Positions 1 to 64,000 of a stretch of 64,000 bases of DNA are shown piece after piece; positions within the stretch are counted from its first letter, which is position 1; each line of letters begins with the position of its first letter. The notes beneath the pieces were generated by a model that saw only the letters and a program-made list of their open reading frames with translations, was not told the DNA's origin and searched no databases. The stretch is taken from assembly GCF_000521215.1 (NCBI RefSeq), contig NZ_KI928922.1, forward strand, positions 182,357 through 246,356, in the 5' to 3' direction. A program made the translations under genes and the position numbers. The DNA comes from Labrenzia sp. DG1229 (GTDB taxonomy: Bacteria > Pseudomonadota > Alphaproteobacteria > Rhizobiales > Stappiaceae).

Positions 1-602
1 ATTTGCGGTAAAATTCCGAAGTACATCACCTGAAACTGGCTGCCGCCCACCGCCCGGATCGCTTCAACCGGCTTGGTGTCGATGTTCTCGATGGCTTCCG
101 CGGAAATTTTCGAGATGAAGCCGACCGAACGCATGGCGATGGCCAGAATGCCCGGCAGCGCTCCCAGTCCGACAGCACTGACGAAAAGAAGTGCCCACAC
201 GATTTCATGAACCGAACGGCTAAGAACCATCAAAAATCGGCCGAGAGGATAGAGAATGGTTTTCGATGGCGTGACATTTGCTGCTCCGAGCCACGCAACA
301 GGCAGTGAAAGGAAACACCCCAGAACCGTCCCGACAGAGGCCATCATGAAAGTTTCGAGCGTGGGGACCAGAAGTTCGGGCAACAGCCCGAGGTCGAGCG
401 AAAGGTAGCGGCCGATCGAACTGAGAACACCGCTGCGGCCGCCAATCCGGGACCAGTCGGTATCTTCAATGATCGTTCCGTTGACGCACCAGGCAACAAA
501 GGCGATGACGACCAACCAGATAAGGCCCATCTTCACATAGCGACGCCGGCGCAATTCATATTGCAGGTCCAATGCCGCAGGATTTGCGTCAATCACTGCC
601 AT
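1..602 (-). CDS. phnE: Phosphonate ABC transporter permease PhnE, partial (C-terminus beyond window)
   Basis: Inner-membrane permease of a PhnCDE-type phosphonate importer, cut by the left window edge. About 200 residues are visible from the ATG at complement 600-602, which lies 2 nt after the phnC stop. There is a basic cytosolic lead (RRRR at residues 18-21), a first membrane segment near residues 25-42, more hydrophobic helices, and at the truncated end the EAA-type coupling loop (ISAEAIENI, then AIRAVGG) that contacts the ATPase. Gene order with phnC and phnD on the same strand supports the call. The missing part should be only the last one or two helices. Confidence 0.93.
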   Translation of the reverse strand, partial: MAVIDANPAALDLQYELRRRRYVKMGLIWLVVIAFVAWCVNGTIIEDTDWSRIGGRSGVLSSIGRYLSLDLGLLPELLVPTLETFMMASVGTVLGCFLSLPVAWLGAANVTPSKTILYPLGRFLMVLSRSVHEIVWALLFVSAVGLGALPGILAIAMRSVGFISKISAEAIENIDTKPVEAIRAVGGSQFQVMYFGILPQ

Positions 603-604
603 AC

Positions 605-1357
605 TCACAGGACCTCCATGGCGTAAATGTCATCCAGGTCCGCGTCTCGCAGCTGCTCTGTCGCACCATCGAACTTTTTGTAACCATCCTGCAGGCCGAT
701 GATGCGGTTGCAGAATTCCTTGGCGAGCTGCACGTCGTGGATATTGCAAAGGGCAGGGACTTTCAGTTCCAGTGCAATGTCCCGAATGAGAGCCATGACT
801 TCCCGTGAAATCTTGGGGTCAAGCGCCGACGTGGGTTCATCCAGCAAGAGCAGTTTGGGCCGTTGCATCAGGGCGCGGGCGATCCCGACGCGCTGGCGCT
901 GGCCACCGGACAATTCATCTGCGCGTTTGTCGATGTGGTCACTAAGCCCGACACGGTCCAGGTAATAAAGCGCGAGCTGAATATCGTTTTGAGGAAAGGC
1001 ACGGAACAACGAACGCATGTTGCCTGTGTAGCCCAACCTGCCCGAAAGCACGTTGTCCATGACAGACATGCGGTTGATCAGGTTGAACTCCTGAAAAATC
1101 ATCCCGACATTGCGCCTTAGATTGCGAAGCGCCCTTGGTCTGAGCGCACACACATCCTCTCCCAGAAGCACGATCTTGCCGTCTGAGGGTTCAACCAGTC
1201 GGTTGACGCACCGGATAAGCGTCGATTTTCCCGCCCCGCTGGGTCCGATGATCGCAAGGAAATCATCGTCCTGCACTTCAAAATCGATGCCTTTGAGAAT
1301 TTCGGGGCCTTTTGCGCTGTAGCGCACCTTCAGTCCCTCGACGGTCAAAACGGCCAT
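605..1357 (-). CDS. phnC: Phosphonate ABC transporter ATP-binding protein PhnC
   Basis: Cytoplasmic ATPase driving phosphonate uptake with PhnD and PhnE. It shows Walker A (GPSGAGKS, about residue 38), a Q-loop in MIFQEFNL, the ABC signature LSGGQRQR, Walker B LLLLDEPTSALDP and a switch His in CNIHD. Length near 250 residues is normal for PhnC. Two ATGs lie in tandem; the second (complement 1355-1357) has the better spacing to the GGGAGG ribosome site, so I start there. The 55-nt gap from phnD and 2-nt gap to phnE indicate one transcription unit. Confidence 0.95.
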   Translation of the reverse strand: MAVLTVEGLKVRYSAKGPEILKGIDFEVQDDDFLAIIGPSGAGKSTLIRCVNRLVEPSDGKIVLLGEDVCALRPRALRNLRRNVGMIFQEFNLINRMSVMDNVLSGRLGYTGNMRSLFRAFPQNDIQLALYYLDRVGLSDHIDKRADELSGGQRQRVGIARALMQRPKLLLLDEPTSALDPKISREVMALIRDIALELKVPALCNIHDVQLAKEFCNRIIGLQDGYKKFDGATEQLRDADLDDIYAMEVL

Positions 1358-1412
1358 CATCCGCCTCCCTCGGAAATCTGGTGCGCGTGAAAGGCGCGCA
1401 CCAGGTTTTTGG

Positions 1413-2309
1413 TTACTTTTTGGCGTCTTTTGCGGCTTTCAGGTCGCGGATAATGTTGTAATCATCGTCCGACATGGCGACGAAACGGCTGGCGTTGACA
1501 TTCTTCAGATATTTCTGCCCTTCCTCATTGTCGCCAAGCGTCAAAAAGGCCTCGGTGATCTGACCGACCAACTCGTCGCAGAGCTGACCGGAAACCACGA
1601 ACGGATCCTGCGGAATGACCGGGGAAGACCAGATGAGATTGTAATCTTCCATCTTGGCCAGCCCACGGTCGATGACATTGTCCAGACGGTGGGTGGCGAC
1701 GAAGGCGATATCGACTTGCCCTTCCAGAACCGCGATTGCGGAAAGATCATGTCCGCCTGTGTAGACAACGCGGCTGAAGTGGTCTTCCAGATCCTGGCCG
1801 ATGACTTTTGTAAAGGAAACGCGTGGCAGCAGATTTCCCGAAGTCGACGCGGGATCCGTCAGCCCGACAACCTTGCCCTCAATGTCTTCGATCTTCTCGA
1901 TGCCGGAATCTGAACGGGAGACAAGCACCGCCTTGTAGCCAGGGCCTTCTTCCTGAAAGTGTCCCTTGTGTTTTGCATAAGTTGCAAACACCTGCAGCGA
2001 CGGGTCCTTTTCCTGTGCGATGACATAGGAATATGGACCGTGCATGCCGATGTCCACAAAGCCGCCGAGCATTGCTTCAACGACGGAGGCATAGGACGTG
2101 GGAAGATAGAATTCGATGTTCTTGCCGGTGGCTGCCTTCAGCTGGTTTACCATCGGCTCGTAAAGCGCAAGTTCCTGTGTGGTTTCTTCCGTAGGGATCA
2201 TCGAGAAACGCAAAACGTCCGGGTTCTTGCATTCCTCAGCGCTTGCTGCACCTGCGATCGCAACAAGTGTTCCAGCAAGGGCAGTCTGAAATAGGGTTGT
2301 TAACTTCAT
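1413..2309 (-). CDS. phnD: Periplasmic phosphonate-binding protein PhnD
   Basis: Periplasmic solute-binding protein delivering phosphonate to PhnE/PhnC. The start at complement 2307-2309 follows a strong GGAGG site and gives a signal peptide (MKLTTLFQTALAGTL, ending ASA-EE); longer in-frame extensions overlap the upstream gene and lack a signal. The mature part has the PhnD-family features RFSMIPTEE, a G-rich PASTSGNLLPR segment and a YTGGHD segment in the second lobe. At 298 residues it matches the family. The gene downstream of the Fe-dependent dehydrogenase and upstream of phnC suggests import is coupled to catabolism of one phosphonate class. Confidence 0.95.
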   Translation of the reverse strand: MKLTTLFQTALAGTLVAIAGAASAEECKNPDVLRFSMIPTEETTQELALYEPMVNQLKAATGKNIEFYLPTSYASVVEAMLGGFVDIGMHGPYSYVIAQEKDPSLQVFATYAKHKGHFQEEGPGYKAVLVSRSDSGIEKIEDIEGKVVGLTDPASTSGNLLPRVSFTKVIGQDLEDHFSRVVYTGGHDLSAIAVLEGQVDIAFVATHRLDNVIDRGLAKMEDYNLIWSSPVIPQDPFVVSGQLCDELVGQITEAFLTLGDNEEGQKYLKNVNASRFVAMSDDDYNIIRDLKAAKDAKK

Positions 2310-2371
2310 TTCTGGTCCTCCGGTAGGTTGATTTGACGGGTTGGTCCCGCTTGTATTTGGGTATCCGTTGA

Positions 2372-3481
2372 TCAGATCAGACCCTGGTGCCGGGCCGCTG
2401 CGATAAAGTTTTCCTTGGTTCCGATGAAATTCTTGCCGCGCTCCCCGGCAAACGCCTCGTCGATGATCTCCATACATCTGCCTTCAGGTACCGAGTGATC
2501 CACAAAGCGCGTTCCCACATCCAGATCTTTCAGAAACCGGGTCAGAAATTCGGCGCCCTCCTCGAGGTCGTCACTGAAAATCGCCTTGAGCGCATCTTCG
2601 CGAAATCCCCCGATGCCGGATACGGAACGCAGGACCGTCGGCAGAGTGAAGGAGCAGGCGATACCATGCTGGACACCCCATCCCAGGGTGATCGGATAGG
2701 AGAGATTGTGTGCGATTGCAGTCTTCGTATTGGAAAATGCAAGGCCGGCGAACAATGAAGCCTCGGCCATTTCGCGTCTGAAGAAAATGTTGCCTGGATC
2801 ACGCAGCACCTTGGGGAGCGCGGGCAGGATACGCTTTGCGGCCGCAACGGCATGCTGCGCGGAAACCGGGTTGGCATTCCGGTTCCAGATACTTTCCAGA
2901 GCATGTGACAATGCATCCAGACCGGTCGCCAATGTAAGTCCATAGGGCTTCCCTAACATCAGGGCCGGGTCGACCAGGGCGATTTCGGGATACAGGCGGG
3001 GGTGGGCCAGCGAGTACTTCTTTGCCGCTGCCTCATTCCAGACAGTGGCCCAGCATGTGACTTCGCTGCCGGTTCCCGCCGTGGTGGGGACCGAAACGAT
3101 CGGAAGGAAGGACAGCTCATCTTCGCCTTCCTTCGTCTCCAGGAACCTCACGATGCGGTTGAAATCTCCGCCGGCGGCGGCAAAGACCTTGGCTGAGTCA
3201 ATGACCGATCCGCCGCCGATTGCGACAATAACTTCAACGTCGTCTGCCACGGCGAAACGGTCACATTGAACACGCAGCAGTTCATAGTCAGGATTGGGAG
3301 CCACGTCGTTTATCTTGAGAACCGGTTCCCCAGCCGTCCTAGCGAGCTTGTCTGCCAATTCCGCAAATACAGGCTCCGGGTACGTCACCAGCGCGTATCG
3401 CCTCCCGTCGATTGTGTCCGGGAGCCTTGAAAATTCATCCTCACCAAAAAGCACGGTAACCGGGTTTTTATAGGCCCACAT
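2372..3481 (-). CDS. Iron-containing alcohol dehydrogenase linked to phosphonate uptake
   Basis: Group III NAD(P)-dependent alcohol dehydrogenase. The start at complement 3479-3481 (MWAYKNPVTV) gives 369 residues. Seen: nucleotide-binding GGGSVIDSAK at residues 89-98, PTTAGTGSE at 132-140, and the metal ligands in GLDALSHALE and GVQHGIACS. It is the first gene before phnDCE on the same strand, which suggests that it oxidises or reduces a phosphonate-derived alcohol or aldehyde, for example phosphonoacetaldehyde/2-hydroxyethylphosphonate chemistry; related dehydrogenases occur in phosphonate pathways. The exact substrate is inference. Readthrough to a further upstream start is possible but lacks a ribosome site. 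Confidence 0.85.
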   Translation of the reverse strand: MWAYKNPVTVLFGEDEFSRLPDTIDGRRYALVTYPEPVFAELADKLARTAGEPVLKINDVAPNPDYELLRVQCDRFAVADDVEVIVAIGGGSVIDSAKVFAAAGGDFNRIVRFLETKEGEDELSFLPIVSVPTTAGTGSEVTCWATVWNEAAAKKYSLAHPRLYPEIALVDPALMLGKPYGLTLATGLDALSHALESIWNRNANPVSAQHAVAAAKRILPALPKVLRDPGNIFFRREMAEASLFAGLAFSNTKTAIAHNLSYPITLGWGVQHGIACSFTLPTVLRSVSGIGGFREDALKAIFSDDLEEGAEFLTRFLKDLDVGTRFVDHSVPEGRCMEIIDEAFAGERGKNFIGTKENFIAAARHQGLI

Positions 3482-3597
3482 ATTTGTCCCTTTGATTTCG
3501 AAGACTTGAGACGCGGTTGTCACATTCAAGGGAAGCATGAACAGCCTTAATGCATATATCAAATTGATTGTTTAGATGTGTTCTATATACTGTATCT
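3482..3597. promoter_or_regulatory. Divergent promoter region of the phosphonate module, with palindrome
   Basis: This 116-nt gap separates the LysR gene from the divergent phosphonate operon. It holds the 11-nt inverted repeat ATCAAATTGAT at 3558-3568 in an AT-rich stretch, a plausible LysR-type binding core. TGTCACAT at 3518-3525 resembles a single Pho-box half-site, but I find no second copy at the right spacing. Confidence 0.45.
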
Positions 3598-4491
3598 ATG
3601 CTTAAGTCCGAACTCCGCGCCTTTCACGCTGTCGCTCGATTTGGTGGTTTTTCCAATGCAGCCAAGGCTTGCAACGTGAGCCAGCCGACACTTTCAACAC
3701 AGGTGAAGGCGCTGGAAAGACGATACAAGGTGGAACTCTTCAACCGCGTCGGACGTGAGGTGCACCTGACCGGGCCAGGAAAGGAGCTCATGGAAATCAC
3801 CTCGCGGCTTGTTCAGGCAGAAACAGATGCGGAAAGCTTGTTGAACAGCTATCGCGGGTTCCATGCCGGCGCACTCAACCTGGCTGCGGTTGGACCCTTT
3901 CACGCAACCGACATGATCGTTGCCTACAAGCAGAACTATCCGGGAATTGATGTTCAGGTAAAGTTTGGAAACTCAACACATTGCTTCGAGCAAATCCTGT
4001 CCTTCGATGCCGATGTGGGGATCATTGCCGAAGTCCCCGTGGACGAGCGCGTGACAACCCTGCTTTACAGCGTGCACGAGGTGGTTGCCTTCGTGAATTC
4101 GGACCATCATTTCTATGACCGCGACAGCATTTCGATACACGAGTTGGGAGGCGAGAAAACCATTCGGCGGGAAGCGGGATCCACAACGCGGACCGCGATC
4201 GAAAGAGAGCTGGACAATCGCGATGTAAAAGTGGATGCGGTTCTGGAACTGGGCAGCCGGGAAGCCATCTGGAAAGCGGTTGAGCAAGGTCTTGGACTTG
4301 GGTTCGTGGCGGACTTCGAGTTTGTCCCGCACCCGAACCTGCGCCCCATACCGATCACGGATGCCGATATCCAGACGAACTACTATCTGGCCTTTCTCAA
4401 GGAGCGCGAGCAGTCTCGACTTATCAACTCGTTCTGTGATGTTGCCCTGGGCAGAAATGGAAAGAAAAGCACCTGGTCTCCAGTTGCCTGA
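3598..4491 (+). CDS. LysR-family transcriptional regulator (likely regulator of the phosphonate module)
   Basis: Typical LysR regulator of 297 residues: N-terminal winged HTH (AFHAVARFGGFSNAAKACNVSQPTLS, read as two parts) in residues 1-60 and a periplasmic-binding-like co-inducer domain from about residue 90. ATG at 3598 (MLKSELRAF) is chosen because it places the HTH where the family has it; an upstream TTG at 3568 would run into the operator-like palindrome. It is divergent from the Fe-dependent dehydrogenase/phnDCE operon, the classical LysR arrangement, so control of that operon by a phosphonate-related ligand is inferred. Confidence 0.9.
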   Translation: MLKSELRAFHAVARFGGFSNAAKACNVSQPTLSTQVKALERRYKVELFNRVGREVHLTGPGKELMEITSRLVQAETDAESLLNSYRGFHAGALNLAAVGPFHATDMIVAYKQNYPGIDVQVKFGNSTHCFEQILSFDADVGIIAEVPVDERVTTLLYSVHEVVAFVNSDHHFYDRDSISIHELGGEKTIRREAGSTTRTAIERELDNRDVKVDAVLELGSREAIWKAVEQGLGLGFVADFEFVPHPNLRPIPITDADIQTNYYLAFLKEREQSRLINSFCDVALGRNGKKSTWSPVA

Positions 4492-4651
4492 CAGTTGCGC
4501 GTTCCGGGAGTTTAGGGGTGTGATTGAAGTGAGGGCAAGAAAGAGGGTGGCTATCCAAAGGTAACGCGGTCCGGGGTTATTGCCGTGTCAGTACTGAGGA
4601 CGGGAACCTTGAGAGGACCCGTTTCGCTAATGTCAAAGAGCAGTATTCGTG

Positions 4652-5202
4652 ATGAAACTTGTCTTTATCCACGGCGCACCGGCAACCGGTAAATTGACCA
4701 CCGCCAAGGCTTTGTTGAGGGCAGTGCCTGGTCGTCTGTTCGCAAATCATGTTGCAATTGATGTTGCTCAAACTGTTTTGACTTCGGTGCTGCCGGGTTC
4801 TGGGAACTTGTCCATACCGTGCGTTGCTCGGTCGTGGAGGCTGCCGCGAAACACGGCATTCCAATGCTTGTTACGACTTATTGCTATTCAGTGAGCGACC
4901 GTCTGCAATTCGCGGATCTTGCAGCCATCATGCACAAATGCCACGGTGAGATACTCCCTGTTCACATCAGCTGTGATCGCAAGGAGGTGCTGTCACGATT
5001 GGGAAATTCAGAGCGCGCTCAACGCGGCAAGATCACAACGGAACAGAGCCTGGACGAGTTCAACTCGATTTTTGTTCCCGCTCCTGCGCCAAGACCGAAC
5101 TGCCTAATGCTTGATAGTGGAGTTGCGACAGCCGACGAAATGGCAAAGATCATTGTTTCCCGTTTTGGTCTTTGCACTCCAGAAAAACAAAGTGACCTTT
5201 GA
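4652..5202 (+). pseudogene. P-loop kinase-like protein, interrupted by a 1-nt frameshift
   Basis: Small AAA/shikimate-kinase-like P-loop protein. The first frame reads MKLVFIHGAPATGKLTTAKAL with a Walker-A-like GAPATGK motif, then loses frame near 4770. The second frame continues with FDFGAAGFWELVHTV and runs to the stop at 5202. One T added to the TTTT run at about 4766-4769 restores one reading frame of about 184 residues. The break is therefore either a sequencing error or a recent mutation. No functional partner is visible nearby. The start is ATG 4652; a GTG lies directly upstream. Confidence 0.75.
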
Positions 5203-5211
5203 GGAGCCGAG

Positions 5212-5418
5212 ATGTGGGATCATTGGATACTGAGTGACAAACACGCTCGATCTCTTGCGATTTGGGGTGGGATCTCGTTTGCCGCACTTAAGCTCTCAAT
5301 GTTGTTCAATTATCCGGTCAATGCCGTTCTCTGGATAGGTTTCATTATTGTATCAACGCCATTTATCTTTTTCCATTTCATAAAATTGGCCGCGAGAATG
5401 CTTAGAGATGGTATTTGA
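5212..5418 (+). CDS. Small membrane protein, unknown function
   Basis: A 68-residue protein with a GAGGAG ribosome site 5-10 nt before ATG 5212 and only 9 nt after the preceding frameshifted gene. It has two hydrophobic segments (about residues 17-33 and 38-56) joined by NYPVNA, and a basic C-terminal tail. I recognise no family. Co-transcription with the P-loop gene is likely from the spacing. Confidence 0.6.
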   Translation: MWDHWILSDKHARSLAIWGGISFAALKLSMLFNYPVNAVLWIGFIIVSTPFIFFHFIKLAARMLRDGI

Positions 5419-5602
5419 ACAATAGCTGGTTGATGAATTAAGTGCTTTGTCAACAGAACCTAGATTTGAGCCTTAGGCGCGGGTCTTGTGCCGACCGATT
5501 GCTGCGAATTTGCAGTGTTGGGTAATTCGACTGGCAAGGAAGTTTGCCGGATTTGGGAAGAGGCCGACGCCAGAAGGATTGCTTCACTTCTGGAGATGAA
5601 CC

Positions 5603-5827
5603 GTGACTCATAAGGAGAGAAATAGATATGTAATTAGGTTACAAAGGCTTGTTTTTTGTATAGGTTTAATGACAATAGTGGTAATTTGGTCGTATACTGG
5701 CGGAGATTCAAAGTATTTCCATAAAGGTCTATTCGGGTTATTGGTGATGACATTAATATTGTCGATAAGATTTGCTGTTGACTTTTACAAGGGTCGCCAG
5801 GAGACGAATAATCAGAGTGTCTCATAA
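5603..5827 (+). CDS. Small membrane protein, unknown function, AT-rich
   Basis: A 74-residue protein beginning at GTG 5603 with TGGAG upstream. It has a basic N-terminus, a hydrophobic helix at about residues 16-32 and a second at 43-60, so it is probably a two-helix inner-membrane protein. Its codons are clearly AT-richer than flanking genes (many ATA, TTA and AAT codons), suggesting recent acquisition. The stop lies 10 nt before the next gene's ATG, whose ribosome site is embedded here. No family recognised. Confidence 0.5.
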   Translation: MTHKERNRYVIRLQRLVFCIGLMTIVVIWSYTGGDSKYFHKGLFGLLVMTLILSIRFAVDFYKGRQETNNQSVS

Positions 5828-5837
5828 GGAGCCTGTA

Positions 5838-6200
5838 ATGTCATATCCGCATATCATTTCCTTGATCGGGTACTTCACGATACCGGCTGAAAACGCGAGT
5901 GCATTCCGCAAAAATTGCGAGAAGATGGTTGCGCTGAGAGACAAGGAACCCGGTCATCTTGCTTCCGCGTACAGTTTTGATGACAACGGTGGCGCCGTGT
6001 CCCGCGAAGACTATGTGAGCGCCGATGCGATCATCGAACATATGAAGATCGGTGCGCATGTTTTTGAAAGCACTAAAGCGCTGGTTGAGATAACGGGCGT
6101 GGAAGTGCACGGTCCCAGGGACGAACTTGAAAAGCTGCGCGGTACCCTTGAGCCAATGCAGCCACGGTTCTTCGTGACGGAATACGGTTTCCGGCGGTAA
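5838..6200 (+). CDS. ABM-like (antibiotic biosynthesis monooxygenase fold) protein
   Basis: A 120-residue protein with AAGGAGCC before ATG 5838. The pattern GYFTIPAENASAFRKNCEKMVALRD followed by EPGHLASAYSFDD (quoted in parts) resembles the dimeric ferredoxin-like ABM/quinol-monooxygenase fold, where residues after the first strand count a conserved helix and EPG turn. Catalytic activity cannot be inferred because such proteins are short and variable. It closes the small orphan-gene run and is convergent with the cytochrome c gene. Confidence 0.6.
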   Translation: MSYPHIISLIGYFTIPAENASAFRKNCEKMVALRDKEPGHLASAYSFDDNGGAVSREDYVSADAIIEHMKIGAHVFESTKALVEITGVEVHGPRDELEKLRGTLEPMQPRFFVTEYGFRR

Positions 6201-6239
6201 TTCTTCCTCCAAGAGTGAAGCCGGGACACGAATTGCGGA

Positions 6240-6272
6240 GGGTTGTCAGACAGGCTCGCTGCCCGACAACCC
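6240..6272. terminator. Stem-loop between convergent genes
   Basis: GGGTTGTC at 6240-6247 pairs with GACAACCC at 6265-6272. It lies between the convergent ABM-like and cytochrome c genes. There is no T-run on either side, so a terminator role is tentative. Confidence 0.35.
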
Positions 6273-6352
6273 GCTGGATATCCCTGTCAAATTTTTCGTG
6301 CTGCTCCCTGCACAGCCAAAATCGCCTGGCGTGATCTGTTGCCGGAACACCT

Positions 6353-6769
6353 TCAATCAACGTTTGTTCCATCGCTTGCCTGTGTCGACAGGCTTGCCAG
6401 ATAGGTCAGGATGAAGTCCTGCACCGTCCTGTCCGTTATCCCGACATGCCGCATTTTTGTACCCGGCAGAAACCCGGTGTTGTCCTCCATCCAGGCGCGC
6501 AGCGCAGCAGGTGTCCAGACAATTCCGGACGACGCCAGCGCCTCGGAATATTCGTAGTCCGGAAACGTTCCGGCGCCGCGGCCAATGACATTTTCAAGCG
6601 GGGGACCGTAACTCGGGTCGTTGGTGTCCGGAGCGTGGCAGCGCCGGCATTCCACCCTGTAGAGCATTTCTCCAGCCGTGATCTTGGCCTGCTCAAAAAC
6701 TTCGGATGCCTGGGCAGAATGCACAAAACCAAGCGTCATTGCTGCCAAAAGAAGGTTGCGGACCGACAT
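6353..6769 (-). CDS. Periplasmic class I c-type cytochrome
   Basis: A 138-residue secreted mono-haem cytochrome. GGAG precedes the ATG at complement 6767-6769. A signal peptide (LLLAAMTLGFVHSAQA) is followed by the single haem site CRRCH near residue 42 and a likely axial Met in GTKMRHVG near residue 105. It is divergent from the NosR-like gene and shares its control region, which carries an FNR-type box. It may carry electrons between the NosR-like complex or the PQQ dehydrogenase and the respiratory chain (inference). Confidence 0.85.
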   Translation of the reverse strand: MSVRNLLLAAMTLGFVHSAQASEVFEQAKITAGEMLYRVECRRCHAPDTNDPSYGPPLENVIGRGAGTFPDYEYSEALASSGIVWTPAALRAWMEDNTGFLPGTKMRHVGITDRTVQDFILTYLASLSTQASDGTNVD

Positions 6770-6825
6770 TCGTTTTCTCCTCTCGTAGAGTGAGAGGAGA
6801 AAACGACAGTCAAACCCGGGAAACG

Positions 6826-6839
6826 TTGATCTTGATCAA
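6826..6839. promoter_or_regulatory. FNR/Dnr-type box
   Basis: TTGATCTTGATCAA matches the FNR-family consensus TTGAT-N4-ATCAA exactly. It lies between the divergent cytochrome c gene (57 nt from its start) and the NosR-like gene (about 100 nt from its start), so either or both may respond to oxygen or nitric oxide through a CRP/FNR-family regulator. No such regulator is in the window. Confidence 0.7.
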
Positions 6840-6940
6840 GAAAATTCTTGGCCTTTCGTACAAGCAAAGACCGATCCGGAAGGCCGTCTTGATCTAAAGG
6901 ACAGTTGCGTCAGCTTTCGCCTGCGGAAAAACTGCCCTTC

Positions 6941-9034
6941 ATGGAGGAGATTCACAACAGGGCGCGTGAGATCGCCGGCGTGCTGGCGCGGCATTTGGCT
7001 TGCATGGTCACGGCACTCGTATTTGCGATGTCTGCCGGAAATGCGCTGGAACTGGAGCGCAATGAGGCCGCGCAATACATTCAACCACCCTATCAGTTGG
7101 GTGATCTGCTCGACGGAGGAATATACGAGCTGATCAACCTGGATGGCAGGGTTGCAGGGTATGCCTTCGAAACAACGCCGCTGGCCCCCCTTCCGGGCTT
7201 CTCGGGCGCCCCGATCAACCTGTTTGTCATATTGACCCTCGAAGGCCGGCTGATCGATGTCGATCTTGTTTCGCATAACGAACCGATTTTCGTGTCAGGG
7301 TTGGGAGAGGCTCCGTTTCAGGAGTTCATTGCCCAGTACAAGGGCTATTCCATCACCGATTCCCTGGTTATCGGCGTTCCCTACGGCGATGAAGGCAGCG
7401 GATCGTCGCTGGTTTATCTGGACGGCGTGACCAAGGCGACGGCGAGCGTGCGCATTGCGCACGAGACGCTTCTGGCGGCCGCATTCAAGGTTGCAAGAGA
7501 GAAGATCGAAGGAATTGGCGGCAGGGCGGCAGCCGAGCCCAACCTGGAGCACGCAGAGCAGCTGACCTGGGATGACATTGTCGAGGAAGGTCTCGTGGGC
7601 CGGCGGCTGGTGACCAATCGTGAGGTTGACGACGCCTTTGCCGATACCATCTGGGCAGACGACGACGAGCTGGCAAAAGACGAACCTGACGAGCCTTACC
7701 TTGATCTGTGGGTCATCGATATCGGACCACCGGCAATCGCCGAAGCCCTCCTTGAGCCGGACAGTCTGATCCAGTTGCGCAATTTTCAGGAGCTTTCACC
7801 GGAAGATGAACCGATCCTGGTGATCGACGCCGGTCGTCACGGACTGGTTACGGAGGATTTCGTGCGCAATACCAGCCCCGACCTGATCACGGCAAGTCAG
7901 GACGGGCTGCCGATCTCCCTGCGCGATGCCGATCTGGATATCGAATTGCTTGACGGGATACCGGGTGAAGTGGCCATGGTTCTGCGTACGGACCGCAGGC
8001 TTGGCTTCGATCCGACCAGCGACTGGTCCTTGTCGGTTCGTGCGACGCGCGAGCACGGGTCTTTCCGACCGGAAATCGGAACCGTCGACTTTGCCCTCAC
8101 TCACAAGACGGACGAACGTTTTTTCATCAGGGATGAACCTCCCGAACCGGTTCCGGTCTGGCGGCAGGCAATGCAGGCAAGATCGGGCGATCTTGTGGTA
8201 CTTGCCGGAGGCTTGGCCGCACTCGTGCCGTTGCTCTTGTTCGGCCAGTCCCGGTTGGCCGGATACCGGCACTACACGGCCATTCGACTGGTGATACTGG
8301 CAGGTGTGACCGGGTTTGTCGGCTGGTGGGGACAGGGACAGCTATCCATCGTCACGGCCCTCGGTGTGCTACGGGGTCTCTTCGAAGGACAGAGCCTGTC
8401 CTTCCTGCTCTACGATCCATTTTCGTTGCTGATCTGGGCAGTGGTCCTCGTGACATTCCTCGTCTGGGGTCGAGGCTTTTTCTGTGGCTGGATGTGTCCG
8501 TTTGGAGCGATGCAGGAATTCATGCATCATCTGGGTCGCCGCCTTCGCCTTCCGCAGATCCGAGTTCCGGACAGGATCGATCGTTGGCTGGTCAAGCTCA
8601 AGTATGTCATCCTTGCCGGCCTTGTTCTTCTGGCCTTTGTCGCGCCGGGTTACCTGGATGCTGCCGTCGAGGTTGAACCCTTCAAGACGGCGGTAACGAC
8701 CTTCTTCGTACGCGAATGGTATTTCGTTCTTTACTGCGTCGGTCTGCTTGTGTTGAGCACAATGGTGTTCAAGGGGTTTTGCCGCTACATCTGTCCGCTC
8801 GGGGCGGTGATGGCTATTGGCGGCTTTTTGCGCATCCGCGACTGGATCCCGCGCCGGGATGCCTGCGGCAGTCCATGCCAGCTTTGTCGCGTGAAGTGCA
8901 ATTACAACGCGATCAAACCGACCGGCGGCATTCGGTACGACGAGTGTTTCCAATGTCTTGATTGCGTGACCATCCATGATGACGATGCCCGGTGTGTTCC
9001 GCTTGTTCTTGCCAAAAGAGGGAGGCAGCTATGA
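6941..9034 (+). CDS. NosR/NirI-like membrane flavoprotein with polyferredoxin domain
   Basis: A 697-residue protein with NosR architecture: N-terminal signal/TM segment (residues about 20-37), periplasmic FMN-binding domain with the site region DGVTKATAS (161-169), further periplasmic domain, several TM helices from about residue 420, and cytosolic Fe-S motifs (CGWMCPFGA, CRYICPLGA, CGSPCQLCRVKC, CFQCLDC). The normal flavinylation motif has Gly where this one has Lys, but the acceptor Thr is kept. It overlaps apbE by 4 nt, as nosR-nosX pairs do. No nosZ is nearby, so the role is probably electron transfer across the membrane for another periplasmic enzyme. ATG 6941 is chosen; TTG 6905 and ATG 7004 are alternatives. 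Confidence 0.85.
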   Translation: MEEIHNRAREIAGVLARHLACMVTALVFAMSAGNALELERNEAAQYIQPPYQLGDLLDGGIYELINLDGRVAGYAFETTPLAPLPGFSGAPINLFVILTLEGRLIDVDLVSHNEPIFVSGLGEAPFQEFIAQYKGYSITDSLVIGVPYGDEGSGSSLVYLDGVTKATASVRIAHETLLAAAFKVAREKIEGIGGRAAAEPNLEHAEQLTWDDIVEEGLVGRRLVTNREVDDAFADTIWADDDELAKDEPDEPYLDLWVIDIGPPAIAEALLEPDSLIQLRNFQELSPEDEPILVIDAGRHGLVTEDFVRNTSPDLITASQDGLPISLRDADLDIELLDGIPGEVAMVLRTDRRLGFDPTSDWSLSVRATREHGSFRPEIGTVDFALTHKTDERFFIRDEPPEPVPVWRQAMQARSGDLVVLAGGLAALVPLLLFGQSRLAGYRHYTAIRLVILAGVTGFVGWWGQGQLSIVTALGVLRGLFEGQSLSFLLYDPFSLLIWAVVLVTFLVWGRGFFCGWMCPFGAMQEFMHHLGRRLRLPQIRVPDRIDRWLVKLKYVILAGLVLLAFVAPGYLDAAVEVEPFKTAVTTFFVREWYFVLYCVGLLVLSTMVFKGFCRYICPLGAVMAIGGFLRIRDWIPRRDACGSPCQLCRVKCNYNAIKPTGGIRYDECFQCLDCVTIHDDDARCVPLVLAKRGRQL

Positions 9035-9957
9035 ATCGGGGACGCCGCCGTTTCCTGACCATCATGGCGGGATGCGCCCTTGCGACGACAGGTTCAAGAC
9101 CAGCAACTGCCGAACCGGTCGTCTGGCGCGGAAGAGCGCTGGGAGCCGAGGCCCGTATTGAACTCTTCAGTACGGATAGCAATGAAGCAGAGCAGGCACT
9201 GACTGCTGCCCGTGACACGATCCTCCGGATGGAAAGGCACTTTTCGCTGTATCAAGCCGGTTCTGCACTCAATCGCCTGAACGCAGACGGCACGCTGCAG
9301 ATGCCACCGGAATTCGCCCGCCTGATCGGACATGTCGAGCGCATAAACCGGCAAACCGATGGCCTCTTCGATCCTACAATTCAGCCGCTCATGGTGGCGC
9401 AGGCCAGGCGCCCGAACGGCTTGACGCGCAGAGAACGGGATGCACTTGCACAACGGATTGGCTGGAACAAGGTGCGCAATCAATCGTCCCGACTGTCTTA
9501 TTCCGTTCCCGGCATGGCGATGACGATGAACGGTATTGCTCAGGGATTTGCAACGGATCGCACGAGTGAAGTGCTGCGCGCCCATGGCTTCGACCCTTAT
9601 CTGGTTCACATCGGCGAATACCGGGCAGGAGCACAGAGTGCACGCATTGGTGTGGCCGGTAAGAGGGGCAACATCGTGGACAGCATCGCTCTGAAGAACG
9701 CAGCCGTGGCAACATCCACGCCCTCCGGTACGCGGTTCAGCAATGGCAGCGGCCATATCATGCACCCGGATCTGACAGAGACTGAACCACGATGGCAATC
9801 GGTGAGCGTGCAGGCGGAAACGGCGACCTGGGCCGATGGCCTGTCGACAGCGCTCGCACTTGCAACGTCGAGGGAACTGGCCGAACAGTGCGTTGTTTCG
9901 GGAGCAGCTCAGGCGATCTGGCTGGAGGACCGTGACGGTTCGCTTGTCAGGATCTGA
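9031..9957 (+). CDS. FAD:protein FMN transferase, ApbE/NosX family
   Basis: A 308-residue periplasmic enzyme that covalently attaches FMN to Thr/Ser of FMN-binding domains. The N-terminus MNRGRRRFLTIMAG carries a twin-arginine-like RRRF signal. Family features seen are LNRLNADG, GLFDPTIQPL, and the substrate/metal segment MAMTMNGIAQGFATDRT followed by HIGEYRA (canonical forms use Gly-Asp there, so Glu is a small variation), plus ADGLSTAL. The ATG overlaps the NosR-like stop (ATGA), after GGGAGG. Its obvious client is the NosR-like FMN domain encoded just upstream. Confidence 0.9.
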   Translation: MNRGRRRFLTIMAGCALATTGSRPATAEPVVWRGRALGAEARIELFSTDSNEAEQALTAARDTILRMERHFSLYQAGSALNRLNADGTLQMPPEFARLIGHVERINRQTDGLFDPTIQPLMVAQARRPNGLTRRERDALAQRIGWNKVRNQSSRLSYSVPGMAMTMNGIAQGFATDRTSEVLRAHGFDPYLVHIGEYRAGAQSARIGVAGKRGNIVDSIALKNAAVATSTPSGTRFSNGSGHIMHPDLTETEPRWQSVSVQAETATWADGLSTALALATSRELAEQCVVSGAAQAIWLEDRDGSLVRI

Positions 9958-9971
9958 TCACCAGGTGATCA
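9955..9971. terminator. Palindromic stem between convergent genes
   Basis: TGATCACC-A-GGTGATCA is a perfect 8+8 inverted repeat spanning the apbE stop. It sits between convergent apbE and the XoxJ-like gene and could terminate in both directions, though no T-run follows; a regulatory site is the alternative. Confidence 0.4.
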
Positions 9972-9983
9972 AAATGCGGTCGG

Positions 9984-10901
9984 TCACCAGTCCGGTTTTG
10001 TGAACGTCAGTCCGTGGTCCTTGAATATGCGCGCCATCCGACCGTCTTCAACGGCGTAACGGATTGCGTCGTCGACCGCGTAGGAAAGGGGCCGCCAGTT
10101 GTGGCGAACGGCGACACCCAGGGTCCAGCTTGATCGTGCCAGGCCGGGAAAGGGCGGCAAGTGAACGGCGATGGCGTCGGTGAGGCCGTGTTCGATCTGT
10201 GAGAGCGGCGCCATCACGGCCATGACGTCACCTTCTGCAAGTGCTGCCATTGCATCGTCGGTGGTCGGAAAACGCCGCATGTTTGCAATAAGTTGCCCGC
10301 GCGCAAAACCGGAAAGATAGAAATCCGAGAGCGTGTCGTTTTCGACACCTACCGTGTCGAAGCGAAAATACGCCGGAACCGGTGGATCTTCAGGGTAATC
10401 GTCCTTCCGATAGGCTATCGCCATCTGCTCGTTGTAGTACTGGCCGTTAAGCACGACCATTTCGTTCCGGCAGCCGAGTTCCCGGTCATAGGGAACATGC
10501 AGCATGACATTCGCGATCTGCCCACCGATCAGTTTGCCGCGCCAGACATTGTTGCGCAGATCACCGTCAACATTTTCGTCGGCAGCGGTTGCGATAAATC
10601 GAGCATCGACCCCGAGGTCCTTTGCAATCAAGTGTCCGATGTCGATGTCGACACCTTTCAGAACACCTTTCTCTTCATACGAGAATGGCGGGAAGTCCTC
10701 GTAGACGGCTATCTTGATGAAGCCGCGTTCCTGGATGTCGTCCATGCTATGGCCGACAATGTCACGGCCCAAATTCTGCGGTTTGCGTTCCGCTTCATCA
10801 CCGAAACGGACATTTTCACAGTTTTGCGCAAAGGCCGCCGTGCCGGTCATGCAAAGCATGGCCAGAACGGCGGAAGCTACTTTCAAACCGGAGTGGAGCA
10901 T
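9984..10901 (-). CDS. XoxJ/MxaJ-like periplasmic protein of a PQQ dehydrogenase system
   Basis: A 305-residue periplasmic binding-protein-fold protein (signal peptide ending AFA-QN). It has the type 3 extracellular-binding signature IKIAVYEDFPPFSYEEKG and GVDIDIGHLIAKDLG (two parts), characteristic of the quinoprotein-associated binding proteins (MoxJ/XoxJ). Known members assist maturation or activation of PQQ alcohol dehydrogenases rather than importing a solute. Its ATG overlaps the stop of the upstream cytochrome c by one base, so they form a XoxG/XoxJ-like pair although separated by 8 kb from the dehydrogenase gene. Confidence 0.82.
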   Translation of the reverse strand: MLHSGLKVASAVLAMLCMTGTAAFAQNCENVRFGDEAERKPQNLGRDIVGHSMDDIQERGFIKIAVYEDFPPFSYEEKGVLKGVDIDIGHLIAKDLGVDARFIATAADENVDGDLRNNVWRGKLIGGQIANVMLHVPYDRELGCRNEMVVLNGQYYNEQMAIAYRKDDYPEDPPVPAYFRFDTVGVENDTLSDFYLSGFARGQLIANMRRFPTTDDAMAALAEGDVMAVMAPLSQIEHGLTDAIAVHLPPFPGLARSSWTLGVAVRHNWRPLSYAVDDAIRYAVEDGRMARIFKDHGLTFTKPDW

Positions 10902-11626
10902 TACTTGGCGGCCGACAATCCGATCGTGAGAATTTCTGCTGTTTTCTTGAGACTATCATCGGAACCATCCAAACGCAGCGCGGCGCGTGATGCAACAGAT
11001 TCAGCCCGCGGAGCACCCGAACCCGTTTCCAGTGAGTTTGCGATTTCTTCCATTTCAGTGCGAAGGGGTGCGATTGTGTCTTCGGCTTCCTCTGCCGGCA
11101 TTGCCTTTTCTGCAAGTTCCCTGACTACGTCCCGGATTGCTTTCAAGCGTTCTGAATAAGGATCAAGAGCACCTTCATCGGGCCTGGTCTCGACGTAAGT
11201 CCGGATAGCCCAGGCGGCTTCCTGTCCAAGCAGTTCACCGAAGGCCGGCATCTTGGTAACGCCGTTCTGGGTGTAACCATTCTGATACCGCTCCAGATAC
11301 CACTCGTCGCCAAAGTCATCGGCTTCCAGGTAGCGCAGGTCCGGGGCAAGGCCGCCGGAAATTACTTCGAGACCGTGGCAGCGTGCACAGTTCTGGTTGT
11401 AACCGGAGGCACCAACCTTGATCGCCAGGGCCCAGAACTCGCTGTCCGGGTCTCGCCAGGGGTTCTCGACCAGCCACTCTTCACCAAGGTCCGGAAGACC
11501 GGCCGTGTCGACGGCCTGCGGAGCGACATCTCCATGTGCTTCCACGCGTCCGATCGGATCCAGAGATGTCAGGGAAAGGGCAGTTCCTGCCGCAAGGATG
11601 CCCAGCATCCATTTGCGAAAATTCAT
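10901..11626 (-). CDS. Cytochrome c, PedF/c550-like, probable electron acceptor of the PQQ dehydrogenase
   Basis: A 241-residue secreted cytochrome c. The start at complement 11624-11626 gives a signal peptide (MNFRKWMLGILAAG...). A single haem site CARCH lies at residues 80-84 with a likely axial Met126 in TKMPAFG. After the haem domain there is an unusual 90-residue charged, probably helical C-terminal tail rich in Glu and Arg. Cytochromes of this kind in alcohol-oxidation clusters accept electrons from PQQ dehydrogenases. Divergent from the Lut/Ped-like operon and followed by the XoxJ-like gene. Confidence 0.85.
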   Translation of the reverse strand: MNFRKWMLGILAAGTALSLTSLDPIGRVEAHGDVAPQAVDTAGLPDLGEEWLVENPWRDPDSEFWALAIKVGASGYNQNCARCHGLEVISGGLAPDLRYLEADDFGDEWYLERYQNGYTQNGVTKMPAFGELLGQEAAWAIRTYVETRPDEGALDPYSERLKAIRDVVRELAEKAMPAEEAEDTIAPLRTEMEEIANSLETGSGAPRAESVASRAALRLDGSDDSLKKTAEILTIGLSAAK

Positions 11627-11790
11627 GATTTCTCTCCTCCCGAGATCGTCAAACTTAAATACGCACAGCTCGGACAGAGGCGCTATTGTACCAAGGGACA
11701 AGTCTCGTTTCCTTGCCTTGATGATCAGCCTCAGCCTAACCTGTGAGTTGTCCCGCGGATGCGCGTATTCGGACCAGGGAGCGAGGTTGA

Positions 11791-12963
11791 ATGTTTGTCA
11801 GGGTCATCGCGAATTACTTAGTGATATTATGGATTTGTTGCGGTGCAGCGTATGCGGATATGGCGGTTACAATCGGCTATCTGGAGCAGGTCGAGCCACA
11901 ACCTCCGGTGCTCTCCAACCTTGATCCGGTTCCGGAAAACGAGGGACTTGCCGGTGCTGAAGTTGGCCTAAAGGACAATGCCACCACAGGACGGTTTCTG
12001 AAGCAGACCTACGCTCTGGAGACCCGGATTGTCGCTGAAGGCGGAGACATCGAGAGTGCCGCGCGCGAGCTTCTGGCCGTGACACCGTTCCTGATTGTTA
12101 AGGCCCCTAAAAACCAGCTGCTTCGCGTGGCTGATCTGCCTGAAGCAGCAGGAGCCATCCTCTTCAACACGAGCGCTGGGGATACGGATCTCAGAGATGC
12201 ATCGTGCCGCGTCAACGTTCTTCACACGTTGCCGTCGAGGGCCATGCTGACAGACGCACTGGCGCAATTCGGTGTTCGCAAAAAATGGACGGACTGGGTC
12301 GTCGTCGCCGGTCCATATACTGCTGATCTGGCATTTGCCGATGCGATTGAGAATTCAGCACGCAAATTCGGCATCCGTATCCGTGAACGCAGGGTATGGG
12401 ACGTGAGTGCCGATTTGCGCCGCAGTGCGTTTCAGGAGCTTCCTCTCTTCACCCAGAATTTTCCGGAACATGATCTTCTGGTCGTCGCAGACGAAACCGA
12501 CGATTTCGGCAGATATGTTCCCTATAACAGCTGGGTACCCCGCCCGGTCGGCGGAACGGAGGGGATTGTGCCCGTCGCCTGGGACCGGACCGTGGAACAA
12601 TGGGGTGCCGCACAGTTGCAAAGTCGTTTTGAAAAGACTGCGGGCAGATCGATGAGGCCGGTTGACTACGCGGCATGGGCAGCAATGCGCGCGATAGGAG
12701 AGGCCGTCACGCGGACCAGCCAGGCTGATGCCGGCGCTGTCCGCGACTATCTGCTGTCCGGAAAATTCGAGCTTGCCGGGTTCAAGGGCAGGCCACTGAC
12801 ATTCCGGACGTGGAATGGTCAACTGCGTCAACCCATTCCGCTGGTAAACCCCCGGGCACTGGTGGCTCAAGCGCCGCTGGAGGGGTTCCTGCATCAACGA
12901 ACAGAGCTGGATACGCTCGGAATAGACGAGGCGGAAAGCGCCTGCACCGCGTTCAGGGAGTAA
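11791..12963 (+). CDS. Lut/Ped-type ABC substrate-binding protein (PQQ-ADH associated)
   Basis: A 390-residue periplasmic protein (signal peptide VILWICCGAAYA) of the branched-chain-amino-acid-binding fold, matching the family that co-occurs with PQQ alcohol dehydrogenases. It starts the five-gene operon 11791-15918. In Methylorubrum (lut) and Pseudomonas (ped) comparable ABC systems are tied to lanthanide-dependent growth. That gives a likely role in metal or metal-complex handling here, by homology of context only. I see IGYLEQVEPQPP near the start of the mature protein and a middle domain AGPYTADLAFADAIE. Confidence 0.82.
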   Translation: MFVRVIANYLVILWICCGAAYADMAVTIGYLEQVEPQPPVLSNLDPVPENEGLAGAEVGLKDNATTGRFLKQTYALETRIVAEGGDIESAARELLAVTPFLIVKAPKNQLLRVADLPEAAGAILFNTSAGDTDLRDASCRVNVLHTLPSRAMLTDALAQFGVRKKWTDWVVVAGPYTADLAFADAIENSARKFGIRIRERRVWDVSADLRRSAFQELPLFTQNFPEHDLLVVADETDDFGRYVPYNSWVPRPVGGTEGIVPVAWDRTVEQWGAAQLQSRFEKTAGRSMRPVDYAAWAAMRAIGEAVTRTSQADAGAVRDYLLSGKFELAGFKGRPLTFRTWNGQLRQPIPLVNPRALVAQAPLEGFLHQRTELDTLGIDEAESACTAFRE

Positions 12964-12966
12964 AAC

Positions 12967-13938
12967 ATGCGCATCTTGTGGCAAATCACCGGACTTGCGA
13001 TCGGGATGGGGCTTTCCATCGCGACCGCTGACGAGATCTGGGTTTCCAATGAAAAGGACGATACGATCAGTGTGATAGATATCGATACGCTCGAAGTCAC
13101 ACGCACGATAGACGTCGGTGAGCGCCCGCGCGGAATCGCGTTCGCCATTGATCATTCCGTTTTGTATCTGTGCGCGTCCGATAGTGACACAGTGCAGGTC
13201 ATAGACCCGAAAACCGGCAAGATCCTGCATGAATTGCCATCAGGAGAGGATCCTGAGCAGTTCGTTTTGCATCCGGACGGCAAGCATCTGTACATCGCCA
13301 ACGAGGATGACGCGATCACCACGGTAGTGGATACCGATACACGCAAGGTCATAGCTCAGATCGACGTCGGTATCGAGCCGGAGGGCATGGCGGTGTCGCC
13401 GGACGGAGACATCGCGATCACGACATCCGAAACCACCAACATGGCTCACTGGATCGACACCGGGACCCAGGAGCTCTTTGCCAACACCATCGTCGACCAG
13501 CGCCCACGCCATGCAGAATTCACCCACGACGGATCCGAGTTGTGGGTGAGTTCGGAAATTGGCGGCACGATCACCGTCTTTAACCGCGAAAACCAGCAGG
13601 AAAAGGCCAAGATCGAATTCGAAATCCAGGGCATCCATCCGGATCGTGTCCAGCCTGTCGGCTTTGAAATGACCCGGGACGGTCAACACGTCTTCGTTGC
13701 CCTTGGGCCGGCAAATCACATCGCTGTTGTTGATCCGGAAACCTACGAAGTGACCGACTACATCCTTGTCGGCCGGCGCGTCTGGCACATGGCCTTCAAC
13801 GGTGACGAAAGCCTGCTCTTCACCACCAATGGTGTGTCGGGCGACGTGACCGTGATCGACGTGAAAAATCTTGAACCCATCAAGAGCATCAAGGTCGGCC
13901 GTTTCCCATGGGGTGCGGCTTACCGGCCGACAAACTGA
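12967..13938 (+). CDS. YVTN-family beta-propeller protein (PQQ-ADH associated)
   Basis: A 323-residue secreted protein built of repeating YVTN blades: DTISVIDIDTLEVTRTIDVG, DTVQVIDPKTGKILHELP, TVVDTDTRKVIAQIDVG, VTVIDVKNLEPIKSIKVG and others, about seven in all. The short N-terminal hydrophobic stretch is a signal peptide (IGMGLSIATA-DE). Family members accompany PQQ-linked catabolism; a lanthanide- or cofactor-related role is suspected but not shown. Only 3 nt separate it from the binding-protein gene, so it is translated in the same operon. Confidence 0.85.
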   Translation: MRILWQITGLAIGMGLSIATADEIWVSNEKDDTISVIDIDTLEVTRTIDVGERPRGIAFAIDHSVLYLCASDSDTVQVIDPKTGKILHELPSGEDPEQFVLHPDGKHLYIANEDDAITTVVDTDTRKVIAQIDVGIEPEGMAVSPDGDIAITTSETTNMAHWIDTGTQELFANTIVDQRPRHAEFTHDGSELWVSSEIGGTITVFNRENQQEKAKIEFEIQGIHPDRVQPVGFEMTRDGQHVFVALGPANHIAVVDPETYEVTDYILVGRRVWHMAFNGDESLLFTTNGVSGDVTVIDVKNLEPIKSIKVGRFPWGAAYRPTN

Positions 13939-13958
13939 GTTCAACCGGGAGGAAACAC

Positions 13959-14411
13959 ATGAAAATTCTATTGGCCTGCATCACGACCCTTTCCATCCTG
14001 ACAGCACCCGTTCTTGCCGACGGCGACGATGACGACAACGCGCCGACATTCGGATCGGCCGGCATTCTGTCGCGTGATAACCGGGAAGATCTTGCGCCGC
14101 TGACGCTGTCTTCCGGAATGCCACTCAACGAAAGCGGCAAGCTGGAATTGAAATCAGGGACCTACTACGAGATCGAAATCGAAGCGGACGGCAGCCAGGA
14201 ACTTGCGCTCGCCGGGGCCGGCTTTTTCCGGGCCATCTGGATAGACGAGATCGTGATTGAAGGAATCGAGATCCGCCCGCTTGGCGTCGACAGTCTTGAG
14301 TTTGACGAGGCAGGAACCCTGGAGATCAGTTTTCTGGCCATCAAACCCGGGACCTATGATTTTGGTGTTCCAGGCAGCGACCTGCAGAACGTGGAGATAA
14401 CCATCAAGTGA
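13959..14411 (+). CDS. Small secreted acidic protein of the Lut/Ped-like operon
   Basis: A 150-residue protein with a signal peptide (LACITTLSILTAPVLA) directly followed by a DGDDDDN acidic run, then a beta-rich domain ending in a KPGTYDFGVPGSD-like strand that recalls cupredoxin-type folds, but I see no complete Cys/His/Met copper site. GGGAGG precedes ATG 13959. The acidic run could bind cations, and the place in the operon between the propeller and the ATPase suggests a periplasmic helper. Function unknown. Confidence 0.7.
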   Translation: MKILLACITTLSILTAPVLADGDDDDNAPTFGSAGILSRDNREDLAPLTLSSGMPLNESGKLELKSGTYYEIEIEADGSQELALAGAGFFRAIWIDEIVIEGIEIRPLGVDSLEFDEAGTLEISFLAIKPGTYDFGVPGSDLQNVEITIK

Positions 14412-15130
14412 CATCCGGCCTGGATGTTCGGGGCATCACGCACCGATACGGCAAGAAGACCGCCCTGAACGACATCGGTTTTTCCCTTGATAAGGGATTG
14501 TTTTGTGCTCTTCTCGGACCCAATGGTGCGGGGAAGAGCACATTGTTCTCGATCCTGACGCGCCTGTTCGTGCCGGATGCCGGGGAAGTCATGGTCGATG
14601 GCCATTCACTGGCCCGTGAACCGGGCAAGGCTCTTGCCAGGATCGGGGTCGTGTTTCAGCAACCGACGCTTGATCTCGATCTTACGGTCCGGCGGAACCT
14701 GAAATATTTCGCCGCCCTGCACGGTCTTGCCGGCAAGGATGCCGACAGGAGGATTGAAACGTCGCTGGAGCAGGTGAATATGGCGGAACGCGCCGCCGAA
14801 AAGGTTCGCGCCCTCAATGGCGGGCACAGGCGCCGAATGGAAATCGCCCGAGCCCTGCTTCATGGTCCTGCGGTTCTCCTGCTGGACGAGCCGACCGTCG
14901 GCCTCGATGCTGAGACTCGGAGTTCGATCACGGGTCACGTTCACAACCTTGCAAGCGAACAGGGCCTGACGGTGCTTTGGGCGACCCACCTGGTTGATGA
15001 AGTCAGGGGGAGCGATCATCTTGTCGTCCTGCACCGGGGAAAAATTCATGCAAATGGAAATGCTGCCGAGATAGCGGGAGATGTCTCTTTGCAGACGCGG
15101 TTTCTGGAGATGACCGGAGGTGGCAAATGA
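14408..15130 (+). CDS. ABC transporter ATP-binding protein, Lut/Ped type
   Basis: A 240-residue ATPase with Walker A GPNGAGKST (about residues 37-45), Q-loop VVFQQP and Walker B VLLLDEPTVGLDAE. The signature motif reads LNGGHRRR instead of LSGGQ, a departure typical of this PQQ-associated subfamily rather than a mutation, as neighbouring motifs are intact. GTG 14408 overlaps the preceding stop (GTGA). It pairs with the permease at 15127, resembling DrrA/DrrB-like exporters, so transport direction is uncertain. Confidence 0.87.
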   Translation: MTSGLDVRGITHRYGKKTALNDIGFSLDKGLFCALLGPNGAGKSTLFSILTRLFVPDAGEVMVDGHSLAREPGKALARIGVVFQQPTLDLDLTVRRNLKYFAALHGLAGKDADRRIETSLEQVNMAERAAEKVRALNGGHRRRMEIARALLHGPAVLLLDEPTVGLDAETRSSITGHVHNLASEQGLTVLWATHLVDEVRGSDHLVVLHRGKIHANGNAAEIAGDVSLQTRFLEMTGGGK

Positions 15131-15918
15131 AGGCTGCCCTGATTTGCCTTGTTGCGATCGTTCACCGCGAGGCGCTGCGGTTCGTTTCGCAGCGCGGCCG
15201 CTTCCTTGCCGCGATTGTCCGGCCCCTTGTCTGGCTCATCGTGTTTGCCGCAGGGTTCAGGGCCGCTCTCGGCCTTTCCATTCAGCCGCCTTACCAGACC
15301 TACATCACGTATGAAATCTATATCGTTCCGGGTCTTTGCGGCATGATACAGCTCTTCTCGGGAATGCAGTCGTCGCTCAGTCTCGTCTATGACCGCGAGA
15401 TGGGGTCAATGCGTCTGTTGCTGACCAGTCCGATCCCGCGTTGGTGGCTGCTCTTCTGCAAACTCTTCGCCAGCACGGCGATTTCCATCTTTCAGGTCTA
15501 CACCTTCCTGGCGATCGCCGCGCTCACGGGGATCGGTTTTTCTCCTGCCGGTTATCTTGCAATCCTGCCGGCGCTCATTGTCAATGGACTGATGCTTGGT
15601 GCGTTGGGACTGTTGCTGTCGAGTACCATCAGGCAGCTGGAAAATTTCGCCGGTGTGATGAACTTCGTCATCTTCCCGATGTTTTTCCTGTCAACGGCAC
15701 TCTATCCTCTTTGGAAAATGGCGGAAGCCTCGACCATCTTGCGCGACATCTGTGCCTTCAATCCGTTTTCGCATGGCGTCGAATTGATCAGGTTCGCGCT
15801 CTATGGTCAGGTTGACTGGATGGCGCTCCTCTGGGTGCTGTTGGCATTCGCCATATTCCTATCGGGCAGTCTTTGGGGGTATGATCCTTCGCGCAGCATG
15901 GTCAGGCGGAAAGCGTGA
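15127..15918 (+). CDS. ABC-2-type permease, Lut/Ped type
   Basis: A 263-residue integral membrane protein with six hydrophobic segments, and the ABC-2 motif region GMQSSLSLVYDREMGSMRLLL (in two parts) followed by PRWWLL. The C-terminus is cytosolic and basic (SMVRRKA). ATG 15127 overlaps the ATPase stop. ABC-2 permeases usually export, while the operon also has a binding protein, so this family's direction is debated; in ped/lut clusters it supports lanthanide-related growth. Confidence 0.85.
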   Translation: MKAALICLVAIVHREALRFVSQRGRFLAAIVRPLVWLIVFAAGFRAALGLSIQPPYQTYITYEIYIVPGLCGMIQLFSGMQSSLSLVYDREMGSMRLLLTSPIPRWWLLFCKLFASTAISIFQVYTFLAIAALTGIGFSPAGYLAILPALIVNGLMLGALGLLLSSTIRQLENFAGVMNFVIFPMFFLSTALYPLWKMAEASTILRDICAFNPFSHGVELIRFALYGQVDWMALLWVLLAFAIFLSGSLWGYDPSRSMVRRKA

Positions 15919-15955
15919 ATGTCTGTCCGGACGGGATTTGAAACAGGAGCCGGGA

Positions 15956-16504
15956 ATGAAACGCATTGTTGCTACGATATTGCTTGTCGCAGGCGTCCAT
16001 GGTGCAGGAGCGCTGGCCGAAGAGGTCGATACCGGTGGAACCCTCAACCCCGACGAAATGAGCCTGAACCGGTCCATTGCCGAAGCGCTGGACGGCAATG
16101 TCGACATGGTCGTCTGCGCACAGGGCTACCTGATGACCAAGAAGGGTGATCATGAAGCCGCGCGCAAGATCTTCCAGGCCTGCGCCGAAAAAGGCTGGAC
16201 GGGAACGATGACCTGGATGGCCTACATGGATCAGAACGGGCTCGGCAAAACGGAAGATCCGGAAGCGGCCGCTGCCTGGGACAGGAAGGCGGCCGAAGCC
16301 GGTGACCCGGTCGGACAGTTCAACTACGGGCTGGATCTGCTGCGTGGTTATGGCGTCGATCAGGACCTTGATCTGGGCAGGAGATTTATCGATCGTTCGG
16401 CGGAACAGGGGTTTGAAACGGCCAGGGAACTGAAGCGTGAAGGCTATGACTGGAAGGCTGTCACTCCAGACGCGGATGAATGGAAATTCCAGCGGGTCTA
16501 TTAG
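15956..16504 (+). CDS. Secreted Sel1/TPR-like repeat protein
   Basis: A 182-residue protein with a signal peptide (ATILLVAGVHGAGALA) and Sel1-like repeats: DHEAARKIFQACAEKGWTG, DPEAAAAWDRKAAEAGDP, and DLGRRFIDRSAEQG. GGAGCCGGGA precedes ATG 15956. Such solenoids mediate protein contacts, here in the periplasm beside the PQQ system. It ends 3 nt into the convergent ABC ATPase stop, giving a 4-nt tail-to-tail overlap. Confidence 0.75.
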   Translation: MKRIVATILLVAGVHGAGALAEEVDTGGTLNPDEMSLNRSIAEALDGNVDMVVCAQGYLMTKKGDHEAARKIFQACAEKGWTGTMTWMAYMDQNGLGKTEDPEAAAAWDRKAAEAGDPVGQFNYGLDLLRGYGVDQDLDLGRRFIDRSAEQGFETARELKREGYDWKAVTPDADEWKFQRVY

Positions 16505-17115
16505 GACAAACCGGAAGGAAGCCTTGTTTGCGACAGGTTCGCGGGCTGCCCGTGCAACAGGTAGACCGAACTGGCAAGTCTGCTCGCCTCGTGCTCTGAG
16601 TGAGTAACCAGAAGCGTTGCAATGGAAGCATCCGCCAATAGCTCAAGCGTCAATGCGATCATGTCGTTCGCAAGGCTCTTGTCCAGGGAGGCGAAAGGTT
16701 CGTCCATAACGAGGAATTGCGGCTTGGCGGCAAACGCGCGTGCGAGAGACAGGCGTCGCCTTTGGCCCAAGGACAACTGGTCGGGCAGACGGTCGGCCTT
16801 CCCGTCCAGTCCAACCCGCACGAGGGCTTCTTTCACCGACGCGTCAGAGGCACCTGTGATCAGGCGTATGTTGTCTCCCGCAGTTCTCCACGGCAGGAGA
16901 GTCGGTTCCTGAAAGACCATCGAAATGCGCTCCGGTCGCGTGACGTGACCGTCGAATTCCGGATCAAGACCTGCTGCAATCCGAAGCAGGGTCGTCTTGC
17001 CTATTCCGGAAGGACCCAGCACAGCGACACACTCGCCGGATGCTATTTCCAGGCAAACGTTACCCAGAACCGGCTGATCTCCGTAGGACTTGCCTTTGAT
17101 TCCTATCCCGATCAT
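16501..17115 (-). CDS. NitT/TauT-type ABC transporter ATP-binding protein
   Basis: A 204-residue ATPase: Walker A GPSGIGKTT, Q-loop MVFQEPTLLPWR, signature LSLGQRRRL (again not LSGGQ) and Walker B FLVMDEPFASLDK, with switch His in LLVTHSEHEA. It is shorter than nitrate/taurine relatives (about 250) because the C-terminal extension is missing. The start at complement 17113-17115 overlaps the permease stop (ATGA). It is the last gene of the transporter divergent from the PQQ dehydrogenase. Confidence 0.86.
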   Translation of the reverse strand: MIGIGIKGKSYGDQPVLGNVCLEIASGECVAVLGPSGIGKTTLLRIAAGLDPEFDGHVTRPERISMVFQEPTLLPWRTAGDNIRLITGASDASVKEALVRVGLDGKADRLPDQLSLGQRRRLSLARAFAAKPQFLVMDEPFASLDKSLANDMIALTLELLADASIATLLVTHSEHEASRLASSVYLLHGQPANLSQTRLPSGLS

Positions 17116-17888
17116 GCGCGGCGCCACCGGCTTGCGCGGCGTTCCCAGGGTTGAAGGACTGCAAATTCGATCGTCAGCATGACAGCGATGAACGACAGGG
17201 CATAAGTCAGCACCATGGCCACATCGAACAGCTGGAAATAGAGATGGATCTGAAAGCCAACACCATTGGATCTCCCGAGAAACTCGACGACCAGAACAAT
17301 CTTCCAGATCAAGGCAGTACCGGTGCGTGCACTGGCAGCAAAAAACGGCGCCAGTTGCGGGACGATGATATGGCGCAGCCGCGTTAGTCGGGGAACCCTG
17401 AATATCCGGGACATGTCATCGAGCGCGGGATCGAATGTCCGCGCTCCTTCGCGGATCAACACTGTCACCATCGGGATCTTGTTGATTGCGACAGCGGTTA
17501 TGGCAGCAACTTCCGTGAGACCGATCCAGAGATAGCAAAGTACGATCGTCACCAGCGCGGGAAGGTTCAGGAAAAACAGCAGCCAGGGGTCGAACCAGGT
17601 ATCCACGGACTTGCGTCGGCCCATCAGAAGCCCGATTGCGGTTCCAATCGCCATGGCCAGAATGAAGGCCGCCACTACCCGGCCCAGGGTGATGCCGAGA
17701 TGGTAGAGCAGAGGTCCGGCGAACAGCTCCTTGAAGGTGAGTCTGCCGATTTCGAGCGGCGAGGGGAGTGTTTCCGGGTCGGCCAGGGCAGCGGCAAAAA
17801 CCGACCAAACCATGATGAGCAGACCCAGCGAGACCAGTCTTGTCCTTATGGAGCCGGCGACCCGCGGATCAGCCTTCCGGGATGACAA
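17112..17888 (-). CDS. NitT/TauT-type ABC transporter permease
   Basis: Integral membrane subunit of about 258 residues with six hydrophobic segments and the EAA loop EGARTFDPALDDMSRIFRV (family form EAARTL...). No ATG exists at the N-terminus. TTG at complement 17886-17888 has an ideal GGAGG spacing and overlaps the end of the binding-protein gene, so I use it; GTG 17894 and TTG 17924 are alternatives. Forms one ABC system with its neighbours on both sides. Confidence 0.84.
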   Translation of the reverse strand: MSSRKADPRVAGSIRTRLVSLGLLIMVWSVFAAALADPETLPSPLEIGRLTFKELFAGPLLYHLGITLGRVVAAFILAMAIGTAIGLLMGRRKSVDTWFDPWLLFFLNLPALVTIVLCYLWIGLTEVAAITAVAINKIPMVTVLIREGARTFDPALDDMSRIFRVPRLTRLRHIIVPQLAPFFAASARTGTALIWKIVLVVEFLGRSNGVGFQIHLYFQLFDVAMVLTYALSFIAVMLTIEFAVLQPWERRASRWRRA

Positions 17889-18846
17889 AAACACCCTCCG
17901 GCAAGGTTGTTGCGGAGCCGACAAGTTTTTCGCCGCCCAATCGTGCCATCACCTCGAGCATGCGTTCCGCCTGCTCCTCGTTAACGGGTCCAAGAGCTGG
18001 AATCCCGGCAATGAAGCCGGTTTTCAACGCCTCGAAGTCGGCATCTGTTTTTGCACGCATCAGCGGCCGGATGCGGTCAAAGGCCTGCGGGTCGGTTGCA
18101 AGAATATCCTTGGCCCCTCTCGAGGCGGCCATGAAACCGCGAACGAGATTTGGGCGTTCCCTGAGCATGTCACCGTGGAAAACATAGCCGAGCAGTGGTG
18201 TCTCCGGATCGAGCCCGAGCGCCTTCGCGGCGTCTGAAACCGAGATCAGCTCACGCATGCCCTTGGCTTTCATCTTGGCTGCAAAGTGCCAGAAATTGAT
18301 GGCCCCGGCTGTTCTTCCTGCGAGCGCATTCTTGAAGATCAGAGGAGGTGCGCCGAATACCTGCTCGGTCTCGGCGGCAAGATCCATTCCATATTCCTGT
18401 TCGGCATAGGCCCTCAGGATCAGCCAGCTCTTGTCAACCGGGCCACCTGCGATGCCGATCTTCTGTCCGGCCAGATCTTTCAGGGTCTTCGCGTCGCTGT
18501 CTCCGGATATCATCAGGCCTCCGACGGCCTTCGAATAGGGTACAAAAACATAGTCGTGCCCGTCTGCTCGCTGCCTGGCAACCCAGAGCCAGTCAGCAAC
18601 GACGATGTCGGCTTCCCCTCCCTGAAAGGCAATGCGTGTTGCCGGATTTCCTGCCAGACCCATAACTTCCAGTTGAAAGCCGTTCTGGGTGTCCAGGCCA
18701 TTGTGCTGGATCGTGTCGAGCTCCCAGTTGACGGTGCCGACCTTCAGCACTGCTGCCTTGAGGGGGGGTGTCTCTTCGGCGTTGGCCGCAAAATTGAGCG
18801 TCAGACACCATATGCTGACCGCCACCAGTCTCATGAGCCGATGCAT
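17869..18846 (-). CDS. NitT/TauT-type periplasmic substrate-binding protein
   Basis: A 325-residue binding protein of the sulfonate/nitrate/taurine class. GGGAGG lies 5 nt before the ATG at complement 18844-18846; a signal peptide ends ANA-EE. The mature part has KVGTVNWELDTI, GGEADIVVADWLWVARQRADG (two parts) and AGGPVDKSWLILRAYA. Ligand cannot be read from sequence. Since it is head-to-head with the lanthanide-type PQQ dehydrogenase, import of a cofactor, chelate or alcohol-related compound is a reasonable but unproven idea. Confidence 0.84.
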   Translation of the reverse strand: MHRLMRLVAVSIWCLTLNFAANAEETPPLKAAVLKVGTVNWELDTIQHNGLDTQNGFQLEVMGLAGNPATRIAFQGGEADIVVADWLWVARQRADGHDYVFVPYSKAVGGLMISGDSDAKTLKDLAGQKIGIAGGPVDKSWLILRAYAEQEYGMDLAAETEQVFGAPPLIFKNALAGRTAGAINFWHFAAKMKAKGMRELISVSDAAKALGLDPETPLLGYVFHGDMLRERPNLVRGFMAASRGAKDILATDPQAFDRIRPLMRAKTDADFEALKTGFIAGIPALGPVNEEQAERMLEVMARLGGEKLVGSATTLPEGVFVIPEG

Positions 18847-19190
18847 GATTTCCTCCCGATACAATTTTCAGTCAGCTTAGCAGGCACGCACCAGCAATGA
18901 ATTCGACTTTCGGTCGGATCTGGCACGATGTTGGCTGAACGTGACGCTTCGTCATGTTTAGTCAAGTTCACGTTATTATACCGACGCCTTCCGGTGGAGC
19001 AGGATTTTCGAGTTGCTGCACTGCACCCTGTCAAAATTGCAGAATTCCGCGATTTCCAAGGTGCACTATGGTGCAATTCTCGTGTGCGAACCTTTCCTCT
19101 AGACTGCAAATCTGGGAGGAAGCGGCTATGTGTGGCGATCCGCATGCCGGACACGTCGCTCTGTCCGAACTTAACCTGGGAGGAGACAGG
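18847..19190. promoter_or_regulatory. Divergent promoter region, PQQ dehydrogenase / ABC transporter, with GGTGCA repeats
   Basis: No gene lies in these 344 nt. GGTGCA occurs at 19060-19065 and again at 19070-19075 as a direct repeat with a 10-nt period, and its complement TGCACC at 19022-19027. This helical spacing suits dimer binding by a LuxR-type response regulator such as the one encoded at 21072. The ribosome site GGGAGGAGA precedes the dehydrogenase ATG. Confidence 0.5.
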
Positions 19191-20954
19191 ATGAGGAAGT
19201 TTATCGCAATGGCAGCGGTCAGCGCACTCGCGATGACCGGGGCACACGCCGACGTCACTGAAGAGGATCTGGCAAAGGATCAGGCGACGACTGACAGTGT
19301 TCTGACCAATGGCATGGGGCGGGACCAGCAGCGGTTCTCACCATTGAAAATCATCAACAAGGACAATGTTCAAAATGTTGTTCCGGCGTGGGCATTTTCC
19401 CTCGGAGGCGAGAAGCAACGCGGCCAGGAAACACAACCTCTGATTTATGACGGCGTGATGTATATCACCGGGTCCTATTCGCGTCTCTACGCGATTGACG
19501 TCAAGACCGGAGAAGAGATCTGGCAGTACGATGCCCGCCTTCCAGAAGGTATCCTGCCCTGCTGCGATGTGGTCAACCGCGGCGCGGCCATCTACGGCGA
19601 CAAGATATATTTCGGAACACTCGACGCACGTATCGTGGCGCTCGATCTCAAAACCGGAGATGTGGTCTGGCGCAAGAAAATCGCGGATTACAAGGCCGGT
19701 TATTCTTACACGGCCGCACCCGTGATCGTGAACGGTCTGATTGTCACCGGCAATTCCGGCGGTGAATTCGGTATCATCGGAGAAGTGCAGGCCCGCGATG
19801 CGGAAACCGGTGAACTGGTCTGGACCCGTCCGGTCATCGAAGGTCACATGGGGACCTTCAAGGGCGAAGACAGCACATTGACGGGTACGCTCAACGCGAC
19901 CTGGCCAGGTGATCTCTGGAAAACCGGTGGCGGTGCAACGTGGCTCGGCGGAACCTATGATCAGGACACCAACACGCTGGTCTTTGGCGCGGGTAACCCG
20001 GCTCCATGGAACAGCTGGCTTCGTGCTGCGGGCAATCCGAGCGGAACAGAAGGAGACAATCTCTATGCCGCTTCGCGGATCGGGATCAATCCGGAAAACG
20101 GCGATATCAAGTGGCACTACCAGACGACCCCACGAGAAGGCTGGGACTTCGATGGTGTGAACGAGGTAATCCCCTTTGTGGATGCAAGCGGCAACAAGCG
20201 GTATGCGACCGCGGACCGGAACGGATTTTTTTATATCCTGAACCGTGACGACGGCGCCTTCGTCAATGCCTGGCCATTCGTCAGTCAGATCAGCTGGGCG
20301 GATGGTATCGGGGAAGACGGCCGTCCGAAATTTAACGAAGACAACCGCCCGGGCGACCCCAGCAAGGCAGCTGACGGCAAGAAAGGTGAAGTGGTCTTTG
20401 CTGTTCCATCGTTCCTCGGAGGCAAGAACTGGATGCCGATGGCGCATAACCCGGATACGGGTCTCTTTTATGTGCCTTCGAACGAGTGGGGAATGGATAT
20501 CTGGAACGAGCCCATCTCCTACAAGAAGGGTGCGGCCTATCTCGGGTCCGGATTTACCATCAAGCCCATCTTCGAGGATCACATAGGGTCCCTGAAGGCG
20601 ATCGATCCGAATACCGGGGACATCAAGTGGGAGTACAAAAACAACGCTCCCCTTTGGGGCGGTGTCATGACCACGGCCGGTGGGCTGGTCTTTACCGGTA
20701 TGCCTGAAGGCCAGTTCAAGGCTTTTGATGCTGACACGGGCAAGGAGCTGTGGTCTTTCCAGACGGGGTCCGGGATCGTTGGCCAGCCGATTACATGGGA
20801 CATGGATGGCGAGCAATACATCGCCGTAGCTTCCGGCTGGGGCGGTGCGGTGCCGCTCTGGGGCGGCGAAGTCGCCAAGAAGGTGAACTACCTGAACCAG
20901 GGTGGCTCGATCTGGGTGTTCAAGCTGCCAAAGCAGCTGGCATCGTCGAACTAA
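19191..20954 (+). CDS. PQQ-dependent alcohol dehydrogenase, lanthanide type (ExaF/XoxF-like)
   Basis: A 587-residue periplasmic quinoprotein (signal peptide ending AHA-DV) that oxidises primary alcohols to aldehydes with PQQ. Propeller W-motifs recur through the chain. Vicinal cysteines CC lie at 124-125, a metal-ligand Glu in SGGEFGIIG near 192, the metal-ligand Asn in GAGNPAPWN at about 269, and the catalytic Asp in GWDFDG at 319. The residue two further, Asp321, is the extra carboxylate that distinguishes lanthanide enzymes (XoxF, ExaF, PedH) from calcium enzymes (Ala/Ser there). GGGAGGAGA precedes ATG 19191; longer upstream starts lack a signal peptide. Ethanol-type substrate preference is more likely than methanol but not decided. 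Confidence 0.9.
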
Positions 20955-20969
20955 GACGGAACGGTTCGA

Positions 20970-20997
20970 CACTTCCGGCGGCTTGCTGCCGGAAGTG
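20970..20997 (+). terminator. Stem-loop after the PQQ dehydrogenase
   Basis: CACTTCCGGC (20970-20979) pairs perfectly with GCCGGAAGTG (20988-20997) around an 8-nt loop. It lies 16 nt after the dehydrogenase stop. No long T-run follows (only GTCTTT), so it may act as a processing or stability element, or as a partial terminator before the response-regulator gene. Confidence 0.55.
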
Positions 20998-21071
20998 ATC
21001 CGTCTTTGGCGCGAAATTACGCGCGAAGAACCTGTCGGTACCCATCGTCCGAAGCCGGGAGGAAAAGGATC

Positions 21072-21800
21072 ATGTCAATTGAGACTGACGGCGCAAACAA
21101 GTTCCTGATCATCGATGATCATCCCTTGTTTCGAGAGGCTCTGCACAGCGCCGTGGAGCTGGCCTATCCCAACTCGGACACGCTTGATGCGGCGTCGCTG
21201 GACGATGCCTGCGAGTTCCTGGATCACGATTCAGGCTTTGACCTCGCACTTCTTGACCTGTCCATCCCCGGTGTCAAAGGCATGGACGGACTATTGCATC
21301 TCAGGACCCATTATCCGCGGCTTCCGGTTGTCGTGGTTTCAGGCGCGGAAGATCCGCCCATCATTGCCCAGGCCATGGCCTACGGCGCAGCGGGATTTGT
21401 TCCAAAGTCATCGAAAAAGACAACGCTGGCGCAGGCTATACAACAGGTCATGAATGGTGCCACTTATCTACCGGAGAACTATAATGACACCGATGATGAA
21501 CCGATTGACGATCAGACCCGGAAAATGATCGCGCGACTGTCCAGTCTGACACCGCAGCAGATCCGGGTATTGCAAATGATCTGCAGCGGGTTGCTCAACA
21601 AGCAGATTGCCTATGAGCTCCAGGTCGGTGAAACAACAGTCAAGGCGCACGTCTCGGAAATCCTGCGCAAGTTGTGTGTTTCAAGCAGGACGCAGGCGGT
21701 GATCGAGGTCAAGAAACTCGAAGCTCTGGGGACCGCGGATCCCTTCGACACAAACGCTACGGCTGATCCCGGACTGAGACCGCTCAGGCGTCACAGCTGA
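21072..21800 (+). CDS. NarL/LuxR-family response regulator (AgmR/ExaE-like)
   Basis: A 242-residue regulator: receiver domain with acidic pocket IIDDHP (14-17), phosphoacceptor Asp62 in LLDLSIP and Lys112 in FVPKSS, then a C-terminal LuxR HTH (LTPQQIRVLQMIC to LRKLCVSSRTQAV). It directly follows the PQQ dehydrogenase, and related regulators (AgmR, ExaE, ErcA-type systems) control quinoprotein alcohol oxidation. Its sensor kinase is not in the window. ATG 21072 follows GGGAGGAAAAGG. Regulation of the dehydrogenase promoter is inferred. Confidence 0.9.
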   Translation: MSIETDGANKFLIIDDHPLFREALHSAVELAYPNSDTLDAASLDDACEFLDHDSGFDLALLDLSIPGVKGMDGLLHLRTHYPRLPVVVVSGAEDPPIIAQAMAYGAAGFVPKSSKKTTLAQAIQQVMNGATYLPENYNDTDDEPIDDQTRKMIARLSSLTPQQIRVLQMICSGLLNKQIAYELQVGETTVKAHVSEILRKLCVSSRTQAVIEVKKLEALGTADPFDTNATADPGLRPLRRHS

Positions 21801-22134
21801 GCCATATGACTGATCGCCGGTCAACTCGGTGAATTTGATCAGGTGTTTTGCCGTTGGAGCCGTTTGAGAGGCTCTACGGGCTCCACGGTCCCGACACCAC
21901 AGCTTGCCAGAGATGTCCGGCCTGACTTGCGTCTCGAGCCGATGGCGACCGTTATTGTGTGACGCATCATCGGCACCTTCCTGGAGCTTGTGTTCATGGG
22001 CTAGCGGCCAGGTGAGCTGGGGATAGTCCCAGTTGCACTTTTGGGGTCCTGCATCGAGATTCTGATTAATCGATTAACTTAACCATTGACTCGGTTCGAA
22101 CTTGATTGCTTAATCGTTAAAGCAAGAGGGTTCG
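21801..22134. promoter_or_regulatory. Promoter and operators of the LacI-Pot operon; otherwise no gene
   Basis: Of these 334 nt, 21801-22060 shows nothing I can name. Near the end are a perfect palindrome TTAATCGATTAA (22066-22077), a sigma-70-like TTGACT (22086-22091), an 18-nt spacer and TTAATC (22110-22115). A second, imperfect copy TTAATCGTTAA (22110-22120) overlaps the -10. The arrangement predicts autorepression by the LacI protein. Confidence 0.6.
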
Positions 22135-23112
22135 ATGGTCAGCATCAAGCAAATCGCTAGTGACATGGGCGTGTCGACCGCAACAATTTCGAATGCGTTG
22201 ACCGGTAAGGGGCGTGTTTCGCAGGAGCTGGTCACGCGCATCCAGACCAGGGCGGAAGAGCTCGGATATCGTCCCAGTATTGCGGCGCGCGCACTCAAGA
22301 CAGGGCAGACCGGCATTCTTGGCCTTGTGATGCCGGACCTTACCAACCCGCTGTTTCCGCGCATTGCCCAAACACTGTCAATTCAAGCTGACAAGCGAAA
22401 ACTCGGCATTCTGATTGCGGATTCGCGCGGCAGTGCAGATGAGCAAAGCGAAGCCTTGCGAAGGCTTCTGGACAGAGGTGTGGATGGACTCATCGTCGTT
22501 CCACAGAAGGGGACGACGCCGGATCCAATGCCCGTGCCGGTCGTTGTCCTGAACACGGCTTCAGATCCCTGGAATTCGGTTTCGGCCGATCACGCGGGCG
22601 GCGGCGGCCTGGTTGCACGGCACATTTTGGATATCGGACATCGCAAGGTGGTGATCCTTGGCGGAGATCAGGTCTCGGAAGTGCAACGCGATCGCATTGC
22701 CGGCATGACCGATGCGCTGCCATCCGACATTGGTGTCGACGTATTCTGGGGCGATGCGGGCGTTGAGAAATCGGTTGCCATGGTTCAGTCGGGTGCAACG
22801 GCGATCATGACCACTTCCGACCTGATTGCTCTTCAGGTGCGCACGGAACTGATGCGCACGCAGATTTCCGTTCCCGACCAGGTCAGCCTGACCGGTTTCG
22901 ATGATATGTCGTTCTCATCGATCATGCATCCGGCACTTACGACAGTTGCCCAGAATGTCGACGAAATCGCAAGCAGAGCGATTGATATCATCTCCGCCAA
23001 AATCAGCGGCAACATGCCGGATCACGAGGGTGAAACCGTGCCAATGCGGCTCGTCGTGCGGCAATCGACATCCATCCCGAACCACTTTTTCAGCAGGAGA
23101 CCCTCTCGATGA
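22135..23112 (+). CDS. LacI-family transcriptional regulator
   Basis: A 325-residue LacI repressor: HTH MVSIKQIASDMGVSTATISN (residues 1-20) with hinge helix around RPSIAARALKTG, then a sugar/purine-binding-like core (GILGLVMPDLTNPLFP, LTGFDDMSFSSIMHP). Purine-responsive LacI relatives such as PurR share this fold, so a nucleoside or base ligand fits the operon content. GAGGG precedes ATG 22135. It overlaps the downstream binding-protein gene by 4 nt (ATGA), so it is the first gene of the operon it probably controls. Confidence 0.9.
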   Translation: MVSIKQIASDMGVSTATISNALTGKGRVSQELVTRIQTRAEELGYRPSIAARALKTGQTGILGLVMPDLTNPLFPRIAQTLSIQADKRKLGILIADSRGSADEQSEALRRLLDRGVDGLIVVPQKGTTPDPMPVPVVVLNTASDPWNSVSADHAGGGGLVARHILDIGHRKVVILGGDQVSEVQRDRIAGMTDALPSDIGVDVFWGDAGVEKSVAMVQSGATAIMTTSDLIALQVRTELMRTQISVPDQVSLTGFDDMSFSSIMHPALTTVAQNVDEIASRAIDIISAKISGNMPDHEGETVPMRLVVRQSTSIPNHFFSRRPSR

Positions 23113-24128
23113 CCAAGTACATTTCAATCCTTGCGCTGAGCGCTGCTCTCACCGCGACCGGCGCGGCGGCACAAGAAAAGCTCACAATCTCGGTCTATTC
23201 GTTCGCTCAGGATGCCTACAAAGAGGCGCTCTACGATCCATTCGAAGAGATATGCGGTTGTTAACTGGTCATCGAAACCGGCAACTCGGTGGAGCGCATG
23301 GCCAAGATCGAGGCAAACGCCGCTGATCCCGTAATCGATATGGCCGTGATTTCCTCCCACGACGCGTTGAGCCTGGCACGGAAAAACCTGCTGCAAGCCA
23401 TCGACACATCCAGGCTCCAGAGCTTTGACAAGCTCTACACCGCCGCTCAGGATCCGATCGGCGACAACATGGCAGTAGGCTACACGTTCTATGCAAGTTC
23501 GATCGTCTATCGCAGCGATCTGGTGAGCATTGAGAGCTGGAACGATCTGCTGGGCGAAAAGCTTGCCGACAATGTTGCTCTGCCGAATATCACCGGTACA
23601 CAAGGACCGCTCACACTGATGATGCTCAACAAGGCTGAAGGCGGCAAGCCGGGCGAATTCTCGGGTACGATTTCCGCGATCGGCAAGCATGCCGACGACA
23701 TCGTCACCTTCTATTCCCGATCGTCCGAACTGGCACAGCTCATGAACCAGGAAGAAGTCATCGCCGCGCCTGTGGGGCGTTTCGCCTGGAGCCGGTTCAA
23801 GAGTTCGCCACTTCCGTTCGCATGGGCAGAACCGAAAGAAGGACAGGCAGGTGGCATGAATGTCATGATCATGACCGCAAACAACGGCAATGAGGATCTG
23901 GCCTACAAGCTCATGGACTACTGGCTTTCAACCGAAGTGCAGACCCGCATTGCGGAGGCACTGATCGACAGCCCTGCAAACACGGAAGTGAAGGTGAGCG
24001 ACGAGGTGGCCGAGAACCTCACTTATGGTGCGGAGCTCATCAATTCGCTCAACATCCTGGATCCGGCGGTCATCATCGCCAACCGTGATGTCTGGGTCGA
24101 ACAGTGGAACAACGAAGTGATCCGATAA
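23109..24128 (+). pseudogene. Pot-type ABC substrate-binding protein with in-frame stop codon
   Basis: Periplasmic binding protein of the spermidine/putrescine class, 339 codons if read through. It starts at ATG 23109 with a signal peptide (SAALTATGAAAQ). After codon 51 (EEICGC) an in-frame TAA occurs at 23262-23264 and the same frame continues with LVIETGNSVERMAKIEAN to the stop at 24128. Both halves look intact and unshifted, so a single base change, probably from a Lys AAA codon, would explain it. Either a sequencing error or a real null mutation. Restart at the ATG of ERMAK would lack signal peptide and first lobe. Confidence 0.8.
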
Positions 24129-24130
24129 CA

Positions 24131-24169
24131 CACGTTGGAGGGCGGCCTTTCCGGTCGCCCTCGCGTGTC
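24131..24169 (+). repeat. Intercistronic stem-loop after the binding-protein gene
   Basis: GAGGGCGGCC (24139-24148) pairs with GGTCGCCCTC (24154-24163) with one G-T pair, and ACACG/CGTGT close the base. Such hairpins between a binding-protein gene and its permease genes commonly protect the upstream mRNA and reduce downstream expression. Confidence 0.55.
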
Positions 24170-24189
24170 CCAGTGGCCGGAGCCTTTTC

Positions 24190-25014
24190 ATGTTTTTAAA
24201 CCGCTCAGAAGGATTTGCGCTTGCCTTGCCCGCGGCGCTCTTCACCTGCCTGGTGTTCCTGGTTCCGGTAGGTATCCTGCTGTCGGCGGCGTTCCAGGCA
24301 GAACCCGGGGTCTGGAGCCTGCAGGGATATGTTGACTTTTTCTCACAACCCCTGAACCAGAGCGTCTTCTTGCGCACCCTGAAGCTCGGTGTACTGGTTG
24401 CAGGCACTTCCGCGGTGATCGGTTATGCGGCGGCATTTTGTATCGTGAATTTGCCGGCATCGTCGCGCGGCCGCATCTTCGGCCTTGTCGTGCTGCCGCT
24501 GATGATATCGCCCGTGGCCAGGACCTATGCCTGGATTGTCATTCTCGGCCGTACCGGCATCGTAAACGACGTGATCGTGGGGCTGGGCTTGTCGGAAACA
24601 CCCATTCGCCTCCTGTTTACCGAAACGGCGGTTTTCATCGGTCTTCTCCAACTGTTCCTGCCGCTCATGATCATTTCCCTTGTTTCGGCGATGGAAAACA
24701 TCCCGCAGGATGTGGTTCCCGCCGCCCGCGTGCTAGGTGCCAGCTGGTTCCAGGTGTTCTTCCGGGTCATTCTGCCGCTCACCAAGGAGGGGCTGGTGAT
24801 CGGCGGCACGCTTGTCTTTACCGGAGCGCTGACCGCCTATATCACCCCTGCCATTCTCGGAGGATCGAAAGTCCTGATGTTGGAGACTTTGCTCTACCAG
24901 AAGGTCAATGTGTCGAATGATTTCGTATCGGCAAGCGTCATCGCCATGATCCTCATTGTCATGTGTTTTTCGGCCAATCTGGTCCTGAAACGTATTGCCT
25001 CGGTGCGGAGCTAG
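24190..25014 (+). CDS. Pot-type ABC transporter permease (first subunit)
   Basis: A 274-residue inner-membrane permease of the PotB class. Six hydrophobic segments, with the EAA loop AMENIPQDVVPAARVLGASW (residues about 177-196) and the family phrase TPAILGGSKVLMLETLLYQ near the end. ATG 24190 (MFLNRSEGFALALP). It follows the attenuator hairpin and lies 3 nt before the next permease gene, with which it forms the heterodimeric channel. Confidence 0.9.
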   Translation: MFLNRSEGFALALPAALFTCLVFLVPVGILLSAAFQAEPGVWSLQGYVDFFSQPLNQSVFLRTLKLGVLVAGTSAVIGYAAAFCIVNLPASSRGRIFGLVVLPLMISPVARTYAWIVILGRTGIVNDVIVGLGLSETPIRLLFTETAVFIGLLQLFLPLMIISLVSAMENIPQDVVPAARVLGASWFQVFFRVILPLTKEGLVIGGTLVFTGALTAYITPAILGGSKVLMLETLLYQKVNVSNDFVSASVIAMILIVMCFSANLVLKRIASVRS

Positions 25015-25017
25015 ACC

Positions 25018-25794
25018 ATGTCCCGCCTTACAATCTGGCTCATCCTGGGCACAACGCTCACCTTCCTGATCGGACCTTTTCTGATCGTCATTTTTGCGGG
25101 AGCCTCTGCGGGGGAAGCTCTGTCCTTTCCTCCCCAGGGCCTATCGCTCAAGTGGTACGCCAAGGTCTTCACGGTAGAGAGTTTTCGAGCCAGCTTTGCG
25201 TTGTCGATGTTCCTTGCGATCTTTGGCACGTTGACGGCCCTGCTGATCGGCATTCCGGCCGCCTATGCGCTCAATCGCTACAACTTGCCCGGAGCAGAGG
25301 CCATCCGGACGATTGTTGCAGCACCGATCATCGTTCCGGGAATTATCGTGGGTCTCGCGCTCTTGCGCTATTTCGTCGTGCCGCTTGATGTGACAATCAC
25401 CATGGCGCTTTTCGTGACGCACACCGCGTTGGTCCTGCCATATGCGGTTCGTGTCGTCTCGTCGAGCCTCAACAACCTGCGTGCAGACATGGAAGAAGCG
25501 GCTGTTATTCTTGGCTGCACGCGCTTTCAGGCATTCGTCAAAGTCGTCCTGCCGAACATTCGCGGCGGTATCCTTGCGGCCTTTATTCTTGGCTTCGTGA
25601 CCAGCTTCAACGAAGTGCCGGCCTCGCTCTTTCTGTCCGGGCCAGGGGTGCGCACCCTGCCGATCGACATGCTTTCCTACATGGAAATCACTTTCGATCC
25701 TTCCGTGGCGGCTCTCTCGGCTCTTTTGGCCTTCATGTCGGTTGCCATCGTTTTCGTCGCCGAACGACTCCTGGGGTTTTCTCGTTATGTCTAA
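25018..25794 (+). CDS. Pot-type ABC transporter permease (second subunit)
   Basis: A 258-residue permease of the PotC class with six hydrophobic segments, FPPQGLSLKWY in the first periplasmic loop, and the EAA loop DMEEAAVILGCTRFQAFVKV. Partner of the preceding permease. Its 3' end overlaps the ATPase start by 8 nt, giving translational coupling. GAGCTAG precedes ATG 25018. Confidence 0.9.
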   Translation: MSRLTIWLILGTTLTFLIGPFLIVIFAGASAGEALSFPPQGLSLKWYAKVFTVESFRASFALSMFLAIFGTLTALLIGIPAAYALNRYNLPGAEAIRTIVAAPIIVPGIIVGLALLRYFVVPLDVTITMALFVTHTALVLPYAVRVVSSSLNNLRADMEEAAVILGCTRFQAFVKVVLPNIRGGILAAFILGFVTSFNEVPASLFLSGPGVRTLPIDMLSYMEITFDPSVAALSALLAFMSVAIVFVAERLLGFSRYV

Positions 25795-26800
25795 CGCATA
25801 CGTTTCACTGACCGGTCTAACGCTTTCATATGGGCAGACTGTCGCGGTGCCGGAGCTGAACCTGGATATCCGTAAGGGTGAGCTGATTGCGCTTCTCGGC
25901 CCGTCGGGATGCGGCAAGACAACCACCATGCGGGCCATTGCAGGGCTCCTCGCTCCGACAAGCGGAAAAATCATGATCGACGGTGCGGATGTAACCCGGA
26001 CACCTGCGAACAAGCGTGGAATCGGCCTCGTTTTCCAGTCCTATGCGCTATTTCCTCATCTCAGCGCCTTCGAGAATGTTGCTTTCGGGTTGCGGCTCCA
26101 GAAGCAGCCCGACGCACAAGTCCGTGCCAAGACCGAAGCCGGCATGGCGACTGTCGGCCTGACAGGCTTCGAAACGCGAAAGCCTTCTGAAATGTCAGGT
26201 GGCCAGCAGCAGCGACTGGCGCTGGCCCGGTCGCTGGTAATGGAACCGAAAGTTCTGCTGCTCGATGAGCCTCTTTCCAACCTGGACGCACGCCTGAGAC
26301 TCGAGATGCGCAACGAGTTGCAGCGGGTCCAGAAGGACACCGGGATCACAATGATCTTTGTTACTCATGATCAATCGGAGGCACTGGCATTGGCCGATCG
26401 TGTGGTGCTGATGAAGGACGGCAAGATAGAGCAACTGGGGACGCCTGCAGAACTCTATGCCGAGCCCAGCACCGCGTTCGCGGCGAACTTCATGGGGTTC
26501 GAGAACATCTTCCGCCTGGAGGGTGCGGACCTGGTCTCGGATCACGGCCGGTTGCCTTTTGGCTGCGAAGCTGCGGTCCCGTTACTGGCCTGGCGACCAG
26601 GCGGTGTCGCGGTCGGGAAGGGGCCTCACGTTGGCCGCGTGATTGCCAGCAGTTTCGCAGGTGACCACAGGGAATATGTGATCGACAGTCCGTTGGGTCA
26701 GATCAAGGCGGACGCTTCCATCGATCTTCCCGAGGTGTTACTTGGCCAGCAAGTCGCATTCGATCTTCCACAGGCAACCGCACGGCATTTGGCAGCGTGA
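25787..26800 (+). CDS. Pot-type ABC transporter ATP-binding protein
   Basis: A 337-residue ATPase: Walker A GPSGCGKTT, Q-loop LVFQSYALFPH, signature MSGGQQQRLA, Walker [14 protein letters not shown] and a C-terminal TOBE-like domain from about residue 240. That order is the PotA/FbpC type. ATG 25787 lies inside the permease's last codons, and the gene overlaps the nucleoside hydrolase by 4 nt, coupling transport with purine metabolism. Confidence 0.92.
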   Translation: MSNAYVSLTGLTLSYGQTVAVPELNLDIRKGELIALLGPSGCGKTTTMRAIAGLLAPTSGKIMIDGADVTRTPANKRGIGLVFQSYALFPHLSAFENVAFGLRLQKQPDAQVRAKTEAGMATVGLTGFETRKPSEMSGGQQQRLALARSLVMEPKVLLLDEPLSNLDARLRLEMRNELQRVQKDTGITMIFVTHDQSEALALADRVVLMKDGKIEQLGTPAELYAEPSTAFAANFMGFENIFRLEGADLVSDHGRLPFGCEAAVPLLAWRPGGVAVGKGPHVGRVIASSFAGDHREYVIDSPLGQIKADASIDLPEVLLGQQVAFDLPQATARHLAA

Positions 26801-27705
26801 CAGCGATTTGGGTTGATACTGATTTCGGGTTTGACGACCTCTGGGCGCTTCTCCTGCTGCGGCACCTGGGACATGAGGTCGCCGGTGTTTCCCTTGTCGC
26901 GGGCAACGCCCCGCTCGACCAGGTTTGTGCCAATGCCATGGGAGCCAAAGAGGCCTATGGGTTCGACTGGCCTGTCTGGCAAGGGGCTGATCGACCGCTG
27001 AAACGCCTGCCGGAGACTGCCGAACGCATACTCGGCCCCACTGGAATGCGGAGCCGGGGAGCCAGGTTGCCGGTTTCCAGATCCGGTGCACCGCCAAAGG
27101 GCGCACCGGACGCGATGCGGGATTGGCTTCAGACTGCCACTGACGCGAAATGCCGGATTTTGGCCCTCGGTCCGCTCACCAATATTGCGCAGCTCGTGAC
27201 GCAGTCACCGGAGGTGACCGGCCGGATCGAGCGATTGGTCTGGATGGGCGCAAGTGCAGGTGCGGGAAACCACACGCCCATGGCCGAGTTCAACGCGGTG
27301 GCCGATGCCGAAGCATTGGATTGTGTCATTGCATCGGGTCTTCCAGCCGACATCGTCGACCTTACGTTTTGCCGAAAGGTGACTTTCGGACCGGAAGATA
27401 TGCCCGAGACAGATGAGTTGACCCGCGACCTGCTGGGAGGCTACCTCGATATCGCGCTGGAGCGTGCTCGCCCCGGCATGGCGATTTACGACCCTCTGGC
27501 GGCACTGGCCGTGGCGGATCCGGACAGCATCGGCTTTTCGTCCTGCAAGATTGAGGTGTCGACAGAAACGGACGAAAGCTATGGGGCCACAAAGGTCATC
27601 GGAACAAGTTCGTCCACCACGAGAATTGCAACCGAAGCGAAAGCGGACCTGGCGCAACTCTGTCTCAGCGCATTGAAACGGGAGGCCTTAGATGGCCCAA
27701 GATAG
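26797..27705 (+). CDS. Inosine/uridine-preferring nucleoside hydrolase family protein
   Basis: A 302-residue enzyme expected to hydrolyse the N-glycosidic bond of nucleosides to base and ribose. The calcium site is DTDFGFDD at residues 6-13, where the family usually has D-x-D-P/x-G-x-D-D, so the aspartates are kept. Other family features: LGPLTNIA, WMGASAGAGN and AEFNAVADAEA (NxxxDxEA). GTG 26797 overlaps the ATPase stop (GTGA). In the same operon as adenine deaminase, which could take its product adenine. Confidence 0.9.
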   Translation: MTAIWVDTDFGFDDLWALLLLRHLGHEVAGVSLVAGNAPLDQVCANAMGAKEAYGFDWPVWQGADRPLKRLPETAERILGPTGMRSRGARLPVSRSGAPPKGAPDAMRDWLQTATDAKCRILALGPLTNIAQLVTQSPEVTGRIERLVWMGASAGAGNHTPMAEFNAVADAEALDCVIASGLPADIVDLTFCRKVTFGPEDMPETDELTRDLLGGYLDIALERARPGMAIYDPLAALAVADPDSIGFSSCKIEVSTETDESYGATKVIGTSSSTTRIATEAKADLAQLCLSALKREALDGPR

Positions 27706-29494
27706 CGACCTTAACGCGCCGGAACTGAGAGACCGGGCAGTCAGAGCGGCCCAGGGTCACGTTCCCTTCGACCTTCTGATTACGAACACGCGTTTGCAGG
27801 ACATGGTCACGGGCCGCGAACGTGACGCGGATATTGGCCTGACAGGTGGGCTCATTGCCAGCGTGCATGCTCCGGACAGGACGCGAGAGGCCGATGCCTT
27901 CTTGGATGCAGGTGGCCGTTTCGCAGTCCCGGGTCTGATAGACACTCACATGCATGTGGAAAGCTCCATGGTGACTCCCGCTCAATACGCGGCAGCCGTG
28001 GTTCCGCGGGGCGTCACAACGGTCGTTTGGGACCCGCACGAATTCGCGAATGCCTGTGGTCTTGCAGGGGTCGACTATGCGGTTTCAGCAGGCAGGGACC
28101 TACCGCTTCGCTTTCTGACACTTGCGCCAACCTGTGTTCCCTCTGCTCCAGGTTTCGAGACGTGCGGTGGCGACTTCGGCCCGGAGGTGCTCTCGGAACT
28201 GTTGACCCGCGAAGATATCCACGGCGCCGCAGAGCTGATGACAATGCGGCCACTGCTCGGTGGTAGCCCCAGGGTCAAAGGCATCGTGAATGCGGGACTG
28301 GCAAGCGGAAAGAGGGTCTGTGGACACGCACGCGGCCTTAAGGACGGCACTCTCGCAGCATATGCGGCGGCAGGCGTCGAGAGCGACCATGAGCTGACAA
28401 GTGCGCAGGACCTGATTGCGCGGCTGGAAGCGGGTATGACGGTTGAACTTCGGGGCTCCCACGAACATCTCTTGCCGGAATTCACGGAGGCAATTCTGGA
28501 GCTGGGTCATCTTCCCCAGACACTCACTTTTTGCACCGACGACGTTTTTCCCGATGATCTGGCCAATCATGGCGGGCTGGACCATATGGTCAGGCGCATG
28601 ATCGGTCACGGGCTTCCGCCTTCATGGGCTTACCGCGCGGCGACATTCAACGCAGCGACGCGTATCCGGCGTTCAGATCTGGGACTTGTCGCACCTGGAA
28701 AACGTGCCGATATCGCAATCCTCGACGACATCGAGCGCGTGAAAGCCAGTCTGGTAGTCGCAGACGGTGTCCTGGTCTCCGAGGGCGGCAAGATGGTCAG
28801 GCCTTGTCTCGCGGCTGCTCCTCCAGTCGCGCTCAGGAACTCAGTTGCGGTCCGTGAACTGCAGCCTGATGATTTTGAGGTTACCGCCAAAGGATCAACA
28901 GCTGAGATCGCAACCCTCTCCAAACCGAGGTTTCCGGCTTGGGGTGTTCGAACGGTGGATGTAAAGGCAGGGAAGTTGTCGCTACCCGATGACATGATCC
29001 GCATGGCCATCGCCAACCGGTACGGTCGAAACATGCCCGTGCGTGTCGCATTTCTGGAAAACTGGGGAACATGGCGCGGCGCATTTGCGACAACCGTTTC
29101 TCATGACAGCCACAACCTAACCGTCTTCGGTTGCGATCCGGTCGACATGGCGCTGGCCGCCAACACGGTCCGCTCATCGAATGGCGGGTTGTGTGTCGTC
29201 TCCGACGGCAAGGTACTTGAGCATCTTGATCTTCCCCTGGCAGGACTGGTCAGCGAGGCGCCACTCTCAGAAACAGCCGAAAGCTTTGCCGCTTTGCGCC
29301 AGTCACTCGACACCTTGGTCAACTGGGAGCCGCCCTACCTTGTTTTCAAGGCACTCTTTGGAGCGTCTCTCGTCTGCAATGCCGGTCCACGTCTGAGCGA
29401 TGTCGGCATTGTTGATGTCTTCAATGAGCAGATCCTTGAAACGCCTGTTATTCCGTCAAGATCAACTCCAGGGCACGCACAAGAGCGTCCTTGA
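27692..29494 (+). CDS. ade: Adenine deaminase
   Basis: A 600-residue amidohydrolase converting adenine to hypoxanthine and ammonia. Metal-binding DTHMHVESSM at about residue 87-96, WDPHEFAN, GHARGL (His) and TDDVFPDDL with a C-terminal domain FLENWG and ATTVSHDSHN characteristic of the Ade family rather than adenosine deaminase. It overlaps the nucleoside hydrolase by 14 nt, ending the operon. Together they turn imported adenine nucleosides into hypoxanthine for salvage or nitrogen. The first 20 residues are weakly conserved; start ATG 27692. Confidence 0.93.
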   Translation: MAQDSDLNAPELRDRAVRAAQGHVPFDLLITNTRLQDMVTGRERDADIGLTGGLIASVHAPDRTREADAFLDAGGRFAVPGLIDTHMHVESSMVTPAQYAAAVVPRGVTTVVWDPHEFANACGLAGVDYAVSAGRDLPLRFLTLAPTCVPSAPGFETCGGDFGPEVLSELLTREDIHGAAELMTMRPLLGGSPRVKGIVNAGLASGKRVCGHARGLKDGTLAAYAAAGVESDHELTSAQDLIARLEAGMTVELRGSHEHLLPEFTEAILELGHLPQTLTFCTDDVFPDDLANHGGLDHMVRRMIGHGLPPSWAYRAATFNAATRIRRSDLGLVAPGKRADIAILDDIERVKASLVVADGVLVSEGGKMVRPCLAAAPPVALRNSVAVRELQPDDFEVTAKGSTAEIATLSKPRFPAWGVRTVDVKAGKLSLPDDMIRMAIANRYGRNMPVRVAFLENWGTWRGAFATTVSHDSHNLTVFGCDPVDMALAANTVRSSNGGLCVVSDGKVLEHLDLPLAGLVSEAPLSETAESFAALRQSLDTLVNWEPPYLVFKALFGASLVCNAGPRLSDVGIVDVFNEQILETPVIPSRSTPGHAQERP

Positions 29495-29530
29495 TTTGGT
29501 CTGAGTGTGTTCCTGTGGCCGGACAATTGA

Positions 29531-29878
29531 TCAGGTCGCTGCAACCACGATGATTTCCACCGTAAAGTCCGGCGTTGCGAGTTTGGATTCCCCGCACGCC
29601 CGGGCCGGAGGATTGGCCGGATCAACCCAGGCGTCCCAGACCTCATTCATCTCGGAAAAGTCGTCCATGCTGGCAAGCCAGATGGTTGCCTGCAGGATCC
29701 GGGACTTGTTACTGCCTGCATCACCCAGAAGTTTTTCGATCTTTTCCAGGACTACCCTGGTCTGGTCGGCAACACTCTCACCGGGATTGCCGACCTGTCC
29801 GGCCAGCCAGACCAGGTTGCCATGGACCACTGCCTGGCTCATGCGTGGGCCGACGCCGAACCGTTTGATTTCCGTCAT
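29531..29878 (-). CDS. RidA (YjgF/UK114) family protein
   Basis: A 115-residue RidA-fold protein, which hydrolyses reactive enamine/imine intermediates. GGAGC precedes the ATG at complement 29876-29878 (MTEIKRFG). Family marks seen: GNLVWLAGQVG, ATIWLASMDDF, and PPARACGESKL with the key Arg that binds the substrate carboxylate. It ends a minus-strand operon with an FAD amine/amino-acid oxidase-like gene, whose imine products it could drain. Confidence 0.9.
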   Translation of the reverse strand: MTEIKRFGVGPRMSQAVVHGNLVWLAGQVGNPGESVADQTRVVLEKIEKLLGDAGSNKSRILQATIWLASMDDFSEMNEVWDAWVDPANPPARACGESKLATPDFTVEIIVVAAT

Positions 29879-29901
29879 TTTGTTTGCTCCTTCATTCAAT
29901 G

Positions 29902-31008
29902 TTATCTAGTTGAGACGGGAAGGATCGAGAGCTTGCACAACCTCCTGTGCAAGCTCCGGTTTCCGTCCCAGACAAAGATCCGCGGTGAGCTGCGACAAGG
30001 CAGGTGCGGTTTGCACACCGTATCCGCCCTGACCGGCCAGCCAGAAAAATACCGCCCCCGTCCCGGAGCAAATCCGACAGCAGGCGTTCGATCCCTTACA
30101 AAACTGCGAAGACCCGCCCAGCTGTGTTCAACACGCGTGATCTGCATTTTCACGGCCTGTTCGAATCGGTGCAGTCCTTCCGCGAGCACCATGTCGTCAA
30201 CCCAGGCATCATGAGGCTCAACAGGATCTTCATCTGCCGGAGACACCATGAATTTACCTGCGTCCGGTTTCACGTACCAACTCTCCGATGCGCTCACGAC
30301 CAAAGGCCAGGACGTGACATCTAACCCGTCCGGTGGTGCCACTATGGCCGCTGACCGGCGCAATGGCTGAAGCCCTATCCTTTGAACTCCTGCCCGTGCT
30401 GCAATCACATCCGCCCATGCTCCGGCCGCGTTGATGAGGATCGGGGCCTCAAAGCTGCCGGCTGCTGTCTCCACACGCCAGGCACCCTGCGCCCACCGGA
30501 TCGCCTCTGCCGGCGCCCGTGTTACAATTTTTGCCCCATGCTGCCTGGCAAGCCGGACAAAACCTTGCAGCAACCGGTCAACATCAATGTCGCTGGCAGC
30601 TCGCTCGATTGCCGCTGCAGCAATCCTGTCCTTTTTGAGGAGCGGGAATAGAGTGACGGCCTCTTCAGCCGTCAAAAGATCCATACCGTCTGCGCCATCC
30701 AGATAGGCCTGAAACGCGCCGAGTTCCTCCTCAGTGGCTATCAGCATTTCACCACGCGGCGTCAGCAAGCTATGGTCGGACAATCCTTCGGGTGTTTCCA
30801 GAACCGGCTCAGAGGCCGCATTGAGTGCCCGCAAGGTGGCATTGCCGTAGTTTCGTATGTAAATCGCGGCCGACCGGCCCGTCGCATGCCGGCCGAGCGC
30901 GTCTTCCATCTCAAGCAGAGTGACCGATGCGTCTGGCGCAAGACGCGCAGCTGCGCCAGCGCCGGCGATACCGCCGCCGATAATCAGAAAATCGGATCGG
31001 AGTGTCAT
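29902..31008 (-). CDS. FAD-dependent oxidoreductase (DAO family), C-terminus frameshifted
   Basis: D-amino-acid-oxidase/glycine-oxidase-like flavoprotein. Dinucleotide-binding GGGIAGAGAA at residues 11-20, a middle part INAAGAWAD and RSFVRDRTPAVGF. From about residue 317 the written frame no longer matches. Inserting one A in GGACG near 30061 restores AVFFWLAGQGGYGV and an end at 29906 (codon TAG) that fits the family C-terminus. ATGA overlap with the preceding amidohydrolase. Likely oxidises an amine or amino acid derived from acetylated polyamines (inference). Confidence 0.82.
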   Translation of the reverse strand: MTLRSDFLIIGGGIAGAGAAARLAPDASVTLLEMEDALGRHATGRSAAIYIRNYGNATLRALNAASEPVLETPEGLSDHSLLTPRGEMLIATEEELGAFQAYLDGADGMDLLTAEEAVTLFPLLKKDRIAAAAIERAASDIDVDRLLQGFVRLARQHGAKIVTRAPAEAIRWAQGAWRVETAAGSFEAPILINAAGAWADVIAARAGVQRIGLQPLRRSAAIVAPPDGLDVTSWPLVVSASESWYVKPDAGKFMVSPADEDPVEPHDAWVDDMVLAEGLHRFEQAVKMQITRVEHSWAGLRSFVRDRTPAVGFAPGRGRYFSGWPVRADTVCKPHLPCRSSPRIFVWDGNRSLHRRLCKLSILPVSTR

Positions 31009-32027
31009 GCGCGTTGAAATCCCGTCAGGACACTGGTCAGATTGTGGCCCAGCTCATCGGCCAGGTATCCGCCTTCCTGGACAAACAGTGTGGGCAGACC
31101 GAGCCCGGCGATTGCCGCTCCGATGCGGGCGAAACCGGGTGTGGTGATGGCAAGGCCCTTCAGCGGGTCATTCTCGTAAGCATCGAGACCGAGCGCAATA
31201 ATCACGATGTCCGCACCAAAGGCCTGAACGCGCTCAAGTGCCGTGTCGAGTGTTGTCAGATAGGCGTCGTCGCCGGTCCCGCGTTCCAGTGGCAAGTTGA
31301 GATTGGTTCCCCTGCCAGGCCCCTCGCCACGCTCATGGCCGTGCCCCCAGTAGAACGGATAGAAGCCGCTCGGATCGGCGTGAACGGAAACGGTAAGAAC
31401 ATCACTTCGTTCGTAGAAGATCCCCTGGGTACCGTTGCCGTGGTGGACGTCAATATCGAGAATTGCAGGTCGCCTCCCGGCCATCAGCAACCGTTCTGCC
31501 GCGATGGCGGAATTGTTCAAAAAACAAAATCCGCCGGCCAGATCGGAAAACGCGTGGTGGCCGGGCGGACGGGACAGGACATAGGCTGCCGTCTCTCCCT
31601 CAAGTATCTGGTCGGCACCTTCAACCGCGCTTTGCGCAGACCAATAGGCTGCGTCCCATGTGCCTTCGGCGATAGGACAGCTGGTATCCGCCTGGTGAAA
31701 ACCGGCCTGTCCGACCGCCGAGCGCGGATAACTAGCAGTTCGCCGGTCCGGATGGACATTCGGGATCACTTCGTCGGAGGCATTCTTGATCCGGCGCCAC
31801 CGCGCGTGGATTGTCTGTAAAAAGACAAGGTATTCAGCGGAATGCAGGGCGGCGATCGGACCCAAGCCGTGGTCAGTCGGTGTCTGAAAGACACAACCGG
31901 CCTCGATCGCCCCATTTTGAAGGACCTCTATTCGGCGTGGTTGTTCCGGATTGGCAAGCCGCGTGCCGGTTGCCATGAAATGCTTTGGATCATGTTTCCG
32001 CTGGCGGTCATCAAAAATGGCTTTCAT
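31005..32027 (-). CDS. Acetylpolyamine amidohydrolase / class II histone deacetylase family
   Basis: A 340-residue Zn-dependent deacetylase. Active site PPGHHA (His157-His158), zinc ligands in ILDIDVHHGNGTQ (Asp193, His195), GLDAYENDPL (third Asp) and EGGYLAD with the transition-state Tyr. Bacterial relatives deacetylate acetylputrescine, acetylcadaverine and similar molecules. It overlaps both neighbours by 4 nt (ATGA), so GNAT, deacetylase, oxidoreductase and RidA form a four-gene operon. The exact acyl-amine is unknown. Confidence 0.9.
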   Translation of the reverse strand: MKAIFDDRQRKHDPKHFMATGTRLANPEQPRRIEVLQNGAIEAGCVFQTPTDHGLGPIAALHSAEYLVFLQTIHARWRRIKNASDEVIPNVHPDRRTASYPRSAVGQAGFHQADTSCPIAEGTWDAAYWSAQSAVEGADQILEGETAAYVLSRPPGHHAFSDLAGGFCFLNNSAIAAERLLMAGRRPAILDIDVHHGNGTQGIFYERSDVLTVSVHADPSGFYPFYWGHGHERGEGPGRGTNLNLPLERGTGDDAYLTTLDTALERVQAFGADIVIIALGLDAYENDPLKGLAITTPGFARIGAAIAGLGLPTLFVQEGGYLADELGHNLTSVLTGFQRA

Positions 32028-32506
32028 GAGCGTTTCCTCAGGCTTTCCAGCGCTTCTTCCTTGAGAGAAAGCACGGTTTCGTCCGGTAGATCTTCAAACC
32101 CAAGCCGCGTATAGAAACGGCGAGCTTCGATGTTGTGGTCGTGAACAGCAAGTTTCAAAAAGCGCACGGACCAATTGTACGGCGCCTCCGCCAGTGCGGC
32201 TTGCAGCAATCGCGGTCCCAGGCCTTGCCCTCGGGCACGACCGGAAACCCAAAGGTCCGAAACATAAAGGCCCGCTCCACCCAGACTGGTCGAGAACACC
32301 GGTGACGCGATGAGGACGCCCTTACACACATTGCCTCGTTCTGCAACAAGCGCGAAGAAAGCCGGGTTGTCGCCAAAACCATGAGTAACAAGATCCTCCG
32401 TACAGGCCCGGTGTGTTTCGCCGAGGTCAGCCGATAGTTGTTGCAGCGCCTGATTGAGCCGATCTGCATCGATTGCCGTTGCTTTCCGGATCGAGATCCC
32501 GTTCAT
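32024..32506 (-). CDS. GNAT-family N-acetyltransferase
   Basis: A 160-residue acetyltransferase with the acetyl-CoA motif A region LWVSGRARGQGLGPRLLQAA (RGQGLG at about 94-99) and a C-terminal FYTRLGFE motif. Operon partner of the acetylpolyamine amidohydrolase, so acetylation of a polyamine or amine is the natural guess; acceptor not seen. First gene of its operon, ATG at complement 32504-32506. Confidence 0.86.
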   Translation of the reverse strand: MNGISIRKATAIDADRLNQALQQLSADLGETHRACTEDLVTHGFGDNPAFFALVAERGNVCKGVLIASPVFSTSLGGAGLYVSDLWVSGRARGQGLGPRLLQAALAEAPYNWSVRFLKLAVHDHNIEARRFYTRLGFEDLPDETVLSLKEEALESLRKRS

Positions 32507-32596
32507 GATCAGAATGTCGTCTCCGCCATACGCTTCAGGCCAAGCATGGTCTTTGCCGCAGCCGCGATTGCCGTTGTACGGCGAGTGTTTCAGAAC

Positions 32597-33040
32597 CTAT
32601 GCGATGTTTCTTGGTGTGTTCTTGAAGACTAGATCGTCCGTGGTTTCCAGAAAAGGCCTTTCCCAGTCAAACTCCGGTCATCGTGGCTATCGGCCAACGG
32701 GTGCAGTGCGAAATTCATCGTATCCTGTTTGAGCGAGCATATTTCCGGCTCGCGCCGGAGCGGAATTTTCAGGCGTTCTTCCACCACCATGGCTGCACTA
32801 CCGCCGGTCGTCACGCTGAAACCACGTCGCAATTGGCCTGTTTTTGCGGCAAGAAGCTGTAATAGTTCGCGGCCTTTGCTGACGGACGGACGACCATATT
32901 CCGGATTTCTGACGTGAAGATGCAAGATCGCAGCGCCTGCTTCGGCCGCATCCGAGGCCTGTCGGCTATTTCACCGGCCGTGACAGGAAAACAGGGAGAC
33001 ATGGCCGGCGTGCGAATGGAACCAGAAGGCAAGGGTCAAC
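32597..33040 (-). pseudogene. Decayed BKACE (beta-keto acid cleavage, DUF849) gene, N-terminal third
   Basis: Three reading frames together match the N-terminus of a beta-keto acid cleavage enzyme: GSIRTPAMSPCFPVTAGEIAD, then DAAEAGAAILHLHVRNPEYG and VTTGGSAAMVVEERL with PEICSL and MNFALHP, then DWERPFLETTDDLVFKNT, ending at TAG. The HLHVR zinc motif and TTGG region are preserved. At least two frameshifts and loss of roughly the last half mean it is dead. It is on the strand of the racemase/M24/M20 operon and probably once belonged to it. Confidence 0.7.
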
Positions 33041-33302
33041 CGCGCCGCAAAAGCTCTTCTGCACATGTTGCTGGCCAAAAATCGCGAGACACCGATCGAG
33101 AAGCGTACGTATCCGTGACGCCTCAAGAACCAAGGGAAGGGGATTGCGATCCGTCGCGGCTATCCGTGTGCTCGCCGCGTCCGGGGATCAATAACAAGCC
33201 GATCATTCCTGGCCAGTTTGTTTCGCAGCGGGCGAGTGCCGTCGCCGCTGGACGCCGAATGATACTGTGCCTCGGCCAGGGTCTTGAATGGCCGACTTCA
33301 CG
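33041..33302. other. Gene-free stretch between BKACE remnant and racemase-like gene
   Basis: No start, ribosome site or recognisable protein is visible in any frame over these 262 nt. It may hold further eroded sequence from the same deletion event, but I cannot identify it. Confidence 0.3.
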
Positions 33303-34043
33303 CTAGCCGAACAGCAGGCCGAAATCGGGCAAAGGATCCCTGATCTTTGCAAGGCGAAGCATGTGCCAGGCCAGCGCCTGATTGCTGCTGATGATTGGCA
33401 CGCCGACTTTCCGCTCCATCTCCTTGATAATATTCAAGGTTCGAAGGCTGGTGCAAGAAATCACGATCGCGTCGCAGGGGGCTGCCGCAGCAATGTTTTC
33501 TGCCGCAGCGACGATCGACTTCTCGCAAATTCTGGCAACAGTCCGGTCATTGCCTTCTTCGAACGATCCAAATCCGGCGATGTCAAATCCGGCTTCGGTA
33601 AGTCGCCGCCGCATGCGTTCAGACACTTCAGGTATGTACGGCGTGATGAAGCCGAGCCGTTTTGCCTTGAGCTCGCGTCCAGCCGCGATGACAGCGGCAA
33701 GCGGGTCGGACACAAGAGCATTCGGATAAACCGTCCGGATGGCACGGGCAACGTTTTCCGAACCGATCACCGAGGATGCCGAGGTGCATCCGTAGCCGAT
33801 CACGTCATAGTCCGGCGCACTCGGCAAAAGACGTGTGGAGGCCGGGAGATCCCTTTCCATTTTTGCCAATGTGTCTGCGCGGACCTCGGGCACCATCGGA
33901 ATACGACTGTGATAGAGCGCGACTCCCTCGAGCGCCATTATTCTTGAAAACTCGGGCTCGAGTGTTTCGTCGGTTTCCAGCACGATCATGCCCATCGTTG
34001 CGCGGGTCCCGATCCCGATGTCCGTATCAAATTCCAGCTTCAT
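33303..34043 (-). CDS. Maleate isomerase / Asp-Glu racemase-fold protein
   Basis: A 246-residue protein of the maleate cis-trans isomerase/arylmalonate decarboxylase/EutA superfamily. The two catalytic cysteines are in GYGCTSAS (Cys86) and ISCTSLRT (Cys197). It follows the M24 and M20 hydrolase genes by 9 nt on the same strand. In ectoine-utilisation clusters a related protein, EutA, occupies the same kind of position; the reaction here is not determined. Confidence 0.85.
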   Translation of the reverse strand: MKLEFDTDIGIGTRATMGMIVLETDETLEPEFSRIMALEGVALYHSRIPMVPEVRADTLAKMERDLPASTRLLPSAPDYDVIGYGCTSASSVIGSENVARAIRTVYPNALVSDPLAAVIAAGRELKAKRLGFITPYIPEVSERMRRRLTEAGFDIAGFGSFEEGNDRTVARICEKSIVAAAENIAAAAPCDAIVISCTSLRTLNIIKEMERKVGVPIISSNQALAWHMLRLAKIRDPLPDFGLLFG

Positions 34044-34052
34044 GGGTTTTCC

Positions 34053-35219
34053 TCAGATAACGGGCAGATCGCGGGGAGCGCGCTTTGAAAGCAACTCCGG
34101 ACCGTCCTTGCGCACCACGATGTTTTCCTCGTGCACCATGATGCGACCATCGCCATAACTCAGTGAGGGTTCGAGTGTCAGGACCATGTTCTCCTGCAGC
34201 ACAGTCTGGTCGAAGGCAGCGTGCGAGGGCCATTCTGTGAGCTGCATACCCAGTCCGTGTCCAAGGCGGCCGACATCTCCACTCTGGTCGTCCAGTTCTG
34301 CGATGACAGCCTGCATGGTCTGAAAGAGCTGCCGGCAGGTCGCACCGGCACGCGCCGCATCAATCCCGGCTTCGGTCGCACGCCATAGCACGTCATATGC
34401 ACGGCGGGAGGCATCGTCGGCTGTCCCGATGGCAAAATTCCGATCAAAATCGCAGTAATACCCGTCCCAAACCGCGCCGGTGTCCAGCATAAGAATGTCA
34501 CCATTGGCAAGCGGGCGACGGGAGGGAGGGGAAATCACGTCCCGGTAGCCACCCCGATCCGCGCCGCCGACCAGATAAGGAACGTCATCGGCACCCTGGG
34601 CAAGGCCTTCACGCCGGACGGCACGAAACAGATCTTCCAGGGGCTGACCTTCGTGCGCCAGCTCGGGAACCTTCGCAAATATCCGTGAACCGATCGCGCA
34701 AATGTGTGCAAGCTTCTCGATTTCCCGATCGGACTTTACCATTCGCAGACCGCGGACCAGCGCGGTCGCATCCGCTATCGAAAGGCCAGGCAGGCCCGCA
34801 ACCAGGCGTTCATAGTCGCCCAAAGGCATGCGCAGCGCTGTCTCATGACCTTTCATCACGCCGATTGTTTTTCCCGCCTGAGCCAGAGGTGCGAGCAATT
34901 CCGTCAACAGGCTCAGCCCGTCATCGTCCGGACAGGGTGCACTCCAGGTGCGGATGTCGTCCAGCCATGTGCTGCGCATCAATTCCGCGCCAATCTCAGG
35001 GATGACGGCGACCGGTTTGCCGGCCGGCGGCACAAAGACAAACCATGGTCGGGTCGGGCTTTGCCAGAACAGGGTATGAAAGCCCGTGAAATACCTGACC
35101 TCCGCTTCCGTCATCAGCAACAATCCGCTGAGACCCGCTGCGGCCATGCCTGCCTGGGCCTGTTCGGTGCGTGCTGCAAATTCAGCTTCGGGAAATCCGC
35201 GCAAGGGTGACCCGGTCAC
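34053..35219 (-). CDS. M24 family metallohydrolase (Xaa-Pro peptidase/creatinase fold)
   Basis: A 388-residue protein: N-terminal creatinase-like domain (residues 1-150), then a pita-bread domain with metal ligands in MLDTGAVWDGYYCDFDR (two Asp), GHGLGMQLTE (His), LTLEPSLS (Glu) and MVHEENIVV (Glu). Family members hydrolyse C-N bonds in peptides, creatine or ectoine (DoeA/EutD). It lacks clear DoeA-specific similarity, so I leave the substrate open. It lies 2 nt from the M20 gene, so they are co-translated. Confidence 0.85.
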   Translation of the reverse strand: MTGSPLRGFPEAEFAARTEQAQAGMAAAGLSGLLLMTEAEVRYFTGFHTLFWQSPTRPWFVFVPPAGKPVAVIPEIGAELMRSTWLDDIRTWSAPCPDDDGLSLLTELLAPLAQAGKTIGVMKGHETALRMPLGDYERLVAGLPGLSIADATALVRGLRMVKSDREIEKLAHICAIGSRIFAKVPELAHEGQPLEDLFRAVRREGLAQGADDVPYLVGGADRGGYRDVISPPSRRPLANGDILMLDTGAVWDGYYCDFDRNFAIGTADDASRRAYDVLWRATEAGIDAARAGATCRQLFQTMQAVIAELDDQSGDVGRLGHGLGMQLTEWPSHAAFDQTVLQENMVLTLEPSLSYGDGRIMVHEENIVVRKDGPELLSKRAPRDLPVI

Positions 35220-35221
35220 GA

Positions 35222-36367
35222 TTAGTCCTTTCGAAATGGGAGCCGGTCGCGAACCAGCTGCACCCAGAACTCGGCCCCGATGGGCAGCAGTTCATCGTTG
35301 AAGTCATAGTCGGACGCGTGCAACGGTTGCCCATGCGCACCGGTTTCGCCATTTCCCATCAGCAGGAAGCAACCGGGAACTGCATTGGAGAACTGCGCAA
35401 AGTCTTCTGAAAAACTCATTGGCGGACGTTCTCTCACGGTTTCACATCCAGCTGCTTCTGCAGCGCGGTAAACTGCGTTCGTCGGCTCCTGCGCATTGAT
35501 TGTCTCGATGAATTCTGCAGCGAAACTGACCGAAACTGCAACCCCGTGTGCCGAGGCCACGCCTTCGGAGATCTGGCGCATGAATTTTTTCACAGCGGCC
35601 CGATCTTCCGGTGATCGGGCGCGGAAGTCGCCTTTCAGGATGGCTTGCCCGGGAAGCACATTGCGCTGGCCGTCCGTCACAAATTCGGTGACGGACACCA
35701 CTGTTCCGGCCGCGGGAGGAAGCTTGCGTGCAACGATGGTCTGCAGCGCGAGAACGATTTCCGAAGCGACCGTTATCGCATCCACGCCCGTTTGCGGCAT
35801 GGAAGCGTGTCCGCCGCGGCCCTGTACCTCGATCTCAAACAATGTTTCGCTGTTGCAGATGATGCCGGTCCGCGAAGAAACCTGGCCAGTCGGGGCGCCT
35901 GGAAGGTTGTGGATAGCGTAAACTTCGTCAACCGGGAAGCGTTCCAGCACACCTTCGTCTATCATGGCGCGCGCACCGAGCCCGTGCTCCTCATTGGGCT
36001 GGAACAAAAACACGGCAGTCCCGTCGAAATCCGGGTTTTCGGCAAGCCGGGCAGCGGCGCCCAGCAGCATTGTCATGTGTCCATCATGTCCGCAGGCATG
36101 CATCACGCCGGGCGCTTCCGACACATGGTCATGGACGGATGTCTCGGTGATCGGGAGCGCATCCATGTCCGCCCGCAATGCAATCGCGCGATTGCCCTGG
36201 CCACTTCGCAAAACACCGACAACACCGACACCTTCGTGAACCTCCAGGCCGATTGCGCGCAATTCGCGGGCAACTTCGAGTTTGGTTCTGTTCTCCTGAA
36301 ATCCGAGTTCAGGGTTGCGGTGAAAGTCCCGCCGCCGCTCCGTCAAACGTTCTTCAAGCGCGTTCAT
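35222..36367 (-). CDS. M20 family amidohydrolase (N-acyl amino acid deacylase type)
   Basis: A 381-residue zinc amidohydrolase of the hippurate/N-acyl-L-amino-acid class: ADMDALPI (Asp metal ligand), ACGHDGHMTMLLG (His-Asp), PNEEHGLGA (catalytic Glu), and HNLPGAP. Expected to remove an acyl group from an amino acid nitrogen. First gene of the minus-strand operon, divergent from an Lrp/AsnC gene. In ectoine degradation a deacylase (DoeB) follows the M24 hydrolase, giving a parallel step order here. Confidence 0.88.
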   Translation of the reverse strand: MNALEERLTERRRDFHRNPELGFQENRTKLEVARELRAIGLEVHEGVGVVGVLRSGQGNRAIALRADMDALPITETSVHDHVSEAPGVMHACGHDGHMTMLLGAAARLAENPDFDGTAVFLFQPNEEHGLGARAMIDEGVLERFPVDEVYAIHNLPGAPTGQVSSRTGIICNSETLFEIEVQGRGGHASMPQTGVDAITVASEIVLALQTIVARKLPPAAGTVVSVTEFVTDGQRNVLPGQAILKGDFRARSPEDRAAVKKFMRQISEGVASAHGVAVSVSFAAEFIETINAQEPTNAVYRAAEAAGCETVRERPPMSFSEDFAQFSNAVPGCFLLMGNGETGAHGQPLHASDYDFNDELLPIGAEFWVQLVRDRLPFRKD

Positions 36368-36490
36368 GCATACGCCTCCCGTATCCCAGAGTTCTATTTA
36401 CAATGTCTGCTCGGTTGGTGGGCGTTGATTTTTGCCTGATTGATGACGAAAAACATTGAAACGCGGAAAAAAGGCGATCAAATTCAGACC

Positions 36491-36940
36491 ATGGACGACA
36501 AGGATCTTGAAATACTTCGCCTTGTGCAGCGCGATGCCCGCCTGACGGCCGACACGATCAGTCAGGAAATAGGATTGTCGTCGCCCGCGGTGCAAAAACG
36601 CTTGAAGCGGCTCCGCGAAAGCGGGGTGATCGAAAGAGACATCGCCGTTTTGTCGCCTTCACGACTGGGACGCGAAATGACAATCATTGTCGATGTCATT
36701 CTGGAACGTGAAAGCCGCCGGCATCTGGATGAATTCAAGCGCAAGATGCGCTCCGCACGTTGTGTCCAGCAATGCTACTATACGACCGGAGAAGCGGATT
36801 TCACGCTTATCCTCACTGTCCGGGATATCAAGGAATATGAAGAATTCACCCAGGAACATTTCTTTGATGAATCCAATATCAGCCGCTTCAGAACATCGGT
36901 GGTGATGGACAGGGTGAAGGTATCGCTCGACGTTCTGTGA
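36491..36940 (+). CDS. Lrp/AsnC-family regulator (first of two)
   Basis: A 149-residue regulator: HTH DKDLEILRLVQRDARLTADT to KRLKRLRESGVIERD, then a RAM domain (TIIVDVILERES, QQCYYTTGEADFTLI). The start MDDKDLEIL at 36491 matches normal Lrp length; ATG 36443 is a longer option without a ribosome site. Divergent from the M20-M24-racemase operon and tail-to-tail with a second AsnC gene, 13 nt apart. The paired TG(E/D)ADF core is a ligand-response segment. Likely senses an amino acid of this pathway. Confidence 0.88.
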   Translation: MDDKDLEILRLVQRDARLTADTISQEIGLSSPAVQKRLKRLRESGVIERDIAVLSPSRLGREMTIIVDVILERESRRHLDEFKRKMRSARCVQQCYYTTGEADFTLILTVRDIKEYEEFTQEHFFDESNISRFRTSVVMDRVKVSLDVL

Positions 36941-36953
36941 ACGCACAAACTGT

Positions 36954-37418
36954 TCAGATAGGCAACGTCAACCCGACTTTCGTTCGTTCCATCGTCACGG
37001 AAGTGCGAAATCGCCGGACGTTTGAATTTTCAAAAAACAGCCTGTGGGTCAGTTCCTCGAAATCCTGCATGTCGCGTGCCGTGCAGATCAGAATGAAGTC
37101 GGCGTCTCCCGTCACATAGTAACATTGCTGGACCTGCGGCTCATTGCGCGCGAGTTTGCGAAACATGTCCAGTTGCTGCAGGCTTTCGCGTTCCAGTTCG
37201 ACCAGAACAATCAATGTCATGTTGTAGTCCAGCCGGGTCGGGTCCAGGATAGCGACTTCCTGTTTGATGACACCACTGTCTTTCAATCGCTTCTGTCGTC
37301 TTTGCACCGACGGTACTGACAATCCACATTCTTCGGCCATGACTTCCAACCCGATCCGCCGATCGGACTGCATCAATCTGAGGATCGTTCTGTCGGCATC
37401 ATCAAAATTATCATCCAT
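36954..37418 (-). CDS. Lrp/AsnC-family regulator (second of two)
   Basis: A 154-residue paralogue of the neighbouring regulator (shared CYYVTGDADFILI and RFRTSVTMERTKV). HTH RTILRLMQSDRRIGLEVMAEE (in parts), SVPSVQRRQKRL. It is divergent from the ammonia-lyase and TRAP genes, whose AT-rich control region it presumably binds. Each regulator thus flanks one arm of the locus; whether they cross-regulate or form mixed octamers cannot be seen. Confidence 0.9.
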   Translation of the reverse strand: MDDNFDDADRTILRLMQSDRRIGLEVMAEECGLSVPSVQRRQKRLKDSGVIKQEVAILDPTRLDYNMTLIVLVELERESLQQLDMFRKLARNEPQVQQCYYVTGDADFILICTARDMQDFEELTHRLFFENSNVRRFRTSVTMERTKVGLTLPI

Positions 37419-37519
37419 GATATTTTTTCTCGAGATTTCATTTTAATTCAAGAAATTTAGTTGAGTTTAGATGGAATATTGAAAAAATCAAATAAAGTGA
37501 AAATGCTACATCATGGAGC
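37419..37519. promoter_or_regulatory. AT-rich divergent control region of the ammonia-lyase/TRAP operon
   Basis: A 101-nt gap of poly-T and AAAT-rich tracts (TATTTTTTC, AAGAAATTTAG, GAAAAAATCAAATAAAG) unlike the GC-rich flanks. Lrp/AsnC proteins favour such bendable DNA. No clear single palindrome or promoter hexamers are evident to me. Confidence 0.45.
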
Positions 37520-38605
37520 ATGAAACACGCAGACATTCTTGATTTTGAACCGGACTTCGAGCGGGCTCTAGCCTTCTTCCAGGCGCAGGGAAACTATGCA
37601 GTCTCGCCATTGCGGGAACTGCAGGGACCTGACGGCCATTGCATCCTGGCGAAGGACGAGACCGACAGGATGGGGCTGGGGGCCTTCAAGGCACTCGGCG
37701 CACCTTATGCGGTTGCGCGACTGCTCGGAGAAGCCTGGTTTGCCAAAACCGGAGAAACCCTGACGCCCGCACGTTTCAAGGATGCGGATGTGCGGTTGCT
37801 GGCCGAAACGCAGACCTTTGTTTGCGCAAGTGCCGGCAATCACGGATTGGGCGTTGCCGCCGGAGCAAGGGACGTTTGCGCCAGGTCGCGTATCCATCTG
37901 GCCAAAACCGTTCCTGAAAATTTTGCGGGGCGCCTGCGCGCCCTGGGCGCAGAGGTCGTGCGGTCAGGCGAGGTCTACGATGAAAGCGTCGCGGCTGCGA
38001 TATCGGATGCTGCCCGGACCGGTGCAACTCTGCTCGCCGACGGTACTTGGTCCGGATACACCGAGATCCCCAAATGGGTGATGGAAGGTTACTGCGTCAT
38101 CGCCGAAGAATTGCGCGCCTCGTTCGAAGTGTCGGGCCGCTGGCCTACCCACGTTTATCTGCAAGCCGGCGTCGGCGGTCTCGCAGCCGCAATGGCGCAC
38201 ATGATCAGGCTGAACTGGACCGTGCAACCGGATCTGATCGTGGTCGAGCCCGAGGCCGCGGCCTGCCTGAAGGCAAGTCATCACGCAGGCAAGGCAACCC
38301 GGTCCGACGGACCGGACTCCAATATGGGGCGCCTGGACTGCAAGGAACCCTCGATCGTCGCGTGGCAGGTGCTCGAGCGCTGCCAGGTCACCTATCAGAC
38401 GCTCTCCGAAGAAGATGGCGCAGCCGCAGCCGAGGCCGTGACGAAGCTCGGCATAACCACCACTCCATCCGGCGCAGCCGGCTTCGGCGCGTTGTGTGCA
38501 CAGGTCCCCGAAAGCTCAACCGGCAAGGATTTTTTTGCCCCTTGTCATCATCTCCGAGGGACCCGCCTGAGCGGGTCGGGAAAGGAAACAAAATGCAGAA
38601 ACTGA
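37520..38605 (+). CDS. Diaminopropionate ammonia-lyase-like PLP enzyme (frameshift near C-terminus)
   Basis: Fold type II PLP enzyme, expected to eliminate ammonia from 2,3-diaminopropionate or a related diamino acid. PLP lysine in GLGAFKALG (Lys57), Asn loop SAGNHGLGVAAGA, GVGGLAAAMAH and a C-terminal TTPSGAAGFG. The last 22 codons as written are probably wrong: the T-run at 38530-38536 has seven T; with six, the frame ends LPLVIISEGPA at TGA 38568-38570, the usual family C-terminus. First gene of the plus-strand arm with TRAP genes. Could be a paralogue of EutB. Confidence 0.85.
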   Translation: MKHADILDFEPDFERALAFFQAQGNYAVSPLRELQGPDGHCILAKDETDRMGLGAFKALGAPYAVARLLGEAWFAKTGETLTPARFKDADVRLLAETQTFVCASAGNHGLGVAAGARDVCARSRIHLAKTVPENFAGRLRALGAEVVRSGEVYDESVAAAISDAARTGATLLADGTWSGYTEIPKWVMEGYCVIAEELRASFEVSGRWPTHVYLQAGVGGLAAAMAHMIRLNWTVQPDLIVVEPEAAACLKASHHAGKATRSDGPDSNMGRLDCKEPSIVAWQVLERCQVTYQTLSEEDGAAAAEAVTKLGITTTPSGAAGFGALCAQVPESSTGKDFFAPCHHLRGTRLSGSGKETKCRN

Positions 38606-39642
38606 TTTCAAAACTCGCCATTCCGGCATTGCTGGCCGCAGCGCTGGCAACAGGCGCCAGTGCTGAAACGTGGAAGTTCGCGTCCGAAGAAGACAAGAAC
38701 GATGTACAGGACATATTCGCCAAGACCTTCGCCGAGACGATCAAGGAGGAATCGGACGGCGACATCAAAGTCCGGATTTTCTATTACGGCCAGCTCGGCA
38801 CCGAAAACGACATCGTCGAGCTGACGGCCAGAGGAACCGTCCAGTTTGTCTCGGTCGGTACCGGTCATCTGGGATCCTATGTTCCCGAAGTCCAGGCACT
38901 CAGTGTTCCGTATGTGCTGGGCAGCGATGTGGATGCCATTCGCGAGGTTCTGACAAGCAGTGAAACGATTTACAACGATCTCAGCGATCGGTTCGAAAAG
39001 GTCAATCTGAAGCTGTTGACCATGATTTCCGAAGGTGAAATGGCCTGGGGGGGCCAACAAGGAAATCCGCAGCCCGGCCGATTTTGACGGCCAGAAGATC
39101 CGCACCTTCACCTCGACGATTCCGGTAGAGACCTACAAGGCCTTCGGTGCAACCCCGACACCGCTCTCATGGGGGAAGTCTACGGAGCGCTGCAGCTCAA
39201 GACAGTCGATGGCATGGTCAATCCGATCTACTTTATCTACAACGCCAAATGGCACGAGGTTCAGGACTATCTGATGTTTCCTGGCCAGCAGCCTTACGTC
39301 GGCACCGTTTCGACCAACAGCGAATGGTTCAATGGCCTGAGCGCCGACAAGCAGGCGATGGTGCACAAGGCGATTGCAGCTGCCGAACAGGCCGCACACG
39401 ACTACCAGCTCCAGATCAACAAGGAAAACATGGACAAGATACTGGCTGAACGCCCGGATCTGAAGGTCGTGGTTCTGACGGATGAAGAACGCGCTGTCTT
39501 CAGGGATCTCAGCAGCGGTCTGCATGAAACCTACTACACGGTTGTCGAAAATGCTTACGGCGAGGAAGAGAAATCCGAGGCGCGTGCGCGTGCGCGGAAG
39601 ATCCTGGAAAACCTTGTCCGCGAAGTAAAAGACGCCTCATAG
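38593..39642 (+). pseudogene. TRAP transporter substrate-binding protein DctP, two compensating frameshifts
   Basis: Periplasmic binding protein of a TRAP system with signal peptide (LLAAALATGASA-ET) and AAAGGAAAC before ATG 38593. The frame shifts at a G-run near 39046-39052 (seven G; six expected: WGANKEIRSPADFDG) and returns at a second near 39172-39176 (five G; six expected: LSWGEVYGALQLKTVDG). Net change is zero, and all the surrounding sequence matches DctP, about 349 residues. I regard it as a functional gene with two homopolymer errors; genuine mutation is possible. Confidence 0.85.
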
Positions 39643-39663
39643 GCGAACAACGATACGCGAAGG

Positions 39664-39690
39664 GCGTGGGGACCTGTTCCCGCGCTTTTT
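39664..39690 (+). terminator. Hairpin with T-run between dctP and dctQ
   Basis: GCGTGGGGA (39664-39672) pairs with TTCCCGCGC (39677-39685), then TTTTT. A partial terminator here would give more binding protein than membrane subunits, a usual expression pattern for TRAP operons. Confidence 0.65.
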
Positions 39691-39753
39691 GCATTTGAAC
39701 GCGCGAGGAGGGCGCGGCTGCGCCGAACTTCGGCCGGCAATCGGGAGATCATC

Positions 39754-40290
39754 ATGAAGACGTTGTTGCTGACCGCCAACCGGGGGATCGAGTTCGCCGA
39801 AAAGGCCATTATCATCTTTTCAATCCTGATGATGATGGTGAATTCGACCGCAAACGCTATCGGTCGGTATGCATTCGGCCAAAGCCTGTTCTTTGCAGAA
39901 GAGCTGAATCAGTTTCTGATCGTCGGTGTCACATTTGTCGGGTTTGCCTACGCGGTTCGCAAGGGCAGGAATATCCGAATGACCGCCGTTTACGATGCAC
40001 TTTCCAGCCGCACCAAGAAGGTCCTGTTGACCTTGATATCGCTGACAACAGGCCTGTTGCTGATGTTCCTGACCTACAAATCAGTGATTTATGTTCAGGA
40101 AGTCAAGGATATCAACAGGTTGTCACCGGCACTGCAGTTTCCCGTCTATATCGTCTATGCGGTGATCCCCGTCGGTCTGGCCATGGCCAGCCTGCAATAC
40201 CTGATCGCATTTCTGATGAACGTCACCCACGAAGGCACCTATCTGTCTTTGTCCGTCCAGGACGGCGACGCAGAAGATATCGGGGTATGA
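39754..40290 (+). CDS. dctQ: TRAP transporter small permease DctQ
   Basis: A 178-residue protein with four predicted membrane helices and the DctQ marks FFAEELNQFLIVGVTFVG and RKGRNIRMTAVYD. It links the binding protein to the large permease. Preceded by the dctP attenuator and followed after 1 nt by dctM. Sodium- or proton-coupled uptake of the locus's substrate, probably an amino-acid-like zwitterion, is inferred. Confidence 0.92.
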   Translation: MKTLLLTANRGIEFAEKAIIIFSILMMMVNSTANAIGRYAFGQSLFFAEELNQFLIVGVTFVGFAYAVRKGRNIRMTAVYDALSSRTKKVLLTLISLTTGLLLMFLTYKSVIYVQEVKDINRLSPALQFPVYIVYAVIPVGLAMASLQYLIAFLMNVTHEGTYLSLSVQDGDAEDIGV

Positions 40291-40291
40291 C

Positions 40292-41635
40292 ATGAGCGAT
40301 ATCATGAATTTTCTGGGCGATGTCGTGGCTGGTGAACTTGATATCTACGTGATCACCTTCACGCTTGTGGTGACCATGGTGGTCCTGCTGTTTCTGAGTT
40401 TTCCAATGGTGGTGCCCCTGGCCGTCGCGGCGCTGGTGGGACTTGTTCATTTCTCGCAGATCGATACCGGTGTCATCATTCAGCAGATTGTCACCGGCAT
40501 CTCGCCCAATGCGCTGATCGCCGTGCCCATGTTCATCCTGGCAGCAGACATCATGGCGCGCGGGCATACGGCGAACAATCTCCTGGGTCTGATCGAATCC
40601 TATTTCGGTCACCGCCGGGGAGGACTGCCGATCACGGCCTGCCTCAGTTGCACGCTTTTCGGATCCGTTTCCGGCTCCACGCAGGCAACCGTCGTTTCGG
40701 TCGGCCAGATCATGCGTCCGAAACTTCTGGCTGCAGGTTACAAGGACAGTTTCGTCATGGCGCTGATCATCAACGCCAGCGACATTGCCTTTCTTATCCC
40801 GCCAAGTATCGGGCTCATCCTCTACGGCACCCTTGCCAATACCAGCGTTGGAGAGCTCTTTATCGCGGGCATCGGACCCGGGATCGTGCTGGCTGTGCTG
40901 TTTTCGGTCTACTGCTATGTGTATAGCCTGCTTCAGGGCGACACGATTGCACTTGTGGAACGAAAAACGGGTGCGGAGAGGATCGCGGCTCTCAAAAGAG
41001 CCCTGCTTCCACTCGGGTTTCCGGCGTTGATCGTCGGCGGTATCTATTCCGGCGCGGTCACGCCGACCGAGGCGGCTTCCTTTTCGGTGCTGTACGCGCT
41101 GGTGGTCGAGTGTGTGATCTATCGCGAACTCAAGCTGAATGACGTCCTGAATGCGGCCCTCAGTACCGGTCTCATCACGGCTGTGGTGTTCATTCTTGTC
41201 GGTATGGGGCAGGCGTTTTCCTGGTACATCTCGTTCGAGCAAATCCCGCAAGGCCTGCTGGAGCCGCTCGATCTGGAAGGGGCTTCCGACGCCTATATTC
41301 TTGCCATTATCGCGTTGAGCTTCTTCGTCGGCTGCATGTTTGTCGACTCGCTGGTGGTACTGGTTATCCTGACACCCATTTTCGTGCCCATCGTCGACTC
41401 GTCAGGTCTTGATCCGGTGCTGGTGGGGGTAATGGTCACCCTGCAGATGGCCATCGGATCGGCCACACCGCCATTTGGCTGTGACATCTTCACGGCGATC
41501 GCGATATTCAACAAGCCATACATGGAAGTGATCAAGGGAACATTCCCGTTTTTCGTGATCCTGTTCGTGATGTCCGCCTTGTTGATATTCTTCCCGGGCA
41601 TTGCCTTGATGTTGCGGGATCTGGCATCCCTTTGA
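40292..41635 (+). CDS. dctM: TRAP transporter large permease DctM
   Basis: A 447-residue integral membrane protein with about 12 hydrophobic segments. Family marks: GISPNALIAVPMFILAADIM (parts), SGSTQATVVSVGQIM, IPPSIGLILYG and a C-terminal TPPFGCDIFTA. The ATG is 1 nt after the dctQ stop (TGACATG). A rho-independent terminator follows, ending the operon. The related UehC imports ectoine/hydroxyectoine; exact ligand unknown here. Confidence 0.94.
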   Translation: MSDIMNFLGDVVAGELDIYVITFTLVVTMVVLLFLSFPMVVPLAVAALVGLVHFSQIDTGVIIQQIVTGISPNALIAVPMFILAADIMARGHTANNLLGLIESYFGHRRGGLPITACLSCTLFGSVSGSTQATVVSVGQIMRPKLLAAGYKDSFVMALIINASDIAFLIPPSIGLILYGTLANTSVGELFIAGIGPGIVLAVLFSVYCYVYSLLQGDTIALVERKTGAERIAALKRALLPLGFPALIVGGIYSGAVTPTEAASFSVLYALVVECVIYRELKLNDVLNAALSTGLITAVVFILVGMGQAFSWYISFEQIPQGLLEPLDLEGASDAYILAIIALSFFVGCMFVDSLVVLVILTPIFVPIVDSSGLDPVLVGVMVTLQMAIGSATPPFGCDIFTAIAIFNKPYMEVIKGTFPFFVILFVMSALLIFFPGIALMLRDLASL

Positions 41636-41642
41636 CACGAAT

Positions 41643-41677
41643 ACCCGAAGGTCCGTGTGCGTTCCTTCGGGTTTTTT
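41643..41677 (+). terminator. Rho-independent terminator after dctM
   Basis: ACCCGAAGG (41643-41651) pairs perfectly with CCTTCGGGT (41664-41672), followed by a run of six T. It closes the ammonia-lyase/TRAP operon before the convergent LacI gene. Confidence 0.85.
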
Positions 41678-41750
41678 ACGTAAGTCCGGGTATTTGTCGG
41701 GCCCGATGCCAAGTCTGAAAAGCGCGCCGGGGTGTCGAAGTCTAGGAAAG

Positions 41751-42800
41751 CTAGGAAGGCTTTTCAGCCGTACTTCCCCGACTGACAATCCTGAACCCGA
41801 CATCCTGCTTTCCATCGGCAGACTGCTGTCCATTCAGTCGATCCAGGATGAGTTCTGCCGCACGTTTCCCGATATCCTGACCGTAAAACCGTACGGTTGT
41901 AAGGCCAGGCGTGACCAGCGCGGCTATGTTGGCATCGCCGATGCCGCATACCGCAATCTGGCCTGGAACCTGCCAACCCCGGTTCCGCAATTCCGCAATC
42001 GCGCCGACTCCGATGATTTCATTTGCGCAAATGATCGCATCCAAACCGGGATTTGCGACGACAAAATCGGCTGCAATCACGCCACTGTCGGCAATATCAA
42101 GGGGATTGCGAACATTCTGGCGAGCAGGTATCCCGATGCCTGCTTCGTCAACCGCCGCATAAATGCCTTTACTGCGCTTGGCGGCCCGGTTTTCATGGAC
42201 TTCGTGTTCAGGGCTTGTTGCGACATAGCCAAGGGACTCATAGCCGCAACGTATCATGTGGCTGGCAATGTCATGTCCGGCAGCAAAATTGTCGAATCCC
42301 ACAGCCATGTCGATATGATCTGTTGCAATGTCCCACATTTCGACAACCGGAATCCTGGCACTTTCGAGTAATTTGTGCGTCTCGGCCGTGTGCAAGGTGC
42401 CTGTGAGGATGATCCCGTCGGGGCGATGGCCGAGCAGGGCCCTTACCAGCTTTTCCTCACGCTCGGGGGAATAGGACGAACAACCCAGAAGCAACTGGCA
42501 ACCCTCCAGCTCCAGAGCATTTGAAATGCCTTGCACGGTATCGCTGAAAACGGAGTTTTCAAGTGTTGGAACCAGTGCGACGATAACACCGCTGCGTTCC
42601 CGGCGCAGCGTATTTGCCGCCAGGTTAGGCACATATCCAAGAGCGTCGACCGCTGCCTGGACTTTCTTGCGGGTCGCCTCGGCGACCTTTCCAGGCTGGT
42701 TGAGTACGCGTGACACCGTCATCGCCGACACGCCCGCATTTTTAGCTACAGCCATCAGGTTCGCGCGCTCCTGCCTGTAACTCCCTTTTTTGTCTGACAA
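41751..42800 (-). CDS. LacI-family repressor of the sugar locus
   Basis: A LacI/GntR-type regulator of about 349 residues: HTH ANLMAVAKNAGVSAMTVSRVL (parts) near the N-terminus, a hinge LGYVPNLAANTLRR, then a ligand domain. No ATG exists upstream of the HTH; TTG at complement 42798-42800 has GAGG at good spacing (TTG 42818 is the other option). Divergent from a sugar ABC operon carrying two ATGTTAA-type palindromes, and a third lies before the SDR at 49299, defining its probable regulon. Inducer may be a deoxy-sugar or its acid. Confidence 0.9.
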   Translation of the reverse strand: MSDKKGSYRQERANLMAVAKNAGVSAMTVSRVLNQPGKVAEATRKKVQAAVDALGYVPNLAANTLRRERSGVIVALVPTLENSVFSDTVQGISNALELEGCQLLLGCSSYSPEREEKLVRALLGHRPDGIILTGTLHTAETHKLLESARIPVVEMWDIATDHIDMAVGFDNFAAGHDIASHMIRCGYESLGYVATSPEHEVHENRAAKRSKGIYAAVDEAGIGIPARQNVRNPLDIADSGVIAADFVVANPGLDAIICANEIIGVGAIAELRNRGWQVPGQIAVCGIGDANIAALVTPGLTTVRFYGQDIGKRAAELILDRLNGQQSADGKQDVGFRIVSRGSTAEKPS

Positions 42801-42852
42801 ATCGACCTCAATAACCAATGCGCTTGACTAAATTTTTGTTTCGTGAAAGTCT

Positions 42853-42868
42853 ATGTTAACCTTAACAT
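42853..42868. promoter_or_regulatory. LacI-type operator O1 (ATGTTAA-N2-TTAACAT)
   Basis: ATGTTAACCTTAACAT: 7+7 exact half-sites around CC, between the LacI gene and the binding-protein gene. Same core as O2 (42966) and the site at 50135. Placed to control both divergent promoters. Confidence 0.75.
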
Positions 42869-42965
42869 CAAGCTGGTTTCGTTGTCTATACACGATACGA
42901 GCGTCATTCGTACCAACAAAGAACAATAACAATGGCGGAGAATTTCAAAAGAGGGAGGACTGATA

Positions 42966-42981
42966 ATGTTAAGCTTAACAT
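42966..42981. promoter_or_regulatory. LacI-type operator O2 overlapping the start codon
   Basis: ATGTTAAGCTTAACAT is a perfect 16-nt palindrome whose first three bases are the binding-protein ATG. O1 and O2 lie 113 nt apart centre to centre, close to eleven helical turns, so looping repression is plausible. The residues MLSLTS are thus fixed by operator sequence. Confidence 0.75.
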
Positions 42982-44081
42982 CGACTATACGCCTCATGAC
43001 AAAGGCGTTCCTCGGGGCGACGGTGCTGGTTCCGACAGCCTTCGCGCAGGATTTCGAAGCGCGGCCGATGGGAGGTATCCCGGGTGCATTGTTGCCCGAA
43101 GAGCGTTCCCTTTGGGTCTATGATACCGGATCCGGGAAATTCGAACCCACCGATGGCGATGCCTCGGCCGCTTACGAGGCATCGCCACGGGCGCTGCCGG
43201 ACGGCACGAAAGTCGGATTTGCCGAGGGTTGGGCGGCAATTCCGTTCTCTTACGCGATCAACCAGAGGCTCTATGAGCTTGCCGGTGAGTTGGGGTTCGA
43301 GGTGGTTTACTGCGACAATGCCTTCAAGGCCGACCAGGCTGTTACCTGTGCTGAGCTTCTGGTTCAGCAAGGGGCCGATGTTGTCATTGAATCCAATTGG
43401 CAGTCGGGCGCCGCAGCATCGGTGATGAATATCTTCAACGAGGCAGGCATTCCGGTCATGTCGGTCGACGTTGTTCATCCCAACGCCATTTTCCTGGGAG
43501 CCGACAACTATGCCAGCGGTCTGATTGGCGGGCAGGCAGCAGCCGAACATGCCAAGGCGCTTGGCCGCTGCGATGACGTTACGGTGCTCGTCGGCATCAA
43601 CCCCGGTGAGGGGGAAGCCGCCAATGAACGGCTGTCCGGTTTTGTCGACGGTGTCCAGACAGTCTGTGGTGCCCTTCCTGCCGACAGGATCGACGACGAA
43701 CTGATCGATGCCGGCACGACCGACCAGGCATTGACCGTGGTGACAGACTGGTTAACCGCACATCCTGCGGCGGGTTTCGTCCTGGCAACGGCAATTGACG
43801 ATCCGCGCGGCTTCGGGATGTCGAATGCAATCGCACAGGCCGGTCGTGAAGGAGTCGCCGTCGGCATCGGTTGCGACGAGGTTGGAGTTGCGGCAACGCG
43901 CGTGCCCGTGAAGGACAACCACTTCCTTGGTTGCGTGGCCTATTTCCCCGAAAAATACCCCGACTACGCGGTTTCGATTGCCGCCGATATCCTGGAAGGA
44001 AACGCCGTGCCGCAAGAGGTGCACCTGGATCATGTTTTCCTGACAGAAGAAAGCATCAACGATGCCTACCCCGCAGAGTGA
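42966..44081 (+). CDS. Sugar ABC transporter substrate-binding protein (RbsB/FrcB type)
   Basis: A 371-residue periplasmic sugar-binding protein (signal peptide after TIRLMTKAFLGATVLVPTAFA). Features: VGFAEGWAAIPFSYAIN, GADVVIESNWQSGAA, GVAVGIGCDEVG of the ribose/fructose-binding cluster. GGGAGG lies 9 nt before ATG 42966, which is itself part of operator O2. First gene of the transport/catabolic operon. Sugar specificity is not readable; the downstream enzymes point to L-rhamnose or a similar 6-deoxy sugar/acid. Confidence 0.88.
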   Translation: MLSLTSTIRLMTKAFLGATVLVPTAFAQDFEARPMGGIPGALLPEERSLWVYDTGSGKFEPTDGDASAAYEASPRALPDGTKVGFAEGWAAIPFSYAINQRLYELAGELGFEVVYCDNAFKADQAVTCAELLVQQGADVVIESNWQSGAAASVMNIFNEAGIPVMSVDVVHPNAIFLGADNYASGLIGGQAAAEHAKALGRCDDVTVLVGINPGEGEAANERLSGFVDGVQTVCGALPADRIDDELIDAGTTDQALTVVTDWLTAHPAAGFVLATAIDDPRGFGMSNAIAQAGREGVAVGIGCDEVGVAATRVPVKDNHFLGCVAYFPEKYPDYAVSIAADILEGNAVPQEVHLDHVFLTEESINDAYPAE

Positions 44082-44082
44082 A

Positions 44083-44886
44083 ATGAGCGGACACAATCCG
44101 GGCGCCGACAGTGGCGCCCGGCCACCCCTGATCGAGCTTCGTGGCATCACCAAGAAGTTCGGCGGCTACACCGCACTCGACGGGGTCGATTTGAAGATCG
44201 GGGAGGCAGAAGCCGTCGGCATCATTGGTGACAATGGGGCGGGCAAGTCGACCCTGGTGAAGGTGTTGTCGGGCGTTCATCGTCCAAGCAGTGGAACAAT
44301 GCTCTTTCGAGGCCAGAAACTTACCCTCGGCAGTCCGCTCGACGCCAGGCGCAACGGGGTCGAGATGATTTACCAGGATCTTGCGCTTTGCGAAGATCTT
44401 GATGTGGCGCAAAACATTTTCCTTGGTCGTGAGCTGAAGAAGAATTTCGGCCCCTTCAGGGTTCTCGACCGTGAGGCAATGACAGAGGCCGCGGCCAACG
44501 ACATCGCCGACATGGGGCTGGACTTTGATGTTGAACGGGAAGTTGGCCAGTTGTCGGGAGGTGAACGCCAGATGGTGGCTGTGGCGCGGGCGCTGCAATT
44601 CGATCCGGCGGCGCTTCTCATGGATGAGCCGACCGCCGCCCTTTCTGCGGAAAAGATCCGCAAGCTCTGGGAAATGATCGGACGGCTCAAGCAGCGGGGC
44701 GTGTCCATTCTCCTGGTCAGCCACCGTTTCACCGACATCCTGAACATCTGCGACCGGATCGTGGTTGTGCGCGCCGGTCGCATTGCGGGCGAAATGATGC
44801 CGCACGAACTTCCGCCGGCTCAAACGATGGCAATGATGACCGAAATGATGACCGGTGACACCGTTGGCAATGGAGCAGAAGCGTGA
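44083..44886 (+). CDS. Sugar ABC transporter ATP-binding protein (single domain, FrcA-like)
   Basis: A 267-residue ATPase with one nucleotide-binding domain: Walker A GDNGAGKST, Q-loop MIYQDLALC, signature LSGGERQMVA, Walker B LLMDEPTAALSA. RbsA and rhamnose RhaT-type ATPases have two fused domains (about 500 residues), whereas FrcA is single like this one. ATG 44083 is 1 nt after the upstream stop; the 3' end overlaps the permease start (GTGA). Confidence 0.9.
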   Translation: MSGHNPGADSGARPPLIELRGITKKFGGYTALDGVDLKIGEAEAVGIIGDNGAGKSTLVKVLSGVHRPSSGTMLFRGQKLTLGSPLDARRNGVEMIYQDLALCEDLDVAQNIFLGRELKKNFGPFRVLDREAMTEAAANDIADMGLDFDVEREVGQLSGGERQMVAVARALQFDPAALLMDEPTAALSAEKIRKLWEMIGRLKQRGVSILLVSHRFTDILNICDRIVVVRAGRIAGEMMPHELPPAQTMAMMTEMMTGDTVGNGAEA

Positions 44887-45860
44887 ACGTGCTGAACTGG
44901 GTTATGAATTCAAGAATCTGGGGGCGAGGTGCAACTGCACTGAACCCCGGCCTCGTCCTGGCCGTGGTTGTGGTCTTCATCGCACTCAGCTTCATTTCGC
45001 CCTATTTTCTGACGGCAACCAATCTTCTGAACGTCGCCAAGGCGCTTGTCATCGTCGGCATTGCCGCGGTTGGCGAGACCCTCGTCATCATTGCAGGTGG
45101 CTTTGACCTGTCGATCGGGTCGACCATGGCGGCTGCCGGAATGCTGGCCGCCTATATGCTGGATTCAGGATTTGGCGTCGCGGCCGCGTTTTGCGCCGCA
45201 ATCGGATTGGGCATGAGTATCGGAGCGACCAATGGCGTGTTGATCTCCTACTTCCGGATCAACCCGCTCATCGCGACACTTGCAATGCTCGCAATCATTC
45301 GCGGTCTGGCTTTCGTTATCTCGAACGGTCGCGAGATCGTCATAACGAACCAGACCTGGCTTAACCTCGGCACCGGTAAACTGGCCGGAATTCCCTATAT
45401 CGTTTTGATCCTTGTGCTGGTCTACCTGGCATTTCTGCTTCTCCTGCCGCGATCCACCTTTGGCCGGTACATTTATGCCATCGGGTCGAATGCGCGCGCT
45501 GCGAGGCTGGCCGGGATATCGACGCAAAGGTGGCGGCTGCTTATCTACATAACCTGTGGCGCGACCGCGGCGCTGGCTGGCCTGATGCTGGCGGCACGGA
45601 CCGGCAACGCCCGTCCTGCCGCCGCCATGGGCTTCGAACTCGACGTGATCACAGCCGTGATCCTGGGGGGCGCCAGCCTGAAAGGGGGGCGTGGCACGCT
45701 GCTGGGAACCGCAATCGGTCTTATCCTGCTGTTCATGATCAACAACGGGCTTACGCTGGCACAGGTGCCGTCGTTCTGGCAGCAGGTCGTCAAGGGCGGC
45801 ATTCTGCTTGCTGCGGTTCTGTATGACGAACTTCGCCGCGGCAGGGTGGACGACGGTTAG
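44883..45860 (+). CDS. Sugar ABC transporter permease (FrcC/RbsC type)
   Basis: A 325-residue permease with eight to ten hydrophobic segments and family motifs GETLVIIAGGFDLSIGS and ARTGNARPAAAMGFELDVITAVILGG (in parts), GRGTLLGT. GTG 44883 overlaps the ATPase stop. Forms the channel of the three-gene importer. A 54-nt gap without features separates it from the dehydratase gene. Confidence 0.92.
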   Translation: MNVLNWVMNSRIWGRGATALNPGLVLAVVVVFIALSFISPYFLTATNLLNVAKALVIVGIAAVGETLVIIAGGFDLSIGSTMAAAGMLAAYMLDSGFGVAAAFCAAIGLGMSIGATNGVLISYFRINPLIATLAMLAIIRGLAFVISNGREIVITNQTWLNLGTGKLAGIPYIVLILVLVYLAFLLLLPRSTFGRYIYAIGSNARAARLAGISTQRWRLLIYITCGATAALAGLMLAARTGNARPAAAMGFELDVITAVILGGASLKGGRGTLLGTAIGLILLFMINNGLTLAQVPSFWQQVVKGGILLAAVLYDELRRGRVDDG

Positions 45861-45914
45861 CCGGATGGCAGGAAAAAGTCTCCAAATTCCAAGCATAAAG
45901 ACAAGGCGACATTG

Positions 45915-47207
45915 ATGTACTCTCATCCCATGCAAATTGACGCGGTCGCTCCGCAGGCGGGCCAGCCTGCCATCATGGAAGTGCGTGCACTTGTCAGCAA
46001 TCCCGAGATTTACGGTGCAAGTGATGTTCACGACACACCAAACAGTCACTGGATTGCAGGATGTCCCGGTCCGGATGGAAAATGGGATCATGAGGCAACA
46101 CATCCGCCGATCGCAAATCCAATGTCCATCTTTCCCGAATACTCCGGATCGCGTCAAAGCTGGGGTGTGGCGAATGTTCCGTCTGTCATAGTCGAGATCG
46201 AAGACGAAGACGGCCGGGTGGGCATCGGGGTCAGCACGGGAGGCGAGGCAGCTGCTTTTCTTATCGAGCGGCACCTGTCCCTCTTCGTGAAAGGACAGAC
46301 CGCGGCAAACCGGTGCCACATCTGGGAGCAGATGTGGCGTGCGTCGATCCACTACGGCCGGAAAGGGCTTGCCATTCACGCGATCAGCGCGATCGATATC
46401 GCGCTTTGGGACCTTTACGGCAGAACTGTCGGTGCGCCGGTCTTTGACCTGATGGGGGGACGCACCAAATCCCGGGTGCCGGTTTATGCGACGACCTCGC
46501 GTCCGGATATTGCGCAGGACCTGGGCTTCCACGGTGCCAAGGTCCCGCTTCCCTACGGTCCTGGAAATGGCGCGAACGGCATGTCCGAAAATGTCGCCTT
46601 CATTGCCGACTGGCGTCAGAAGGTCGGTGCCGACTTTCCCCTGATGCTCGACTGCTACATGTCGATGTCGGCGAATTACGCCGCCGAACTGGCGGAGCGC
46701 CTGCGTCCCTTCAAGCTACAGTGGATTGAAGAGCCACTGATGCCAGACGACTACGCCGGGCACGCGAAACTTGCAGCGAAGATGCATGCGCAAGCCGGTG
46801 GAACCGCTCTGGCTACCGGTGAGCATGAATATACCCGGTTCGGATATGCGCAACTGATCGAATGCGGTGTCGACTTGCTCCAGCCCGATGTGATGTGGAT
46901 GGGAGGACCGACGGAGTTTCTCCGTGTCGCGGCACTGGCCTCTTCACATTCGGTAGACCTTGTACCGCATGGGTGTGGTGTCTACGGATACTACATGGCC
47001 ATGGCGCTGAGCCAGGTGAGCATGGCTGAATTCATGATGATGAGTGAGCGCGCTGATCGGATCGAGCCGAATTTCGGAACAATGTTCTTGCACGAACCGT
47101 TGCCGGAAAATGGTTATATTACGCTGCCTGACACGCCCGGATTCGGTTTGGAGTTGAACCATGAGGCGCTGCACTTGAGGCGACCATATAAAGAGCTTGC
47201 CGGATGA
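45915..47207 (+). CDS. rhmD: L-rhamnonate dehydratase-like enolase-superfamily enzyme
   Basis: A 430-residue mandelate-racemase-group dehydratase (L-rhamnonate to 2-keto-3-deoxy-L-rhamnonate). It shares the RhmD layout: HWI near the N-terminus, PMSIFPEYSGSRQSWGVAN, metal ligands in MLDCYMSM (Asp), WIEEPLMPDDY (Glu) and ATGEHEYTR (Glu-His), the late VPHGCGVYGYY His, and the C-terminal RRPY. Other members use related acid sugars, so L-mannonate or L-lyxonate remain possible. ATG 45915 follows GACATTG; no strong ribosome site. Downstream of the transporter, same operon. Confidence 0.85.
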   Translation: MYSHPMQIDAVAPQAGQPAIMEVRALVSNPEIYGASDVHDTPNSHWIAGCPGPDGKWDHEATHPPIANPMSIFPEYSGSRQSWGVANVPSVIVEIEDEDGRVGIGVSTGGEAAAFLIERHLSLFVKGQTAANRCHIWEQMWRASIHYGRKGLAIHAISAIDIALWDLYGRTVGAPVFDLMGGRTKSRVPVYATTSRPDIAQDLGFHGAKVPLPYGPGNGANGMSENVAFIADWRQKVGADFPLMLDCYMSMSANYAAELAERLRPFKLQWIEEPLMPDDYAGHAKLAAKMHAQAGGTALATGEHEYTRFGYAQLIECGVDLLQPDVMWMGGPTEFLRVAALASSHSVDLVPHGCGVYGYYMAMALSQVSMAEFMMMSERADRIEPNFGTMFLHEPLPENGYITLPDTPGFGLELNHEALHLRRPYKELAG

Positions 47208-47232
47208 CCGGCATCAAACGGGAACAGTTGGG

Positions 47233-47979
47233 ATGAACAGATACGATTTCAATCAGCGCGTTGCAATTGTAACCGGCGGCGCACAGGGGATTGGCTGGGC
47301 TGTGGCGAAGACCCTGGCCGAGGGCGGCGCTCGTGTCGCCATCTGGGACGTGGACGAAGATCTTGCCGTCAAGGCAGCGCATTCGCTGGGCGAGGGCGCC
47401 CAGGCAGTACCGGTGAACATCGCCGACTGGGAGAGCGTCGAAGCTGCCTACGCGCAGACCAGAAACAACCTGGGACCAGTCGATATCGTTGTGAATTCTG
47501 CCGGCATCGCCGGTTCCAACAGTCCGGTCGCCGACTATTCCGTGAAGGAATTTCACGACATCGTTGCCGTCAATCTCCTGGGCACTTTTCATGTGAACAA
47601 GGTTGCCGTTCCCGACATGCAGGCGCGTGACTATGGACGTATCGTCAACATAGCGTCCGTAGCGGGCAAGGAAGGCAACCCGAATGCTGCTGCCTATTCA
47701 TCGTCCAAGGCCGGTGTGATCGGCTTCACCAAGTCGCTCGGCAAGGAACTTGCCGGTGGCAACATAGCAGTGAATTGCGTCACACCCGCCGCCGCACGTA
47801 CCCGCATCTTTGACCAGATGTCACAGGAACACATCGACTACATGTTGTCGAAAATCCCACGGGGGCGTTTTCTGGAAGTGGAAGAAGCTGCACACATGAT
47901 TGCCTGGCTGGCCTCGTCCGAGAACAGCTTTACCACGGCTGGTGTCTTCGATCTTTCGGGAGGCCGGGCAACCTACTGA
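47233..47979 (+). CDS. Short-chain dehydrogenase/reductase (candidate deoxy-sugar or 2-keto-3-deoxy acid dehydrogenase)
   Basis: A 248-residue SDR: cofactor motif TGGAQGIG (14-21) with Asp in WDVD selecting NAD, NSAGIAG, catalytic Ser in NIASVAG and YSSSK. ATG 47233, 25 nt after the dehydratase. In non-phosphorylated L-rhamnose catabolism an SDR oxidises the sugar to lactone or the keto-acid at C4; which of the two applies here cannot be told. A second SDR on the other strand (49299) may do the other step. Confidence 0.85.
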   Translation: MNRYDFNQRVAIVTGGAQGIGWAVAKTLAEGGARVAIWDVDEDLAVKAAHSLGEGAQAVPVNIADWESVEAAYAQTRNNLGPVDIVVNSAGIAGSNSPVADYSVKEFHDIVAVNLLGTFHVNKVAVPDMQARDYGRIVNIASVAGKEGNPNAAAYSSSKAGVIGFTKSLGKELAGGNIAVNCVTPAAARTRIFDQMSQEHIDYMLSKIPRGRFLEVEEAAHMIAWLASSENSFTTAGVFDLSGGRATY

Positions 47980-48132
47980 CGCCTTTTTGTCTTCGGCGCA
48001 GGAATACTCCGCTGAATTGTCTGCGCCCTCACGAGTGGCGTGAGCCGGGGCTCCGTGAAATCGGATGCCGGTTTCCGGGGCTCATCAACACCGAAAGTTC
48101 CGGGCACCGGTTGACCCCCGTGGAGAAGCAAG

Positions 48133-48945
48133 ATGAAACTGAGTGTATCAAGCTGGTCATTTCCGCATCTGACATTGGCTGAGGCGGCGGAGGTCGTCCG
48201 GGTGCTTGGAATTGCGGCAATCGACCTCGGTTACTTTTTCAAACCTTCCCTCGACAAGAACCGCGTGTTGGCGGATTCGGAAGCGTACGGCGCGGAAGTC
48301 TCGGCTTCGCTTCCCGTTCAACCTGCCAACCTGTTCCATCTTTTTGGCGAAGATCTCGAAGATCGAAATCTTGCGCGCGCGCTCGATCCGCAACACCTGG
48401 CGGAAATGAGTTCGGTGCTGAGATTCGCGCGGGCGGCATCAATTCCGTCGGTCTTTGTGCTTCCCGGCATGATCAATCCGGGTCAAAGTCGTTCGCAGGC
48501 GATCGAAGCGTCGGCGGAAGCGCTGAAGCCTTTGGTCGAAGCAGGGCAGAGGAATGAAACCACCGTTCTGATCGAGCCGCATCTCGGCAGTATCCTGAAT
48601 TCGCCCGACATAACGCAGGAACTCGTTCAGCGGGTTCCAGGCCTGAACATTGTTCTGGATCTATCCCATTTCGTTGCCATGGGATTTTGTCAGACGGATA
48701 TCGAGCCGCTTGCAGGCATCACCGGTCACGTGCATGTCCGCCAGGCAAGACCCGGTCTGATCCAGTCGAAGATGGAAGAAGGCATCATCGACTTCCCCGG
48801 TCTTTTCGGAACGCTCCGCGACAGTGGGTACGATGGTTGGGTGACGATTGAATATGAACACGAAGCGGGCACCAATTCCCAATTCGAAGACGTGCTGTCG
48901 GAAACCGTGAAGATGCGTGATTGTTTTCATGCATGGACCGGTTGA
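48133..48945 (+). CDS. Sugar phosphate isomerase/epimerase-like TIM-barrel protein
   Basis: A 270-residue protein of the xylose-isomerase-like TIM barrel (AP endonuclease 2) family: SSWSFPHLTLAEAAEVV, LIEPHLGSILNSP (Glu metal ligand), LDLSHFVAMG (Asp-His), HVHVRQ and TIEYEHEA (Glu). Metal ligands appear complete. GGAGAAGC precedes ATG 48133. Its step is unclear: members are isomerases, epimerases, or keto-acid lyases. A 153-nt gap separates it from the SDR without a terminator, so it may still be co-transcribed. Confidence 0.82.
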   Translation: MKLSVSSWSFPHLTLAEAAEVVRVLGIAAIDLGYFFKPSLDKNRVLADSEAYGAEVSASLPVQPANLFHLFGEDLEDRNLARALDPQHLAEMSSVLRFARAASIPSVFVLPGMINPGQSRSQAIEASAEALKPLVEAGQRNETTVLIEPHLGSILNSPDITQELVQRVPGLNIVLDLSHFVAMGFCQTDIEPLAGITGHVHVRQARPGLIQSKMEEGIIDFPGLFGTLRDSGYDGWVTIEYEHEAGTNSQFEDVLSETVKMRDCFHAWTG

Positions 48946-48975
48946 ACCTTGCACGCATCCGCTCAGGAGCAAATC

Positions 48976-49293
48976 ATGTCACAACACGCCTGGATATTGG
49001 AGCTTCGGCCCGGATACGAGGACGAATACCAAAAACGGCATGACGAGATCTGGCCGGAAGTCGTTTCGGAAACACGGGCCGCCGGGATACGAAACTATTC
49101 GATCTTCCGCCATGGCCTGACCCTTTTCGGCTACTTCGAGACCGATGACCTTGAACGGTCAATCCGAATGTTGAACGATGGTGAGGCAAACCGGAGATGG
49201 GATGAATACATGGCTCCCATCATGAAGGTTGAAGTCGATCCGTCGACGAATTTCCCGTTCCTGCTGCCTCTGATCTGGCGCATGGAAGAGTGA
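48976..49293 (+). CDS. rhaM: L-rhamnose mutarotase family protein
   Basis: A 105-residue protein of the RhaM/DUF718 family, interconverting alpha and beta L-rhamnose anomers: ELRPGYEDEYQKRHDEIWPEV, YSIFRHGLTLFGYFE, PFLLPLIWRMEE. GGAGC precedes ATG 48976. Homologues also act on L-fucose. Together with RhmD it is the strongest indication that this locus degrades a 6-deoxy-L-hexose. Convergent with the minus-strand SDR, 5 nt apart. Confidence 0.9.
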   Translation: MSQHAWILELRPGYEDEYQKRHDEIWPEVVSETRAAGIRNYSIFRHGLTLFGYFETDDLERSIRMLNDGEANRRWDEYMAPIMKVEVDPSTNFPFLLPLIWRMEE

Positions 49294-49298
49294 TCCGT

Positions 49299-50063
49299 TC
49301 AGACGGTCGCCCCGCCGTCGACGACGAGATGCGCGCCGGTGATGAATGAGGCTTCGTCGGAGGCAAGAAACAAGGCCGCGAAGGCAACCTCTTCCGGGGT
49401 TCCGAACCGCTTCAGGAAACTTTCGTTGGCCTCCTGCTCGAAAAATTCTCCCCGGTCCTGTCCTGTAAACTCGAAATGTTTTTCCGTTGCGGGCGTATAG
49501 ATGGCACCTGGACAGACGCAATTGACACGAATACCGTCAGCCGCCAGGTCCATTGCCAGAGAGCGGGTCAATTGCAACAGGGCGCCCTTCGACGTGTTGT
49601 AGGGAATGAAGGCCGGAGCGGCGACAAAGCTGCTGACGGAGGCCATGTTTACGATCGCGCCTGCATTTGATTTTCTGAGGTGAGGCAATGCGAAACGCAC
49701 AACATTCGCCGAACCGACAACATTAACCCCCATCACCTTGTCCCAGTCTGCCCTGGTGACGTCTTCGACCTTGCCGAATACGAACGCCGCCGCGTTGTTC
49801 ATCACGATGTCGATGCCACCCAGTTCGGCCGCGGCAAATTCTACAAACAGCCGGACATCATCTTCGTTCGAAACATCGGTTTTTCGAAAACTCGCCTTGC
49901 CGCCATCTCCTTCAATGGACGCCATTGTTTGCGCGCCGCCAACGTCGTCGACATCCCCAATTACAAGCTCTGCACCTTCGCGGGCAAACAGTTCGCACAC
50001 CGCTCTGCCAATACCGGAAGACCCTCCCGTGACGACAACTCGTTTGGACTTCAGCCGCATCAT
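49299..50063 (-). CDS. Short-chain dehydrogenase, co-regulated with the sugar locus
   Basis: A 254-residue SDR: TGGSSGIG (12-19), Asp in IGDVDD for NAD, NNAAAF, Ser in NMASVSS and YNTSK. Starts at the ATGATG of complement 50061-50063 after AAGGA. A third copy of the LacI-type operator lies 72 nt upstream (50135-50150), so it should belong to the sugar regulon although on the opposite strand. L-rhamnose 1-dehydrogenase-like function is a fair guess. Confidence 0.86.
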   Translation of the reverse strand: MMRLKSKRVVVTGGSSGIGRAVCELFAREGAELVIGDVDDVGGAQTMASIEGDGGKASFRKTDVSNEDDVRLFVEFAAAELGGIDIVMNNAAAFVFGKVEDVTRADWDKVMGVNVVGSANVVRFALPHLRKSNAGAIVNMASVSSFVAAPAFIPYNTSKGALLQLTRSLAMDLAADGIRVNCVCPGAIYTPATEKHFEFTGQDRGEFFEQEANESFLKRFGTPEEVAFAALFLASDEASFITGAHLVVDGGATV

Positions 50064-50134
50064 TCCGATCCTTGCGTTTGGCCAACGCGAACGAGATGTG
50101 GACCATCTGAATTCTCGTGACCTCAACCTCTTCG

Positions 50135-50150
50135 ATGTTAACGTAAACAT
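50135..50150. promoter_or_regulatory. LacI-type operator O3, one mismatch
   Basis: ATGTTAACGTAAACAT has the same 7-2-7 layout as O1/O2, with one changed base in the second half (TAAACAT for TTAACAT). It lies upstream of the minus-strand SDR and far from any other start, supporting shared regulation. Confidence 0.65.
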
Positions 50151-50270
50151 ACACCAGTTTGCAGGCAAAAGTCAGCCACTGATATTCCTAATTGGTCGGG
50201 AAAATTCACCGGGAAGCCCCTAAACCAAACAAGAACTTCGAGTGCGGGCAGATCGTTGACCGCTTTTCGC

Positions 50271-51218
50271 TCACAAGCTCCAATTGAACGCTGTTTCATT
50301 CTCTGACCGGACCCATAGCCTTGCCATGACGGACTTGTCGTAGGCATAGGGTTCCAGCGCGCCTTTGCCAACCGGACCGACCCACTCCATACGACCCGTT
50401 GGGCCGTAGAGTGCCCGCTGCTCCAGGCCACTCTCGGTGGCGCACATCACCTCCGGATAGGCACCTTTTTCAGCCGATTGAACCAATGGCGACAATGACA
50501 TAAGCCCAAACAGGGTTCTGGAGGCGAGGCTGCCGCTGGTTTTGATGAGCGACGTCGCGGATGACCCGGGATGGCAGACATAGACCTCGACGTTTTTGTC
50601 TGCCGCCTTGACCCGGTCTTGCAATTCATATGCAAACATCATCTGTGCCAGCTTGCTTTGACTGTAAGCAGAATTGGCGCGATAGTTCCTGTCCCAGTTC
50701 ATGTCGTCGAACTGGATTGTCCTCATCCCCATCTTGTAGCCGAGGCTGGCAACGACAACGATCCGGCCATTGCAGTCTTCGATGCGGCCGAAGAGCATTC
50801 CGCACAAAAGGAAATGCCCGTAGTGGTTGGTGCCAAGCTGGCTTTCGAAGCCGTCCTTGGTGAGCTTCCGCGCGGGCACCTGCGCAATCGCGGCGTTACA
50901 GATCAGCGCGTCTATCTGTGAGACAGTCCTCAACACTTCCGCTGCGGCTTCGCGCACGCTTGCAAGCTCGGCCAGATCCATGCGGACAAATCGCACATCG
51001 GCGGTTGTGCCGAATTCCTCTTTCAGCTCCTCAATGGCGGTGGTTGATTTCTCGGTGCTGCGGTTGAGCATCACCACCTTTGCGCCCTTCGACATAAGGA
51101 TCCGAGATGCCTGAAATCCTGCACCGGCATTGGCTCCGGTGATCAGGTAGGTCTTTCCCGCAAGTGAGCCGAGGCGTTCGGGCGTCCAGCCATCGGGGCC
51201 AAATTGGGTGTCTGCCAT
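50271..51218 (-). CDS. SDR-family oxidoreductase (retinol-dehydrogenase-like)
   Basis: A 315-residue SDR with an extended C-terminus: TGANAGAGF cofactor motif (27-35), LNRSTEK (Arg indicating NADP), CNAAIAQ, Ser in VASLGYK and YSQSK. Such proteins are common and broad; no substrate suggested. It is divergent from an AraC regulator across 169 nt, a pair often seen in redox or aldehyde-response modules. Confidence 0.85.
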   Translation of the reverse strand: MADTQFGPDGWTPERLGSLAGKTYLITGANAGAGFQASRILMSKGAKVVMLNRSTEKSTTAIEELKEEFGTTADVRFVRMDLAELASVREAAAEVLRTVSQIDALICNAAIAQVPARKLTKDGFESQLGTNHYGHFLLCGMLFGRIEDCNGRIVVVASLGYKMGMRTIQFDDMNWDRNYRANSAYSQSKLAQMMFAYELQDRVKAADKNVEVYVCHPGSSATSLIKTSGSLASRTLFGLMSLSPLVQSAEKGAYPEVMCATESGLEQRALYGPTGRMEWVGPVGKGALEPYAYDKSVMARLWVRSENETAFNWSL

Positions 51219-51387
51219 CTTCCTGTTCCTTTTGGCGTTGACTGAGGTGTCGGGCGATATGTGACTCTGTCTTGAATCTGTAGATAACTCCCCATTTTGC
51301 GCGAAAACAGACGATATTGTCGCGAATTATTGCCTAATTGTATCAAACCAGTTGCAATGATCGGCTTTGAGGAACTAACTTGGCCGC

Positions 51388-52299
51388 ATGAAACAAGAAC
51401 AGGTCAAGCAACTCATCGAAGGTAGAATCCACGATGACGGCCTCATGGAAACCGGTGTGACGGGTGTGAAGCTGTTCCGCGCAACACGGCCGATGCCTTG
51501 TGCTCCTGCGGTCTATGAACCCTGTGTCGTTGCCATCGCGAGCGGGAGCAAAGAAGCCGTGCTGGACGGCAAGCGGTTCGTCTATGACAACACCCAATAT
51601 CTGTGTTGTCCCACGTCCATGCCGGTGACGGCAGGAACACCAGCGGCGTCTGCGCAAAATCCTCTCTTCGGTGTTTTCATCTCCTTGAATCCGCGCGTGA
51701 TGAGCGAACTTGCCATCGAGATGGAAAACGCAGGGGGTATAATTCCGACTGCCAAGGAGAGCCCGAATTCATTCGGGATCAGGCTCGCTGGTTGGGATGA
51801 AGCTTTCTCGGATGCGCTGCTTCGGCTGCTGGAATTGAGCGATAGTGAAACGGATACGGCTGTGCTTGGGGACACTCGGCTGCGAGAACTTTATTATGCT
51901 GTCCTGAAAGGTGAGGCAGGATGTTTTGCAAGACAGGCATTTGGTGTCGGCAATACAATCGCGCGGTCCATTGCACATGTTTCATCTAATTTGAAAGCGC
52001 CGATCTCCATAGACGAATTGGCCAAACGTGCGGGCATGAGCCGTGCCGTGTTTCACCGCAAGTTCAAGCAGGCAACGACGATGTCACCCATCCAGTTCGT
52101 GAAGTCGATGCGTCTCAACAACGCCGCAACGAAAATCTCCGAGGGCATGACCGTGAGTGAGGCAGCCATGGAAGTGGGGTACGTGAGCCCATCTCAGTTC
52201 AGCCGGGAATTCAAACGCATTTACGGGCAGTCTCCGAGGCAATGGAGCGATGCCCAACACACCCCACCGGGAACGATGGCAGCGTCCATGGCGGCATGA
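51388..52299 (+). CDS. AraC-family transcriptional regulator
   Basis: A 303-residue regulator with an N-terminal AraC_N/cupin-type sensing domain (residues 1-190) and a C-terminal double HTH: LAKRAGMSRAVFHRKFKQ (about 212-229) and VSEAAMEVGYVSPSQFSREFKR. ATG 51388. Probably controls the divergent SDR gene. No ligand inferred. Immediately downstream is an IS5 remnant. Confidence 0.9.
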   Translation: MKQEQVKQLIEGRIHDDGLMETGVTGVKLFRATRPMPCAPAVYEPCVVAIASGSKEAVLDGKRFVYDNTQYLCCPTSMPVTAGTPAASAQNPLFGVFISLNPRVMSELAIEMENAGGIIPTAKESPNSFGIRLAGWDEAFSDALLRLLELSDSETDTAVLGDTRLRELYYAVLKGEAGCFARQAFGVGNTIARSIAHVSSNLKAPISIDELAKRAGMSRAVFHRKFKQATTMSPIQFVKSMRLNNAATKISEGMTVSEAAMEVGYVSPSQFSREFKRIYGQSPRQWSDAQHTPPGTMAASMAA

Positions 52300-52339
52300 T
52301 TTTCCGGCCATAGCGAAGGCCTGTTATCTGCCTGCTCGA

Positions 52340-52668
52340 AAGCCGGCTGCCGGATCATGTGGGAGCCAAACTGACCTTTCCGGCAATGCCGAGTACCAAG
52401 GTCCAGATTGGCGATAATGATAACGACAGCGAAGCGTTCCGGAACGTATTGAGTTTCCGCAAGATCAATGCCCGTATCCTTCCAGGATCAAACCCGATTG
52501 TGCCATGCACAAGTCAGGGATGCTGCACAAGCAGCGTCATGAACTCAAAACGTGTTCGCAATACCGGAAGATTGGCGGGGTATCGAAACCCGACATGAAC
52601 GCTTCGCCCGCGCTTTCATGTCGGCCATGTCCCTTGCCGCTCCGGTCATGTTCCGGATCAATCAATGA
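52340..52668 (+). pseudogene. IS5-family transposase remnant (C-terminal fragment, decayed)
   Basis: All three plus frames carry pieces of an IS5-type transposase end: LTFPAMPSTKVQIGDNDNDSEAFRNVLSFRK (in parts; canonical DRGYDS), LHKQRH, and RAFMSAMSLAAPVMFRINQ then TGA at 52666-52668, which matches the usual C-terminus. Several frameshifts and substitutions show it is old. No terminal inverted repeats or target duplications could be assigned. Marks a past insertion boundary between the AraC pair and the M81/GH20 cluster. Confidence 0.6.
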
Positions 52669-52695
52669 GGCCTGACCAAAGACCCTGCGCCGCGC

Positions 52696-54135
52696 CTATT
52701 TCACAATCAGACGCTTTGAAAAAAGTGACTTTGGATGCCAGTCGAAGTTGGTCCGGAAAGGGTATGTCGGATTGGTCCTGTTCTCGTTTTTCAACGCGGG
52801 AATGTCCTGGTTGACCGCTCCGTCGGTGAGCGCCATGCGGGCCGGGTTGGCCAGCGGAGCAAGTTCAGGTGACAGATAGCCAGACTTGACAATCAGGTAT
52901 CTGGTCAGTGTCGGGTCTATGCCGAACCGTCTGAAATCGACAATGTTGTGAAACGGCCGTCGGCGTTCCGTCAGGATGACGGAGTTTTCGGAAACATGGA
53001 TCAGCACCTCCCTGTTTCGACCGGTTTTTGTGCCTGCCTTTTTTCCGACGACGGCGCTGATCGTCAATCGTGGGCAATCGCTGCCGAAAGAGCCGCCGAT
53101 GTCCAGACTGAGGACATCGCCTTCGAAGGCTTCCCAGGCTTTCTCGGTGGCGCCGGGGTCAGCAATCCCCGCAAAGACAGCCCCTGTCATCCCGCGGTCC
53201 AGCCAGGCCTTGAGGATATCGGTGCGATCGCCCACGCCGCCGCCTGTCGGATTGTCTCCGCTGTCGGCCAGTATGAAGGGAAAAGTTTCCACGTGTTCGG
53301 CATCGTCCAGGCAGTCAGGCAGCGGCATTGTCGGAACACCAAAATCAAGATCATTTCGTGCCGCCCAGTACCTGGCTGCGATCTCTCGTGCGACAAAGGC
53401 CGCCCTGTCGGGTTCTGTTCCTGTTACGACCGCGGCAGCCGTTGCCCGGCCGGTGTCGGCCCAGACGTATCCGATCATCAGATTTGCGTCGGCGATGCCT
53501 TGTTGCCTGTCGTAGTGCGGCAGCTCCCGGTAGATCGATTTTACCGGCTCGTCTTCCGTACTGGTTCGTTCTCCGGGAAGTAGAACCGGTACGGCTGCCC
53601 AGACAACAGATCTTCGAGGTCCGCCTGCGAGCTGGTCAACAAGGTTGTCTGCGGCACGCAAATGGGTTTCCCGGACATCGATATGCGGCGCGGTTCTATA
53701 GGCACAGAAAATGTCGATCTGATCGATGATCTTCTGAGTGACATTTCCGTGCAGGTCATAGCTGACGGCAATGGGCACCTCCGGTCCGACGACATCCCGC
53801 ACCGCGGAGATCCAGTCGCCCTCCGGGTCGTCGATATCGGGCACATGCATCGCACCATGCATGATCAGCAACACGCCATCCACGGGAAGAGACGCCTGCA
53901 GCTCTGCCAGAAACCCGGATTTGAAAGTCAGGTAGCAGCCGGTGGACACAGGCCCGCCCGGGATCGAGCGGGCGTGAAACAGGGGACAGAAGGTGGTATC
54001 GGGAAAACGTTCCTTGCCCAGTCCTGTTTGCTCCAGCAGTTCGGTGCCTCTGACGACGTCAAAGTCTTCGACTTCCTGGTGCAGGGGAGAATAGGTGCTG
54101 CACTCGGTGTGAATGCCCCCGACGGCTATCTTCAT
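52696..54135 (-). CDS. M81 family metallopeptidase (MlrC-like), first copy
   Basis: A 479-residue protein of the DUF1485/MlrC family: GGIHTECSTYSP (N-terminal metal site), LIMHGAMHV, SYDLHGNV and TAPHIDVRETH, plus a C-terminal MlrC_C domain ending near KSLFSKR. MlrC acts on linearised microcystin fragments, but relatives in transport clusters have unknown substrates. GGGAGA precedes the ATG at complement 54133-54135; an earlier ATG abuts the upstream stop. Last gene of the RpiR-SDR-GH20-M81 operon. Confidence 0.85.
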   Translation of the reverse strand: MKIAVGGIHTECSTYSPLHQEVEDFDVVRGTELLEQTGLGKERFPDTTFCPLFHARSIPGGPVSTGCYLTFKSGFLAELQASLPVDGVLLIMHGAMHVPDIDDPEGDWISAVRDVVGPEVPIAVSYDLHGNVTQKIIDQIDIFCAYRTAPHIDVRETHLRAADNLVDQLAGGPRRSVVWAAVPVLLPGERTSTEDEPVKSIYRELPHYDRQQGIADANLMIGYVWADTGRATAAAVVTGTEPDRAAFVAREIAARYWAARNDLDFGVPTMPLPDCLDDAEHVETFPFILADSGDNPTGGGVGDRTDILKAWLDRGMTGAVFAGIADPGATEKAWEAFEGDVLSLDIGGSFGSDCPRLTISAVVGKKAGTKTGRNREVLIHVSENSVILTERRRPFHNIVDFRRFGIDPTLTRYLIVKSGYLSPELAPLANPARMALTDGAVNQDIPALKNENRTNPTYPFRTNFDWHPKSLFSKRLIVK

Positions 54136-54156
54136 CTTCCGGTCTCCCGTTTGCAT

Positions 54157-56067
54157 TCAAAGCGCAGGAAACAGTGCACTCTGGTATGCAAACCGTTGCC
54201 AGTCCTTGTGTTCGGGCTGCGTCCAACCGGCTTCGGCGACCGCAAAGAGCCTCGGAAAAACCATGTGATTGAAGATTTCATTGCTCGTCATGTGTTCGCA
54301 CCAGATGCAGGCCTGGACGCCGCGGAGAAGATCCTTGCCTGCGCCGGAAAGTCCGGCTGCGGGTTCATAGGCATATGTTTCCTCGGGTGTTGCAACTCCG
54401 GCCCAGCTTGCGCCCGGTTCCTGCCAGCAAGTACCCTGAACCATGTCCATGTAGTAATTCTGTCCCGGCGTGCAGATGACCTCGTAGCCCTGTTCGATGA
54501 GCTCTCTTGTCACTTCCTGTTTCTGCCACGCCATCAGCAGGACGCCATCGGGGTCGATGCCACCACCATGGGAGACTTCGTCCCAGCCGGCCAGGCTCTT
54601 TCCGAGACTTTTCAAAATGCCCCTGACCCGGCCCATAAAATAAGCCTGCACTTCCATGGTGTCTCCTAGGCCGAGCTCTTCCATGAGGCGTTGCACTTTC
54701 GGTGACGACAGCCAGGACCTGTCATCGACCTCATCCCCGCCGATGTGGACAAACTCGAAGGGAAACAGGTCCGCCATTTCAGCAAAGACCTTTTCAAGAA
54801 AACCATAGGTCTCGTCCATAGCCGGATTGAGCGCATTGTTGGGGTAGCCCTGAATGGAATGATAGCTCTCCGGAGGTTCGGCCTGGTCCGCCATGTAGGG
54901 GTAGGTTTTCAGGACCGCCGTGCAATGGCCGGGGATATCGATTTCGGGAAGGATATCAATGTTGAGACCGGCAGCGTGCGCCACAACTTCGCGCACGTCT
55001 TCCTGCGTGTAAAATCCGCCATAGCTTTCACTAGCAAATCCGAGTTGCGACTCCTGCATCGTTCCCGGACCACGCCGTGACCCTTTCGTGGTCAGCTCCG
55101 GATATGCCCTGATTTCCAGGCGCCAGCCTTCATCGTCAGTCAGATGCCACTGAAAGACATTCATCCGGCACCAGGCAAGGATATCGAGCAAACGCATCAC
55201 GTCTTTGGCGTCTCGAAAGTGGCGAGAGACGTCCAGATGCGTGCCACGCCAGGAGAAGCGCGGTGCGTCGGCAATTGTTCCCGTCACCGGAAACTTGAAG
55301 CGCTCCGGAGTGCAGTAAACGCCATAGGAGATTTGAGCCAGCACTGTCAGGCCATAGTCGCGTCCGGTGGCCCCGCCATGGCGAAGCGTGACGGATTGAA
55401 CTGACCAGTCCAGGGCGTAGCCATCATTTGCCAGTCGCCGATCTTCGAGAAATTCCAGCGCCAACAGGTTTGAAGACTCAGTGAAAAGGAACGGAAGGGG
55501 TGCATTTGAAAACAGTCGGCCGGAGAGGGCATTTATCCTGGAGGCTGCCGCCAGGTCCTCTGGTGTCGTAGTCGCGATGTAAAACCCGGACAGGTCATCC
55601 CGATACGCATTGATTTCAACAGATTGAGGCCAGGGCACGATGTGGAGCAGATCCGTTGCCCGTCCGTCGGGAAGGATCTTCCGGTCGCCGGTGATCAGTT
55701 CCACCGGGGCCTTCAGGTCAGTACACTGGACTTCCATGATGTTGCCGTTTGCAGTGACATATCCGGATTTGGGACCATCGAGCCGATGTCTTGCGGGATT
55801 GACCAGTCCCTTGATGGCAAACCGCCAGCTTTCTCCCGGCTGCAGCTCCAACCCTTTGACAGGTGCGATTTCATGGAAGTTCGCGACGCGCCTGAAGCTA
55901 TCCGCATTTTCAAGAACAGCTTCCGCGCTGGCGCGGGTTAGTGCGGTATAGGCGAGAGAGAAGGCTTTGAGCGGCTTTGAGCCGACATTGGTCAGTGCAA
56001 GTTCGAGACGGGCATCCTTAAGGGTTTCGGCCGGCCGGTAAAAACTGTCGAGAACTAAACTGGTCAT
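54157..56067 (-). CDS. Beta-N-acetylhexosaminidase, GH20, cytoplasmic
   Basis: A 636-residue glycoside hydrolase. N-terminal domain (1-270), then the GH20 barrel: RGTHLDVSRHF, WHLTDDEGWRLEI, EIDIPGHCTAVL, and the catalytic pair Asp445-Glu446 in HIGGDEV, with WDEV and CWCEH-like late motifs. No signal peptide, so it works on imported oligosaccharides such as chitobiose or N-acetylglucosaminides. Overlaps nothing, 3 nt from the SDR. The right-hand ABC importer likely supplies its substrate. Confidence 0.93.
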   Translation of the reverse strand: MTSLVLDSFYRPAETLKDARLELALTNVGSKPLKAFSLAYTALTRASAEAVLENADSFRRVANFHEIAPVKGLELQPGESWRFAIKGLVNPARHRLDGPKSGYVTANGNIMEVQCTDLKAPVELITGDRKILPDGRATDLLHIVPWPQSVEINAYRDDLSGFYIATTTPEDLAAASRINALSGRLFSNAPLPFLFTESSNLLALEFLEDRRLANDGYALDWSVQSVTLRHGGATGRDYGLTVLAQISYGVYCTPERFKFPVTGTIADAPRFSWRGTHLDVSRHFRDAKDVMRLLDILAWCRMNVFQWHLTDDEGWRLEIRAYPELTTKGSRRGPGTMQESQLGFASESYGGFYTQEDVREVVAHAAGLNIDILPEIDIPGHCTAVLKTYPYMADQAEPPESYHSIQGYPNNALNPAMDETYGFLEKVFAEMADLFPFEFVHIGGDEVDDRSWLSSPKVQRLMEELGLGDTMEVQAYFMGRVRGILKSLGKSLAGWDEVSHGGGIDPDGVLLMAWQKQEVTRELIEQGYEVICTPGQNYYMDMVQGTCWQEPGASWAGVATPEETYAYEPAAGLSGAGKDLLRGVQACIWCEHMTSNEIFNHMVFPRLFAVAEAGWTQPEHKDWQRFAYQSALFPAL

Positions 56068-56070
56068 GTT

Positions 56071-56871
56071 TCAGGATCCGTCAAAGTCTGCTGATTGAGT
56101 AAAGGTTCGCGGCAGGGCCGTTGATCCGGCAGTAAGACCGCTGTCGACGGGGAGGCACGCCCCCGTGATGCAACGGGCTGCCGGACTGACGAGAAAGGCT
56201 ACCGCGGCAGCAATATCTTCCGGTTCAGGCAGGAGCTTGAAGGGATACCAGCTCAAGGCCTCGTCGAAGACACCCGGATTGGCTGCCTCGCGTGCTTTCC
56301 AGGCTTGCGTCTTGACCGTGCCGGGAGCAACTGCGTTGGCTCGCAGTCCGTATTTGCCGTACTCGACCGCAATTGCTTTCGTCGCGTGGATGAGCCCGGC
56401 TTTGGCTGCGCTGTAAGCAGGATGGCCAAACGCTGAAAGCCCGTTCACCGAGGCTATGTTCACAACGTTGCCCGAGCCGCTCTCGACAAGGGGTTTTTCA
56501 AACGACTTGAAACAGTTGAGGGCCGCTTCGAGGTTCAACGACAGGTCATGAGACAGGGTATCCGTCGTCATCGCATGAAGCGACAGGGCCCTGGCTGCAC
56601 CGGCATTGTTGACCAGAATGTTTACCGGGCCCAAATCAGCTGCTTCGTCGGCCGCGCGCGCAAGTTCGTCCGGTTTCGTGAGGTCACACCGGATCGATGT
56701 TACCTTCGAGCCACTGCCCCCAAGACGCGCAACAGCCGCCGCCATAGCTTCCGCATCCAGGTCGATTGCAGCCACTTTGTGCGTCGCTGAAAGCCGTGCG
56801 ACAATTGCAGCTCCGATATCACCGGCAGCGCCGGTGACAATGGCAACCGGGTCAATATTCTCATCAGTCAC
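56071..56871 (-). CDS. Short-chain dehydrogenase of the amino-sugar cluster
   Basis: A 266-residue SDR: TGAAGDIG (13-20), Asp in AIDLD for NAD, NNAGAAR, Ser in NIASVNG and YSAAK. GTG at complement 56869-56871 with AAGGA at good spacing is chosen; it overlaps the RpiR stop by 8 nt (an ATG 18 nt upstream is the alternative). Substrate unknown; neighbours suggest an amino-sugar alcohol or acid. Confidence 0.84.
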   Translation of the reverse strand: MTDENIDPVAIVTGAAGDIGAAIVARLSATHKVAAIDLDAEAMAAAVARLGGSGSKVTSIRCDLTKPDELARAADEAADLGPVNILVNNAGAARALSLHAMTTDTLSHDLSLNLEAALNCFKSFEKPLVESGSGNVVNIASVNGLSAFGHPAYSAAKAGLIHATKAIAVEYGKYGLRANAVAPGTVKTQAWKAREAANPGVFDEALSWYPFKLLPEPEDIAAAVAFLVSPAARCITGACLPVDSGLTAGSTALPRTFTQSADFDGS

Positions 56872-57730
56872 CGAGAACTTCCTTGTCATCTACGTCGCGG
56901 GAATTGCTGAGCTGGTGTTTGACGCGTCTCAGGCTTTCCCTGGATTCGTCACCCCGTTTCATGGCAACGAAGGTCGCCAGCAGATCGGTGGCATAAAGGT
57001 AGGCATATCGGCTCGTGCTGGGGCGCAGAATATTCTCACCCTCCGGCAGGTCGATCCCGATCGTGATATCTGCCAGATCCGAAACGGGCCGGCCCGGACG
57101 CGTCAGCGCGATTATCCTGGCACCGTACGTTTTCCCCGCTTCAAGTGCCCGGACGAGTTGATCATTCAGTCCGGAGACGGAGGAGGCGACAATGACGTCG
57201 CCCTGACGCAGGGTCGCAGCTTGCATCAGCTGCATCGCGTGATCTGTCACGCTGATGGTTCGCAACCCCAGGCGAAACAGCCGGTTTTGCATTTCGTTTG
57301 CGATCATCGAGGAGGTTCCGCCGGCTCCGAAGGTGGCAACCAGCCCGGCGTCGCCGATCATGTCAGCGGCCCTTGAAGCCGCATCGATGTCCAGCGTTTC
57401 CCGTGTCTTTGCAGTTGCCTCCTGAAGCTGCACCAGCAAACTGTCAGCCACATCCACAGGGGCCACTGAGGATGTCTTTGCAGTCAGGTATCGGGACCCG
57501 GCAAAGGCAACCTTGGCAACCTGGACCTTGAAGGCGGTAAAGCTGTCACATCCCAGACGCCGGGAGAAACGGGTTACTGTCGGGGGGGAAACGCCAGCGC
57601 GCTCGGCGACTTCGGTGATGCCCGCATTGACAATAAAATTTGCCTCGCTGCGCAGAAGTGTTGCCAGAATTCGTTCCGACTTGGAAAGATCCGGTTCCAC
57701 TTCCTGCAATACGGACAGGATATCCCGCAT
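56864..57730 (-). CDS. RpiR/MurR-family regulator with SIS domain
   Basis: A 288-residue regulator: N-terminal HTH_6 (SKSERILATLLRSE, ERAGVSPPTVTRFSRRLG) and a C-terminal sugar-isomerase (SIS) domain (FGAGGTSSMIANEMQNRL, ASSVSGLND). RpiR proteins typically sense amino-sugar phosphates. First gene after RidA on the minus strand. A palindrome ATTTTCGAAAAT over the divergent promoter at 58186 is a candidate operator. ATG at complement 57728-57730. Confidence 0.92.
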   Translation of the reverse strand: MRDILSVLQEVEPDLSKSERILATLLRSEANFIVNAGITEVAERAGVSPPTVTRFSRRLGCDSFTAFKVQVAKVAFAGSRYLTAKTSSVAPVDVADSLLVQLQEATAKTRETLDIDAASRAADMIGDAGLVATFGAGGTSSMIANEMQNRLFRLGLRTISVTDHAMQLMQAATLRQGDVIVASSVSGLNDQLVRALEAGKTYGARIIALTRPGRPVSDLADITIGIDLPEGENILRPSTSRYAYLYATDLLATFVAMKRGDESRESLRRVKHQLSNSRDVDDKEVLGD

Positions 57731-57734
57731 TTGA

Positions 57735-58121
57735 TCAGTCCGGCTTCTTGTAAGCTATACAGTCGATTTCAACCTTGCAATCGACCATCATTGTGGCTTG
57801 CACACAGGCGCGAGCCGGCGGGTGTTCACCGAAATAGTCCTTGTAAACGCCGTTGAAAGACCAGAAGTCTCTCGGATCGTCGAGCCACACTCCGACCCGC
57901 ACCACATGTTCAAGTCCATAACCGGCCTCTTGCAGGATGGAGATGACATTCTTTATCGTCAGGTGCGTTTGCTCAACGATGCCGCCGCCGATGATTTCGC
58001 CATCCTTCATGGGGACCTGACCGGACACATGAAGCCAGCCATCTGCTTCCACCGCGCGGGCAAAGGGCAGGTTCTGACCCCCGGCGCCGGACTTTTCGGC
58101 CCCATAGCGTTTGATGGTCAT
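57735..58121 (-). CDS. RidA (YjgF) family protein of the amino-sugar cluster
   Basis: A 128-residue RidA-fold protein: GWLHVSGQVPMKDG, VRVGVWLDDPRDF, PPARACVQATMMV with the substrate-binding Arg. Probably deaminates enamine/imine products from a PLP enzyme in the pathway, such as the D-threonine-aldolase-like enzyme. It begins the minus-strand operon 4 nt before rpiR, divergent from the M81-2 operon. Confidence 0.9.
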   Translation of the reverse strand: MTIKRYGAEKSGAGGQNLPFARAVEADGWLHVSGQVPMKDGEIIGGGIVEQTHLTIKNVISILQEAGYGLEHVVRVGVWLDDPRDFWSFNGVYKDYFGEHPPARACVQATMMVDCKVEIDCIAYKKPD

Positions 58122-58158
58122 GTTGAACTCCGTTTCTGAAAATGATTTACATAGTGGT

Positions 58159-58197
58159 TTGACATTGGTTTTATTTCACTCTTATATTTTCGAAAAT
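58159..58197 (+). promoter_or_regulatory. Sigma-70-like promoter with overlapping palindromic operator
   Basis: TTGACA (58159-58164), an 18-nt spacer and TATATT (58183-58188) form a good promoter for the plus-strand operon. ATTTTCGAAAAT (58186-58197), a perfect 12-nt palindrome, covers its end and expected start site, as a repressor site would. Confidence 0.65.
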
Positions 58198-58209
58198 GCA
58201 ACCGCCAAA

Positions 58210-58731
58210 ATGAAAATGGTTTCCGCAATGCGCAACGAAATCGATAGTCAACGTAACCCTTTTGCCGACACTGACGCGGATCGGGCAGAAATCTGGGACA
58301 TGCTGGTTTCGCGCGATATCGATGCATTCGTGTCCGAAGACTGGTCAATGGTCGCTGGAGATTTCGATGAAGGTGCATTTTTCGGGGTGGATGCAAAGAA
58401 ACAGCCGAACCCGGACAACTGGGTGCTCGGATTTCCCGATCTTGCGACTTATCGCTCGGAATGGTTGAGCCAGGCACGGGAATTCGCACAGACCGAATTT
58501 GCCGAAGATGCCAGGGCTGCGATTTTCAGTGCCACACAGCTGACCGACATTGAAATCAATGGTGACCGAGCGATCGCGCGGAAAAAATTCGATGGAAAAA
58601 TCAGGAAGGCAGATGGCGGTGAAGACCGTCTGCTCTGGCAGACGCTTTACTATTGCGTCCGCCGTGACGGGTCCTGGAAAATCTGCAGTTTCACTGGGTA
58701 TTTGCCCAATCCGCTCGGAGCCGTGTCCTGA
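58210..58731 (+). CDS. SnoaL/NTF2-like protein, unknown function
   Basis: A 173-residue acidic protein with an NTF2-like pattern (FADTDADRAEIWDMLVSRDIDAFVSEDW, in parts, and a C-terminal RRDGSWKICSFTGYLP strand). Possible starts at 58210, 58216 and 58228; none has a strong ribosome site, so I give the longest after the promoter. It is 2 nt from the second M81 gene, so a pathway role is likely, such as an isomerase or carrier, but no catalytic residues can be assigned. Confidence 0.6.
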   Translation: MKMVSAMRNEIDSQRNPFADTDADRAEIWDMLVSRDIDAFVSEDWSMVAGDFDEGAFFGVDAKKQPNPDNWVLGFPDLATYRSEWLSQAREFAQTEFAEDARAAIFSATQLTDIEINGDRAIARKKFDGKIRKADGGEDRLLWQTLYYCVRRDGSWKICSFTGYLPNPLGAVS

Positions 58732-58733
58732 TA

Positions 58734-60251
58734 ATGCCTCCGCCGCGCGCATTCACCGCTGTTCTTGCAACCGAAACCAACACGTTTTCTCCGATCCGTG
58801 TTGATATGAATGCCTTCAGGGCGTCTCTTCTGGCCCGGCCGGGTGACCACCCCGATACGCCAACCCTGTGTTCGGCCGTGATTACCGAAGGCAGGCGGTT
58901 CGCGCGGGAAAACAATTGGGATCTGGTCGAGGGAACCGCAGCCTGGGCCGATCCGGCCGGCCTTGTCGCCAGAGCCACCTATGAAAGCCTGCGTGACGAA
59001 ATTCTTGATCAGATCCGGACACAGGGACCGTTTGACATTCTCGTTCTCGGCCTTCACGGAGCGATGGTTGCCGATGGCTATGATGATCCTGAGGGTGACT
59101 TTCTTGAACGGGCACGCACGATCGTCGGCGCAGACACCCCGATTGTCGCGACAATCGATCCGCACAGTCACCTGACGGCGAAGCGAGTTGCCGCCACTGA
59201 TGCGCTGATTGCATTCAAGGAGTTTCCGCATACAGACTTCGTTGACCGGGCTGTCGACGCCTGGAAGATTGCCGGACAAACGGTTGCCGGAGCCGTCACA
59301 CCGGTCATGAGTGTCCATGATCCCAAAATGATCGAGGTGTTTCCGACTTCCAGCCAACCGATGCGCGCATTCGTCGACGACATGATCAAGAAGGAAGAAG
59401 AGACACCCGGGCTCCTGTCTCTTTCCGTCATTCACGGCTTCATGGCCGGTGACGTTCCGGAGATGGGCACGAAAGTTCTGGCTGTCACGGACAACGACAA
59501 GCCTCTCGGAGCAGCCATCACGCGAGAGTTGGGAGAGACGCTTTACGCCATGCGTGGAAAGGTTCGCAGCATCGAGCTTGATCCCACGGAAGCCTTTGAT
59601 CGCGCACTTGAGTTTGATGGCGGTCCGGTAACAATCGCTGACATGTGGGATAATCCTGGAGGCGGAACCGCTGGTGATGCGACGGTTCTGTTGCGAGAAG
59701 CTCTCGATCGGCAACTGAGCAACATCGCCTTCGGGTCTATCTGGGACCCCGTTGCGGTACAGTTGTGTCATGCCGCGGGCGAGGGCGCCCGCATGCAATT
59801 GCGGTTTGGGGCAAAATCGGCGCCGGATACCGGAGATCCGGTCGATGCGCAAACGGTCGTGATCCGCAACATCAAAAGCGCTGAACAAAGTTTCGGTGAA
59901 AGTGTTGTTCCGATCGGGGATGCAAGCCTGATCAGGGTGGCGGGCGTCGAGATAATCCTTAATTCGACCCGGGCCCAGTGTTTCGACACCAGCCTGTTTC
60001 GCAATTTCGGGATCACTCCCGAAGACAGGAAGATCCTGGTCGTGAAATCCACCAATCACTTTCATCAGTCTTTCGTGAAGGTGAGCCCGCTGATCCTTTA
60101 TTGTTCTGCGGGAGGGCCGTATCCGAATGATCCGCGTAAAACGCCTTACAAAAAGGCGCCACGGGATATCTGGCCAATTTGTGATGGTGCTTTCGACCAT
60201 GAGAGTGTGATGGCAGACAGGCTCAAAATTGCAGGCAAACCGGGAAGGTGA
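58734..60251 (+). CDS. M81 family metallopeptidase (MlrC-like), second copy
   Basis: A 505-residue M81 protein: TETNTFSPI (N-terminal site), LGLHGAMVADGYDDPEGDFLERAR (parts), ATIDPHSHLTAKR, and SVHDPKMIEVF with a C-terminal MlrC_C-like region ending KPGR. It is only distantly like the first copy at 52696, so not a recent duplication. ATG 58734 is 2 nt after the previous stop; the D-threonine-aldolase-like gene begins 3 nt after it. Likely hydrolyses an amide or ring in a peptide-like compound. Confidence 0.85.
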   Translation: MPPPRAFTAVLATETNTFSPIRVDMNAFRASLLARPGDHPDTPTLCSAVITEGRRFARENNWDLVEGTAAWADPAGLVARATYESLRDEILDQIRTQGPFDILVLGLHGAMVADGYDDPEGDFLERARTIVGADTPIVATIDPHSHLTAKRVAATDALIAFKEFPHTDFVDRAVDAWKIAGQTVAGAVTPVMSVHDPKMIEVFPTSSQPMRAFVDDMIKKEEETPGLLSLSVIHGFMAGDVPEMGTKVLAVTDNDKPLGAAITRELGETLYAMRGKVRSIELDPTEAFDRALEFDGGPVTIADMWDNPGGGTAGDATVLLREALDRQLSNIAFGSIWDPVAVQLCHAAGEGARMQLRFGAKSAPDTGDPVDAQTVVIRNIKSAEQSFGESVVPIGDASLIRVAGVEIILNSTRAQCFDTSLFRNFGITPEDRKILVVKSTNHFHQSFVKVSPLILYCSAGGPYPNDPRKTPYKKAPRDIWPICDGAFDHESVMADRLKIAGKPGR

Positions 60252-60254
60252 GTA

Positions 60255-61322
60255 ATGACAGTCGGACTTTCCATTCATGATTTGCTGACACCGGTTGCCG
60301 TGATCGACGAGACCGTCATGGAAACCAATATTTCGGTCGCTCAGGAGTATTTCGACCGGATCGGACGAAACTTCAGACCGCATATCAAAACGCACAAGAT
60401 CCCGGCGCTGGCAACGCAGCAGGTCGCGGCCGGCGCGAAGGGTATCAACTGTCAGAAGGTCAGCGAAGCCGAAGTTTTTGCCGATGCGGGTTTCACTGAC
60501 ATTCTGATTACCTTCAACATGCTCGGAAAGACGCGGCTGGAGCAGTTGAAGGCGCTTCAAGCCCGGGTGAACTTGCAGGTGGTTGCAGACAACAAGGTCG
60601 TCGTGGATGGACTTGCGGATACCTTTTCGGAAGATCGGCCGCTGAAGGTCCTGGTGGAGTGTGACACCGGCGCGGGGCGGAACGGCGTTCAGACGCCGGA
60701 AGCGGCGCTCGCACTGTCGCAACAGATAGACAGATGCGCGGGGTTGACGTTCCACGGCTTGCTGACCTATCCAAAACCTGGTTCTGAAGCTGCCGTCGAG
60801 GCGTTTTTCTCGAAGACTATCACGCTTTTGGATCAATCCGGACTTCAGTGCGCCGTGGTCTCACACGCCGGATCGCCAAGCCTCTATGATTCTGATCTGG
60901 TTTCCAGTGCGACGGAACACAGGGCCGGTACCTACATCTTCAATGATCGTTCCATGGTGCGCGCAGGCATGTGCGATTTTGACGATTGCGCGATGCATGT
61001 TCTGGCGACAGTGGTTTCGCGGCCGATGGAAACACGTGCTGTTCTCGACGCCGGTTCGAAGGCGCTGACCTCCGATTTGCTGGGTTTCTCCGATCACGGG
61101 CTGATCATCGAGTACCCGGATGCTTCAATCACCGGGTTGAGCGAAGAACACGCCGTGGTGGATTTGAGCAAAACAGATCGCAAACCCGAGGTCGGGGAAA
61201 GAATACGGATCATCCCCAATCACACCTGTGTGGTCTCCAACATGTTTGACAGACTGGTGTTTCACCGGGACGGAGTGGTGACGCGAATTGAGCATGTCGC
61301 CGCCCGTGGGCAAGTCGTCTAG
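60255..61322 (+). CDS. D-threonine aldolase/D-serine dehydratase-like PLP enzyme
   Basis: A 355-residue fold type III (alanine-racemase-barrel) PLP enzyme: RPHIKTHKIPALA with the Schiff-base Lys near residue 42, GAGRNGV, AGSPS and AGSKALTSD and a late NHTCVVSN metal-site motif (His, Cys). This is the D-TA family, which cleaves beta-hydroxy-D-amino acids to glycine and an aldehyde. Third in the M81-2 operon, ended by a terminator. Confidence 0.88.
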   Translation: MTVGLSIHDLLTPVAVIDETVMETNISVAQEYFDRIGRNFRPHIKTHKIPALATQQVAAGAKGINCQKVSEAEVFADAGFTDILITFNMLGKTRLEQLKALQARVNLQVVADNKVVVDGLADTFSEDRPLKVLVECDTGAGRNGVQTPEAALALSQQIDRCAGLTFHGLLTYPKPGSEAAVEAFFSKTITLLDQSGLQCAVVSHAGSPSLYDSDLVSSATEHRAGTYIFNDRSMVRAGMCDFDDCAMHVLATVVSRPMETRAVLDAGSKALTSDLLGFSDHGLIIEYPDASITGLSEEHAVVDLSKTDRKPEVGERIRIIPNHTCVVSNMFDRLVFHRDGVVTRIEHVAARGQVV

Positions 61323-61351
61323 TCCTCCAGAAGACTTGCCCGCCTCTTTTT
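61308..61351 (+). terminator. Rho-independent terminator at the end of the M81-2 operon
   Basis: GGGCAAGTC (61308-61316) pairs with GACTTGCCC (61333-61341), followed by GCCTCTTTTT. The hairpin starts within the last codons of the D-TA-like gene. Also positioned to stop the convergent ABC operon from the right. Confidence 0.75.
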
Positions 61352-61409
61352 AGTTCAGACAGAAACGGCCGCTTTCAAGCAGACCGTTTTTACTCACTTC
61401 GGTTGGTTC

Positions 61410-62537
61410 TCAAAGGTGCATTTCTGCCGGATCAAGCGCTGACACTGCCAGTTGCCGGTCAAATGCAAGACCGTTTTCGTCAAACAAGTGGCAGTCTGCG
61501 CCATTCAGGCCCATGGAAATCGACGCACCGACTTTTGCCGGGGCTGAACCGGGCAGCAGGGCGCAGAACGTATTGCTGGCGCCTTCCACCGAACTGTAGG
61601 TTACGGTGTGTATGCCCAAATGTTCCACGACGCTGGGTGTGATTTCAATGGTCGCATCGGCCGGTTTCAGGGTCAGATCCTCCGGCCGAATGCCAAGTGT
61701 GAAGGATTGGCCGGCTATGTCGTCTCGTGGCACAACCTTGACATTGAGATCCTGGCCGGTTGGCAGGGTGACCACAATCCCGGTCTCGTCAGCCTGCTTG
61801 CACGTGACAGTGATGAAATTCATTTTCGGGTTACCGATAAAACCCGCGACAAACAGGTTCTGTGGCTTGTGATAAAGTTCAAGCGGTGTCCCGACCTGCG
61901 AGATGATGCCGTGGTCCAGCACCACGATCCGGTCTGCCATGGTCATGGCTTCGACCTGATCGTGGGTAACATAGATCATGGTCGCATCGAGGTTGTTGTG
62001 AAGCTTCGCCAGCTCGACGCGCATTTCGGCCCGCAGGGCCGCGTCGAGATTGGAAAGCGGTTCGTCGAACAGGAATACGGATGGTTCACGGACGATGGCA
62101 CGACCGATGGCGACACGCTGACGTTGCCCGCCTGACAATTCGCCCGGCTTGTGCTTCAGACGCTCGGTCAGTTGCAGAATGCCGGCTGCGGCATTGACCT
62201 TTTCCTCGACCTTGTCGTTGGACAGGCGTTCGACCCGAAGGGGAAACGCGATGTTCTCATAAACGCTCATATGCGGGTAGAGCGCATAGGACTGAAACAC
62301 CATGGCAATGCCGCGTTTGACGGGCGGCAGGTTGTTCACGATCTTGCTGTCGATCGTGATATCGCCGCCTGTAATTTCCTCAAGCCCTGCGATCATGCGC
62401 AGCAAGGTCGATTTCCCGCATCCGGACGGCCCGACAAAGACGATGAATTCGCCATGATCCACATCGAGATCAACGCCCTTGATGACTTCCATCTGGCCAT
62501 AGTTTTTATACACGTCGCGCAGCTGCAACTCGCCCAT
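61410..62537 (-). CDS. UgpC/MsmK-type ABC transporter ATP-binding protein
   Basis: A 375-residue ATPase: Walker [11 protein letters not shown]-loop [12 protein letters not shown], signature [10 protein letters not shown], Walker [13 protein letters not shown], and C-terminal TOBE domain (residues about 240-370, [10 protein letters not shown]). ATG at complement 62535-62537 has AAGGA 6 nt upstream; an earlier ATG sits too near it. Energises the sugar importer with the binding protein and permeases to the right. Confidence 0.92.
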
Positions 62538-62562
62538 GGTCATTCCTTATTTCAAGAGGTGG

Positions 62563-62595
62563 CCGGGCCCCTGTCGTGGGAAAACAGGGGCCCGG
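62563..62595 (-). repeat. Perfect intercistronic stem-loop between binding protein and ATPase genes
   Basis: CCGGGCCCCTGT (62563-62574) pairs without mismatch with ACAGGGGCCCGG (62584-62595). No T-run follows on the minus strand. It probably stabilises the abundant binding-protein mRNA over the ATPase message. Confidence 0.65.
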
Positions 62596-62610
62596 TCAGT
62601 GCTCAAGGTG

Positions 62611-63822
62611 TTACTTGAATTCCTCAAGTTGCTCAGCGGCGATCTCGACTGCTTCCGCAGCTTCGACCTCGCCAAGGACTACGCCTTGAACAGCTTCGTT
62701 GATCGAGTCCTGCAGCCCGACGTAATCAGTTACGAACGGCTCGGGGCCACCGGTCGGGATGGCGTCCAGGAAGGCTTTCCAGGTCGGATCCTCCTGCAGG
62801 ATTTCAGCGACCTGCGGCATGTCCCGCAGCGGCGTGTAACCTTCGGCAATTTCAAACGCCATCTGGTTTTCCGGATTGGTCAGGAGCTTGGCCAGTGACA
62901 GGGCCTGATCCTCGACACCCGATCCCTTGAATACCGCGAGGGAGTCTGTGATCAGCAGAGTGCCGGCGCCACCACTCGGGCCGTGAGGCAGTGGTGCCAC
63001 GCCCCAGTTGACGTCCTTCACGCGTACCCGCTCCCACGGGCCGGAGATGAACATGCCGATTTTGCCTTCAGAGAACAGCGGCCGCAGTTTTGCGCGATCA
63101 TAGGCAACCGGACCTGGTTGTGAGACGCTGGCCATCTTTCCATAGAAATCAAGAGCTTCGACATTGTTGGGAGAATTGAAGACGATTTCACCGTCCGCGT
63201 TGATCACTTCTCCCCCGTTTGTATAAACGTAGTTCATGAACTGGTGCATGGTGTTGTCGAAGGATGCTGCCGCCAGACCGAAACCGTCTGCGTCGGTTTT
63301 GTCCTTGATCATCTTGGCGGCGTTATACATTTCATCCCAGGTCTTCGGGGGAGCTTCCGGATCGAGACCGGCTTCCTTGAAAAGGTCCTTGTTCCAGTAA
63401 AGAGCCTTGGTGGAGAAGGCGCGCGGAAGACCCCACTGCTTGCCGTTCGCGGTAATCGTGCCAAGGATAGGCGGTGCATAGGTCGCCTTTTCTTCCTCGG
63501 TCATGTCGACAGGAATGATGAGGTCGTTCGCGGCGAGCTGCTTCAGCGTGCGAGAGCCCATGTAGGCGACCGCCGGCGGATTGCCAGCGCTGGCGAGTGT
63601 TGTCGATTTTTCCTGACACTGGCCCCAGGGCACGAATTCGACCTGGACCTTGTAGCCTGAATTCGCAGCTTCCCAATCGCTGATCAGCTGTTCCTGGAGA
63701 GGAATACCGGCCCCGGTGTTGTCACCGCAGTTGATCATGTGAATGACCTTGTCTTCCGCCTGGGCAGCGGTTGCAAGGGTCAGGGCGAAAGCTCCGCCCA
63801 AAAGCACTGATTTTAGTGTCAT
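62611..63822 (-). CDS. Sugar ABC transporter substrate-binding protein (MalE/UgpB class)
   Basis: A 403-residue periplasmic protein with signal peptide (LLGGAFALTLATAAQA-ED). CUT1-type marks: SDWEAANSGYKVQVEFVPWG, WGLPRAFSTKALYWNKDLF, AGLDPEAPPKTWDE, GKIGMFISGPWERV, PHGPSGGAGT. Ligands of this class are oligosaccharides; the GH20 gene suggests amino-sugar disaccharides. ATG at complement 63820-63822. Followed by an intercistronic hairpin. Confidence 0.92.
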   Translation of the reverse strand: MTLKSVLLGGAFALTLATAAQAEDKVIHMINCGDNTGAGIPLQEQLISDWEAANSGYKVQVEFVPWGQCQEKSTTLASAGNPPAVAYMGSRTLKQLAANDLIIPVDMTEEEKATYAPPILGTITANGKQWGLPRAFSTKALYWNKDLFKEAGLDPEAPPKTWDEMYNAAKMIKDKTDADGFGLAAASFDNTMHQFMNYVYTNGGEVINADGEIVFNSPNNVEALDFYGKMASVSQPGPVAYDRAKLRPLFSEGKIGMFISGPWERVRVKDVNWGVAPLPHGPSGGAGTLLITDSLAVFKGSGVEDQALSLAKLLTNPENQMAFEIAEGYTPLRDMPQVAEILQEDPTWKAFLDAIPTGGPEPFVTDYVGLQDSINEAVQGVVLGEVEAAEAVEIAAEQLEEFK

Positions 63823-63854
63823 CTGTTTCCCTTTCTGGTTGGTTTTTCTTGTTG

Positions 63855-64000
63855 TTATTCCTTGACAGCGCCTGCCGTGAGTCCGGCGACGATGTAGCGT
63901 TGCAGAAACACATAGACGAACAGCACGGGCAGGATGCCCACGAGGCTGGCGGCCATGAGTTCGTTCCAGACAACCGATTGGCGTCCGAAGAATTGGAACA
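63855..64000 (-). CDS. Sugar ABC transporter permease (MalG class), partial
   Basis: Only the last 48 or so residues are in the window: VVWNELMAASLVGILPVLFVYVF then LQRYIVAGLTAGAVKE and stop TAA, the ending typical of MalG-type permeases (last TM and QRYIVAGLTAGAVK). It precedes the binding-protein gene on the minus strand by 32 nt. The remainder and a probable partner permease lie beyond the right edge. Confidence 0.9.
   Translation of the reverse strand, partial: FQFFGRQSVVWNELMAASLVGILPVLFVYVFLQRYIVAGLTAGAVKE

Follow-up and report, generated by a model that had tools for sequence, protein, structure and literature searches.

A NosR-type flavin and Fe-S protein with its own ApbE as a probable partner of a lanthanide-type PQQ alcohol dehydrogenase and PedF

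The window, by which we mean the whole 64,000-nucleotide stretch of Labrenzia sp. DG1229 DNA that was analyzed, carries a gene for a NosR-like protein of 697 aa (positions 6941–9034, forward strand; NCBIfam and Pfam Fer4_5 matches), hereafter the NosR form, and a gene for an ApbE flavin transferase (9031–9957, forward strand). The initial annotation had placed this pair next to a cytochrome c and the PQQ cluster, and both the coordinates and the family matches confirmed that arrangement. The cytochrome is a small c-type protein, c550-like, encoded divergently from the NosR form (cytA, 6353–6769, reverse strand); its match to Pfam Cytochrom_C (E 3.8e-4) is barely over the cut-off and its NCBIfam CycA-like score of 59.6 bits is below the cut-off of 240, and in some other genomes its relative is found near the PQQ dehydrogenase instead. 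On the other side of the pair, on the reverse strand, are genes for a periplasmic solute-binding protein (9984–10901; Pfam SBP_bac_3), which we take to be XoxJ/PedG-like and which adjoins PedF in related loci, and for the cytochrome c550 PedF (10901–11701, start perhaps at 11626; TIGR04494, 184 bits, with the model covering only residues 50–175 of 266). These are followed on the forward strand by genes for a PQQ-ADH-associated ABC substrate-binding protein (11791–12963; TIGR03863, 489 bits), a PQQ-associated beta-propeller protein (12967–13938; TIGR03866, 519 bits), a conserved small cluster protein, h13, with no family match (13908–14411), the ABC ATPase of the PQQ-ADH system (14408–15130; TIGR03864, 342 bits) and a PedC-type ABC permease (15127–15918; TIGR03861, 421 bits). 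An SsuABC-like transporter was assigned by family scan (16501–18864, reverse strand), and at 34 of the 58 related loci the stretch includes a relative of its permease, in most cases immediately upstream of the NosR form. The remaining members are a PedH-like PQQ alcohol dehydrogenase (PQQ-ADH; 18954–20954, forward strand) and an ErdR/NarL-type response regulator (21006–21800, forward strand), whose score against NF041830, 219 bits, is below the cut-off of 390.

The best PDB matches of the dehydrogenase, in a search that used its sequence from position 19146 onward, were 6zcv and 6zcw. It has vicinal cysteines (PCC) and the motif GWDFDGVNE, in which an extra Asp stands two residues past the catalytic Asp; this motif aligns with 6zcv/6zcw, which we take to be PedH of the lanthanide type, and differs from AWDFSGNNE in 1flg, presumably a calcium-type enzyme. 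Judged by the extra Asp, the partner dehydrogenase carries a lanthanide-type metal site, as had been predicted at the outset. PedF proteins linked to the NosR form have a C-terminal extension of 80–90 residues, as seen in an alignment of these tails; in the window copy it ends in TIGLSAAK.

The NosR form has the architecture of the broad NosR/NirI family. A hydrophobic segment at residues 11–29 is followed by a periplasmic RnfG/NqrC-like FMN domain and a NapH-like polytopic Fe-S domain, with four more hydrophobic segments, the motifs CGWMCP and CRYICPLG (family pattern CGWxCP/CRYxCPLG) and two C-terminal cysteine groups. The Fe-S cysteine motifs aligned with those of paralogues, in an alignment whose rows L018 and L029 are wrong frames, and were invariant in set A1; the FMN-site residues are also conserved, and the predicted fold of the protein is of low confidence. 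The flavinylation motif, D161-G-V-T-K-A-T167, retains the D, T, A and linking T of the ApbE motif D-x-x-[S/T]-G-A-[S/T], but Lys replaces the usual Gly, and across the PQQ-associated NosR forms the motif reads DG[VI][TSA]K[AG]T. Since in one model protein even a change from Gly to Ala cuts flavinylation by half (PMC12052999), attachment of FMN to a protein with Lys at this position needs proof. The ApbE gene starts within the stop codon of the NosR form (ATGA at 9031–9034, a 4-base overlap) and encodes a NosX-like protein with a twin-arginine N-terminus (RRRFL; Pfam ApbE, E 5.5e-40), relatives of which in the PDB include 5mgy. In the ApbE tree the PQQ-type NosR form has its own ApbE group. The stretch examined showed no ApbE at 8 of the 58 family-set loci, three of which are truncated by a contig edge, or at 7 of 22 loci of another set (L042, L053, L054, L056, L057, L058 and L055, the last of which is cut).

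No NosZ was present among the window proteins scanned (positions 605–23112). The genome's single nos_propeller match maps to a different contig (C40), next to a canonical NosR that is 33% identical to the NosR form, and the initial description of the pair as lacking NosZ therefore stands. The best NCBIfam model for the NosR form is NosR itself (NF046105), but at 457 bits against a cut-off of 1000; this score, the missing nosZ linkage and a position outside the nosZ-type NosR clade all separate the window copy from NosR proper. In a quick tree, the PQQ-associated clade (31 sampled rows, SH-aLRT 100) stood apart from NosR and NirI, with the PQQ and NosR groups separated at SH-aLRT 100 and 97. 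The NosR–NosX pair of N2O respiration shares with the window pair its domain order, Fe-S cysteines, FMN site position and partner ApbE; the nosZ-linked copies, however, all read DIISGAT (16/16), whereas the PQQ form has the Lys motif and nosZ is not nearby. In two other NosR-like copies, L023 and L026, the motif is KIISGAT. Given the separate nosRZ on C40 and the absence of any association between the NosR form and nosZ (17 of 60 carriers, p 0.62, 295 genomes), we rejected the idea that the pair serves NosZ or is a relic of one that did. In NirI–NirX, too, a NosR relative serves a periplasmic enzyme other than NosZ, and the NirI copies lie beside cytochrome cd1/nor-like genes (a visual reading of the protein starts and heme motifs). 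Identity with NirI was also rejected: all four NirI copies read DVI[SA]RAT, with Arg in place of Lys, and form another clade, with an ApbE of their own at one of the four loci. All three pairs occur in one genome (G062). The Lys motif was considered as a sign of an oxidase direction and discarded, because NirI, whose neighbour is a reductase, carries Arg at this position and the motif therefore gives no direction.

Evidence for a partnership comes from 295 genomes of one Rhodobacteraceae-type family (the family of G338; its name is inferred), sampled at almost one per genus, in which PedF was called by a match to TIGR04494. PedF was found in 57 of the 60 carriers of the NosR form and in 59 genomes in total (Fisher p about 1e-54, with genomes counted as independent and no species tree used). 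Two of the three carriers without PedF are 81–84% complete and the third, G490, 95%; conversely, G615 has PedF, with the tail, but no NosR form, in a genome that is 73% complete. The two genes are retained together even when unlinked. Synteny is kept, so that the conserved co-location with PQQ genes for which the initial annotation had proposed a search is borne out; duplicate genomes from two collections are among the loci (L049/L059 and L044/L069). The dehydrogenases paired with the NosR form resemble PedH and carry a metal site of the lanthanide type; these clusters often also encode a second cytochrome. PedF was missing from 20 clusters that share the ABC genes but have no NosR form; the label XoxF-type for their enzymes rests on motif and score. 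In a class sample of 250, three of the six PedF genomes (G137, G255 and G324) have no NosR form and a lanthanide-type enzyme beside PedF, which implies that the module is dispensable for PedH–PedF in general.

A perfect FNR/NNR-type palindrome, TTGATCTTGATCAA, lies, as first reported, beside the NosR form, between it and cytA at 6826–6839; it is the sole perfect FNR-type match in the window. The wider box TTGAYnnnnRTCAA recurs in the corresponding position at 6 of 88 related loci versus 0.06 expected from base shuffles (L054 and L109, for which no anchor was obtained, were left out). All six are Roseibium loci with a divergent cytA. We therefore rejected the box as a general feature of the NosR form, about which it says little.

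Given the observed gene content, clade, motif and co-occurrence, the NosR form very probably partners a PedH-type lanthanide dehydrogenase and PedF, most likely as their dedicated transmembrane redox partner. FMN would be placed on Thr167 of the periplasmic domain by ApbE, as the motif and fold suggest, and could exchange electrons with PedH and/or PedF, while the NapH-like membrane part and the cysteine clusters may relay electrons, in either direction, between the FMN and the quinone/Fe-S side of the membrane; the NosR form would work alongside cytochrome c and not replace it. Flow from alcohol to the quinone pool appears somewhat more likely than the reverse. The redox potentials of PQQ and c550 would oppose easy transfer to an FMN of low potential, if such is the FMN of the NosR form, and so count against this explanation. 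Characterised NosR, too, is thought to act toward the periplasm. The electron conduit envisaged in the initial annotation gains from the conserved Fe-S and FMN-site residues and the co-location with PQQ genes; the flow from alcohol to membrane is the part that we infer. That the pair makes up a third module of the NosR type, besides NosR for NosZ and NirI for nitrite reductase, and also works by this mechanism is a combined claim on which we are evenly divided.

Electrons might instead run outward, from quinol or a cytosolic reductant through Fe-S centres to FMN, and so keep PedH or PedF reduced or restore its activity, as has been proposed for NosR with NosZ. We consider this route rather unlikely; we know of no reason for PedH to need low-potential electrons. 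This is the direction proposed for NosR (PMC12052999, PMC7660919), and it accords with the near-constant retention of the NosR form with PedF and with the partnering of NosR and NirI with other periplasmic enzymes. Against it, NosR-less PQQ clusters and some PedH–PedF genomes do without the NosR form. Regulation was the first role proposed for NosR and NirI, and the NosR form could sense the periplasmic or quinone redox state and control expression of the PQQ cluster; NCBIfam names the family a transcriptional regulator and a response regulator is in the cluster. In Paracoccus, deletion of nosR abolished copper-responsive nosZ transcription, such that NosR may be multifunctional, but deletion of nosX reduced nosZ expression just twofold when copper was sufficient and had no significant effect when it was not (available text of PMC7660919). 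As family scans of the NosR form found no DNA-binding domain and its redox residues are conserved, we regard a sensor as improbable.

The use of such a protein in alcohol oxidation had been put forward in the initial annotation as not classically described, and this does not hold. Meheust et al. 2021 (eLife, PMC8238504) reported, in the text available, flavinylated NapH-like proteins beside ethanol oxidases (exaA) in 172 genomes; they proposed that the exaA associations arose several times and that these proteins carry electrons from the alcohol oxidase in place of cytochrome c. Their clusters share with ours an FMN-binding and NapH-like membrane Fe-S protein, an ApbE, a PQQ alcohol oxidase and the proposed role; here, in contrast, PedF is kept, the dehydrogenase belongs to the lanthanide type and the sampled NosR forms make up one clade with the Lys motif. 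Although published for related clusters (PMC8238504), substitution for the cytochrome does not fit a module with which PedF is retained in 57/60 genomes, often with a second cytochrome, and is very improbable here. Less credible still, and already disfavoured, is that the pair is a former nos or nir fragment hitch-hiking near the PQQ cluster: membership of the NosR family and nosRZ elsewhere in the genome would be compatible with this, but the separate clade with its own ApbE group, the conserved residues and the co-retention with PedF even when unlinked speak against it. The Pseudomonas ped cluster resembles the window in its PedH-like dehydrogenase, PedF and solute-binding protein (PedG), but NosR, flavin and ferredoxin were not among the matches listed for a 2026 review of that cluster (PMC12997753). 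The same source, in its available text, describes the terminal acceptor of PedF in Pseudomonas putida as unknown, and a membrane partner for PedF would bear on that question.

More speculatively, and rather less likely than not, NosR-family proteins might form at least three parallel transmembrane flavin modules, every one of which has a dedicated ApbE and a dedicated periplasmic enzyme (NosZ, nitrite reductase or PedH). Motif position 5 (Gly, Arg or Lys) could then act as an address pairing the protein with its ApbE, and the PedF tail could serve as a docking site through which the cytochrome or dehydrogenase binds the PQQ-type module, so that lanthanide-dependent alcohol oxidation would be connected to the quinone pool.

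The broad proposal had been published before; the present analysis describes the family itself and how closely it is paired: across a large marine group this NosR form tracks the lanthanide-type dehydrogenase and PedF almost one to one. A loose published proposal thereby becomes a family with sharp predictions, including a retained cytochrome c and a distinctive flavin-attachment motif. In some marine bacteria, then, a NosR relative, usually with its own ApbE, pairs with alcohol oxidation and not with nitrous oxide reductase, and if such copies are given the name NosR by similarity, the capacity for N2O reduction would be overstated.

The window encodes a NosR-family protein of 697 residues (6941-9034, + strand; with its clade, hereafter the NosR form or PQQ-type) and an ApbE flavin transferase (9031-9957, +) whose start overlaps the stop of the NosR form via ATGA. 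In an NCBIfam scan, NF046105 matched residues 65-693 of the NosR form with 457 bits, far below its cut-off of 1000, and the C-terminal part matched a NapH/MauN model. A divergent gene for a small cytochrome c (cytA, 6353-6769, -) lies upstream, and downstream of the pair are a solute-binding protein, PedF (the TIGR04494 match), PQQ ABC genes, an SsuABC-like transporter and a PQQ dehydrogenase. Orthologues of the NosR form, with 58-97% identity, were found in 10 of 44 other genomes of the genus. At a Roseibium album locus (L037), the protein is 97% identical. A perfect FNR-type box is present at 6826-6839. Across 88 loci, TTGAYnnnnRTCAA occurred without mismatch in six (0.06 expected), all of them from Roseibium, with a divergent cytA and the box in an identical position; the box was missing from five other divergent-cytA loci (L043-L045, L060 and L069). 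Adjacent to these genes (605-4491) are ABC genes of phosphonate type (PhnC, PhnD), an iron alcohol dehydrogenase of the PsrA type and a LysR regulator associated with aminoethylphosphonate.

The NosR form was ruled out as the NosR of the genome's nos cluster: a second NosR, only 33% identical to it, adjoins the genome's one nos_propeller match on another contig. In a 54-row tree, the PQQ-type (31 rows), NosR (15) and NirI (4) sequences each fell on one side of their own branch, with SH-aLRT values of 100, 97 and 100, respectively, this being a quick tree without bootstrap for which the program warned that long branches meet between groups. As judged from these sequences, the NosR form is a member of a separate clade. 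The FMN-site motif was distinctive as well, its fifth position being Lys (D-G-x-x-K-[AG]-T) in 57 of the 58 loci fetched from one Rhodobacteraceae-type family (the family set); the search pattern gave no match in the remaining locus, L104, and Thr replaced the Lys in another PQQ-type locus, L054. The motif read DIISGAT in 16/16 nosZ-linked NosR copies, DVI[SA]RAT in 4/4 NirI copies and KIISGAT in two NosR-like copies not counted as nosZ-linked (L023 and L026), and the cysteine groups were retained across the aligned copies. The ApbE tree likewise sorted by neighbour type: the PQQ group had 24 rows (with an unstarred support of 87), the NosX group 13 (99) and a group from another family, f54, five (98), beside a single NirX row. 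Three of the 16 nosZ loci, and likewise three of the four NirI loci, gave no ApbE. One genome, G062, has all three NosR-type/ApbE pairs (L120, L125 and L180). Weaker relatives in f54, present in 8 of 82 genomes of that family, fell outside the 31 PQQ-type rows (five loci fetched, four in the tree). These looser relatives (L115-L118 and L124) adjoin ApbE, with a TIGR03863-like gene also beside them in three of the five loci, and their motif, where read, was DGVAKAT or DGVTKAT; L116 gave no match to the search pattern. In G261, also of f54, PedF-PedH genes lie ~16 kb from the relative.

The NosR form was detected in only 4 of 385 alphaproteobacterial genomes (E 1e-130), and PedF in 6 of 250. Among 295 genomes of the one family, the NosR form was found in 60, TIGR03863 (a PQQ alcohol dehydrogenase-associated substrate-binding protein) in 90, PedF in 59 and nosZ in 76. 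The NosR form and PedF occurred together in 57 genomes, the NosR form only in three, PedF only in two and neither in 233 (Fisher p 1.3e-54); the corresponding numbers were 56, 4, 34 and 201 for TIGR03863 (p 1.7e-31) and 17, 43, 59 and 176 for nosZ (p 0.62), for which no association was thus apparent. The 57 pairs with PedF comprised 44 within 20 kb, six farther apart on one contig and seven on separate contigs, some of the last lying at contig edges. Traced over the NosR tree, linkage changed state 11 times, or six times once five contig-edge genomes were excluded (then 8/51 unlinked).

A scan of genome contigs placed a PedF or TIGR03863 gene within the stretch in 18 of 22 loci and neither in L050, L053, L054 and L057, the last a stretch of only 5 kb. 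The recurrent order was NosR, ApbE, solute-binding protein, PedF, TIGR03863 and TIGR03866, and the 58 family-set stretches contained ApbE in 50, PedF in 39, TIGR03863 in 38 and a CoxL-like molybdenum oxidoreductase in 18. Where order was read, the CoxL-like gene, part of a CoxGSLM-like set (e.g. L046:12974-17289), stood between NosR/ApbE and the solute-binding protein. In three gammaproteobacterial loci (L053:14271-18075, L056:12821-14155 and L058:6076-7455), the neighbours include genes for an aldehyde ferredoxin oxidoreductase-like enzyme as well as a multi-cluster Fe-S protein, which suggests that product aldehydes are dealt with next door. A secreted protein of ~198 residues (L056:12001-12591), with no NCBIfam match, recurs near clusters in L045, L047, L048, L053, L057 and L058.

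The window dehydrogenase is closest to the PedH (lanthanide-type) structures 6zcv/6zcw and has GWDFDGVNE versus AWDFSGNNE in the Ca enzyme 1flg. NosR loci yielded 20 dehydrogenase frames; the site, visible in 14, was always GWD[FY]DGV, and six short frames lacked it. PedF was absent from all 20 NosR-less TIGR03863 clusters fetched (from 34 such genomes). Among their 18 dehydrogenase frames, 17 had EWD[FY]DG and scored only 288-322 bits against the window enzyme; the remaining one, in L141 (426 bits), had neither motif. In this family, PedF is extended at its C-terminus by 80-90 residues, the end of which is conserved (window 10904-11176, -): in 74 distinct proteins from NosR-form and related loci, 152-178 residues separate the heme motif from the chain end, and 69 finish in GLS followed by small hydrophobic or Ser/Thr residues, with four small variants and a divergent end in L151, the Ca-type case. 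The extension is missing from the PedF proteins of G137, G255, G324 and G261, all of other lineages, which end 71-77 residues past the heme motif; G261 has the f54 NosR form. As for the two PedF-only genomes, the dehydrogenase site of G472 is Ca-type, and G615 has a tailed PedF in a 73% complete assembly in which the NosR form was not found.

The tie of the NosR form-ApbE pair to PedH and PedF is well supported. Since three of the six PedF genomes in the 250-genome alphaproteobacterial sample (G137, G255 and G324) have PedF, adjoined by a lanthanide-type enzyme, without the NosR form, the latter is a lineage-specific near-constant partner rather than a general need. Flavinylated NapH-like proteins, encoded next to ethanol oxidases in 172 genomes, were proposed to stand in for cytochrome c (Meheust et al. 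2021, PMC8238504), but PedF is kept alongside the NosR form, and therefore simple substitution does not fit. NosR and ApbE are never mentioned in the main text of PMC11996626 or PMC5934484, and no further paper on a NosR-PQQ dehydrogenase pairing was among the matches listed (by title or abstract start; preprints and most subscription papers lay outside the scope). From what is known of these families, ApbE would attach FMN to the NosR form, and electrons would pass through it. The FMN of related proteins lies near -200 mV, PQQ near +90 mV and cytochrome c550 near +280 mV. Outward electron flow is favoured by these potentials and by the precedent of NosR; inward flow is plausible because alcohol oxidation would make sense of it. 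We lean slightly towards inward flow through the NosR form, the cytochrome offering a second route in parallel.
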